The notes under the pieces are model-generated. The model had not been told where the DNA came from. It worked only from the letters and a program-made list of their open reading frames with translations, and searched no databases. The translations under genes were made by a program, and so were the position numbers. DNA of 39,933 bases from Candidatus Polarisedimenticolia bacterium (lineage in GTDB: Bacteria > Acidobacteriota > Polarisedimenticolia > Gp22-AA2 > AA152), in NCBI GenBank assembly GCA_036004685.1, contig DASYRE010000003.1, positions 1 through 39,933 on the forward strand, given 5' to 3'. Shown here piece after piece: positions 1-39,933 of the stretch (within the stretch, counting starts at the first letter, position 1; every line of letters starts with the position of its first letter).

Positions 1-999
1 ATGCATCTTACGGCTCCAGTGTCCATCGTATGGCAACTGCCTCTCGGTATCCGGGAGGGCTTTGGACATATCGTAGAGATCCACGTAGACGATGTGATCG
101 TTCTTCGCCAGGGGCGCCAAGTGCTCTTGTATCTCCAGTTCCCAAGGCGCGGACGCCTGCACCATCAGTAGATTCTTCGGATTCTGACTGCCCAGCCTTG
201 CCCCGAGCCTCTCGAGAGCTTCGAGGCTTCTTTTCCACTCCTCTTCGCTGATGGCACTCTCACTCTGCAAGTCGTGAGTCATGCTTTTTGTTCCTTCAGC
301 CCCAGCGCTCACCTCCAGTCGATGCCTCAGTTTTGCGAGACTGAAATACAACAAACGATAAACATGGGAGTAATTCCGCAAGAAGATCTTGCCAGGGAAA
401 CGAAGCGCACCGAGGTCATTGTCCGCTACGCCCTTCATGAATCGAGCATCGTCCGATGGATCATTCCCACAAAACGTATAGACAACGATACTCGGATGAA
501 AGACTGACAGGTGGTCTCGAGCATAGGCCACTGACTGAAGAGTTCCCCAACCTCCGACGCCGGCATTTATTACGCTGTACTTCTTCCCCGCACGGTTCAA
601 GTCGTGCTCGAGCAGCGCTCCGAAAGTGTCTTCATCGTTAACCCCTTGGCCGAACGTAAAGGAGTCCCCGATAAGCAGAATCTTGATTACGGCAGGGTTC
701 TCCAGGTCTGCTTTCGCATAGGACTTACCCCTGTGACCCCACTCGTTTGTCCTCACATCCATCGTAAAGCCATCGATGTAATGATAACGCTGATGAAACC
801 TGCTCTTGAGCACATAGCCATAGGCGGGATTGCTCTGAAACCATCTCATGGCTTCTTGTTGTGGAATGAATAACCTTAGAAACAGCTCGGCTAGCGTGAA
901 AAAGACCACGATGGAGGCGGCGGAGATAAGAACTCGCGTCACCAACACGCGAACACTTCCCAACCACGCCTTGGCGAGAAAGGAGTTATCATCCGTCAT
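1..999 (-). CDS. Membrane-anchored SGNH/GDSL-type hydrolase, 3' end cut by window edge
   Basis: The frame is open from an ATG at 999 to base 1 (333 codons, no stop), so the C-terminus lies outside the window. Residues about 15-45 form one hydrophobic segment (LVTRVLISAASIVVFF), which suggests a membrane anchor with the enzyme outside the cytoplasm. The SGNH blocks are all visible: GDSF with the nucleophile Ser113, GVGGWG near 148-152, GND with Asn179, and DGHW with Asp325 and His327. The family includes esterases and O-acyl transferases. As the last visible gene of a polysaccharide operon, 12 bases after wecB, it may add or remove acyl groups on the polymer; that role is inferred. The substrate cannot be read from the sequence. 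Confidence 0.85.
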   Translation of the reverse strand, partial: MTDDNSFLAKAWLGSVRVLVTRVLISAASIVVFFTLAELFLRLFIPQQEAMRWFQSNPAYGYVLKSRFHQRYHYIDGFTMDVRTNEWGHRGKSYAKADLENPAVIKILLIGDSFTFGQGVNDEDTFGALLEHDLNRAGKKYSVINAGVGGWGTLQSVAYARDHLSVFHPSIVVYTFCGNDPSDDARFMKGVADNDLGALRFPGKIFLRNYSHVYRLLYFSLAKLRHRLEVSAGAEGTKSMTHDLQSESAISEEEWKRSLEALERLGARLGSQNPKNLLMVQASAPWELEIQEHLAPLAKNDHIVYVDLYDMSKALPDTERQLPYDGHWSRKMH

Positions 1000-1011
1000 G
1001 CTGATATCTGG

Positions 1012-2106
1012 TTAGGAGTGTGATTGCGCGGCCACTCGCCTTAGCACGGAAACGATCCGTTCAGCGGCCTTACCGTCCCAGAGACTCGGAACTCGGCCGG
1101 TTTTTTCCTTCGCATTCAGCACACCCTCGGCCCCATTACAAATGCGCTCGACGTCGTTGCCTACCAATACATTGGTCCCTTCGGCGATTGTTATGGGCCG
1201 TTCTGTGTTGTTCCGAAGCGTTAAGCACGGAACACCAAGCACGGTCGTCTCTTCTTGGATTCCACCAGAATCAGTCAGCACGAACCGTGCATGCCTTTCC
1301 AGATGAATAAAATCCAAGTAGCCCAATGGTTCTATCAACTTCAGGCCACGCACTTCCGTGGAGATCTCGAATTGCTTCAGCATTCGGGCTGTTCGCGGGT
1401 GTATCGGGAACAATATCGGGATTCGCCTCGCGATGATGGAGAGTGCCTTGAAAATCCTCTTCAAAGGTTCCTGCTCATCCACGTTGCTAGGTCGGTGAAG
1501 CGTCAAAAGAGCATAGTCTCCATTTACTCCAAGACTCGTGCGAACCTGTGAGCTCTCAGCCTTCTGGACCAGGTGGATTAACGTATCGATCATCACATTA
1601 CCGACAAAGTAGATCTTCTCTTTCGAAATTCCTTCCCGTAACAGATTGTTCTCGGCTTCAGGGGACGTCGTGAAATGGAACTCAGAAAGCGCGTCTGTCA
1701 CAACTCTATTGATTTCCTCAGGCATCGTCCGGTCGAAACTCCTTAGACCAGCCTCGACGTGACCGACGGGAATCCCAAGCTTCGCAGATACGATGCTGCA
1801 GGCAAGCGTCGAGTTGACGTCTCCGACGACTAGGACCAAATCCGGATTCTGTTCCTGCGCGATGGGCTCAAAAGCCATCATGATATTTCCAGTCTGGACT
1901 GCTTGCGTTCCAGATCCGACGTCAAGGTAGATGTCGGGCGCAGAAATCTCGAGATCCCGAAAAAAGACGTCGGACATCCCAGCATCATAATGCTGCCCCG
2001 TGTGCACCAGAACGGGGTTCAGTTCAGGGTGTCTTTTCATTTCGCGGAGCAACGGCGCAATTTTCATGAAATTCGGGCGCGCACCAACGATATTCAGGAT
2101 CTTCAC
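1012..2106 (-). CDS. wecB: UDP-N-acetylglucosamine 2-epimerase, non-hydrolysing
   Basis: This cytoplasmic enzyme interconverts UDP-GlcNAc and UDP-ManNAc, supplying ManNAc-type precursors. At 364 residues it has normal family length. Visible motifs are VGARPNFMK at the N-terminus, TGQHYD, VVGDVNSTLA, GHVEAGLRSFD followed by PEEINR, TLHRPSNVD, PIHPRT, and DSGGIQEE followed by LRNNTERP. I chose the GTG at 2106 because the family begins directly with a K-I-L-N-I-V-G strand and a G-rich stretch lies just upstream. The in-frame start at 2196 would add 30 unlike residues and overlap the upstream sugar transferase. No wecC (UDP-ManNAc dehydrogenase) is present in the window. Confidence 0.93.
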   Translation of the reverse strand: MKILNIVGARPNFMKIAPLLREMKRHPELNPVLVHTGQHYDAGMSDVFFRDLEISAPDIYLDVGSGTQAVQTGNIMMAFEPIAQEQNPDLVLVVGDVNSTLACSIVSAKLGIPVGHVEAGLRSFDRTMPEEINRVVTDALSEFHFTTSPEAENNLLREGISKEKIYFVGNVMIDTLIHLVQKAESSQVRTSLGVNGDYALLTLHRPSNVDEQEPLKRIFKALSIIARRIPILFPIHPRTARMLKQFEISTEVRGLKLIEPLGYLDFIHLERHARFVLTDSGGIQEETTVLGVPCLTLRNNTERPITIAEGTNVLVGNDVERICNGAEGVLNAKEKTGRVPSLWDGKAAERIVSVLRRVAAQSHS

Positions 2107-2128
2107 GTGTTTTCCCCCGAATCGCCGA

Positions 2129-3550
2129 TTACTGTGCCCCTCGGGAGAAGAGCACCGCAGGAATCGTTTTAGCCAAAATGTGGAAATCGAGTCCAAGGGA
2201 CCAGTTATCGATGTATTCCATGTCCAGTTTCACCCAATCGTCGAAGCCGACGGCGTTCCTGCCATTGACCTGCCAAAGACATGTGATCCCCGGCTTCATG
2301 CTCAATCGCCGGCGCTGCCACCGCTCGTACTTTTGTACCTCCGATGGCAGGGGAGGACGAGGGCCTACCAGACTCATATCTCCCTTAAGCACGTTCCAAA
2401 GCTGAGGCAATTCATCACAACTGGTTCGACGCAGAACACGCCCTACTTTCGTAACCCGAGGGTCGTTCCTGATCTTGAACACCGGCCCCGTCATCTCATT
2501 CTGGGCGAAGAGCGCCGCTCGCTGACGCTCGGCATCATGCACCATGGAACGAAACTTGAGCAACACGAATCTGCGGCCGTTCAATCCACTGCGAGTTTGT
2601 CGGAATAGCACCGGACCCCTTGAATCAAGGATGATCAAGATACTGGCCAGAATCATCAAGGGGCTGAGCAGAAAAAGAAGGCTGGCCGAAATGAAAACGT
2701 CTATGAGACGCTTGAAGACAATGTCACCGGCCGAGTGCGGAATCGTAGAAAGCGTGAGTATCGGTATGTTCGCTACGCGGCTGAGATACGTTCGGGCAAA
2801 GATAGAGTGTGCGAAATCTGCGCGAATATGAATTTTGAGGCCTACCTCCTCGCATTTAAGAAGCTGCCTTTCGCATTTCGGGAGATCCTCCAATGGCAGA
2901 GCGAACACGATTTCGTCGATGATGTGTCTGTCAACGATCGTTTCCAGCTCCTCAACGGAGCCCAACACCTTGTAATCGTGCCCCACAGTGGGCTCCTGCC
3001 CGAATCCACTGGCGAAACCAGCGATGCGAAATCCATACTCCCGTTGCGCAGCGAGTGTTTCTGCTATCCGAACCGATTCGTCGTTAATACCTACGAGAAG
3101 AACATTTCGGTAGTTGAATCCTTTCCGTCGGATCACTCTCTGTGAAATCCGGATAAATGTCTTCTCGGCAACGACGTAGACGAAAAACAACCCAATATAC
3201 AATGCGAAGAAGCTGCGGCTAAAGTACTTGGCTTGGACTACGAAAATTAGAAACCCCAAGAACAGGCCGCCGAGGGCGACCGGCTTTCCCACCAATAGGA
3301 TGATCTCGGCCAAGGACTTCGTCCGTATGGATTCGTAAACACCCGTGAATCGGAAAAGCAAATAGAATGTCGGCAGCGAAACGGGTAACAGCCAAAGGAA
3401 ACGGTAAGTCGCAATTTGCGAGAGATCTGGGACTAGGACTGGGAGGAGGTGATTTCTCAAGAGAACGGCCGAAAAGAATGCACATCCCAAGAGGACCGCA
3501 TCGATAAGGGCTACTACGGTAGCCAATTCCTTTGCTCTTTCCTTTAGCAA
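2129..3550 (-). CDS. Initiating polyprenyl-phosphate sugar-1-phosphate transferase (WbaP/WcaJ type)
   Basis: It transfers a sugar-1-phosphate from a nucleotide sugar to undecaprenyl phosphate, the first step of repeat-unit assembly at the inner membrane. It has 473 residues: about four N-terminal membrane segments (10-125), a nucleotide-binding-like middle domain (LLVGINDES near 151), then the catalytic domain (278-473). Catalytic-domain motifs are KRLIDVF, LKFRSMV, the Asp379-Glu380 dyad in DELPQLWNVLKGDMSLVGPRP and KPGITCLWQVNGR. The only standard in-frame start is TTG at 3550, with GGAG seven bases upstream; an in-frame TAG lies farther up. The sugar cannot be told from sequence. Confidence 0.93.
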   Translation of the reverse strand: MLKERAKELATVVALIDAVLLGCAFFSAVLLRNHLLPVLVPDLSQIATYRFLWLLPVSLPTFYLLFRFTGVYESIRTKSLAEIILLVGKPVALGGLFLGFLIFVVQAKYFSRSFFALYIGLFFVYVVAEKTFIRISQRVIRRKGFNYRNVLLVGINDESVRIAETLAAQREYGFRIAGFASGFGQEPTVGHDYKVLGSVEELETIVDRHIIDEIVFALPLEDLPKCERQLLKCEEVGLKIHIRADFAHSIFARTYLSRVANIPILTLSTIPHSAGDIVFKRLIDVFISASLLFLLSPLMILASILIILDSRGPVLFRQTRSGLNGRRFVLLKFRSMVHDAERQRAALFAQNEMTGPVFKIRNDPRVTKVGRVLRRTSCDELPQLWNVLKGDMSLVGPRPPLPSEVQKYERWQRRRLSMKPGITCLWQVNGRNAVGFDDWVKLDMEYIDNWSLGLDFHILAKTIPAVLFSRGAQ

Positions 3551-3632
3551 GGGATCGCTCCGGATAACGCCACCAAAGGCCGCCTTGTACGATGCGGCAT
3601 TCTGTTTGCTTGTAGCCGACCCACTCTTTTCC

Positions 3633-4811
3633 TCAACGCGCTGCCTCTAGAACCTGTCTGACCGCGCGGCCAAATTCGACCGCCATGTTTTTGAGACTTG
3701 CCCTCTGCAGTACGATACTCTTCGAACGCTCACCCATCGATGCTTGCCGTCGGGAATCCTTCAACACTTGCACGATACACTCAGCCAGTGCATTCGAATC
3801 AGCAAGTGGAGCAACCAAACCATTTTCTCCCGGAATGACAAGATCTTCATGTGTTCCATCGGAGACCGTGACCACGATTGGCAGGCCGAAAGCCATCGCC
3901 TGGTTCAGAGCCAGTCCTCCTGTGCCCGGCATGACGAACACATCGGCGCCAGCGAAATAGGCTTCGATCCCATCAATCACTTCGCCGACAAAATGAACTC
4001 CGTCCCCCGCCTGGGCCCGTGCTTTCGGCAGCTCAGGCCCGGTTCCTACGACCACGAGCTCCGCATTCGGTATTCTCTGTCGAACCAGTCTCATGGCCAC
4101 GATAAGGTCCTCGAGTCTCTTGGTCGGCACCACTCGTCCCACGTACAGAACGCACTTCCCACCGATCCCGAGCCGTGTCTTGACATCGAGAGCGGCTGCG
4201 CGCCATTTCATTTCATCAAGAGCCAGGCTTTCAACGTCCACCGTGTTCTGCGCCACGGTAATTCGGCTGGGATCAACACCGTGCGACACCATGTATCGTG
4301 AAGCTGCCGTACCGTACGCGACAATGGCGTCAGCCTGCCGAGCAAAGCACCGGATGAGCACGTCCCGTAGCCCTTTCTTCCATCCCTGCACTTCCGGTCT
4401 ATCCCATCCCGTCACCCAATAGATTGTCGGAAGGTGACGCAGTTTACGCAGCACGAGGATGAATAGGTTCGAAAGGATGCCAAACGAACCTTCCAGAATC
4501 ACGATGCTCAACTGCGATCCACCAAGGCGGTGCAGCGCTCCCACCTGAAAACTGAGCTGGTAACCGAGAAAGGGAATTTGGATCCGCCGAACCACCGTTT
4601 CCTTGAGCGCCTCCGTTTCCCGCAACCGATAGTGCTCATTCTCGCGTCCTGAATGCACGATTTCGAGATGCCAGCACGGATTCTCTGCCGACAGTGCTTC
4701 GAAGAATGGGACGCGATAATGAGAAAGAACTGTTTGGACAATTGCCACCCGATAGGTTCTTTCGTTCGTTTCTCTTCCTGGTTCAGTCACGGTGTCCTTT
4801 ATAGTCCCCAT
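3633..4811 (-). CDS. GT4-family glycosyltransferase
   Basis: A predicted GT-B fold retaining glycosyltransferase of 392 residues acting on the cytoplasmic face in repeat-unit assembly. The N-terminal half shows the usual QTVLSHYRVPFFEAL acceptor-side start. The C-terminal nucleotide-sugar domain has VLYVGRVVPTKRLEDLI (221-237), VVVGTGPEL and HFVGEV. The usual E-X7-E motif is altered: residues 297-310 read TGGLALNQAMAFGL, with Gln at the second Glu position. This looks like a subfamily variant rather than decay, because the frame is intact. The start overlaps the upstream WecG-like gene by 29 bases, which suggests coupled translation. Donor and acceptor are unknown. Confidence 0.88.
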   Translation of the reverse strand: MGTIKDTVTEPGRETNERTYRVAIVQTVLSHYRVPFFEALSAENPCWHLEIVHSGRENEHYRLRETEALKETVVRRIQIPFLGYQLSFQVGALHRLGGSQLSIVILEGSFGILSNLFILVLRKLRHLPTIYWVTGWDRPEVQGWKKGLRDVLIRCFARQADAIVAYGTAASRYMVSHGVDPSRITVAQNTVDVESLALDEMKWRAAALDVKTRLGIGGKCVLYVGRVVPTKRLEDLIVAMRLVRQRIPNAELVVVGTGPELPKARAQAGDGVHFVGEVIDGIEAYFAGADVFVMPGTGGLALNQAMAFGLPIVVTVSDGTHEDLVIPGENGLVAPLADSNALAECIVQVLKDSRRQASMGERSKSIVLQRASLKNMAVEFGRAVRQVLEAAR

Positions 4812-5583
4812 ACAGCCTGAACCAGTCGCCTAGAATTTGAATGAACGCGAATACAATGAAGGTAACATTTGATATCAAGTACCGCCGCCAGAGGCGGCGA
4901 GGATCGTTGATTAGGCGATGGAGCCATTCGAGGCCTGCCGCCCGGACCCATGAGGGTGCTTCCGGGATTGAGCCCGCGACGAAATCAAACGCCGCTCCTA
5001 CTCCTATCATAGCTGTTTCGGGCAAGAAGGGACTATGCTCCAGCATCCAGATTTCCTGCTTCGGGGCCCCCAAGCCCACCCATAGTATTCTGGCTCCGCT
5101 TCTACGGATACGCTCCATAGCCTCGGCGTCTTCCTCGCGAGAGATAGGCCGAAACGGCGGCGAATCGTATCCGCTGATCATCAGGCCTGGATATCGCATC
5201 GTCAAGACTTCGACTAATCGCCTGGTGACCGCGGGAGCTCCACCATAAAAGTAATGGCCCACAGGCTCCTCTGACGCATACGCGCATGTCGCACGGAGAA
5301 GATCCGCACCTCGTACCTGGTGTGGATGTCTGGCTCCGAGTAGCCTTGCCACCCATGTTACCGGTCGCCCATCGGCAAGAGCCAGGATTGAAGAGTTCGT
5401 CGCTCGGCGCAGCTGCGCGTGGGTTCTGCCTAGGCTCACTGTGTGAGCGTTAGCTAGGCAGACATAGCCTCCTTCATGTTTTCGAGCCGCGTCTACAATC
5501 CTCTGCACAGCGTCTTGAAGGTTGATTGGACATAGCCATGAACCGAGCAGACAGACTCCCTGGCTTTCACGCGATTCGTTCAT
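4783..5583 (-). CDS. WecG/TagA/CpsF-family glycosyltransferase (GT26)
   Basis: Members add ManNAc, ManNAcA or related sugars to a lipid-linked GlcNAc. The 266-residue length fits the family. Visible motifs are CLANAHTVS (42-50), ADGRP (70-74) with the conserved Asp, YFYGG (111-115), WVGLGAPKQEIW (168-179), GVGAAFDFVAG (194-204) and AGLEWLHRLINDP then RRLWRRY (216-235). The hydrophobic C-terminal stretch (240-256) is longer than in the shortest members and could sit on the membrane. The presence of wecB in the same operon fits a ManNAc donor, though that pairing is inferred. It overlaps the genes on both sides (17 and 29 bases). Confidence 0.92.
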   Translation of the reverse strand: MNESRESQGVCLLGSWLCPINLQDAVQRIVDAARKHEGGYVCLANAHTVSLGRTHAQLRRATNSSILALADGRPVTWVARLLGARHPHQVRGADLLRATCAYASEEPVGHYFYGGAPAVTRRLVEVLTMRYPGLMISGYDSPPFRPISREEDAEAMERIRRSGARILWVGLGAPKQEIWMLEHSPFLPETAMIGVGAAFDFVAGSIPEAPSWVRAAGLEWLHRLINDPRRLWRRYLISNVTFIVFAFIQILGDWFRLYGDYKGHRD

Positions 5584-6769
5584 CCTGCCTTCTCGCTGCC
5601 AGCACGCGTCGATAACAATCCATGAGAGCCTGGTAGCCCACGTCCATCGTGTACTTCTTCATGAAGGATTCCCGGGCACCTCTGGCCAGGCTGTTCCGGA
5701 AAATGATGTCCCTGTGCAATCTCATTATGGCGGCGACCATCCCCTGATGCGATCCTCGAGGAAACAGAAGGCCGTTCACTTCTTCCTCTACAAGTTCCTC
5801 GAGCGCTCCAACTCGGGCCGCCACAACCGGCACGCCGGCTCGAAAGGCTTCCAGAACGGCATAGGAGAACGTTTCCTCCGACAACGAGGGCACAACCAAC
5901 GCAAGCGCACCTGTCAAAAACTCAAAACGCCTATCATTGGCAAGATGACCGCGGAAATGGACCTGGTTCTCCTCCCGAGCAGACAGGCCCTGAGCAAGCT
6001 CCTCCCGTAGGGGTCCATCACCCAGCACCTCTATGTCCATGTACTTAGTCAAATCCTTGGCTGCCTTAGCCAAAAGCATTACCCCTTTCTCTTCAGAGAT
6101 TCTGCCGAGATAAACGATATAGGGACGCTCCGCCTTTCTCTCAGAAACTGAATGATCCGGCAAGAAATGCGGGATGATCTCGATAGGTGTGCCGGTCGGC
6201 ATTATCTTTTCAAGTTGTCGCTGCAATGAACGTGAAGGGCACACATGAACTGCTATATCCGTCCTGAACGTGCCAATAATCCGATCAATTTGGAGGGCTA
6301 ACGCATATGTCAGACTCGGACCAAGCTTGTGCTGTACACATCGATTGAGCACCGCCGGGAGGAAAAACCCTCCGGTACATCGATCGCATACATCGCCGCG
6401 CAAGAATCGCAACCCACTAGGGCACGAAAGCCGATAGTTATGGTGCGAATAGACGACGGGCACACCGTTTTTTGCCGCAGCTCGTATCGCCGACGCGGTG
6501 ATCAGCGGAAACACGTTGTGAACATGCACGAGCTGCGGCTTTTCTCCATGGATAAGCTCAGACACCTCACGAAACACTCTTGGTGAGTAAGGAGTGGCGA
6601 TGGCCGCCCGTAGTTTGCCAAAACCAGAGAGGCCCGAGATGTCCTGGCTATTCTTCCTATAGCTGATCACCTGATGCCCCGATGCTTCCAAAGCGGCAAT
6701 CTGGAGAGCGACCGATTGCTCCTCTCCGCCCCGGAATCGATAGGCATTATGAATGACCAGGATCTTCAC
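5567..6769 (-). CDS. GT4-family glycosyltransferase with a four-cysteine insert
   Basis: A 400-residue GT-B glycosyltransferase. It begins MKILVIHNAYRFRGGEE, with the glycine-rich acceptor loop at 13-16. The C-terminal domain has YIVYLGRISEEKG (217-229), VLGDGPL (248-254) and the E-X7-E motif as Glu299 and Glu307 in SEETFSYAVLEAFRAG. Between the two domains, Cys116, Cys128, Cys131 and Cys144 are spaced like a small metal-binding knuckle (C-X11-C-X2-C-X12-C). It belongs to the low-GC assembly half of the locus and overlaps the downstream WecG-like gene by 17 bases. The linkage formed cannot be assigned. Confidence 0.9.
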   Translation of the reverse strand: MKILVIHNAYRFRGGEEQSVALQIAALEASGHQVISYRKNSQDISGLSGFGKLRAAIATPYSPRVFREVSELIHGEKPQLVHVHNVFPLITASAIRAAAKNGVPVVYSHHNYRLSCPSGLRFLRGDVCDRCTGGFFLPAVLNRCVQHKLGPSLTYALALQIDRIIGTFRTDIAVHVCPSRSLQRQLEKIMPTGTPIEIIPHFLPDHSVSERKAERPYIVYLGRISEEKGVMLLAKAAKDLTKYMDIEVLGDGPLREELAQGLSAREENQVHFRGHLANDRRFEFLTGALALVVPSLSEETFSYAVLEAFRAGVPVVAARVGALEELVEEEVNGLLFPRGSHQGMVAAIMRLHRDIIFRNSLARGARESFMKKYTMDVGYQALMDCYRRVLAARRQDERIA

Positions 6770-6797
6770 TCGTACCGCCTTTCCCGCAACAGTGAGG

Positions 6798-8075
6798 TTA
6801 AACGCTCATCGCATCCTGCAGACACTTTCCATTCAGAATCTCTTCATACAACTTCATCAGTTTCCTCGCATGACAAGCCCATGTGAGTTCTCTCCGGGCT
6901 AAGTCTCGATTTCTCCGGCCCATTTCTTCCGCTTCTGCGGGAAGGCGGATCCATCGAGAAATAATTGAAGCCAGTACGGCATCGTCGTCGCGAGGTATTC
7001 TCACGATTCCAGCGCCGAGCCTCGCCAGATCCTCGGGCCCTCCCTCTCCAACGAGTCCGACGACGGGCTTGCCATAGTGCATTGCCTCCACGTACGCCAC
7101 ACCGAAAGCTTCATTCCAACTTGGAAGAACAAACGCGTTACAGGCCTCATAGTACTTCCCCATCCGTTGAGGAGGAACAGGCCCGGTAAAAACGACTTGC
7201 CCGCCGAGACCAAGTTCTCTCACGAGCCTCTGAAGCCGTGGCAGGTCATTGCCTTCCCCGATAAAAGTACAGCGAACTGGGAATCCACCACGATTCAATC
7301 GAGCGGCCGCACGAAGTACGACGTCTTGACCCTTTTGTCTTTCTAGGCCACCCACAGTCAGTACCTGGAATTCTTCAGAATGATGTTCAATCTTTACCAA
7401 CGGAACATCGTTTTCTGCCTCACAGTCTCCACCCTGGTAGATTATGCGAACCAGTCCAGGATCTACGTTTCCCAGTTCCAGAATCCTGTCTCTCGTGCGG
7501 CTCGAGTTGGCGATAACGGCGCGTGCCGATCCTAATACGCGGCGAAGGACAGCTTTGCCTCCAGGGCGTTTGGCGGTGAAGGCCACCTCGTACCCATGAA
7601 TACTCACTACAAATGGGGGCCCACCCTCGTCAGCAACAAGTTGCGCGACATGCCCCGAAGCAATTGCGAAATGGGCATGGACTATGTCGAACCGCATTTC
7701 CTGGTTAAGCCTTTTTAGAAACTTCCCGCCGAACGCGTAGGCCGCCTTGCCCCACGTAGCCTGCCCAAAGATTCTCGGGAGGCCCGTGTAGCAAATCCGA
7801 CCGAACCGAACGCAATCCCGAGACTTCTGCAACAGCGCCTCTCGGGTCATCCAATGTCTCCAGTAGCGCTGGCATTTTCCCCAATCACCATGCACCATAG
7901 CTCGCAATAAGTGCCATTCCGGGAACAAGCGACGGAGTGCTACCACATGCACATTCGCGCGTCCCGTCTCGCCAAGTGCTCGTGCCATTCGCCACACGAA
8001 CACGCCATCATTCGGCCGGTAATGGCTTGGGTAAAGATCCGTCAGAATGAGAAGTTGGATCTTCTTCGGTTCCAT
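6798..8075 (-). CDS. GT4-family glycosyltransferase
   Basis: A 425-residue GT-B glycosyltransferase. The N-terminus (LLILTDLYPSHYRPNDGVFV, 8-27) is typical of GT4 enzymes that start with an FP-x-x-GG-like acceptor region, and HAHFAIASG (133-141) follows. The donor domain carries VLTVGGLERQKGQDV (238-252), FIGEGNDL (271-278) and the E-X7-E pair Glu322 and Glu330 in NEAFGVAYVEAMHYGKPVV. It lies six bases after the polymerase-like gene and 28 bases before the next transferase, in the same operon. It should act in the cytoplasm on the growing lipid-linked repeat unit. Sugar specificity is unknown. Confidence 0.9.
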   Translation of the reverse strand: MEPKKIQLLILTDLYPSHYRPNDGVFVWRMARALGETGRANVHVVALRRLFPEWHLLRAMVHGDWGKCQRYWRHWMTREALLQKSRDCVRFGRICYTGLPRIFGQATWGKAAYAFGGKFLKRLNQEMRFDIVHAHFAIASGHVAQLVADEGGPPFVVSIHGYEVAFTAKRPGGKAVLRRVLGSARAVIANSSRTRDRILELGNVDPGLVRIIYQGGDCEAENDVPLVKIEHHSEEFQVLTVGGLERQKGQDVVLRAAARLNRGGFPVRCTFIGEGNDLPRLQRLVRELGLGGQVVFTGPVPPQRMGKYYEACNAFVLPSWNEAFGVAYVEAMHYGKPVVGLVGEGGPEDLARLGAGIVRIPRDDDAVLASIISRWIRLPAEAEEMGRRNRDLARRELTWACHARKLMKLYEEILNGKCLQDAMSV

Positions 8076-8081
8076 GATCAG

Positions 8082-9500
8082 TCACTCGGAAAGAGCATTT
8101 CTGGAATCTTTCCTCGATGCACCCGCTTCAGATAATAGGAACGCAGCCGTTAGCGCGAGAAGAATCTTGTCATGGACCGGGTAGCCTACCGATTCGAACA
8201 TGCCGGTCCATCCAAGATAGAGAACAAGCGCACAAATGAGTTTAGTTCGTGCGGAAACAGAGCTTCTCCCAAGGGCGGTCCCTGTGGACCGCGACACCTC
8301 TCGCACAATTGCCCAGCCACCGGCGATCAGAAGACACGCTCCAATTATCCCGTATTCCAAAAGGAAAAATAAGAATGTATTGTGTGGCTGCCCCCACACC
8401 GATATTTTCCATAATTCTGACAGTTGATCGCCAAGAAACAAGCCATGCCAGTTGCGGGCCAATATGATCAGGCTGTCCTGCCAGAGACGTTCCCGGATGT
8501 AGAAGCTGCTCAGAGCGAATCCATACCCCTCGATCTCCGCGGATCTTAGCGCCATGAATATGATTCCGAAACCTCCTGCGAGCAACATACAAGTCCGCCA
8601 GAGGGAACCTCGCCAGAAACGCAGGCAAGGAACCGAAAGCAAAGTCAATCCCATCGCTACGTACGTGGTCTTCGCGAAGGTCGTCGCGATTGCCCACAAA
8701 CAGAGTCCTGCGCCGCACCAGGATAAGACTAGCCATTTACGGGTACCAAAGCTCTCTGTCCAAAAAAGCAGCATGATTGCGCCAACCGCTAGATAAATGG
8801 CGAAGCTGTTTGGGTGGCTTTGCAGACCCGCTACAGGCTGAACTCTATAATTAGATTGGCTCCCAAAATCAACGAACGTCTTCATTTGACCTTGCTCTGA
8901 GACAAAGGGAGCTGGCCAGTCCCAATAGGCTTGGCCCAATGCCAATGTGGCGCTGATGACCGCCCCGAAAAGAAATGCTTTCCGCGCGACATTGGCTAGC
9001 TCTGCGGTAACCAGCACTCTGCGCAAAACCATGAGCGCGATTACAAACTCCAACCACTCGCGCAAATCACTGAAAGAATGTCGAAGATCTGCGGCGAAGA
9101 TACTCATGGTCAAACGAAAGCCCAGAAACACGATGAAAATGATCTCATAGGATTGAAGGGGGATAAAAAGTCGATGAAAGTTGAAAACGATCAGGATGGC
9201 AAGCATCGATATTAAAACCAGCTCTACAACGTCGAAGTTGATACCGCTCAACGTGATGCGTGTGCCCAAAGCCATTCCTAACCCAAGTAGAACAAGAGCG
9301 GTTTGAGAAACTCGCCACGTGACCATCATCGATAGGGCGACGGCGGCCAGAAAAACAAGGCTGCCCAGCACAGCTAGCATTAGTGAGCTACTGACCAGTA
9401 CTAACATCACACCCGAGAAAAGAGCGGCCAGACCGACAGCGAAGACACCTAGGGTGTTTCGTTGTAGCCCGGACTTTAGGTCAGACGCCGACGAGGTCAC
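8082..9500 (-). CDS. O-antigen ligase/polymerase-like membrane protein (Wzy_C family), low-GC copy
   Basis: A 472-residue integral membrane protein with roughly 11-12 hydrophobic segments. The family joins lipid-linked repeat units or transfers glycans at the outer face of the inner membrane. A large soluble loop near 330-375 contains LGDQLSELWKISVWGQPHNTF; the PHN-x-x-L followed by E-x-G-I-I-G is the typical Wzy_C signature. The start is GTG at 9500, with a near-perfect AGGAGG four bases upstream (9505-9510), and it overlaps the flippase gene by 20 bases. Its place beside Wzx favours repeat-unit polymerisation, but ligase and polymerase cannot be separated by sequence here. Confidence 0.85.
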   Translation of the reverse strand: MTSSASDLKSGLQRNTLGVFAVGLAALFSGVMLVLVSSSLMLAVLGSLVFLAAVALSMMVTWRVSQTALVLLGLGMALGTRITLSGINFDVVELVLISMLAILIVFNFHRLFIPLQSYEIIFIVFLGFRLTMSIFAADLRHSFSDLREWLEFVIALMVLRRVLVTAELANVARKAFLFGAVISATLALGQAYWDWPAPFVSEQGQMKTFVDFGSQSNYRVQPVAGLQSHPNSFAIYLAVGAIMLLFWTESFGTRKWLVLSWCGAGLCLWAIATTFAKTTYVAMGLTLLSVPCLRFWRGSLWRTCMLLAGGFGIIFMALRSAEIEGYGFALSSFYIRERLWQDSLIILARNWHGLFLGDQLSELWKISVWGQPHNTFLFFLLEYGIIGACLLIAGGWAIVREVSRSTGTALGRSSVSARTKLICALVLYLGWTGMFESVGYPVHDKILLALTAAFLLSEAGASRKDSRNALSE

Positions 9501-10941
9501 GTGTCCTCCTGGAACCTGTTGCCATTCCGAGTAATCCGAGCTGATGCGCCAAGCCGGTCACTAGGGCGACCACAAGGATCACCCGCCCTACGGCCCCGAT
9601 GTCGGCGGTACCGGTACCAAAGCGTGACGCGATGACTCCGAGGCCGCAGCCCATCACGGTGAATACTCCAAATCTCACGGCTGGATAGTCGATAGGGTGG
9701 GTCACGAGAGAGCTGCGCCACAGGATCAAGCACAAGATGCCATAGCCTACCAACGTCGAGAGTGCGGCACCTGTGGCACCCCAGCTCGGTATAAGGGCTA
9801 TGTTGCCGACGGTATTGAGCAGAACAGCCACCCATGTGGCCGCTGCAACGGGTGTCGGACGATCGCGAAACATGACACCAACATTCAGGGGATAACTGAG
9901 CCCAAGGAAAAAATAGGCCCCTAGCAGGATTGGGATCAGAAAAGCCGCCTTCTCGTATCCGGCGGGCGCTACCAGCGCGATAATCTCCCTTCGTAGGCAG
10001 CAGACAACCGCAAACATTATCACGCTGGGAACCAGGAACAGAGCCAGAGCGCGGACGTAACCCGCACTCCCTTCATCACCCGATCCCACCTGGAACCTTC
10101 CGGCAGCCCATCCAATTGCGAAGGGACGCACCACCGCGACCTCGAGAATGGTCGCTACTTTGTACGCCACGGCATAGACGGCGACTTCCCGCAATCCACG
10201 AAAGCCCGCCAGAAAATATCGATCTGCTCCGAAAAGCACGAAATTCCCGAAGCCTGCGATTACCATGGGCAGTCCATACTGCAATGCCTCGTTGGCGAAA
10301 CTTCTGGCGAACAAGGCCCGTGGCCGGAGAAACGCCAGAAGAATGACCAGCGCCGTGGCCTCCCCTGCTAGCCACGCCCAGGCCGCGACTTGAAGATTCA
10401 GGTGTCCTCGCAATGCGGCAGTACCGGAGACGGAGAGTTGTACGGCGACACGGGTAAAAGATAGGCAACCGAAAGCGAACGGGCGATTCTGAGCTCGAAT
10501 GACACCCATCCCCACATTCAGCATGCTTTGCAACGCGGCGATGAAAGTGCCAACGATGATGAGACCGCCGTGCACTCGGCCGACCCAGATGTCGTGTCCG
10601 AGCCAAAACACGAGGATGCCGAGCCCGGATCCGATTGCTCCAAGTACCAGTGCAAGAGACAGGCTTTGCGATACGACCTTTTGTCGCGCTTCAATGTCTT
10701 GCGCCAGGTGCCAATGCTTAATGGCGACAGAATCCAAACCGCAGGTCAGGAATACGGCGAAGACCTGCGCTGCGATTGAGAAGAGAGACCAGAGACCAAA
10801 GTCCTCTGGAGAAAGGAACCGTGTGTAGATGGGTAAAATGAGGAAGGAAATCGCGCCCGCGAGGATGCTACTTAGTAGGTAGACAGGCTGGTTTCGCAAG
10901 AAATGCGTGTATCCAGTCTTCTGTTCCAGCGCAGACATCAT
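9481..10941 (-). CDS. Wzx-type lipid-linked oligosaccharide flippase (MOP superfamily)
   Basis: A 486-residue protein with about 12-14 membrane segments in the MOP exporter superfamily. These carriers move undecaprenyl-linked repeat units from the cytoplasmic to the periplasmic face. The N-terminus matches the family (YLLSSILAGAISFLILPIYTRFLSPEDFG, of which the L-P-I-Y-T-R-F-L-S-P-E-D-F-G core near 36-49 is diagnostic). The central region contains QYGLPMVIAGFGNFVLFGAD, a typical repeat of the second half. The first of two ATG codons is at 10941, preceded by GGTGA seven bases upstream. It follows the TPR gene by 69 bases with no clear promoter or terminator between. Confidence 0.9.
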   Translation of the reverse strand: MMSALEQKTGYTHFLRNQPVYLLSSILAGAISFLILPIYTRFLSPEDFGLWSLFSIAAQVFAVFLTCGLDSVAIKHWHLAQDIEARQKVVSQSLSLALVLGAIGSGLGILVFWLGHDIWVGRVHGGLIIVGTFIAALQSMLNVGMGVIRAQNRPFAFGCLSFTRVAVQLSVSGTAALRGHLNLQVAAWAWLAGEATALVILLAFLRPRALFARSFANEALQYGLPMVIAGFGNFVLFGADRYFLAGFRGLREVAVYAVAYKVATILEVAVVRPFAIGWAAGRFQVGSGDEGSAGYVRALALFLVPSVIMFAVVCCLRREIIALVAPAGYEKAAFLIPILLGAYFFLGLSYPLNVGVMFRDRPTPVAAATWVAVLLNTVGNIALIPSWGATGAALSTLVGYGILCLILWRSSLVTHPIDYPAVRFGVFTVMGCGLGVIASRFGTGTADIGAVGRVILVVALVTGLAHQLGLLGMATGSRRTRDLVGV

Positions 10942-11010
10942 CCCGGGTTCACCGTGCTTTTATCATCTTGGGCGCAGGAGAAGGGCGTGGAACCTCATCC
11001 CGAAGGCTTA

Positions 11011-12294
11011 TTAGAGCCGACCCGAAAGTTCTTCTATTTTGAGACTGAGGACTCTGTTGCGCGGGTCCAATTCCGCAGCTTTCAGATACTCTGCGAGCGC
11101 GTCTACATAGCGTCCTTGCATTTCAAATGCCTCTGCCAGTCCGGCGTGCATTACAGAATTCATGTCACGTGAAACCCGGCTCTCTCCGAACCTGCTTTTT
11201 AAGAATTGCCATCGCGCAATTGCTTTCCCGTATTGGCCCGCCCGGAGGTAGGCCATCGCGAGTGCATGATGAATGTGAAGTTGGGTATCGTCGATCCGCA
11301 AGGCAGCTTCGTACGCGGAAATTGCGTCTTGAATCCGACCTTCCCTGAAGTATGCCTGACCCGCCAGATAGCGTAAGGCGGCCCGCTCACGAGGATCTTT
11401 GATTCGACCCACATGCTCCGCCGTTTTCACAAGCTCCAAGACTGCGGCGGTCTTCCCATCATTCATGTAGCGTCGAACCAGGGCGGACAAGACCTGGAAA
11501 CTGTTCGGAGCTCCCGGCGCTGCGTCGAGGTACTCATGCTCGGCCTCCGAATCGAACCCTCTTTCAGCGAGAAACTCGGCCAGAATTACACATGTCCTCG
11601 GCTCATGCTGGATAAAATCCCGCAATTCTGACACCGACGTCACCGAGCTCCACAGAACTGTGAGGATGTCCTTGGACAATGCGGGATTCTGTCGTAGGAC
11701 CGTGGAGAAAATCCGTTTCGCAGAGGTAATGTCACCGAGCGCCAGCCAGAAGGAGCCGATGCGATAGTGGAGCTGGGGTTTGTAGGGATCGAGGGAGTCC
11801 GAAATGGTCAGGAGCTGGGCGACGGCCTTGCCCGAAGCTTCGAGCCGCTCGGCCGAGAGATTCGCTTCGAGGTTCTGGATAATCGTGGCCTTCACGAATT
11901 GGTACTCGGCGGAGCAGGGGTTCAGCTGGATGGCATGGTTGATCGACCATAGCGCTTCGCGCAGGAGGGTGACGAGGCTCGGGCTCGGCGCGCCCCCGCT
12001 CGAACCCGCGGCCGGCTGCAGGCTCTCGGTCTCGGCCATGACGGTAAAGAGAAGGGCCCGCTGGTACTGGACCTCCGGCAGGTCGGGGACGAGCCGATCG
12101 GCCCGCGCCAGCACGAGCTGCTTGCGCGCCACGATCTTCGGGTCGGGCGGCTTCATGCTGTCGGGGGGATACTCCTTCTGGAGCTCGGCGTACTCGGTCA
12201 GCGCGTCCGCGCCTCTCCACTGCGCCGCGGCCAGCGCGCCGAAGCCGAGAAGGCCGGGAATCCCGAGAACGAGGAGCGCAAGGCGCCTACCCAT
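11011..12294 (-). CDS. TPR-repeat protein with an N-terminal membrane anchor
   Basis: A 427-residue protein. Residues 5-26 (LALLVLGIPGLLGFGALAAAQ) form a signal anchor, so most of it should lie in the periplasm. At least four TPR-like helical pairs follow, for example GSFWLALGDITSAKRIF, GQAYFREGRIQDAISAYEAAL, AMAYLRAGQYGKAIARW and AEAFEMQGRYVDALAEYLKAA. TPR proteins often accompany polymerases in exopolysaccharide loci as scaffolds or regulators; the role here is inferred. It overlaps the upstream polymerase-like gene by eight bases. Base composition changes within the gene: counted lines are about 70-73% GC near 11.94-12.12 kb and 50-60% from 11.46 to 11.82 kb. Confidence 0.8.
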   Translation of the reverse strand: MGRRLALLVLGIPGLLGFGALAAAQWRGADALTEYAELQKEYPPDSMKPPDPKIVARKQLVLARADRLVPDLPEVQYQRALLFTVMAETESLQPAAGSSGGAPSPSLVTLLREALWSINHAIQLNPCSAEYQFVKATIIQNLEANLSAERLEASGKAVAQLLTISDSLDPYKPQLHYRIGSFWLALGDITSAKRIFSTVLRQNPALSKDILTVLWSSVTSVSELRDFIQHEPRTCVILAEFLAERGFDSEAEHEYLDAAPGAPNSFQVLSALVRRYMNDGKTAAVLELVKTAEHVGRIKDPRERAALRYLAGQAYFREGRIQDAISAYEAALRIDDTQLHIHHALAMAYLRAGQYGKAIARWQFLKSRFGESRVSRDMNSVMHAGLAEAFEMQGRYVDALAEYLKAAELDPRNRVLSLKIEELSGRL

Positions 12295-13765
12295 GGGTTC
12301 CCTCCCCTTCGGCCCGGAGGGCGGGCGCGGCCAGCAGCGTCAAGCATCCCGCCAGGAACGCCAGCGCCAGGAGATTCGCGGGAATCTGCAATCCGAAATC
12401 GAACAGCTCGTGTAGCGCGACGGCCGAAAGCCCCAAGCCGCAGGCCGTGAGCAGGACCTGTCCAGCGACGCGGCCGCGCGCCGAGCGCCACCAGAGCCGC
12501 GCCACGCAGGCGATGCCGAGCGCCAGAAGCGCGCCGCCGGCGAGCCCCGACTCGGAGAGGACCTGAAGGTAGTCGTTGTGGGTGTAGTCGTAGAAGGCCG
12601 TCGTCGTGGCCTCGCGGTACCGCGGGAAGACGTGCTGGAACGTCCCGACGCCGGTGCCCAAAACCGGAAAGTCCCGCACGATCTCGAGGGTCTTCCGCCA
12701 CACCGCCAGGCGCCCCCCGGGAGCGGAGAATTCCGTCGTCAGGACGGAGTAGCGGCCGGTCAGGGTCCAGTAGCCGACGCCGTAGGCGGGGATGAGGACG
12801 GCCACGGCGAGCAGGGCGATCAGCAGCGTCTTCCGCAGGCTCCAGCCCTGGCGGAACTGCAGGAGGCAGAAGAGGACGGCGCTTCCGAGGCCCAGGATGA
12901 TGCCGGCGCGGGAATAGGAGAGGACGAGGCCGATGACGAGGATCGCGATGCACAGAATCAGGGTCAAGTTGAGGCTGGCGCGGCGATCGGTCAGCCCGAG
13001 GAGGCGCTCCCGCCAGGTTTCGGTCATGGCCGGCGTGCGGAGCCGGGAGAACAGCAGGCCCAGGGCGACGAGCAGCGACATCTCCAAGAATGCCGCGAAA
13101 TGGTTGCGGTTGATGAACGTGCCGGTCGCCGCTTCGAGGTAGTAGCGCTTCTGGTAGGTGAAGATGTGCTGGTGGCCGCTCAGGTACTCGAGGAGCCCGT
13201 AGAAGGCCTCGAAGGTGCCCATCCCCACGAAGACGTAGAGCAGGACCCGCACCTGCCGCGCCGTACGGAACTGGTTGATCAGCAGGAAGAGGAAGACGGT
13301 GAAGGCGATCCCTTTGAGCAGGTAGGTGCGCGTCGCGCTCGGCACCTGCGAGATCGGCCGCCAGGCTACGGGGGCGACCGGCGCCTGCCCCAGGACCGCC
13401 GCGTCGGTCGCGGCGATGTCGCGCGTCGTCGCGGCGTAGCCGGGAAGCGTCTTGCCGTAGAAGCCGGCCGTGCCGGGGGAAATCGCCCGCAGCGCCGCGG
13501 GCGGGAGCGGCACGAGCTGGAAGCCCATCAGGAGGAGAAAGCCGAGAGGCGCCAGGAGCAAGGAGGCGAAGTGGACGCGGGTACCGGGAAACAGGAAGAG
13601 GCGATACATGAAGAGAAGCCCGACCAGGGCGACCGACAGCTCGAGGGGAGAGTAGGCCCACGGCTCGACCGAGCCGAACGGGAGCGGGGCCACGGCCACG
13701 ATCACGAGGAGGCCGCCCCGGATCAGCGTGTCGAGGGTTCGTTCCAGGCGGCCGGCATGCTTCAT
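12287..13765 (-). CDS. O-antigen ligase/polymerase-like membrane protein (Wzy_C family), high-GC copy
   Basis: A 492-residue polytopic membrane protein with about 11-12 segments. The family signature lies in the large loop near 365-405: LGTGVGTFQHVFPRY, then YTHNDYLQVLSESGLAGG, where the H-N-D-Y-L and E-S-G-L residues match Wzy_C proteins. I start at the ATG at 13765; a TTG immediately before it is also in frame. It lies 27-30 bases after the kinase gene and overlaps the TPR gene by eight bases. A second Wzy_C protein sits in the low-GC half of the same operon, so one of the two may act as ligase or be redundant. Which is the true polymerase is open. Confidence 0.87.
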   Translation of the reverse strand: MKHAGRLERTLDTLIRGGLLVIVAVAPLPFGSVEPWAYSPLELSVALVGLLFMYRLFLFPGTRVHFASLLLAPLGFLLLMGFQLVPLPPAALRAISPGTAGFYGKTLPGYAATTRDIAATDAAVLGQAPVAPVAWRPISQVPSATRTYLLKGIAFTVFLFLLINQFRTARQVRVLLYVFVGMGTFEAFYGLLEYLSGHQHIFTYQKRYYLEAATGTFINRNHFAAFLEMSLLVALGLLFSRLRTPAMTETWRERLLGLTDRRASLNLTLILCIAILVIGLVLSYSRAGIILGLGSAVLFCLLQFRQGWSLRKTLLIALLAVAVLIPAYGVGYWTLTGRYSVLTTEFSAPGGRLAVWRKTLEIVRDFPVLGTGVGTFQHVFPRYREATTTAFYDYTHNDYLQVLSESGLAGGALLALGIACVARLWWRSARGRVAGQVLLTACGLGLSAVALHELFDFGLQIPANLLALAFLAGCLTLLAAPALRAEGEGTHG

Positions 13766-13794
13766 CAAGGTCGGAACCCGTTCCGGGGGGCTGT

Positions 13795-16062
13795 CTAGGC
13801 CACGGGAGGCGGAGTGGTGCCCGCCGCTTCTCTCCCTTCAGAGTCGGTTTCGTAACGGTAGTGACGGTAGCGATAGCGATACGAGTAATAGTCGCCGGCG
13901 TGGACGTCCATGTCGTTGAGAACGACGCCGAGAATGTTGGCCTTGGCCTGCTGGAGCTTCTCGCGCCCGCGGATGGCCGCGGGCTTCGCGGTGCGGCCGC
14001 ACTGGACCACCAGGATCACGGCGCCTGCCTTGGCGGCCATGATCACCGGATCGGCGACCGAAAGCAGCGGCGGAGAGTCGATCAGGACGTGATCGAACTG
14101 GGAGCTCTTGCGGAGCGTTCCCAGCAGGAAGTCGAAGTGCTCGGAGGCGAGCAGCTCGGACGGGTTCGGCGGGATCGGCCCGCTCGCGACCAGGAAGAGA
14201 TTCGGGATCTCCGTCTCCTGGACGATCTCCCCGAGGTCGGCATTGCCGGACAGGTAGCTGGAGAGCCCGGCGAAGTTGCCGGCGCCGAGGGCCTTGTGCA
14301 GCCGCGGCCGCCGCATGTCGCCGTCCACCAGAAGGACTCTCTTGCCCGACTGGGTCAGGGTGATCGCGGTGTTCAGGGTGGTGACGGTCTTTCCTTCCTG
14401 CGGCTCGCTGCTGGTGATGACGATGATCCGGGGCGGCGAGTCGGCGGTGGAAAGGAGCAGCGAGGTGCGTAGCGTCTTATAGGCTTCCGAGGCGGAGGAG
14501 GTGGGGTCCCGCATCGTCACCAGGTCGACGGCGGGCGACACCGGCTCGCGCTTGACCCGCCGGCTCGCGGCGAGCTCGCCAGGGCCGCTGGCCGAGACCA
14601 CCATGGGAATGGCGCCGAGCACCGGGAGCTGCACGAACTTCTCGACGTCGGCCGTCGACTTGATCGAGTTGTCCAGGTATTCGAGGAAGAAGGCCATCCC
14701 CACGCCGAGCCCGAGGCCGACGACGAGGCTGAGGAGGATGTTCAGCTTCTTGTTCGGACGGAAGATCGAATCCGGGATCTCGGCCGAGTCCACGACCCAG
14801 ATGTTGCCCGTGCCGGCCACGTTCTTGAGGCGCGACAGCGACCCCGTCTCGGATTCGCGCTGCATCAGCCGGTTCAGGATCTCGCGCTTCGAGTCGACCG
14901 CGGCCTTCAGGTTGGCGTACTCGACGGCGTACTGCTTCTGCTTGATCGAGTCGCTCTTCTGCCCCTCGAGCGCGCCCCGCACGGTGCGTTCGTGCGCCGC
15001 CGCCTGGTTGTACTCCATCTTGGCGGTCTTCAGCGTGTTGTCGTAGATCTTCCGCGACTCGGTCGCCATCCCCTCCCGGGCGTTGTCCCATTCCGCCTTC
15101 AGACGCTGCATGTCGGGCCAGTCGGCCTTGAACTGCTTCGACTTCTGGGTGTACTCGCGCTCCAGCTCGGCGGTCTTCTGGCGGAGCTGCTGGATCAGGT
15201 TGCTCTGGGTCACCTCGGGAATCGACTCGGGGCTCGTCGTCTCCAGCTCGCGGTAACGGGCCTCCTTGCGGGAGGTCTCGACCTGCGCCTCCAGGACGTC
15301 CTGGTTGAGCTGGCCGAGCTTCTGGTTGACGATGTTCTCCTTCTCGTCGAGGCCGATGATCTGCTTCGCCTCGCCGTACTCGTTCAGCTTCGCCTCGAGA
15401 TCGGAGATCTGCTTCTTCATCTCGTCGGTCTGCGTGGCGATGAACTCACTGGCCTGGGCCGTCGTGTCGTAGCGGGCCGACTGGTTGAACTCGATGTAGG
15501 ACGTCGCCACCGCGTTGGCCACGCGGCTCGCCAGCTCGGGATCGACGCTGATGAAAGAGATCTCCACTAGGTGCGTGTTCTTCAGCGGGTTGATGTCCAG
15601 GCCGCCGAGGGTGAACTCGATATAGGGCTTGTCGGGATCCTCGGGGAGGCCCTCCAGGGGCGACTTGCGGACGAACGACGAGAGCCTCTGCATCAGCCCC
15701 TTCCCCTTCGAGCGGGCCACGACCCGGTTGACCACCGGGTCGTTGCGCAGGTCGAGCTTCTGCATCGCCTTCCGGGCGACGTTGCGGCTCGACAGGAGAC
15801 GGTACTGCGTCTGGTAGAAGTCGTTGTACGAAAGGTAATCGTAGCCGACCGGCTGGACCTGCTGGAACTGCAGGACGTTCGGCTGCTCCCGCTCGATCTG
15901 GATGGTGCAGGTGGCCATGTAGGTGGGGGCGATCAGGAAGGATCCGAGCGTGACGGTGATCACCAGGACCAGGACGGCCGTGAAGACCACCCAGCGCCTC
16001 TGGACCAGGACGGTCCAGTATTCCATCAGGTTGATTTCCCGGGAGGCGGCGTTTTCGCTCAT
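13795..16062 (-). CDS. Wzc-type polysaccharide co-polymerase and tyrosine autokinase
   Basis: A 755-residue inner-membrane protein controlling chain length and export. Order: Wzz-type N-terminus with a membrane segment (24-44), a periplasmic part with long coiled coil (about 205-400), the GNVR-like region before a second membrane segment (441-461), and a cytoplasmic BY-kinase domain (about 525-720). The kinase has Walker A SSEPQEGKTV (551-560, Lys558), Walker A-prime VLLVDGDMRRP (576-586) and Walker B VLIDSPP (659-665). The tail carries seven tyrosines between 725 and 737, the usual autophosphorylation cluster. Its ATG overlaps the stop of the exporter gene (TGATG). No Wzb-type or PHP phosphatase lies in the window. 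Confidence 0.95.
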   Translation of the reverse strand: MSENAASREINLMEYWTVLVQRRWVVFTAVLVLVITVTLGSFLIAPTYMATCTIQIEREQPNVLQFQQVQPVGYDYLSYNDFYQTQYRLLSSRNVARKAMQKLDLRNDPVVNRVVARSKGKGLMQRLSSFVRKSPLEGLPEDPDKPYIEFTLGGLDINPLKNTHLVEISFISVDPELASRVANAVATSYIEFNQSARYDTTAQASEFIATQTDEMKKQISDLEAKLNEYGEAKQIIGLDEKENIVNQKLGQLNQDVLEAQVETSRKEARYRELETTSPESIPEVTQSNLIQQLRQKTAELEREYTQKSKQFKADWPDMQRLKAEWDNAREGMATESRKIYDNTLKTAKMEYNQAAAHERTVRGALEGQKSDSIKQKQYAVEYANLKAAVDSKREILNRLMQRESETGSLSRLKNVAGTGNIWVVDSAEIPDSIFRPNKKLNILLSLVVGLGLGVGMAFFLEYLDNSIKSTADVEKFVQLPVLGAIPMVVSASGPGELAASRRVKREPVSPAVDLVTMRDPTSSASEAYKTLRTSLLLSTADSPPRIIVITSSEPQEGKTVTTLNTAITLTQSGKRVLLVDGDMRRPRLHKALGAGNFAGLSSYLSGNADLGEIVQETEIPNLFLVASGPIPPNPSELLASEHFDFLLGTLRKSSQFDHVLIDSPPLLSVADPVIMAAKAGAVILVVQCGRTAKPAAIRGREKLQQAKANILGVVLNDMDVHAGDYYSYRYRYRHYRYETDSEGREAAGTTPPPVA

Positions 16063-17396
16063 CAGAAGAAAGTCTCCGGGACGTAGATGCTGTCGCCGTT
16101 CACCAGGACCATGTTGGCCTGCTTCCCCTTCCGCACCGCCTTGAGATCGACCTTGTACATCTCCTGGGCCCCGTCCGGGCGGTTGCGGATCAGCACGATG
16201 CCCTTCTGCGAGGCGCGCTCGCTGAGCCCTCCGGCCGCGGCGATCGCCTGCAGGAGGTTCAACGGCCTGGAATTCTTGTATTCCACCTCGCCGGGCTTGC
16301 GCACCGCCCCGTCGACGTAAACGTGCAGGATCCGGTCGATCGGGATGTTGATCACGTCGCCGGGGAGGATCGGGATGTTCAGCTCCGGGTTCCCCTTGAT
16401 CATCAGGTCGTCGAGATCGACGTCGATCCGGGTCGTCGCGCCGGAGCGATCGGACCGGAGCACGTAGAGGTCCTTGCCGGCCTGCTGCGTCAGCCCGCCC
16501 GCCTCGGAGATCGCTTCGAGCAGCGAGCGCTGGCCGAGCATCTCGACCGTCCCCGGCTTCTCCACGGCCCCCACGACGCTGACTTTCTTGCTCTTGGCTT
16601 CCTTGACGAAGACCGTGACCTGAGGATCGGTCAGGTATTTCGCGCTGAGGAGATCGCGCAGGCGCGCCTCGGTCTCCTTGACGGTGAGGCCGCTCACTGG
16701 GATGACCCCCAGAAGCGGCACCGAGATCGTGCCGTCGCCTGAGACGCGCACCGTGCGGTTCAGATCGGGCTGCTCGAAGACGTTGATCTCCAGCAGATCC
16801 TCGCCGCCGATGACGTAGTCCGAGCGCTCGGTCGGCAGCATGACGCCGAGCCGCGCGGGCGAGGCCGTCCCGGCGACTCCCGCGTCGGGCCTGGAAGGGG
16901 CGTCGGTTTTCGGAGGAAGCGGGGCGCTGCCGGCTCCCGCCGCCGCTCCTGCCGCTCCCGGGACGGCTGCCGCGGCGGTGTCGAAACGGACCACCAGGGT
17001 GGCCCCCTCGCCGCGCACCGTGGAGGGGCAGGGCCGCTTCAGATCGAACACGACCTGCGTCCCCTGGACGCCTCCCGTCGCGGCGGAGATCGAGATGCCG
17101 CTCACGACCTCCGAGTCGACCGGCAGCTTGGCCTCCTTGATGGCGTTACGGACGTTCGGAAGCTCCAGCACGACGCGGGGCGGCTCGGAGTCGACCCGGC
17201 GGCTGAACTGAAAGGCCCCGTCGCAGATCAGCAGGAAGGCGCCGCTCCGGCCGTCGGGGCGGACGTCGAGAAGCGAGGTGACGCTCTTTTCCGGGAAAGC
17301 GGCGGCGGGGACGAGAAGAAGCCCCGCCGACAGGGTCAAGAGGACCGCGCGCCGCCGGAGCCCCTGAAATGCCCTCTGGTTCATGTTTTCCGCCAT
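16062..17396 (-). CDS. Wza-like polysaccharide export protein with N-terminal AMIN domain
   Basis: A 444-residue secreted protein. A signal peptide covers about 1-34 (arginine-rich, then LLTLSAGLLLVPAAAF), with no lipobox cysteine, so it is probably not a lipoprotein as E. coli Wza is. Residues 38-138 look like an AMIN domain (VVLELPNV near 75-82, GTQVVFDLK near 112-120), known from PilQ and AmiC and linked to peptidoglycan. An Ala/Pro-rich linker follows, then the poly-export domain (190-267, with YVIGGEDLLEINVFEQPDL) and two SLBB domains (about 271-318 and 358-405). It probably forms the periplasmic or outer-membrane export channel. ATG codons at 17396 and 17384 are both possible starts. 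Confidence 0.92.
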   Translation of the reverse strand: MAENMNQRAFQGLRRRAVLLTLSAGLLLVPAAAFPEKSVTSLLDVRPDGRSGAFLLICDGAFQFSRRVDSEPPRVVLELPNVRNAIKEAKLPVDSEVVSGISISAATGGVQGTQVVFDLKRPCPSTVRGEGATLVVRFDTAAAAVPGAAGAAAGAGSAPLPPKTDAPSRPDAGVAGTASPARLGVMLPTERSDYVIGGEDLLEINVFEQPDLNRTVRVSGDGTISVPLLGVIPVSGLTVKETEARLRDLLSAKYLTDPQVTVFVKEAKSKKVSVVGAVEKPGTVEMLGQRSLLEAISEAGGLTQQAGKDLYVLRSDRSGATTRIDVDLDDLMIKGNPELNIPILPGDVINIPIDRILHVYVDGAVRKPGEVEYKNSRPLNLLQAIAAAGGLSERASQKGIVLIRNRPDGAQEMYKVDLKAVRKGKQANMVLVNGDSIYVPETFF

Positions 17397-17420
17397 CTCC
17401 GTCGAATTCTCCTGATTCTA

Positions 17421-18653
17421 TCAGAAGTTATACGCGTAGGTCACCATCGCCGTGTTTCTCCGCCGATCGAGGAAATCGAAGGTGGAGAGGCGCCTCCAGC
17501 GACCCACCCGGAGGCCCAGGCGCGCCTGGTTGTTGAACCGGTAGGAGGCGCCGGCGAAATAGGAATGCAGGTGATCGGTCCGGAAGCCGTCGACCAGGAC
17601 TCCCGTGTCGAGGTCGAGCTGGGTGGTGAGCTCCGGGTAGTCGACGCGCTGCCGGTCGCCGCCCACCTCCCCCGCCACGCGATCGGTCAGGAACTGCGTC
17701 AGGGTTGCGCCGTAGCCGGTGAAAACGTAATAGACGTTGTTGGGGGCGATCGTGAACCCGGTGCTTCTCTTTCCCCGGCCTTCCAGGTTGGTCCGGCCCG
17801 TCATCCGGTAGAGGAGGTTGCCCTCTCCGACGAGCCCATGGAACCCTTGCTGCTGCGGATCGTCGGGATCGAGGTTCTCGACGCCGACTTTGACCGAGCC
17901 CCGCAGGAACGCCGAAGGATCCAGGTCGAAGCCCAGCGAGATCCGGCGGGACTGGGAATCCTTGGGCTTCCCTTCCGGCTTGTCGAAGGAGATGCCCCTG
18001 CCTTCCCATTCCACCAGGAAGGTGGTCTTGGGCAGGAGCTTCTTCCGTCCGGTGACCCTCAGGTTGTTCTCGACCCGGTTCTCGAAGTCGGGAATGTTCT
18101 CCCCCTCCTCGCTGTCGCTGATGTAGCGGAAGCGATCCCTGCCGAGCCGCAGCTCCAGGGACGATCGCGACAGCTCGTATTTCACGCCGGCGCCGAAGAT
18201 CCGCTCGTTGCGCCGGATCCGGAAGTCGAACTCCGCCGTGCTCGGCCTTTCCTTGAAGGTCATGGCCTGGAGCTCGGTGAAGAAGGTGAGCTTCTTCAGA
18301 TAGACGTTCGACTGGAGCCGCGCGGCGTTGTTGAAGTGGTTCTGGGAGGAGGTCTGGGCGAACCAGACGTAATCGAGCCTTTCCTCCGCGGCGATCGCAG
18401 CGCGGTTGGAGAAGAAGGTCACCACGCGGAAGCCGCCCTCGGCGGTGGAGGTGAAATCGGTCACCCGGTCGTTGTCGTCCAGGAAGACGTTGTCGTCGTA
18501 ACCGGTGTCCTTGAAGAGGAGGAAGGGGCGCATGCGGAAAGGACCGACCCGCATCATCCCTTCGAGCGGAAAATCCTTCTCGAGGCTTCCAGCGAGCGGC
18601 AGGCCCGGGGCGCCGAGCAGAAGGAGGGCGAGGCTCAGGAAAGCTCGGCGCAT
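17421..18653 (-). CDS. Outer-membrane beta-barrel protein of the exopolysaccharide locus
   Basis: First gene of the operon, 410 residues. A clear signal peptide (MRRAFLSLALLLLGAPGLPLAG) is followed by alternating polar and aromatic strands such as LRVTGRKKLLPKTTFLVEWE and ASYRFNNQARLGLRVGRW. The chain ends YAYNF; a C-terminal phenylalanine after a strand is the usual recognition signal for barrel insertion. Barrel proteins in similar positions (EpsL-like or outer_membrane_beta-barrel families) are thought to help the polymer cross the outer membrane. That role is inferred from context: no enzyme motif is visible. It is 24 bases upstream of the AMIN-Wza gene. Confidence 0.82.
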   Translation of the reverse strand: MRRAFLSLALLLLGAPGLPLAGSLEKDFPLEGMMRVGPFRMRPFLLFKDTGYDDNVFLDDNDRVTDFTSTAEGGFRVVTFFSNRAAIAAEERLDYVWFAQTSSQNHFNNAARLQSNVYLKKLTFFTELQAMTFKERPSTAEFDFRIRRNERIFGAGVKYELSRSSLELRLGRDRFRYISDSEEGENIPDFENRVENNLRVTGRKKLLPKTTFLVEWEGRGISFDKPEGKPKDSQSRRISLGFDLDPSAFLRGSVKVGVENLDPDDPQQQGFHGLVGEGNLLYRMTGRTNLEGRGKRSTGFTIAPNNVYYVFTGYGATLTQFLTDRVAGEVGGDRQRVDYPELTTQLDLDTGVLVDGFRTDHLHSYFAGASYRFNNQARLGLRVGRWRRLSTFDFLDRRRNTAMVTYAYNF

Positions 18654-18677
18654 GCATTCCCAGGGATGGAGCGGTTT

Positions 18678-18693
18678 GGGCGGAAAGCCCGCC
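18678..18693 (-). other. Short hairpin in the leader of the exopolysaccharide operon
   Basis: On the minus strand GGCGG and CCGCC arms flank a GCTTT loop between the predicted promoter and the first start codon (18653). It could affect translation or mRNA stability. It lacks a T-tract and is not a convincing terminator. No ops/JUMPstart motif was seen in this leader. Confidence 0.35.
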
Positions 18694-18701
18694 AGTCCTG
18701 A

Positions 18702-18731
18702 ATTCTAAGGGATTTCCAATCCAGGGGTCAA
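18702..18731 (-). promoter_or_regulatory. Sigma70-type promoter for the exopolysaccharide operon
   Basis: Read on the minus strand, TTGACC (18731-18726) is separated by 18 bases from TAGAAT (18707-18702). Transcription would begin near 18695, about 40 bases before the ATG of the barrel gene at 18653. No other strong promoter is seen inside the 14-gene operon. Confidence 0.65.
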
Positions 18732-18741
18732 TGGAGGTCCA

Positions 18742-18911
18742 TGCGTGTTGCGTCTGCGAAATAGCGTTAACACCGAGGCCGTCGAGGCGCCCGGATCGCA
18801 AGGCGCGACGAAGCGCCGCGTACCCGGAGTGGTACGCCAGCGAGGCGCAACGCAGCGAGCCGGGATGGATCGACGGCCAAATGTAACGCGATTGAGGAGA
18901 CGCAACACCCA
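18742..18911. repeat. 170-bp palindromic element with terminal inverted repeats
   Basis: The two ends are imperfect inverted copies. The left end begins TG-C-GTGTTGCGTCT and the right end, reverse complemented, begins TG-G-GTGTTGCGTCT; both continue with AAT, GCGTTA, CA and then GGCCGTCGA. The interior keeps pairing (CCCGG and CGC blocks) to a central hairpin with GCGTACC and GGTACGC arms and a six-base loop. No reading frame inside looks real. It fills the gap between two operons and stops exactly at the TAG of the DUF4388 gene (18912-18914). It resembles a REP- or MITE-like dispersed element; only one copy is present in the window. Confidence 0.75.
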
Positions 18912-19619
18912 CTAAGCTTTCATGAGGGCGCCGACGATGAGGAGGCCCCAGACCACCTTGCAGAGGACGAAGTCGTTCATCGGCAGCGAGTCGCAGATCT
19001 CGGAGAGGGTGCGGGTCTCCTGGCAGAGAGTCAGGATCTGCCGCTCCCCAGGCATCAGCCTCGCCCGCTCCGCGAGATCGTCCGCCTCCTTGGTGGACCG
19101 ATACTCCGTGCTCAACCCGCCCACCACCTCGTAGACGCGGGCCCACGAAGGGATCCGCCGCACTCCTTCCAGGATCAGCTCCAAGGGGTGGGCCTTGATC
19201 GATATCTCCTCCGCGGCGGCCGCCGTCTTCTCCAGCTCCCAGCTCCCCTCGGTCCAGGCGAAGACGCTGAACACGATGTCCTTGAGCTGCTCCTGCAGGG
19301 CGCGGTCGAGATCCTCCTCGGTGATCTTCTTGCGCGCCCGGAGGACCTCGCCGTGACGCTTGTGCTCCTTGAGCGCGGTATCGAGGCAGGTCATGAGGTC
19401 GGGCAGCGAGACGATGCCGCGTTTCAGCAGCGTCTGGACGAGCCGATCGTCGCGGTCGGTGGAGGTCGCGAAGGTGATCTGGCCGCGGTTCAGGTGGAGC
19501 GCTTTGGTCACGGAGCCTTGCCGGAGGACGAGCCTGCCCGTCTCTCCTTTCCGGTGAAGCCGGTGGACCAGGACCGGCACCGTATCCGACTGGATCTCAG
19601 ACCCTATCCTCTCGGTCAT
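18912..19619 (-). CDS. DUF4388 (PATAN-like) domain protein
   Basis: A soluble 235-residue protein and the last gene of the kinase/PEGA operon. Residues about 10-110 match the DUF4388 pattern: a GETGRLVLRQG-like strand pair near 25-35, LHLNRGQITFATS (41-53), and then helices with LLKRGIVS. The second half has GSWELEK near 124-130, another typical element, then helices ending with LPMNDFVLCKVVWGLLIVGAL. The family occurs next to two-component and motility or cell-surface genes, and its biochemical role is not known. A GGAGGGAG ribosome site precedes the ATG at 19619. The gene sits 37 bases after the PEGA/PDZ gene, and its stop abuts the palindromic element. Confidence 0.8.
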   Translation of the reverse strand: MTERIGSEIQSDTVPVLVHRLHRKGETGRLVLRQGSVTKALHLNRGQITFATSTDRDDRLVQTLLKRGIVSLPDLMTCLDTALKEHKRHGEVLRARKKITEEDLDRALQEQLKDIVFSVFAWTEGSWELEKTAAAAEEISIKAHPLELILEGVRRIPSWARVYEVVGGLSTEYRSTKEADDLAERARLMPGERQILTLCQETRTLSEICDSLPMNDFVLCKVVWGLLIVGALMKA

Positions 19620-19656
19620 CGTCGGCTCCCTCCCCTGGATGGTTCCGGCCTCGAGG

Positions 19657-21888
19657 TCATTGGAGCAGCTTCCGGGCGCGGGCCGCGACGGGAGGCCCGT
19701 CGTTCGATTCCAGGGTGGCGTCGGGAGACGCGGCCGCCTCCTGGAACGCGGTCCTGGCCTCGGGGACCAGCTCCTTCTTCTGGTAGCACAGTCCCTGATA
19801 GTAGCGCACCGTTCCCCGGGAGATCCCCGGCCCGGCCGGAAGGCTCGCGAGATTGAACGCCTCGGTGAGCGCCTTGTCGTAGGACTGGAAGTGCATGAAG
19901 GCGATTCCGAGGTTGACGAGCGCCAGAGAACGCTCCAGGGGCGTGTCGGCCCCCCGCGACATCTGCCGGTAGTCGCACAGGATCTTGTTGTAGAAGTAGT
20001 CAGGCGAGTTGAGCGGCACGAGCACCGGCGTCGACCCGACGGTCACCGGAACGGTCAGGACGGGCCCCTCCCGCTTCACTCCGAAGACCGCCTTGTCGTT
20101 CTCCTTCCATCCTGAGGAGGGCGCCAAGCTCCGCGCCTCGGAGATTTTCTTGCTGTTCATCGTGACGATCTGATCGCCGGGCAGCAGCCCGGCGCTCGCC
20201 GCCGGCGAGCCCTTCGCGAGGCGCACCACGACCGGCCCCTCGCCGATCAGACTGTCGGAAAACGCGGCGCCGACCCACGGCCGCGACTGCTCCGGGACCC
20301 GGTCGAAGCGGGCCAGGACCGCCCGCACGTCCTCTTCGTGTGTCAGGTCGATGGCGGCGCGGTCGGGGGCCGGCTGGTCGGCCGCATAGAGCCACACGGT
20401 GGACGTTCCCTTCCCCGAGGGCTCCTCGATCGACAGGACCGCCATGAGGAGATCCGCCTGGAATTTGTTCAAGGCGTCCAGGACGCGCGGCGCGGGGATC
20501 CCCTTGCCTTTCTTCAGCTCGTCCACCCCCTCCGGGCGGGTCATCTCCTTGACGAGCGCCTCGCGGAACGTCTTCAGATCGTCGTTGGCCCTCACCTGGT
20601 TCACCGATCGGAGGGTCTTCAGCCCTTCCAGCAGGGTCGCGTCCTCGTCGCTCCAGTTCAGCCTGCCCCAGACGTCGAGGCGGAAGGTCCCCAGATAGAG
20701 GAGCGTCGGACGAAGCCTGGCGTCGAGGGTGTTCAGGACGTCCGGCTTGATCCGGACTTTCTCGAACCAGGTCCCCTCCCCTTTCTTGACCAGGCGAATC
20801 TCCTGCTCGCCGGCGCACACGGTCGTCTGCTGGAGCGGCGTGGTCCCCTGGGATCTTCCGTTGACGAGAACCTCGGCGCCGGAAGGGTGGGAAGTGATCG
20901 AGATCTGCCCCATGTCCTGCTTCAGGACGACCGGCTGGAAGGTCTGGGGAGCGTTGCGTTCGACGTCCAGAGTCACGGTGACGCTCCGGGGGGTCGGCTC
21001 GTAGCACTCCTTCTCGAACCGGACCTGATGGTCGCCGGGGGTCACGTTGGGGACGAGCAGGGGCGCGGAGGCCCGGGCGGGGTCGATGCCGGCGTCCCGG
21101 GCCAGGGATTGCTGCTCCGGGGGAAGCGTTCCGAAGGTCGTCCCGACCAGCTGTCCATCCACCAGGACGTTGACGCCATTCGGCTGCGTGACGAACTGGA
21201 GGATGCGGCGGTTCGGCTTGAGACGGACCTCTTTCTTCAGCTCCGTGCGCGGGGTCACGGCCACGTCCTCCTCGTAGTCCTCGAAGCCTTTGAGGACGAG
21301 CCGCAGCTTGTAGGTTCCCTGCATCAGGGCGCGGCCGACGATGGGAGTCTTGTCCAAGGGGTCCTCGCCGAGGAAGGCTTCGGCCCCAGGCGGGTCGGTG
21401 GCGACCGAGAGGCTGCCCACGCTGGCTTTCTTCACGTCGTTGAACAGCTCGATCACCTTCGGGGAGACCATCTTCGAATCGATCTGGTAGTCGATCTTGA
21501 CCTTGAGGAGCTTCTGGAAGTCGGCCCGGGCTCGCTCGCGATCCCCCTGGTTGAAATAGGATCGCGCCCTCAGGTCGAGCGCCTCGGCGATCTTCTTGAC
21601 GACGTCCGCACCCACGTCCTGGACCTTGCCCCCTTCGTAGAGATCCACCACGGCCGTGAAATGCCCGATCGCCTCCGGGAAGTTGAGGGAGAGGAAGGCG
21701 GCCTTCCCTTGCGCCAGCCGGTGATCCAGCTCCGCGAGCCCGGCGGTCAGATCCTCCTCTTCCTGGGCGGTCGCGACCGGGAAGAGGGCCGGCGTCGCGA
21801 GCAGCGACAGGAGGAGCAGCGCCCACGCCCGCCTGGCGGCCCGGCCGGAGGGGAGGGCGGCGGCTCTACTGGTATCGCAGGATGGCAT
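19657..21888 (-). CDS. Secreted PEGA-repeat protein with TPR-like and PDZ domains
   Basis: A 743-residue protein with a signal peptide (about 18-42, AWALLLLSLLATPALFPVATAQ). Order: TPR-like helices (45-155), three PEGA-type beta domains (about 158-205, 227-300 and 326-375, with PPGAEAFLGEDPLDKTP and HPSGAEVLVNG-x-x-GTTP), an unassigned middle (395-540), a PDZ domain (about 545-615, with GSPAASAGLLPGDQIVTMN), then TPR-like helices to the end. PEGA domains are surface or envelope modules. I chose the ATG at 21888, which overlaps the NHL gene by 23 bases and gives a clean signal peptide; the open frame runs on to 22353, but that extension is a shadow of the NHL gene. Confidence 0.85.
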   Translation of the reverse strand: MPSCDTSRAAALPSGRAARRAWALLLLSLLATPALFPVATAQEEEDLTAGLAELDHRLAQGKAAFLSLNFPEAIGHFTAVVDLYEGGKVQDVGADVVKKIAEALDLRARSYFNQGDRERARADFQKLLKVKIDYQIDSKMVSPKVIELFNDVKKASVGSLSVATDPPGAEAFLGEDPLDKTPIVGRALMQGTYKLRLVLKGFEDYEEDVAVTPRTELKKEVRLKPNRRILQFVTQPNGVNVLVDGQLVGTTFGTLPPEQQSLARDAGIDPARASAPLLVPNVTPGDHQVRFEKECYEPTPRSVTVTLDVERNAPQTFQPVVLKQDMGQISITSHPSGAEVLVNGRSQGTTPLQQTTVCAGEQEIRLVKKGEGTWFEKVRIKPDVLNTLDARLRPTLLYLGTFRLDVWGRLNWSDEDATLLEGLKTLRSVNQVRANDDLKTFREALVKEMTRPEGVDELKKGKGIPAPRVLDALNKFQADLLMAVLSIEEPSGKGTSTVWLYAADQPAPDRAAIDLTHEEDVRAVLARFDRVPEQSRPWVGAAFSDSLIGEGPVVVRLAKGSPAASAGLLPGDQIVTMNSKKISEARSLAPSSGWKENDKAVFGVKREGPVLTVPVTVGSTPVLVPLNSPDYFYNKILCDYRQMSRGADTPLERSLALVNLGIAFMHFQSYDKALTEAFNLASLPAGPGISRGTVRYYQGLCYQKKELVPEARTAFQEAAASPDATLESNDGPPVAARARKLLQ

Positions 21889-23410
21889 CGGCCTTCCGAT
21901 CGTAGACGTAGATTCGTCCCTGGCGATCGACCTCGAGCCGCTCGGGCGCCACGATGCCCCCCTTGGGGCGATCGGGGCCGAGAGTCGAGAGGATCTTCTT
22001 TCCCGAAGGGTCGAGGACCATGACGCGGCCGGTTCCCAGATCCGCCACGTAGAGGTCGCCCAGCTCGTCGACCGCGAGATCCGCCGGCTCGGAGAGGGAA
22101 GCCGGGGCGTCGCCCACGCGGATTCGGCCCATCGTCTTCCCCGCCTGGAGCACCGTGACGCTCTTGTCGCGCGTGTCGAGGACGTAGATCTGATTGTCGA
22201 ATCCGATCCGGATGTTCCCCAGCCTCCCTCCCGCCGATCGATACACGGAGGTGCGGAAGTCAAGACCGCGCCCAAAGAGAAGGACTTCGCCCGTCTTGGC
22301 GTCTCCCACGTAGATCCTGCCGTCCCGGTCGACCGCGATTCCCGAAGTGTCACGGACGGGCCGGGGGGTGGTCGAATCGGAGCGGACGAGCGGCTGCTGC
22401 TTGTTCGCCGAGAGGATGCTGCCGGCGCCTGCCACGACCGGGCGGCCGCGCCGGTCCACGGCCGCCGACTCCGCGTCGGGGAAGACGATCTTCCCGGCCG
22501 GACGCCCCTTCGGATCGATCACCACCGCGATCCCCTGCTTGCCGTCGGCGACCAGAAGGTTGCCGTCGGGGCCGATCGCCATCGAGCTGACGGAGCGCAG
22601 GCCGAGGGTCTCGAGGCGGCCCGAGAACGAAGGATCGGGAGCGTAGGTCACACTCCGGCCCGTGGCCGGGATCAGGCGGAGGCGGTGGAGCAGCGTGAGC
22701 TTCTCCTTGGCCGCCTGGGCCTCCGGTTTGGCGGGATAGAGATCGCGGACCTTCTGGTATTCCTCCATGGCGCGCGGATAGTCGCCGGTCCGGTAGAGGG
22801 AATAGGCGTAGTCCAGCCGCGCCCGGGCCGCGCCCGGGAAGGACGGGACCTGCTCCAGGAGCTTGGCGAAGTCCTCCAAGGCGGGGTCGTAGGCGCCCGA
22901 GCGCATCTGGCTCATGGCGGCGCCGTAAAGGGCGTCCCCCGCCAGCGGACTGTTGGGGTAGACGTTCGCCACCGCGGTGAAGGCAGCATAGGCCTCATCG
23001 GGGCTGAACTTCGGATTCTCAGGCTCCAGGGCCAGCAGTCCCATCTTGTAGAGGGCGTCCGGCGCCCGGGCCGATCCTCCGTAATGCTTGCGAATCCGCT
23101 CCAGCAGGGCCGACGACTTTTGAATATTGTCCCGGGTGGCGTTGCCGATCTCTTCGGGGCTGGTGACGGGGTAATGGAAGGAGGCGGCCTGGTAGAGGGC
23201 GTCGGGCGCCTGCGGCGCGCTGCCGTAGGAATCGTAGATCTGCTCGAAGCCCTTCAGCGCCTCGTCCGACTTCCCGCCCCGGAGGAGCTGGAGGGCGGTC
23301 TCGTAGAGCTTCTGGACGATTCCGCCGTCTTGCGCGGCGGCGCCCGGCGGCAAGAGAAGCAGGCAACAGAGAAGGGCCGGCAGGTATCGGGTCGGCCTCG
23401 GCGGCGTCAT
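21866..23410 (-). CDS. Secreted TPR and NHL-repeat protein
   Basis: A 514-residue exported protein. The signal peptide is about 1-26 (YLPALLCCLLLLPPGAAAQ). Residues 30-215 form TPR-like repeats of the YbgF/BamD kind, e.g. ALYGAAMSQMRSGAYDPALEDFAKLL and YAYSLYRTGDYPRAMEEYQKV. Residues 235-514 form an NHL-type beta-propeller with the recurring pattern of hydrophobic strand, then D-x-x-G-x-I/L-x-V-A-D (e.g. SMAIGPDGNLLVADG, GIAVDRDGRIYVGDA, DLAVDELGDLYVADL, LEVDRQGRIYVYDR). Such propellers usually bind partners or ligands. It lies between the kinase (10-base gap) and the PEGA/PDZ gene (overlap), so it is likely part of the same envelope system. The ligand is unknown. Confidence 0.87.
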   Translation of the reverse strand: MTPPRPTRYLPALLCCLLLLPPGAAAQDGGIVQKLYETALQLLRGGKSDEALKGFEQIYDSYGSAPQAPDALYQAASFHYPVTSPEEIGNATRDNIQKSSALLERIRKHYGGSARAPDALYKMGLLALEPENPKFSPDEAYAAFTAVANVYPNSPLAGDALYGAAMSQMRSGAYDPALEDFAKLLEQVPSFPGAARARLDYAYSLYRTGDYPRAMEEYQKVRDLYPAKPEAQAAKEKLTLLHRLRLIPATGRSVTYAPDPSFSGRLETLGLRSVSSMAIGPDGNLLVADGKQGIAVVIDPKGRPAGKIVFPDAESAAVDRRGRPVVAGAGSILSANKQQPLVRSDSTTPRPVRDTSGIAVDRDGRIYVGDAKTGEVLLFGRGLDFRTSVYRSAGGRLGNIRIGFDNQIYVLDTRDKSVTVLQAGKTMGRIRVGDAPASLSEPADLAVDELGDLYVADLGTGRVMVLDPSGKKILSTLGPDRPKGGIVAPERLEVDRQGRIYVYDRKADAILRYQ

Positions 23411-23420
23411 GGCACCTTGA

Positions 23421-25442
23421 TCAAGGATTGAAGATGAATCGCAGCGGCTCGGCCGACTTCCCGGCTTCGATCGTCACTTGCTTCTTCTGGGCCTGGCTGG
23501 GGTCGGTGTCGGGCACCGCGGTGATCACGTGCTCTCCGGCGGCGATTTCATGCCCGTTGATGGGCGGATAGTCGAGGAACTCGCCATCGACGTAGATCTT
23601 GCAGTTTGAAGGCTCCGCCTGGACCGTGAGCAAGCCGACGCCGGGCCAAGCTTGTTTCAGGGCGATCGTCTTGGAGCCGGTGATTTGGACGCTCCGGGTT
23701 GTGGAGAAGAAAACCTTGGAGCTCTTGAACGTGAGGTTGTGCTTCCCTTCCGCCAGCGTCAGGGTGCCGTCCCTGATCGGGATGGGCGTCTTTCCTTCGT
23801 ACGCTTCGAGCGGAAAGGAAGGCATCGATTCGAGGCGCGCGTAACCGGGGGGAATCTCCGAAAGCCCGACGCCCCCCATCAGGTCAGAGATCTCCTTCCA
23901 GGTGCTGTTCTCGTCGAAGTGGCGCACCCACTGCTGGTAGTTCTCCTTGCGAAGCTCGAACGTGTGCGGTTCGCACGCGTTGTATCTCGGCACGACGTAG
24001 GGCGTCTTTCCCAATTCCTTGCCATCCATGATGACCTTCGCCCCCCGCGGGTTGGAGTCGATCGGGAGATCTTCCACCTTAGGAGGCAGGTCTAGCATGT
24101 CGTATTTAGCCAGCAGGCTCGAGCCCTTGACGAGGATCTTATTCTGGCGGCAACCCAACACCGCCTGGAGGTCGTGCTCATTGCTGTCGCCTTCCGGAAG
24201 GATCAGGACCGGGTCCTGCAGCTCGCTGTTGTCCAAGTAGAGATGCGTGCCCGGCTTGACAACAACTTTTGCCTGGTTCTGCGGCTGCTTGGAAAGGGGC
24301 GCCGCCGGCGGCTTGGCGATGGCGGGGAAGCCGAACCCTGCCTGCGATTGCTCGGAGACGTGCGCCGCGCCGGCCACCGGCGGCCGGGCGTCCTCCTTGT
24401 CGACCTCGTGCACGCTCCGGGGAAACAGGAGCACGGCCGCCAGGAGAATCGTGGTGAACGCAGCGATCTTGAACGGCTGGCCCGCGAAGAAGGGGACTTT
24501 CGCCGGCGGAAACCGGCGAAGCCGCGCGGCGGTCCGTTCGAGCGGAACGGGACGCGGCCCCGCTTCTTCCTTGCCCACCTTCAGGGTGGGCGGTCCTGGG
24601 GCGATCTTCACCTTGAGGTGGTAGGTGGAGTAGTTATTCATCGCGTCGATGAACTCCGCCCCGGTCTGGAAGCGCTCCGCGGGCTCCTTCGCCAGCGCGC
24701 GCTTCAGGATCCCGTCGAAGGCGGGCGGCAGCTTGCCGTTGAGGATGCGGGGCGGGCGCGGCTCCTCGTAGAGAATACGGTAGATGATGGTCGAGATGGT
24801 GTCCCCGGAAAACGGCCTCTCCCCGGTGAGCAGCTCGTAGAGGACGACTCCGAGCGAGAAGAAATCGCTCCGGCCGTCCATCGGGCGGCCCGAGATCTGC
24901 TCGGGCGACATATAGTTCGGCGTGCCGATCAGGACGCCGGCCTGGGTCAGGTTCGCCTGGGGGGATTTGGCCAGCCCGAAATCGGTGATCTTGAGCAGAT
25001 CCCCGCCCATGAGCATCAAGTTCGCGGGCTTGATGTCGCGGTGGATGACCTGGTTCTTGTGCGCGTAGTCAAGAGCGGCGCAGGCCTGAGCCATTAGCGC
25101 CAGGACCCGCGGCAGAGGAAGGAGGCTGCCCGGACGGGTGCGCGACTCGAGGGTCTCCCCTTCGATGTACTCCATGGCGATGTAGGAGAGGTCCTTCTCC
25201 TCCACCACGTCGTAGACCGTAATGATGTTCGGGTGGGTCAGCTTGCCGGCGGCCTGGGCTTCCCGGACGAAGCGGTGGCGGGCCTCCCGAGCTTCCTCGT
25301 CGGAGACACCCGGAGGGATGGCGATCGTCTTGATCGCGATTCGCCGGTCGATCTTGGGATCGTGGGCCAGGTAGACCACGCCCATGGCCCCTTTCCCAAT
25401 CTCCCGGATGATTTCGAAACGTCCGAGCGTCTTGGTATCCAT
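23421..25442 (-). CDS. Hanks-type Ser/Thr protein kinase with extracytoplasmic PEGA domains
   Basis: A 673-residue transmembrane kinase. The kinase domain (8-270) is complete: glycine loop GKGAMGVVYL (16-25), Lys38, HRDIKPAN (134-141), DFGLAK (154-159), GTPNYMSPEQ (173-182) and RSDFFSLGVVLYELLTG. A single membrane span is at 324-341. The outer part holds a PEGA domain near 460-508 (DSNPRGAKVIMDGKELGKTP) and a second near 604-645 (AEPSNCKIYVDGEF). It should sense something outside and phosphorylate cytoplasmic targets. It heads the operon, with its own TTGACT/TAGAAT promoter. The substrate is unknown; the neighbouring Wzc and DUF4388 proteins are possible targets only by proximity. Confidence 0.94.
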   Translation of the reverse strand: MDTKTLGRFEIIREIGKGAMGVVYLAHDPKIDRRIAIKTIAIPPGVSDEEAREARHRFVREAQAAGKLTHPNIITVYDVVEEKDLSYIAMEYIEGETLESRTRPGSLLPLPRVLALMAQACAALDYAHKNQVIHRDIKPANLMLMGGDLLKITDFGLAKSPQANLTQAGVLIGTPNYMSPEQISGRPMDGRSDFFSLGVVLYELLTGERPFSGDTISTIIYRILYEEPRPPRILNGKLPPAFDGILKRALAKEPAERFQTGAEFIDAMNNYSTYHLKVKIAPGPPTLKVGKEEAGPRPVPLERTAARLRRFPPAKVPFFAGQPFKIAAFTTILLAAVLLFPRSVHEVDKEDARPPVAGAAHVSEQSQAGFGFPAIAKPPAAPLSKQPQNQAKVVVKPGTHLYLDNSELQDPVLILPEGDSNEHDLQAVLGCRQNKILVKGSSLLAKYDMLDLPPKVEDLPIDSNPRGAKVIMDGKELGKTPYVVPRYNACEPHTFELRKENYQQWVRHFDENSTWKEISDLMGGVGLSEIPPGYARLESMPSFPLEAYEGKTPIPIRDGTLTLAEGKHNLTFKSSKVFFSTTRSVQITGSKTIALKQAWPGVGLLTVQAEPSNCKIYVDGEFLDYPPINGHEIAAGEHVITAVPDTDPSQAQKKQVTIEAGKSAEPLRFIFNP

Positions 25443-25453
25443 TAACTTTTTAT

Positions 25454-25470
25454 GGCTCTTCTTCAGAGCC
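25454..25470 (-). other. Perfect hairpin in the kinase-operon leader
   Basis: Arms GGCTCT and AGAGCC around a five-base loop lie 12 bases before the kinase ATG, within the predicted leader, and no clear ribosome-binding site follows. It could tune translation initiation. Function is not established. Confidence 0.4.
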
Positions 25471-25504
25471 GACCGTCCGACGGCGGGTTCCCCCTCTTGG
25501 TAGT

Positions 25505-25533
25505 ATTCTAGGTTTGGCAGAGAGGAGAGTCAA
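25505..25533 (-). promoter_or_regulatory. Sigma70-type promoter for the kinase/NHL/PEGA operon
   Basis: On the minus strand TTGACT (25533-25528) is followed after 17 bases by TAGAAT (25510-25505), nearly ideal for a housekeeping promoter. The predicted transcript starts near 25498, about 55 bases before the kinase ATG. Confidence 0.7.
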
Positions 25534-25618
25534 ATAGAAACGGCAGAATTGTTTACGAGGGGTTTTTGAGGCGCGGAAGAGGCCCATTCGAACAGCCAAC
25601 CGGGCGATTCGTCAGGAT

Positions 25619-25650
25619 TTGGACGGATCGGCCGCCGGGACGATTAGAAT
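25619..25650 (+). promoter_or_regulatory. Possible promoter for a leaderless transcript of the Gate-domain gene pair
   Basis: TAGAAT (25645-25650) stands eight bases before the ATG at 25659, the distance expected if transcription starts at the A of ATG. No ribosome-binding site is seen. The best -35 (TTGGAC, 25619-25624) is 20 bases away, longer than ideal, so this is tentative. Confidence 0.35.
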
Positions 25651-25658
25651 CGCGCGCC

Positions 25659-26087
25659 ATGCCGGCGAGCCTCCGAACCCTTTTCCTCAATGGACTCAAC
25701 CGTGGGCTGAGGACTTCCTGGGTCCTGATCCGGGTCATTCTTCCCACTTACATCGCCGTCGATCTGCTCAAATCGACGCCCATCATCCCCGCCATCGGAA
25801 GGGCCTTCGGTCCGATGATGCAGCCCCTCGGGCTGCCCGGCGAAGCGGCGATGGCGCTGGTCCTGGGCCTCCTCGTGAACCTCTACGCCGCCATCGGCGT
25901 GCTCGCCCCTTTGGGGCTCACCACCGGGCAGGTTACGGTCTGCGCCCTGATGCTGGGGCTGGCCCACAGCCTGGTCCTCGAGTCGGCCGTCCTGCGCACG
26001 CTCGGAACGCGCTACCTGACGCTGACCGTCTACCGGCTGGCGATCGCCCTGCTGGCGGGATTCGCCGCCGCCGCCGTCTTGCCGTGA
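25659..26087 (+). CDS. Small Gate-domain (nucleoside-recognition family) membrane protein, first of a pair
   Basis: A 142-residue membrane protein with about four hydrophobic segments: TSWVLIRVILPTYIAVDLL, MALVLGLLVNLYAAIGVLAPL, TVCALMLGLAHSLVLES and LAIALLAGFAAAAVL. The pattern I-R-V-I-L-P-x-Y followed by a long loop and two helices fits the Gate or nucleoside-recognition domain seen in SpmA/SpmB, FeoB and nucleoside carriers. The ATG at 25659 gives a start just before the conserved region; an in-frame TTG at 25566 would add 31 arginine-rich residues and is less likely. It is ten bases ahead of a second half-size Gate protein. The transported substrate is unknown. Confidence 0.75.
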   Translation: MPASLRTLFLNGLNRGLRTSWVLIRVILPTYIAVDLLKSTPIIPAIGRAFGPMMQPLGLPGEAAMALVLGLLVNLYAAIGVLAPLGLTTGQVTVCALMLGLAHSLVLESAVLRTLGTRYLTLTVYRLAIALLAGFAAAAVLP

Positions 26088-26097
26088 GGAGGCGGGC

Positions 26098-26586
26098 GTG
26101 GGTCTCCTGAGCACCTGCCTGGCTTCGATCGAGCACGGCGCGCTCTTCTGCCTTAAGCTGCTCGCCTTCCTCCTGCCGATCCTCGTCGCCTACGACATGG
26201 CGACCGCCTCCGGGATCTTCCGCGGCGACTCCCCCCGGGCCCGGAGAGTCCTCGCGGCGCTGGGGCTCTCCCCCGCGAGCGGAGCTCCCCTGCTGGCGGG
26301 ACTCTTTCTGGGAATCGCCTACGGGGCGGGGATCCTGATCCCTGCGGCGCGCCAGGGGAGGCTTTCACGGCGGGAGGTGCTGCGGCTCTGTCTCTTCCTC
26401 TGCACCTGTCACGCCATCCCCGAAGACACCCTGATCTTCGTCTTGGCGACCTCCCATGGCGGGTGGCTCGCGGCCGTCCGGCTCTTCGTGACGCTGGTCG
26501 CGATCCGGCTGGCGCTCGCCGTCCTCGTGGTCCGTCTCGCCGGACGGTTCGTGCTGCCGCGATTGGAGCCCGAAGGCGCGGCTTGA
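26098..26586 (+). CDS. Small Gate-domain (nucleoside-recognition family) membrane protein, second of a pair
   Basis: A 162-residue membrane protein with about four to five hydrophobic segments: ALFCLKLLAFLLPILVAYDMA (about 14-34), LLAGLFLGIAYGAGILIPAA, LCLFLCTCHAIPEDTLIFVLA and VRLFVTLVAIRLALAVLVVRL. The C-H-A-I-P-E-D stretch after a glycine-rich helix resembles Gate-domain proteins. The GTG start at 26098 has a GAGGAGG site six bases upstream, overlapping the end of the first gene region. The two proteins probably work together as a split membrane carrier or gate, similar in layout to SpmA/SpmB. No sporulation genes are nearby, and the function is not assigned. Confidence 0.72.
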   Translation: MGLLSTCLASIEHGALFCLKLLAFLLPILVAYDMATASGIFRGDSPRARRVLAALGLSPASGAPLLAGLFLGIAYGAGILIPAARQGRLSRREVLRLCLFLCTCHAIPEDTLIFVLATSHGGWLAAVRLFVTLVAIRLALAVLVVRLAGRFVLPRLEPEGAA

Positions 26587-26608
26587 AAGAGTAGAGGAGA
26601 GGAGACGA

Positions 26609-26637
26609 TTGCGCGCGGGCGGCCCAGGGGCTAGGAT
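26609..26637 (+). promoter_or_regulatory. Promoter upstream of aconitase
   Basis: TTGCGC (26609-26614), 17 bases, then TAGGAT (26632-26637). Transcription would start near 26645, some 20 bases ahead of the ATG at 26666. An AGGGAG ribosome site is at 26651-26656. Confidence 0.5.
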
Positions 26638-26665
26638 AAAATCATTCTAAAGGGAGCTGCTGCCG

Positions 26666-28960
26666 ATGAACGTCATCGATTCCACGCCCGAATTCGTCTC
26701 CGGCGTCTACCAGCGCATGACCGAGCGGCTCGCCGCCGTTCGCGCGCGCCTGAAGCGCCCGCTGACCTTCGTCGAGAAGATAATCTTCTCCCACCTGAAC
26801 GACCCGGCGGGACAGGACCTCCGCCCCGGCGAGAGCTATCTCATGCTTCGCCCCGATCGCGTCGCCATGCAGGACGCGACGGCGCAGATGGCTCTGCTCC
26901 AGTTCATGGTGGCCGGGCGGCCGAGCGTGGCCGTCCCCACGACCGTCCATTGCGACCACCTGATCCGGGCGCGGGAAGGGGCCGCGGCCGATCTCCACGT
27001 CGCCTTCCACGAGAACCAGGAGGTCTACGAGTTCCTGAAGGCGGCGTCGAGCAAGTACGGGATCGGATTCTGGAAGCCGGGGGCCGGGATCATCCATCAG
27101 GTCATCCTGGAGAATTACGCCTTCCCGGGCGGGCTGCTGATCGGCACCGATTCGCACACGCCGAACGCCGGCGGCCTGGGGATGCTCTCGTGCGGGGTGG
27201 GCGGCGCCGATGCGGTCGACGTGATGGCGGGATTCCCCTGGGAGGTGCTCTATCCCAAGCTGATCGGCGTCCGCCTCACGGGATCCCCGAGCGGCTGGAC
27301 CGCGCCGAAGGACGTGATTCTCCACCTCTGCGGGCTGCTGACGACCGAAGGCGGGACGAACCGCGTCCTCGAGTACTTCGGCCCCGGCACGCGCTCGATC
27401 AGCTGCACCGGGAAAGCCACCATCACGAACATGGGCGCGGAGCTGGGCGCAACCGGCTCCGTCTTCCCCTTCGACGACCGGATGGAGGCCTATCTGAGGG
27501 GGACCTGGCGCGGCGCCCAAGCCGATCTGGCGAAACAGCGCGCCGACATGCTCCGGGCCGATCCCGAGGTGGAGGAGCGCCCCGAGCGCTTCTTCGACCG
27601 CGTCGTCGAGATCGATCTTGCGAAACTGGAGCCCTACCTGGTGGGGCCGCATCGTCCGGACCTGGCGCGCAAGGTCTCCGAGGTCAAGGCGGCGGTGAAA
27701 AAGGAGGGCTACCCGGAGCGCCTTTCCGTGGCGCTTGTCGGGTCCTGCACTAATTCCTCCTACGAGGACATCGAGCGCGCCGCCGACGTGGCGAAGCAGG
27801 CGATCGCGCATCACGCCAAGGTCCCCATCCCGCTGCTGGTCACGCCCGGCTCGGAGCAAATCCGGGCGACCATCGAGCGCGACGGGCAGATGGCGATCCT
27901 GCGCAGCGTCGGGGCGAAGGTCCTCGCCAACGCCTGCGGGCCGTGCATCGGCCAATGGCACCGCGACGACATCGTCCTCAGGCCGGAGGGACAGCGGAAG
28001 AACGCCATCATCACCTCCTTCAACCGGAACTTCCCGAAGCGCAACGACGGCATCGCCGAGACGATGGCCTTCATGGGGAGCCCGGAAATCGTCATGGCTT
28101 ACGGCTTGTCGGGCCGCCTGGATTTCAATCCCCTGACCGACGAGATCCAGGGACCCGACGGGAAGCCCTGGAAGCTCTCTCCCCCGAAGCCGGCCCCCGA
28201 CCTCCCGGCGAAGGGATTCGTGCGGGACGAGAGCGGCTACGTGCCTCCCGCCGACGGCGCGGCCGCCGCGGCGGTGGCGATCGATCCCGGAAGCGACCGG
28301 CTCCAGGCGCTTTCCCCGTTCCCGGCCTGGGACGGCAAGGATCTCCTCGACCTGCCGGTGATCCTCAAGGCGAAAGGCCCTTGCACGACCGACCACATCT
28401 CCCCGGCCGGTCCGTGGCTGCGCTATCGAGGACACCTCGACAAGATCAGCGACAATCTCTTCGCCGGAGCGATCAACGCTTTCACCCCGGAGCCGGGAAC
28501 GGGAATCGATCCGATCAGCGGAGCGCCGGCGAAGCTCGCGGCGATCGCCCGCCATCTCAAGAGCCTGGGCCGCAAGTGGGTCGCCGCCGGCGACGTCAAT
28601 TACGGCGAGGGAAGCAGCCGGGAGCACGCCGCGATGTCGCCCCGGCACCTCGGGTGCGCGGCGATCCTCGCCCGCTCCTTCGCCCGCATCCACGAATCGA
28701 ACCTCAAGAAGCAGGGGGTGCTTCCCCTGACTTTCGCCGATCCCGCCTTCTACGACCGGATTCGTCCGGGCGACGAAGTGAGCTTTCTCGGACTGTCGGG
28801 GCTGGCGCCGGGAGCGCCGCTGGAGGCGAAGCTGCGGCACCAGGACGGCGCCGTAGAGAGCTTCCGGCTGAACCACACCCTGAACCCCGAGCAGATCGAA
28901 TGGTTCAAGGCGGGCTCGGCCCTGAATCTTCTCCGGCTGAGAGAAGCGGCGAGGTCCTAA
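26666..28960 (+). CDS. acn: Aconitate hydratase, mitochondrial-type
   Basis: It interconverts citrate and isocitrate in the TCA cycle using a [4Fe-4S] cluster. The 764-residue length and sequence fit the mitochondrial-type family rather than bacterial AcnA or AcnB. The cluster cysteines are Cys361 in VGSCTNSSYED and Cys424 and Cys427 in NACGPCIGQW. Other family motifs are TVHCDHL (93-99), GTDSHTPNAGGLGM (160-173), TNMGAELGATGSVFPFD (254-270), GPCTTDHISPAG (571-582) and NYGEGSSREHAAMSPR (645-660), the last from the swivel domain. It is monocistronic with its own promoter and converges on the metallophosphoesterase gene, with 30 bases between. Confidence 0.97.
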   Translation: MNVIDSTPEFVSGVYQRMTERLAAVRARLKRPLTFVEKIIFSHLNDPAGQDLRPGESYLMLRPDRVAMQDATAQMALLQFMVAGRPSVAVPTTVHCDHLIRAREGAAADLHVAFHENQEVYEFLKAASSKYGIGFWKPGAGIIHQVILENYAFPGGLLIGTDSHTPNAGGLGMLSCGVGGADAVDVMAGFPWEVLYPKLIGVRLTGSPSGWTAPKDVILHLCGLLTTEGGTNRVLEYFGPGTRSISCTGKATITNMGAELGATGSVFPFDDRMEAYLRGTWRGAQADLAKQRADMLRADPEVEERPERFFDRVVEIDLAKLEPYLVGPHRPDLARKVSEVKAAVKKEGYPERLSVALVGSCTNSSYEDIERAADVAKQAIAHHAKVPIPLLVTPGSEQIRATIERDGQMAILRSVGAKVLANACGPCIGQWHRDDIVLRPEGQRKNAIITSFNRNFPKRNDGIAETMAFMGSPEIVMAYGLSGRLDFNPLTDEIQGPDGKPWKLSPPKPAPDLPAKGFVRDESGYVPPADGAAAAAVAIDPGSDRLQALSPFPAWDGKDLLDLPVILKAKGPCTTDHISPAGPWLRYRGHLDKISDNLFAGAINAFTPEPGTGIDPISGAPAKLAAIARHLKSLGRKWVAAGDVNYGEGSSREHAAMSPRHLGCAAILARSFARIHESNLKKQGVLPLTFADPAFYDRIRPGDEVSFLGLSGLAPGAPLEAKLRHQDGAVESFRLNHTLNPEQIEWFKAGSALNLLRLREAARS

Positions 28961-28990
28961 TCGACGGCGATGGGGAGACGTTCAGGAGAG

Positions 28991-29713
28991 TCAGGCGGTC
29001 CGTGAGAGCAGGGCGTCGTAGGGGTTCGGAATGGCCTGTTCCCGGAAGCGCCGCGTCACGCGCTCGGCGTCATAATCGAATCTCCGGAAATTGACGTCGA
29101 TGCCCTTGCCGATGTTTCCCGTGTAAATCACCGTATAGCCCGTCCGCGGATCGGAATCGAGAGGCATGCCGACGCTTCCGACGCAGATGAAGTGGTGGGT
29201 CCGGACCTGCCGGTGGAAGTGCTTGTGGGTGTGGCCGAACAGGATGACGTCCGCCTCCGACGCCTTCGAGTATTCCCGGAAGGTCAGCTCGTCCGAGTCC
29301 TCGTAGAGATACATGGTGTTGTCCAGCGGATTGGCGTGGTAGAGCGCGAACGACATCCCCCCCTCCTGGAACCGCTGCTCAAAGGGGAGGTTGCCGAGGA
29401 TGTTCCGGCTGATCGCGTTGACGTGCGACGCCGTCCACGGGTATGAGATCCGGGCCGCCTCCATCAGGCGGGGATCGCCGTGGATGGCCCCGGGATCCTC
29501 GCCCCCGCAGGAGACGTTCTCGTCCCAATTGCCCCGTACGCCGCCCAGGCCGGCGCTTCGGAGCAACTGGATCACTTCGTCCGGGAAGGGGCCGTAGCCG
29601 ACGAGATCTCCGGAATGGAAGATCCGGTCGTATCCCTCCTTCCGCGCTTCGGCGAGGCATTTCTCCAGGGCCGGAAGGTTGGCGTGGATGTCTCCGAGGA
29701 TGATCAGCTTCAT
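28991..29713 (-). CDS. Calcineurin-like metallophosphoesterase (YfcE/MJ0936-like)
   Basis: A 240-residue cytoplasmic phosphoesterase with the full two-metal site: Asp8 and His10 in GDIHANL, Asp36 in SGDLVGYGP, Asn62 in RGNWD, His126 in YHANP, and His161 and His163 in GHTH. The GDLVGYGPFPDEV stretch is typical of the subfamily that cleaves phosphodiesters. The true substrate cannot be read from the sequence; cyclic or linear phosphodiesters are possible. It has its own promoter and apparently almost no leader. Its stop lies 30 bases from the aconitase stop, with no clear terminator between. Confidence 0.9.
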   Translation of the reverse strand: MKLIILGDIHANLPALEKCLAEARKEGYDRIFHSGDLVGYGPFPDEVIQLLRSAGLGGVRGNWDENVSCGGEDPGAIHGDPRLMEAARISYPWTASHVNAISRNILGNLPFEQRFQEGGMSFALYHANPLDNTMYLYEDSDELTFREYSKASEADVILFGHTHKHFHRQVRTHHFICVGSVGMPLDSDPRTGYTVIYTGNIGKGIDVNFRRFDYDAERVTRRFREQAIPNPYDALLSRTA

Positions 29714-29722
29714 GATGGCGTG

Positions 29723-29751
29723 ACGATAGCAGAGCCTGCCAAGCGGTTCAA
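29723..29751 (-). promoter_or_regulatory. Promoter of the metallophosphoesterase gene, nearly leaderless
   Basis: On the minus strand TTGAAC (29751-29746), 17 bases, then TATCGT (29728-29723). The ATG at 29713 begins nine bases after the -10 box, so the leader should be only a few bases. No ribosome-binding site is visible. Confidence 0.5.
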
Positions 29752-29763
29752 CCGGTCGCGACC

Positions 29764-30969
29764 CTAGCGGGCGATCGGGATCGAGAAGAAGAAAACGCTC
29801 CCGGAGCCCGGCCGGCTCTCGACCCAGATCTCTCCCCCGTGCGCCTCGACCAGGAACTTGGAGATCGAAAGCCCAAGCCCGGTGCCCCCGGCGGATCGCG
29901 TGTTCAGGCTCTCGGCCTGATGGAACTTCTCGAAGATCCGCTTCAGATCCTTGCGGGGGATCCCCACGCCGTTGTCCGACACGGAGGCTTGCAGGACGCG
30001 CCGCCCCCCGGTGCGATCCCCCGGCGGCTCGGCCCGGATGGCCAGCTCGACCCGGCCCCCCGTGGGCGTGAACTTGAGGGCGTTGGAGAGCAGGTTGTCG
30101 AACACCTGGCGGAGCCGCTCCGGGTCGGCGTGCACCGGCGGGCAGGAAGCGGGCAGCGACTCCAGAAGCGCGACCTCCTTCAGCCGGTAGCGGGCCCGGA
30201 ACTGATCCATCGCGGCGCGGGCCGCCTCGGCCAGCGAGCAGCGGCGGAACCTCATGGAGAGCCGGCCCGACTCGATCTCCGACATGTCCAGGAGATCCTC
30301 GACGAGGCCGACGAGATGGCCCGTTTCCTCGGTGATGATGCGCAGCATCTTCTCCTGCTTCCGGTTCAGGGCGCCGATCTTCGCCTGCGTGATGACGTCG
30401 GTGGCGGCGCGGATGGAGGCGAGAGGCGTCTTCAGCTCGTGGGAGACGCGCGAGATGAAGTCGGACTTCATCCCGCTGAGCCGCTCGTCCTCCTCGGCTC
30501 CCTCCTCGAGAATCGCCAGCGTCCCCCAGAAGGTCCCGCCGGCGTCGCGCAACGGGGCCAGCAGCATCTTGACGCCACCGTCCTCCGGCGACGGCAGCCT
30601 CAGCACGTCCGTCCGGACCCCCGCATGCCGGGGGCGGCGCATCTTCTGGAGAAGCGGCCGAACCGACCTGCGCCTCCCCAGGCTCTCGAGCGGCCCGGAG
30701 CCGGGAAGCCCCAGCATGCGCCGGGCGCTCTCATTGATCAGAAGGATCCTGCCCTGGCAGTCGGTCAGGACGACGCCGGCCACCAGGCTGCTCACGATCA
30801 GGGAAAGGCGGGTCCGCTCGGCGCGCAGGTGCTCGCGCAGCGCCGCGACTTTCTTCGTCTTCTCGGCGAGCGCTCGCCTCAGGAAGGCGGGCGACACCGC
30901 CGCGCCCGGCTTTTGCTTCTTGAGCGGGGCCGCGGCCGCCGCGGAGAGAGCCGCGTGAGACTTGAGCAT
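29764..30969 (-). CDS. Soluble PAS-domain sensor histidine kinase
   Basis: A 401-residue kinase with no membrane segment. Order: an Ala/Lys-rich N-terminus, a short coiled coil (35-55), a PAS domain (about 55-155, VAGVVLTDCQGRILLINESARRM), a DHp domain with His177 in RVSHELKTPLASIRAATD, and an HATPase domain with Asn296 in DNLLSNALKF, DNGVGIP (332-338), FEKFHQ and GGTGLGLS (361-368). I chose the ATG at 30969. The frame is open to 31146, but the extra residues are a shadow of the receiver gene. It lies 26 bases after that gene and probably phosphorylates its receiver domain. Confidence 0.93.
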   Translation of the reverse strand: MLKSHAALSAAAAAPLKKQKPGAAVSPAFLRRALAEKTKKVAALREHLRAERTRLSLIVSSLVAGVVLTDCQGRILLINESARRMLGLPGSGPLESLGRRRSVRPLLQKMRRPRHAGVRTDVLRLPSPEDGGVKMLLAPLRDAGGTFWGTLAILEEGAEEDERLSGMKSDFISRVSHELKTPLASIRAATDVITQAKIGALNRKQEKMLRIITEETGHLVGLVEDLLDMSEIESGRLSMRFRRCSLAEAARAAMDQFRARYRLKEVALLESLPASCPPVHADPERLRQVFDNLLSNALKFTPTGGRVELAIRAEPPGDRTGGRRVLQASVSDNGVGIPRKDLKRIFEKFHQAESLNTRSAGGTGLGLSISKFLVEAHGGEIWVESRPGSGSVFFFSIPIAR

Positions 30970-30995
30970 CAGAATTCCCGCACCGGCGAACGACG

Positions 30996-31811
30996 TCAGC
31001 TTCCGAAGTAGCTGACCTCGGCGGTGAAAGAGACGACGGGAACGGTTTCCACCGTTCCGGTCTTGAAGTCCCGGATCTCGATCCCCTTGCGCTCTCGATC
31101 GGTAGGGGCGTAGAAGCTCCGCGCCAGCCGCGAGAGGCGCTTGCACAGCTCCTCCGAGAGATCTTCGATCTCGTCCTGCTCTCCGGAGAGGAGGATCCGG
31201 AATCCGTACGTGTCGACGAACTCCACGCGCCCGTCCTGCGTCTCGGCGTCCACGAAGCTTTCCGCCTCGCGCCGGAGGGTTTCCAGGCTCTCGGCGTACT
31301 TGACCTCGCCGTATTTCTTGCGGAAGACATCCATCGAGCGCGCCTCCCAGCGGAGGATGCAGAAGGCGCCCTGCTCCCCCGCCGCGCGCCGGCGCTCCAT
31401 CTCGTCCTCGAGCGAGCCGCTGCTCGGGGCGCGCACGCCCACCCGGCGCGACAGCAGCCGCTCGACCAGCCCTTCCAGCTCTTTGGCGCTGAACGGCTTC
31501 GTGACGTATTCGTCGGCGCCGCAGTCCTTGCCCCAGTACACGTCCTCCCGCTGGCTCTTGGCGGTGAGAAGGATCACCGGAGTGTCGCCGTGGAGCGGAT
31601 CGGTCTTCACCTTGCGGCAGACCTGGAATCCGTTCTGTTTGGGCATCATGACGTCGAGGATGAGGAGGTCGGGCTTGTCCCGGTAGATCTTCTCCATCGC
31701 CTGATCGCCGTCCGCCGCCACCAGCACCTCGTAGCCGAGCGTCTCCAGGTTCATCTGGAGAACCTCCCGGATGCTGGCGCTGTCGTCCGCGACGAGAATT
31801 CTGCCCGCCAT
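30996..31811 (-). CDS. Response regulator with a degenerate GGDEF-like output domain
   Basis: A 271-residue protein. The receiver domain (about 3-125) is complete: an acidic pair in ADDS, the phospho-acceptor in LLILDVMMPKQNGF, LLTAKSQ with Thr, and YVTKPFS with Lys. Residues about 145-270 resemble a nucleotidyl-cyclase fold (FCILRWEARSMDVFRKKYGEV, then FVDTYGFRILLSGEQDEIEDLSEEL), but the GGDEF catalytic loop is replaced by DTYGF, so it should not make c-di-GMP. The ATG at 31811 starts right before the first strand; a GTG at 31817, overlapping the upstream stop, is also possible. Output may be by protein contact. Confidence 0.85.
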   Translation of the reverse strand: MAGRILVADDSASIREVLQMNLETLGYEVLVAADGDQAMEKIYRDKPDLLILDVMMPKQNGFQVCRKVKTDPLHGDTPVILLTAKSQREDVYWGKDCGADEYVTKPFSAKELEGLVERLLSRRVGVRAPSSGSLEDEMERRRAAGEQGAFCILRWEARSMDVFRKKYGEVKYAESLETLRREAESFVDAETQDGRVEFVDTYGFRILLSGEQDEIEDLSEELCKRLSRLARSFYAPTDRERKGIEIRDFKTGTVETVPVVSFTAEVSYFGS

Positions 31812-31813
31812 CC

Positions 31814-32434
31814 TCACACCTCTCCGCTTTCCGGGTCGGGCCCTTGGCCGCCGGCGATCGCCGGCGAAGCCTGGCCCGAGAGCTGGCTGGTCATCTGCTG
31901 CGCGGCCTTCTCCACGAGCTGCACGATTCTCCTCTGCTTCTCCTCGAGCCGCCCGAGCCGCTCGGTCAGGAGCAGCTCGGCCGCGCCTCGGATCGACGTC
32001 AGGGGTCCCCGCAAGTCATGACGGACCTGGCGCACGAACTCCTTCGCGATGTCCTCGTGCATCACGGTCGCCGTGAGATCCACGACGAGCGCCGCCGTCT
32101 TGGCCCCTCCCGGCGGGCCGGAGAGCGGGGCCGCGGAGACCTGCAGGTAATGGCGGGATTGCCGCTCGAAAGTCACCAGGCGGTTGACGGGCATGCCCGA
32201 GCGGCAAGCCTCCAGGAGGATCTTGAAAATCTCGCCCCGGGGAAAGGCGTCCGAAGAGACGGTGTCGGCGGCGAGGCTCCTCACCGGCCCCCCGAGGATT
32301 TTCTCGGTCGGAGCGGAGGCGAAGAGGACTTCTCCTCGCGAGTCGAGGACCATCACCGCGGCCGGAATGTCCTCCAGGGCCGCCTCGGGAAGCGATCCGC
32401 CCTCACTCCTCAGGACCCGTGCGGAAACCGTCAT
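31814..32434 (-). CDS. PAS-DHp protein: histidine-kinase-like protein lacking the ATPase domain
   Basis: A 206-residue soluble protein. Residues 20-120 form a PAS domain (IPAAVMVLDSRGEVLFAS, then HYLQVSAAPLSG and ALVVDLT). Residues 127-185 form a DHp helical hairpin with an intact H-box: RHDLRGPLTSIRGAAELLL, with His139. After the second helix the chain ends in a Gly/Pro/Ser-rich tail; there is no N-box, G1 or G2 motif. The stop is a normal TGA overlapping the next gene, and the downstream frames encode the receiver protein, so no missing domain follows. It may be phosphorylated in trans or act as a dimerising adaptor or phosphatase. Confidence 0.85.
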   Translation of the reverse strand: MTVSARVLRSEGGSLPEAALEDIPAAVMVLDSRGEVLFASAPTEKILGGPVRSLAADTVSSDAFPRGEIFKILLEACRSGMPVNRLVTFERQSRHYLQVSAAPLSGPPGGAKTAALVVDLTATVMHEDIAKEFVRQVRHDLRGPLTSIRGAAELLLTERLGRLEEKQRRIVQLVEKAAQQMTSQLSGQASPAIAGGQGPDPESGEV

Positions 32435-32714
32435 GGTCTCTTCCTTCCGTGTCCCCGTTCGCGAGACACCTAAGGCTCATCGTTGCAACAGCAAAGGGTG
32501 TGCCATGGCCCGCGCGCTCGGAGCTTTCTCGTAACCTGCTCAAGCAAAAGAAAGTTCTCCGCGCGCCGGGGCCGGCTCACTCGATCGCGGTGACAATGAA
32601 TTGCCAGGAAGTGCCAATCTCTGTCGGCGCTTTGACGGAAGGCGCGCGACGAAGAGTCCAAGGATAGTTCAGGGAAGGACCGGCGGCCGGGGCCGGCCTG
32701 GTGTGGCGTCTCGA
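32435..32714. other. Intergenic region between aroB and the phosphorelay operon
   Basis: These 280 bases hold no convincing gene. On the minus strand they contain the sigma54 promoter (32490-32505), an imperfect inverted repeat upstream of it (32601-32617), and two GC-only palindromes (about 32562-32576 and 32685-32698) without T-tracts. The second lies just past the aroB stop and could stall polymerase or the transcript end, but it is not a standard terminator. Confidence 0.6.
32490..32505 (-). promoter_or_regulatory. Sigma54 (RpoN) promoter for the phosphorelay operon
   Basis: The minus strand reads TGGCACACCCTTTGCT, which matches the -24/-12 consensus TGGCAC-R-N4-TTGC-W at every defined position. 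Transcription would begin near 32479, about 45 bases before the ATG at 32434, with a GGAAGGAAGAG ribosome site between. Such promoters need an AAA+ activator; none is encoded in this window. Confidence 0.75.
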
Positions 32715-33749
32715 TCAGGGGGACGGACGCAGCGCGGCGAGCACGCTTTCATCCGCGATCGGCAGGGTGTAATCCTCTCCGCGGCGCGCCATCGCGCCGA
32801 TCTCCCGCGGCAGGGCGTAGCGCAGCTCTCCCCGGCGGGCCTTCTTGTCGGTCCGGGCGGCGGCGAGGAGCTGGGCGGGGGAGAGGCCGCGGGGCAGCGA
32901 GGTCGGAAGCCCGAGTCGATCCAGCAACGCTTCGAGCCGCTCGGCGTCCCGGCGGCCCAGGAGCCCGGCGCGGCAGGCCACACGTGCTTCGAGGACCATC
33001 CCCACGGCCACCGCCTCGCCGTGCGGCAGCCGGTAGCGGAGGCGATGCTCCAGGGCGTGGCCGAGGGTGTGGCCGAAGTTCAGGACGGCGCGCCGATGCG
33101 CCTCCCGCTCGTCGGCCTCGACGATTCTCGCCTTGACGCGGCAGCAGGCGGCCACGAGCTGGGCGAGAGCATTCGGCCGGCGCCGAAGCAGCGGGCGGAC
33201 GGAGCCCTCGATCCTCCCGAAGAGCGCCGCGTCCCCCACGACGGCCGTCTTCACCGCCTCGGCGAGCCCGGAGCGGAACTCCCGCTCCGGCAGGGTGGCG
33301 AGCGTGGCCACGTCGGCGAACACGGCGGCGGGGGCGTGGAAGGCGCCGATCAGGTTCTTGCCGCGCGGATGATCCACGGCCGTCTTTCCTCCGACCGCGG
33401 CATCGATCATCGCCAGGAGGGTAGTGGGGACGGGAATGAAGGGAACTCCCCGCAAGTAGGTGGCGGCCGTGAACCCCGCGAGATCGCAGACGACCCCGCC
33501 GCCGAGCGCCACGACGGCGCAATCGCGTCCGCCCCCGTGCGCCAGCATCCGATCCTCCAGCCTCCCCTTCATCTCGCGGCTCTTGGATCGCTCGCCGGCG
33601 GGGACGGTCAGGAGGACCGCGTCGAGCCCCGCCCGCTTCAGCCGCGCGAGACTGGCGCGGCCGTACAGGGGGCCGACGTGGCTGTCGGTGATCAAAAAAT
33701 AGCGGTGGGCCGGAACGCTGGCGCGAAGGCGCCGGGGGAGCGCCGCCAA
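32715..33749 (-). CDS. aroB: 3-dehydroquinate synthase
   Basis: It converts DAHP to 3-dehydroquinate, the second step of the shikimate pathway, using NAD+ and a divalent metal. Family motifs are ALGGGVVCDLAGFTAATYLRG, PTTLLAMIDAAVGGKTAVDH, GKNLIGAFHAP, the metal-site region with GLAEAVKTAVVGD, and NFGHTLGHALEH with its His ligands. From the TTG at 33749 it has 344 residues, with GGAAG seven bases upstream. However, the codons before it read FVHVGSGLLAAL, which resembles the usual AroB N-terminus, and no ATG, GTG or other TTG lies between there and the preceding stop. The true start may be a rare codon such as the ATT at 33833. The gene follows atpF directly. Confidence 0.93.
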   Translation of the reverse strand: MAALPRRLRASVPAHRYFLITDSHVGPLYGRASLARLKRAGLDAVLLTVPAGERSKSREMKGRLEDRMLAHGGGRDCAVVALGGGVVCDLAGFTAATYLRGVPFIPVPTTLLAMIDAAVGGKTAVDHPRGKNLIGAFHAPAAVFADVATLATLPEREFRSGLAEAVKTAVVGDAALFGRIEGSVRPLLRRRPNALAQLVAACCRVKARIVEADEREAHRRAVLNFGHTLGHALEHRLRYRLPHGEAVAVGMVLEARVACRAGLLGRRDAERLEALLDRLGLPTSLPRGLSPAQLLAAARTDKKARRGELRYALPREIGAMARRGEDYTLPIADESVLAALRPSP

Positions 33750-33828
33750 AAGGCCGCTTCCGACGTGGACGAAGCAGGAGCGCGGCGCGATCGGCCGCGG
33801 GCGGATCCGGATCCGACGAAGCGGCGGG

Positions 33829-34332
33829 CTAATGGTTCCCTTTCAGGGAGGGGAGCTGCTCCAGGTATTCCTCCACCAGCTGCCGGTGCTTGACGTCGTC
33901 GAGCGAGGTCCGAATCACCTTCCCGGCGGCGTCCAGGGCGACCTGGACGACGGTTTTTTTCAGCTCGACGACGGCCTGCTTCGTCTCGAACTCGATCTGC
34001 TTGCGTCCCTGCTCCAGGACGGCGGCCGAGTCGGCGCGCGCCTTGGCCAGGATCTCGGCGCGTATCTTCTCCGCTTCTTTCTGGCCTTCCGAGACGATGC
34101 GCGCCACCTCCACGCGGGCCTGGGCCAGCAGCTCCTTGTGCTTCGCCAGGGCCTCGTCGGCCGTCTGCCGGGCGCGCTTCGACTCCTCCAGGGCCTCGCG
34201 GATCGTCTTTTCCCGATCGTCGATGATCGTCAGGATCGGCTTCCAGGCGACCCGCTTCAGGATGAAGGCCAGAAGCAGGAACGTGACGATCGTCCAGATG
34301 ATGAGCCCGGGCTCGGGCTTGATCAGATCCAT
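33829..34332 (-). CDS. atpF: ATP synthase F0 subunit b
   Basis: Peripheral-stalk subunit of 167 residues. One N-terminal membrane helix (about 9-26, LIIWTIVTFLLLAFILKRV) is followed by the family motif WKPILTIIDDREKTIREALEE and a long charged coiled coil to about 150. It dimerises and joins the membrane a subunit to the F1 head. An AGGAG site lies nine bases before the ATG, and atpE ends 12 bases upstream. Only one b-type gene is present, so the stalk is probably a homodimer unless a b' gene lies elsewhere. No atpH follows it, and aroB comes next. Confidence 0.95.
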   Translation of the reverse strand: MDLIKPEPGLIIWTIVTFLLLAFILKRVAWKPILTIIDDREKTIREALEESKRARQTADEALAKHKELLAQARVEVARIVSEGQKEAEKIRAEILAKARADSAAVLEQGRKQIEFETKQAVVELKKTVVQVALDAAGKVIRTSLDDVKHRQLVEEYLEQLPSLKGNH

Positions 34333-34344
34333 GCGATTTCGCTC

Positions 34345-34584
34345 CTAGGCCTTCATGAAGACCATCAGGATGCAGATGGCCAGCCCGAAGAAAGTCGCCC
34401 CCTCGATCAGAGCGGCGGCGATGATCATGGAAGTGCGGATGTCGTTGGCGGACTGGGGCTGCCGCGCCGTGCCCTCCATGGCGGAGGCCGCGAGCTTGCC
34501 GATCCCCCCGGCGCCGCCGATGACGGAGAGTCCCGCCCCGATGCCCGCCGCGAGGTGAGCCAGCGAATTCGGTCCGAGTTCCAT
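34345..34584 (-). CDS. atpE: ATP synthase F0 subunit c
   Basis: Rotor-ring subunit of 79 residues, a two-helix hairpin. Helix 1 has the packed glycines (GIGAGLSVIGGAGGIGKLAASAM), the polar loop has RQP (41-43), and helix 2 carries the essential carboxylate Glu61 in AAALIEGATFFG. The sodium-type signature is absent: position 62 is Gly rather than Ser, and Ile28 stands where sodium enzymes have Gln. This points to proton coupling. It lies between atpB (45-base gap with an AGGAGAAAAG ribosome site) and atpF. Confidence 0.96.
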   Translation of the reverse strand: MELGPNSLAHLAAGIGAGLSVIGGAGGIGKLAASAMEGTARQPQSANDIRTSMIIAAALIEGATFFGLAICILMVFMKA

Positions 34585-34629
34585 CTCTCTTTTCTCCTTT
34601 CCCTGTGAAGGTTGGGTGAGCGACCCGTC

Positions 34630-35511
34630 CTAGTGAGGATGCACCGACATCCCGATGAACAGGGAGGTCAGCATCGTGAAAATGTAAGCCTGGATGAAAG
34701 CCACCAAGAGCTCGAGAAAATTGATGAACAGCGCGAAGCCGACGGAGACCGGCGCGACCCAGGCCGTGCCGAGGATGAAAATCAGTCCGAGCAGCGACAG
34801 GATGACGATGTGCCCGCCGAGCATGTTGGCGAAAAGCCGGACGCACAGCGTGACCGGCTTGATCAGCATTCCGGCGATCTCGACCGGGATCATCAAAGGC
34901 AGCAGCCACAGGGGGACGCCGTGAGGAACGAGGTTCCTGAAGTGCCTCAAGACGCCATACTCGCGGATTCCGGCGGCCTGGATCATCACGAACGCGATCA
35001 GCGCCAGCGCCAGGGTCACGCTGATGTTCCCCGTGGCGGTCGCGCCCAGGGGAACCAGGCCCAGGAGATTGCAGATCAGGATGAACAGGAAGGTTGTGAG
35101 CAGGTAAGGCACGAAGCGGGCGCCGTGCTTGCCGATGTTCGGGACGGCCAGCTCATCGCGGATGAAGAGGATCGCCATCTCGATCAGGTGGCCGAGCCTT
35201 CCGGGCGAATGGCGGTGGATGCGCGCGGCCAGGATTCCGACGACCAGGAGAATCGCCGAAGCGATCCACATCATCACGACGTACTTGGTGATCGAGAGAT
35301 CGAACCCGAACAGGTGGATTTCAGGAAGAGGAACGTGGAACCCGAAGATATCGAGCGTATGGGAGTCGAGGAGGTGCTCGAGGATCATGTGCCCTGCGTC
35401 GACCTTCTCGCCGCCGGCGTGCTCCGCGGCGGCCGCGGCCGCATGCCCGGCGCCGCCCGGCTCGGCGGTCTTCGTGGCCTCCTGGGCGAGAAGTGTGAAC
35501 AAGGACGCCAT
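34630..35511 (-). CDS. atpB: ATP synthase F0 subunit a
   Basis: Membrane subunit forming the proton half-channels, 293 residues. After an Ala/Gly-rich N-terminus come five to six helices. The conserved arginine facing the c-ring is in TLCVRLFANMLGGHI, and the last helices have FINFLELLVAFIQAYIFTML with the conserved Glu and Gln. The early motif F-x-V-P-L-P-E-I-H-L-F near 60-70 precedes the first span. I chose the ATG at 35511, which has GAGGTGA five bases upstream; a GTG at 35520 overlapping the atpI stop would add three residues. Confidence 0.95.
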   Translation of the reverse strand: MASLFTLLAQEATKTAEPGGAGHAAAAAAEHAGGEKVDAGHMILEHLLDSHTLDIFGFHVPLPEIHLFGFDLSITKYVVMMWIASAILLVVGILAARIHRHSPGRLGHLIEMAILFIRDELAVPNIGKHGARFVPYLLTTFLFILICNLLGLVPLGATATGNISVTLALALIAFVMIQAAGIREYGVLRHFRNLVPHGVPLWLLPLMIPVEIAGMLIKPVTLCVRLFANMLGGHIVILSLLGLIFILGTAWVAPVSVGFALFINFLELLVAFIQAYIFTMLTSLFIGMSVHPH

Positions 35512-35516
35512 CGGAA

Positions 35517-35906
35517 TCACCTCGACGCCACGCCGATACGGCGGACCGTCCGGATTTCCAGGACCTGGCAGAGGACGTAGTAGAAGAAGAGGGCCGCCAC
35601 GAACGGGGCGGGCGGCAGCCTGGTCGCCGCCACCACCGCGGCGAGGGCCGAAAGGAAAATCGCCATGCGTCCCAGCAGGCTTCCCACGATCGCGGCGAGA
35701 AAGACTTTCTGCGGCTTCTGGAACGCCCAGATCTGCAGCGCCGTCCCCGCCAGGGCCAGCGCGATCGCGAGGCCCGCTCCCAGGGCCGCGCTGAGCACGC
35801 CGCGCGGGCCGGACAGAGCGTGAGCCGCGAGCCAGGCGAGCGGCGCGAAGGCGGCCGCCGTCCCGAGGAGCGCGCCCAGGGCGCGCCAGGTTTCCTTGCG
35901 GCTCAC
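35517..35906 (-). CDS. atpI: ATP synthase subunit I-like protein
   Basis: A 129-residue membrane protein with four predicted helices (about 12-29, 36-58, 68-93 and 101-114), like the AtpI family that helps assemble the c-ring or handles Mg2+. The KVFLAAIVGSLLGRMAIFL segment, with its conserved Gly-Arg, fits the family. The start is GTG at 35906, overlapping the stop of atpZ by four bases; its stop is five bases before the atpB ATG. Sequence conservation of this family is low, so the assignment leans on position in the operon. Confidence 0.75.
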   Translation of the reverse strand: MSRKETWRALGALLGTAAAFAPLAWLAAHALSGPRGVLSAALGAGLAIALALAGTALQIWAFQKPQKVFLAAIVGSLLGRMAIFLSALAAVVAATRLPPAPFVAALFFYYVLCQVLEIRTVRRIGVASR

Positions 35907-36154
35907 TCCGAATCCCCCTTGCTCTTTTTCGATTGCGACAGCACGGCGCTGAAGAACTGCACGAATCCCAGGGCGATCCCCAAGAACAGGCCGGTCACCA
36001 GGAGCCAGGGGCCGGTGCCGAGCCGCCGGTCAAGCCACCACCCGCCCACGCTCCCCGCCATGACGAGCACCGCCAGAACCAGCCCCAGATTGAGAAGGGG
36101 CGCAGCCTTCGTCATCGCTCTCGCGAAGGCGCTCTGATCGCGGTCTTCCGTCAT
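35903..36154 (-). CDS. atpZ: AtpZ/AtpI-family protein
   Basis: A small 83-residue protein with two membrane helices (about 20-40 and 48-72). The hairpin contains GGWWLDRRLGTGPWLLVTGLFLGIALGF, the family pattern of G-x-x-L-D-x-x-x-G-x-x-P between two helices. AtpZ homologues are encoded ahead of F0 genes and are thought to act with AtpI in divalent-cation transport or complex assembly. It is 15 bases after nuoN and overlaps atpI by four bases, so it is almost certainly on the same transcript. Confidence 0.82.
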   Translation of the reverse strand: MTEDRDQSAFARAMTKAAPLLNLGLVLAVLVMAGSVGGWWLDRRLGTGPWLLVTGLFLGIALGFVQFFSAVLSQSKKSKGDSE

Positions 36155-36169
36155 TGCTTGCCGGCGGCC

Positions 36170-37654
36170 TTATAAGCTCATCAGCGATCGCCGGGTGAAT
36201 TCCAGGAGCGCCTGGGGCCGCAATCCCACCAATAGGTTGAACGCCAGGCAGATGCCGGTCGCGGCCACCAGCCAGGGCGAGACGGCGTAGCGCACCGTAT
36301 CGGCCGGCTCCTTCAGGTACATCATCACGACGACGCGCAGGTAGTAGAAGGCCGACACGACGCTATTGATCACCATGACGACCGCGAGCCATCCGAAGTG
36401 CGCCTTCATCGCCGCCGAGAAGAGGTAGTACTTCCCGATGAAACCGGCCGTGGCGGGAATCCCGGCGAGCGACAGCATGAACACCAGCATCGAGAAGGCC
36501 GCCATGGGGCTGCGCTGCTGGAGGCCCGAGAAGTCGACGACCCGGTCGCCCGCGAGGTTCTCGCGGCGCAGCATCACGACCAGCGCGAACGCCCCGATGT
36601 TGATGAAGGTGTAGACCATCAGGTAGAGGATCACCGACATCTGGCCCCACTGCTGCGCCTCGACGTCGGCGCGCGACATGGCGACGAGCCCCACGAGGAT
36701 GTAGCCGGCGTGGGCGATGCTGGAGTAGGCCAGCATCCGCTTCATGTTGTCCTGCAGGAGGGCCGTGACGTTCCCCAGCGTCATGCTCGCGACCGCCATG
36801 ACCGACAGCAGCAGCGTCCATTGATCCCGGAGCGCCTGGAAGGCCACGGCGTAGATCCGGACGAAGATGACGAAAGCGGCCGCCTTCGAGGCGGTGGAGA
36901 TGAACGCGGTGACGGCGGTCGGCGCCCCCTCGTAGGCGTCGGGCACCCAGCTGTGGAAAGGCACCGCCGCGACCTTGAAGCCGAGCGCCACCGTCAGCAG
37001 GACCATCGCCAGGAGGAGCATCCGTGACGGGGATCCCTGGGCCGCGACGACCGCGCCGATCTCGTAGAGGTTCGTCGTTCCGGTCACGGCGTAGATCAGT
37101 GAGATGCCGTAGACGAAAACCCCGGTGGAGAAAGCCCCCAGAAGGAAATACTTCATCGCCGCCTCGTTCGACTTCCGGTTCCCCCGGAGAAACCCGACGA
37201 GGATGTAGATGGAGATGGCCATCAGCTCCAGCCCGACGAACACGGTGATCAGGTCGGCCGCCGACGCCATGAACATCATCCCCACGACGGAGAAGAAGAT
37301 CAGGCTGTAGTACTCGCCCGACTGGATGCCCTCGATGTCCAGGTAGCGGATCGAGATCAGGATGCTCAGCAGCGCCCCGGTGAGGAACACCGCCTTGAAG
37401 AAGAGGCCGAAATTGTCCAGGACGATGAGGTTTCCGAAATAGAGCAGGCTGGAGTCCTGGAAGGCGGCGAAGCCGTGCTGGTAGTAGTACGAGAAGACCA
37501 CCCCCAGGGTCAGCATGCAGCCTCCCGCGGCCAGCCCTCCCACCCACCTCTTGATGCCTGGAACGACCGACATCATCAGCAAAATGAAGGCATAGAGGGT
37601 CAGCAGCATCTCCGGCCGGATGGCGTAGAGGCTGGGGAGGATGTCGCTAGTCAT
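36170..37654 (-). CDS. nuoN: NADH-quinone oxidoreductase subunit N
   Basis: Antiporter-like membrane subunit of complex I, 494 residues with about 14 helices. The diagnostic stretch PFHSWVPDAYEGAPTAVTAFISTASKAAAFVIF carries the lysine needed for proton pumping; FVGLELMAISIYILVGF holds the conserved Glu of helix 5, and DNMKRMLAYSSIAHAGYILVG follows. It overlaps nuoM by eight bases and ends 15 bases before atpZ, so complex I and F0 genes appear co-transcribed. Confidence 0.96.
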   Translation of the reverse strand: MTSDILPSLYAIRPEMLLTLYAFILLMMSVVPGIKRWVGGLAAGGCMLTLGVVFSYYYQHGFAAFQDSSLLYFGNLIVLDNFGLFFKAVFLTGALLSILISIRYLDIEGIQSGEYYSLIFFSVVGMMFMASAADLITVFVGLELMAISIYILVGFLRGNRKSNEAAMKYFLLGAFSTGVFVYGISLIYAVTGTTNLYEIGAVVAAQGSPSRMLLLAMVLLTVALGFKVAAVPFHSWVPDAYEGAPTAVTAFISTASKAAAFVIFVRIYAVAFQALRDQWTLLLSVMAVASMTLGNVTALLQDNMKRMLAYSSIAHAGYILVGLVAMSRADVEAQQWGQMSVILYLMVYTFINIGAFALVVMLRRENLAGDRVVDFSGLQQRSPMAAFSMLVFMLSLAGIPATAGFIGKYYLFSAAMKAHFGWLAVVMVINSVVSAFYYLRVVVMMYLKEPADTVRYAVSPWLVAATGICLAFNLLVGLRPQALLEFTRRSLMSL

Positions 37655-39332
37655 GCAACTTCTCCGCCGGGACGGGTGCGGCGTTCTTCGTCACAGCGCC
37701 AGCGGGCACGGCGCCGGCGGGCAGGACGGGAGCGGGCGACGCGGGGCGCGCCCCGGCCGCGGAGGCGGTCCGTTCTGCCGTGTCGCTGACCTGCGCCACC
37801 AGGCGCTGGACCGACGGCTGGAGCATGTTCATGAACGGCGCCGGGTAGAGGCCGATCCAGAACGCCAGGACCACCAGCGGGGCGAGGGTCATGATCTCGC
37901 GGAAGTTCAGGTCCTTCAGCACCTGGTTCTCCGGCTTGTCCAGCTTGCCGAACATCGTCCTCTGGTAGAGCCAGAGCATGTAGGCCGCGCCGAGGACGAT
38001 CCCGAAGACGGCGCAGACGACCCAGAACTTCGGCGAGAAGATCAAGGCCTTGCTGGTGAAGGGAAGCGGGACACTGAACCCGAGGGGGATCTGCCAGGCG
38101 CCGACCAAGATGGTGAACTCCCCGATGAAGCCGTTCAGCGCCGGAAGCCCGATGGAGGAAAGCGTCATGATCATGAAGAGCGTCGCGTAGATCGGGAGCT
38201 GCTTGGAGAGCCCGCCGAAGTCCGAGATCATCCGGGTGTGCCGCCGCTCGTAGATCAGCCCGACGATCAGGAAGAGCGCGCCCGTCGAGATCCCGTGGTT
38301 GATCATCTGGAGGATTCCGCCGTTGATGCCGTTCTCGTTCAGCGCGAAGATGCCGAGCATGCAGAAGCCGAGGTGGCTCACCGAGGAGTAGGCCACCAGC
38401 TTCTTCCAGTCCTTCTGCACCATCGCCACCATCGCCCCGTAGAGGATGCCGATGACGGAGAGCGCCAGGACCCAGGGAAGGTAGTGCCGGGTCGCGTAGG
38501 GCAGGATCGGCAGCGAGAAGCGGACGAAGCCGTACGTCCCCATCTTCAGCAGGACGCCCGCCAGGATGACCGAGCCGGCCGTCGGAGCCTCGACATGGGC
38601 GTCGGGAAGCCAGGTGTGGAACGGGAACATCGGCACCTTGATGGCGAAGCCGACGAAGAAGGCGAGGAAGATCCACTTGGAGAGCGCCAGCCACGCCGGC
38701 GCCGTCTCCCGGCCCATCTCCATCAGGGTCACGACGTCGAACGTGTAGTTTCCCGTCGCCTGGCCGTGATAGAAGTAGAGCGCCAGGATCCCCAGGAGCA
38801 TCAGCACGGAGCCCAGCAGGGTGTACAGGAAGAACTTGATGGCGGCGTAGAGCTTCCGCGGCCCGCCCCAGACCCCGATCAGGAAGTACATCGGCACCAG
38901 CATCACTTCCCAGAAGACGTAGAACAGGAAGAAGTCGAGGGCGATGAAGACCCCCAGCATCCCCGTCTGAAGGATCAGCATCATCACGTAATACTCCTTC
39001 ACCCGTTCCGTGATGGCGGTCCACGACGAGAGGATGGAGAGGAAGCCGAGGAGCGTCGTGAGGAGGATCAGGAGGATCGAGATGCCGTCCACGCCGACGT
39101 GGTAATTGGCGCCGATCGAGGGGATCCAGGGGACGTTCGCGGTGAACTGGAAGGCCGGCCCCGAAGGGTTGTAGCGCCAGAAGAGAGGCAGGGAGACCAG
39201 CATCCCCAGGAATCCCACGATCGTCGCGTACCAGGCGATGGCCCGCTTCGCTTCGCGGTTGAAGAAGAGCAGGCCCAACGCCCCCAGCAGAGGCAGGAAC
39301 GTGATGGTGGTCAGGATCCATTGATCGCTCAT
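37647..39332 (-). CDS. nuoM: NADH-quinone oxidoreductase subunit M
   Basis: Antiporter-like subunit of complex I, 561 residues. Key regions are the helix-5 glutamate in FFLFYVFWEVMLVPMYFLIG, PFHTWLPDAHVEAPTAGSVILAGVLLKMGTYGF with the pumping lysine, and KKLVAYSSVSHLGFCMLGIF. The C-terminal tail (from about 520) is an Ala/Pro-rich extension that ends PAEKLHD, longer than usual for the family and probably cytoplasmic or disordered. The ATG at 39332 lies 16 bases after the nuoL stop. Confidence 0.96.
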   Translation of the reverse strand: MSDQWILTTITFLPLLGALGLLFFNREAKRAIAWYATIVGFLGMLVSLPLFWRYNPSGPAFQFTANVPWIPSIGANYHVGVDGISILLILLTTLLGFLSILSSWTAITERVKEYYVMMLILQTGMLGVFIALDFFLFYVFWEVMLVPMYFLIGVWGGPRKLYAAIKFFLYTLLGSVLMLLGILALYFYHGQATGNYTFDVVTLMEMGRETAPAWLALSKWIFLAFFVGFAIKVPMFPFHTWLPDAHVEAPTAGSVILAGVLLKMGTYGFVRFSLPILPYATRHYLPWVLALSVIGILYGAMVAMVQKDWKKLVAYSSVSHLGFCMLGIFALNENGINGGILQMINHGISTGALFLIVGLIYERRHTRMISDFGGLSKQLPIYATLFMIMTLSSIGLPALNGFIGEFTILVGAWQIPLGFSVPLPFTSKALIFSPKFWVVCAVFGIVLGAAYMLWLYQRTMFGKLDKPENQVLKDLNFREIMTLAPLVVLAFWIGLYPAPFMNMLQPSVQRLVAQVSDTAERTASAAGARPASPAPVLPAGAVPAGAVTKNAAPVPAEKLHD

Positions 39333-39348
39333 GGCGCCGGGGACTCCT

Positions 39349-39933
39349 TTAACGCTTCCAGAAGAGGTAGAGGCTCACGAACAGGAAGATCCCAAAGACG
39401 AACACGCTGAGATACGCCTGCACCAGGCCGGTCTGGAGACGGCGGAAGGCGAGGCTCAGCCCTCGGGTCGCGTAAGCCGTCGCGTTCACCAGGCCGTCGA
39501 CCGCGTATTGGTCGAAGAAGCGGGAGACGTGGCTGAGGCCGACCGTGAAGTGCCGCGAGCCGTTGACCAGACCGTCCACCACCCGCACGTCGAATCCGTG
39601 CAGCGCCCGGCAGAGGGCCATGTAGGGCCGCACGACGGCGGCGTGATAGAGCTCGTCGACGTAGTACTTGTTCTCCAGCAGCCGGGCGAGCACCGGGAAG
39701 CGCCCGGCGAGGCGCGCCGCAATCTCCGGACGCTGCACGTAGAAGCGATAGGCGAAGAAGATCCCCGCCGCCACGCCCGCCAGCACCAGCGCCATCAGTC
39801 CGTACTCCAGCCCCGCCGCCTCCCCCGCCGCCTCGTGGGCCGGGGAAGAAGCCTCGCCGAACACCGGCGCGAGGTAATGCTCGAACCCGTTGAGATCCAC
39901 CCCGAAGCTCAGGCTCTTCGGGATCCCCACCCA
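39349..39933 (-). CDS. nuoL: NADH-quinone oxidoreductase subunit L, C-terminal part
   Basis: The frame is open to the window edge, giving the last 194 codons of a gene that normally encodes about 620 or more residues. The visible part has a membrane helix (ALVLAGVAAGIFFAYRFYV), then NKYYVDELYHAAVVRPYMAL, VDGLVNGSRHFTVGLSHVSRFFDQYAVDGLVNA, and a final helix before the C-terminus (LSVFVFGIFLFVSLYLFWKR). These are typical of the NuoL C-terminal region with the lateral amphipathic helix. Its position directly before nuoM supports the call. Confidence 0.92.
   Translation of the reverse strand, partial: WVGIPKSLSFGVDLNGFEHYLAPVFGEASSPAHEAAGEAAGLEYGLMALVLAGVAAGIFFAYRFYVQRPEIAARLAGRFPVLARLLENKYYVDELYHAAVVRPYMALCRALHGFDVRVVDGLVNGSRHFTVGLSHVSRFFDQYAVDGLVNATAYATRGLSLAFRRLQTGLVQAYLSVFVFGIFLFVSLYLFWKR

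Follow-up and report, generated by a model that had tools for sequence, protein, structure and literature searches.

In an uncultured bacterium of a little-studied acidobacterial lineage, a predicted operon headed by a PAS-DHp gene is probably transcribed by RpoN, its 53-bp upstream array is probably read by an enhancer-binding protein (EBP) encoded on another contig, and operon and EBP gene probably form one feedback circuit that descends from a single locus (rough probability 0.75). The window, the whole stretch of DNA analysed (39,933 nucleotides), is one whole contig of its genome. According to the proposed scheme, RpoN-RNA polymerase would start from the element at 32490-32505 and transcribe the genes for the PAS-DHp protein, a receiver-GGDEF-like regulator, a histidine kinase and a phosphoesterase. 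The Fis-type DNA-binding domain of the EBP encoded at G000:C8:115085-116548 (C8 EBP) would read the array. Since the EBP gene carries an array of this kind and a sigma54 promoter as well, the operon and its regulator gene would constitute one feedback circuit. This circuit may stem from a single ancestral locus of PAS-DHp, receiver and EBP genes, with EAL and PilZ genes near, an arrangement still seen in one family of relatives (f9) and partly in another (f5). In the window's own family (f1), the EBP has probably turned into a DNA-binding modulator, either a repressor or a silent partner in a mixed complex. The ATP-driven step would then come from a second, intact EBP, the nearest one by its DNA-binding domain being G000:C11:70197. 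The motif, the array with its spacing, their conservation, the gene order and the lost residues can be read directly from the sequence; the action of RpoN and the C8 EBP on the operon promoter is deduced from it, as are the altered EBP's role and any tie to c-di-GMP or surface life. What began as a lone promoter motif thereby becomes a circuit open to experiment, in which one candidate regulator can be named.

The predicted sigma54 promoter and its operon

The minus-strand sequence TGGCACACCCTTTGCT at 32490..32505 shows 0 mismatches to the sigma54 consensus TGGCACRNNNNTTGCW. It has GG at -24, GC at -12 and the exact spacing of TGGCAC-N5-TTGCW, so that transcription is expected to start at about 32479. 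An earlier note on this DNA had described an RpoN consensus matched at all defined positions, about 55 bases before the ATG of the PAS-DHp gene (32434). Both statements hold: the measured distance is 55 bp, and the element is one of the 7 perfect matches in the genome. The predicted leader is 45 nt long and ends in GGAAGGAAGAGACC. In the window, TGGCACACCCTTTGCT is the sole match without mismatch; allowing up to 2 mismatches yields no more matches than chance would (6 seen, 6.3 expected), which leaves the perfect one as the only informative match. Genome-wide scans with patterns gave the 7 perfect motifs in 3.84 Mb and 0 for a reversed-pattern control. Motifs with 1 mismatch (73, versus 96 in the control) do not exceed the background, which restricts standalone evidence to perfect matches. 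The genome encodes one copy of rpoN and about 26 EBPs with strong sigma54-activator domains.

Among the other sites in this genome, 3 of the 7 perfect motifs lie within 12 kb near an EBP gene (G000:C51:28076, 36695 and 39782). Another sigma54-like site without mismatch precedes a MoxR-type ATPase gene (G000:C48:108898-108913), and one with 1 mismatch precedes a short Flp-type pilin gene (G000:C16:6025-6040).

All genes of the operon lie on the minus strand. The first encodes a PAS-DHp protein of 206 aa with a HisKA domain and no HATPase (31814..32434). It is followed by the gene of a response regulator with a receiver and a C-terminal GGDEF fold (30996..31811), by that of a PAS-HisKA-HATPase histidine kinase of 401 aa, counted from the ATG at 30969 (29764..30969), and finally by that of a calcineurin-like metallophosphoesterase (28991..29713), which is also found near the operon in f1 and in the sister family f2. 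Folded alone, the receiver's output domain adopts a GGDEF fold (pLDDT 93) and has GGDEF domains as its best matches; the GGDEF/GGEEF signature is absent from it in an alignment of 12 sequences. The upstream neighbour on the same strand, aroB (32715..33749), lies outside the sigma54 unit. The operon encodes no AAA+ domain, as the earlier note had said of its receiver and kinase, and the PAS-DHp protein has no ATPase domain either. Such ATPase-less PAS-DHp-type proteins accompany the receiver in five families and may be phosphotransfer or phosphatase partners. The neighbours of c-di-GMP type (EAL, PilZ, degenerate GGDEF) give only a hint of a possible link to surface attachment or nutrient state, which the earlier note had suggested.

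Elsewhere in the window, positions 2132-19619 hold an exopolysaccharide-type locus (Wza/SLBB, Wzc, glycosyltransferases, flippase, sugar transferase). The G+C content falls from about 0.66 to 0.53 in the first 12 kb, which suggests a different origin.

Promoter conservation and turnover among relatives

The relatives were grouped into the window's family f1, the sister family f2 (6 genomes) and the families f5, f7, f8 and f9. For the earlier note, absence of the motif from closely related genomes with the operon would have been grounds for rejecting the promoter. The element is, on the contrary, conserved in 3 of 3 operons of f1, being perfect in the orthologous operons of G002 and G003 (TGGCACATGCCTTGCT and TGGCACATGGCTTGCT). 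The f9 genome G018 carries it with 1 mismatch (TGGCACCCTGATTGCT). Its position relative to the receiver gene is -688 to -693 in all four genomes. The sample is defined by three f1 genomes that have the operon and by the single f9 genome with a distant sigma54 copy. With a perfect motif, an encoded RpoN and this conservation, the earlier identification of a sigma54 promoter is upheld, and the PAS-DHp operon is very probably switched on via RpoN. In the remaining f1 genome, G001, which is rated 100% complete, neither a receiver ortholog (E 1e-25) nor a close PAS-DHp was found; it keeps the EBP (loop GASPDA) together with the sigma54 promoter of the EBP gene. A scan of named genomes found one true ortholog, in an Acidobacteria MAG, the other matches being to the receiver only.

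PAS-DHp and receiver genes are adjacent in f1, f2, f8, f9 and f5. They lie downstream of aroB, directly or with one gene between, in f1, f2 and f8 where the contigs show this region. Judged by the predicted promoters, the operon is not under sigma54 control in every family, since the sister family appears sigma70-like at the same gene. The sigma54 element is absent at the operon in f2, f5 and f8. The six f2 genomes have a conserved TTGCNN-N16-TATATT instead, preceded immediately upstream in 5 of 6 by GTCA-N6-TGGC. The f5 operon shows TTGAAA-N16-TAGATT and no box, and the f8 operon has TTGACA with a weak -10 together with an exact GTCA-N6-TGAC box. TAATTT, considered as a -10 in G017, was weak and failed a stricter scan. 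RpoN is present in nearly all these genomes, which excludes its loss as the reason for the missing sigma54 sites. The receiver tree places f1 and f2 together, with f8, f7 and f9 outside; the EBP tree leaves G018 and f2 unplaced because of long branches. These topologies do not fix the direction of the change in sigma class. The families form a natural comparative set, in which the operon is of sigma54 type in two families and sigma70-like in others, the box is kept in most members, and the EBP has lost its activating residues while the enhancers at sigma54 promoters stayed.

The upstream array and its candidate reader

A three-way alignment of the diverged upstream region brings out two blocks, the -24/-12 element and an upstream activator array of 53 bp (32584..32636, minus strand). 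The array pointing to one EBP had been missed in the earlier account, of which the promoter itself stands. The conserved block consists of GTCAA-N5-CGAC followed by TTG(G/A)CA and TGTCA half-sites, and in the alignment its end falls between 117 and 78 bp ahead of the -24/-12 element. On the minus strand of the window, it comprises the box GTCAAAGCGCCGAC (32636-32623, GTCAA-N5-CGAC) and the half-sites TTGGCA (32617-32612), TGGCAA and TTGTCA (32596-32591). The distance from the end of the box to the -24 element is 117 bp, identical in the three f1 operons. The window's box reads GTCA-N6-CGAC, whereas the operons of G018 and G017 and the EBP promoters have the exact GTCA-N6-TGAC. In 10 of 12 genomes, a box of the GTCA type precedes the operon, where shuffled sequences would give 0.36; as the genomes are related, the occurrences are not 10 independent events.

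The candidate regulator is the REC-AAA+-Fis protein encoded at G000:C8:115085-116548, on a contig other than the window's, with Pfam matches to Response_reg, Sigma54_activat and HTH_8. Its gene has a sigma54-like promoter and an array similar to that of the operon. In 41 genomes of the class, the pattern GTCAN6YGAC-N105..125-TGGCACN5TTGC was found only at the EBP promoter (4 of 4 in f1) and the operon (3 of 3), with a control of 0. Within one genome, 25-29 of 53 bases agree between the two arrays and 12.5-13.2 for shuffles, the alignment being made by hand with single gaps and the P values rough. No comparable array was found at the genome's other sigma54-like promoters. A search of the genome with TTGRCA-N14..18-TTGTCA found no second site, and this part of the array thus yielded no further target.

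The EBP gene's own promoter is strongly conserved. Each of the 12 genomes of the order contains the pattern GTCAN6TGAC-N62..92-TGGCACN5TTGC exactly once (control 0), and in 12 of 12 it immediately precedes the C8 EBP gene or its ortholog. In the window's genome, this sigma54 promoter with GTCR-N6-TGAC boxes lies at G000:C8:114871-115016, and the 11 other genomes likewise have it in one place each. It is probably autoregulatory. The recognition helix IKRTTL(I/V)EKMKRLGIPL is kept in 14 of 14 aligned EBP orthologs, with K/R at the second position; phmmer gave no match of the DNA-binding domain in the PDB. Gene order also connects the two loci. In G018, the receiver gene is followed directly by an EBP ortholog (53% identical) and then by PilZ and EAL genes. 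In G014, the EBP ortholog (56%) likewise comes directly after PAS-DHp and receiver, beside a bactofilin gene; in f1 and f2 the EBP is kept beside bactofilin without PAS-DHp.

Loss of activating residues, rival explanations and known systems

The earlier note had concluded that the activator must be encoded elsewhere. A likely regulator is indeed encoded on another contig, but the C8 EBP lacks both the sigma54-contacting threonine of the GAFTGA loop and the Walker B Glu of the Asp-Glu pair by which sigma54 activators are recognised. Aligned, the loops of the four f1 genomes read GAFPDA, GAFPDA, GAFADA and GASPDA, and Walker B is LFLDD in all four; f2, f5 and f9 have GAFTDA and LFLDE. GAFTDA has been listed as compatible with activation (PMC4641369), and NorR with the equivalent change, G266D, is active (PMC2941729). 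A passage of PMC4641369 cites the inactivation of NifA by a T-to-P change. In PspF, T86A abolishes engagement of the closed complex, and E108D lowers the ATPase activity (PMC4132715). The f1 EBP should therefore, as predicted from these residues, bind the array and is not expected to open the promoter, which calls for a second EBP. The C11:70197 EBP has an intact GAFTGA and the DNA-binding domain nearest to that of C8 (22 of 49 identical), a similarity that makes it only a lead. The EBP gene is under purifying selection (dN 0.08-0.14, dS 1.1-2.1 overall), and its AAA+ part is under comparatively looser constraint in f1 than in f2, with dS near saturation. Tentatively, and at somewhat less than even odds, the motor-less f1 EBP may control sigma54 transcription from enhancers at two promoters as a repressor or mixed-complex partner, with f2 retaining an intact-looking EBP and a boxed but sigma70-like operon.

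The C8 EBP might itself be a working activator in f1, if its altered loop and the Walker B Asp still support sigma54. The retention of sigma54 sites and arrays at near-fixed spacing at both the EBP promoter and the operon agrees with this, as do the purifying selection on the gene and the GVATGV loop of D. vulgaris DVUA0100, which is thought to work. However, NifA and PspF are reportedly inactivated by loss of the threonine, each of the four f1 genomes combines three active-site changes, and a full-text literature search for GAFPDA or GAFADA found no paper, which leaves a working C8 activator rather unlikely. The missing functional loop could also mean that a different EBP activates the operon and that the C8 EBP does not bind there. 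C11:70197, with the nearest DNA-binding domain, would be an example, and two EBPs on overlapping sites are known from LuxO and SypG (PMC10162802). Such an exclusive activator is improbable, as the array is common only to the C8 EBP promoter, the C8 recognition helix is unchanged, and C8 orthologs are encoded beside PAS-DHp and receiver genes in f9 and f5.

Transcription of the operon mainly from a sigma70-type promoter or by readthrough from aroB, with the sigma54 site of minor importance, seems slightly less probable still. It would fit the conserved TTGCNN-N16-TATATT at the f2 operon gene and the position of aroB, which precedes the operon on this strand at a distance of 281 bp, with a gap in which no terminator-like site was found. 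Against it, no sigma70-like site was found in this gap of the window either, and the gap's conserved blocks are the -24/-12 element and the array. As for a chance match, a few perfect motifs per genome could arise fortuitously, but this one recurs without mismatch at the corresponding position of two diverged orthologs, is conserved jointly with the array and has 0 control matches. Chance has almost no likelihood and is refuted as far as sequence can tell.

The preferred reading, RpoN transcription with the array read by the C8 EBP, has partial parallels in known systems. FleQ and FlrA of Pseudomonas and Vibrio and DVU2894 of Desulfovibrio resemble the C8 circuit in the GTCA-N6-TGAC type of box, exact at the EBP promoters and with CGAC at the window's operon, in a Fis-type DNA-binding domain, sigma54 targets and genes of c-di-GMP type nearby. 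The FleQ box has the consensus GTCaNTAAAtTGAC, which according to its authors is unreliable genome-wide in the species studied (PMC6120874); the DVU2894 box, yGTCA-N6-TGACr, lies upstream of its own gene, and the FlrA box is GTCA-N6-TGGC (PMC4641369). In contrast to FleQ, the C8 EBP has a receiver domain and no Pfam match to the FleQ family. The EBP locus contains bactofilin, EAL and PAS kinase genes, unlike the flagellar loci of FleQ and FlrA, and the sigma54 loop is lost in the f1 EBP. The operon's regulator shares its order of receiver and GGDEF fold with WspR and PleD (WspR: Z 10.7, rmsd 3.0, 121 residues), but it has no GGDEF signature, and diguanylate cyclase activity is not expected.

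LuxO and SypG at Vibrio fischeri qrr1, two EBPs whose enhancer sites overlap at a single sigma54 promoter (PMC10162802), provide a precedent for a second activator. Both are working activators, whereas the C8 EBP, as a candidate partner, appears catalytically dead. The NtrC proteins of Caulobacter and Rhodobacter and Vibrio VspR (PMC10274813), like the f1 EBP, have kept the EBP architecture, the receiver and the DNA-binding domain and lost the loop. In the two NtrC proteins, GAFTGA was lost by deletion, while the f1 loop is substituted. These regulators act at sigma70 promoters, whereas the sites shared by the C8 EBP promoter and the operon precede conserved sigma54 promoters; retention of a GAFTGA-less EBP at conserved sigma54 enhancers, if true, would be unusual.
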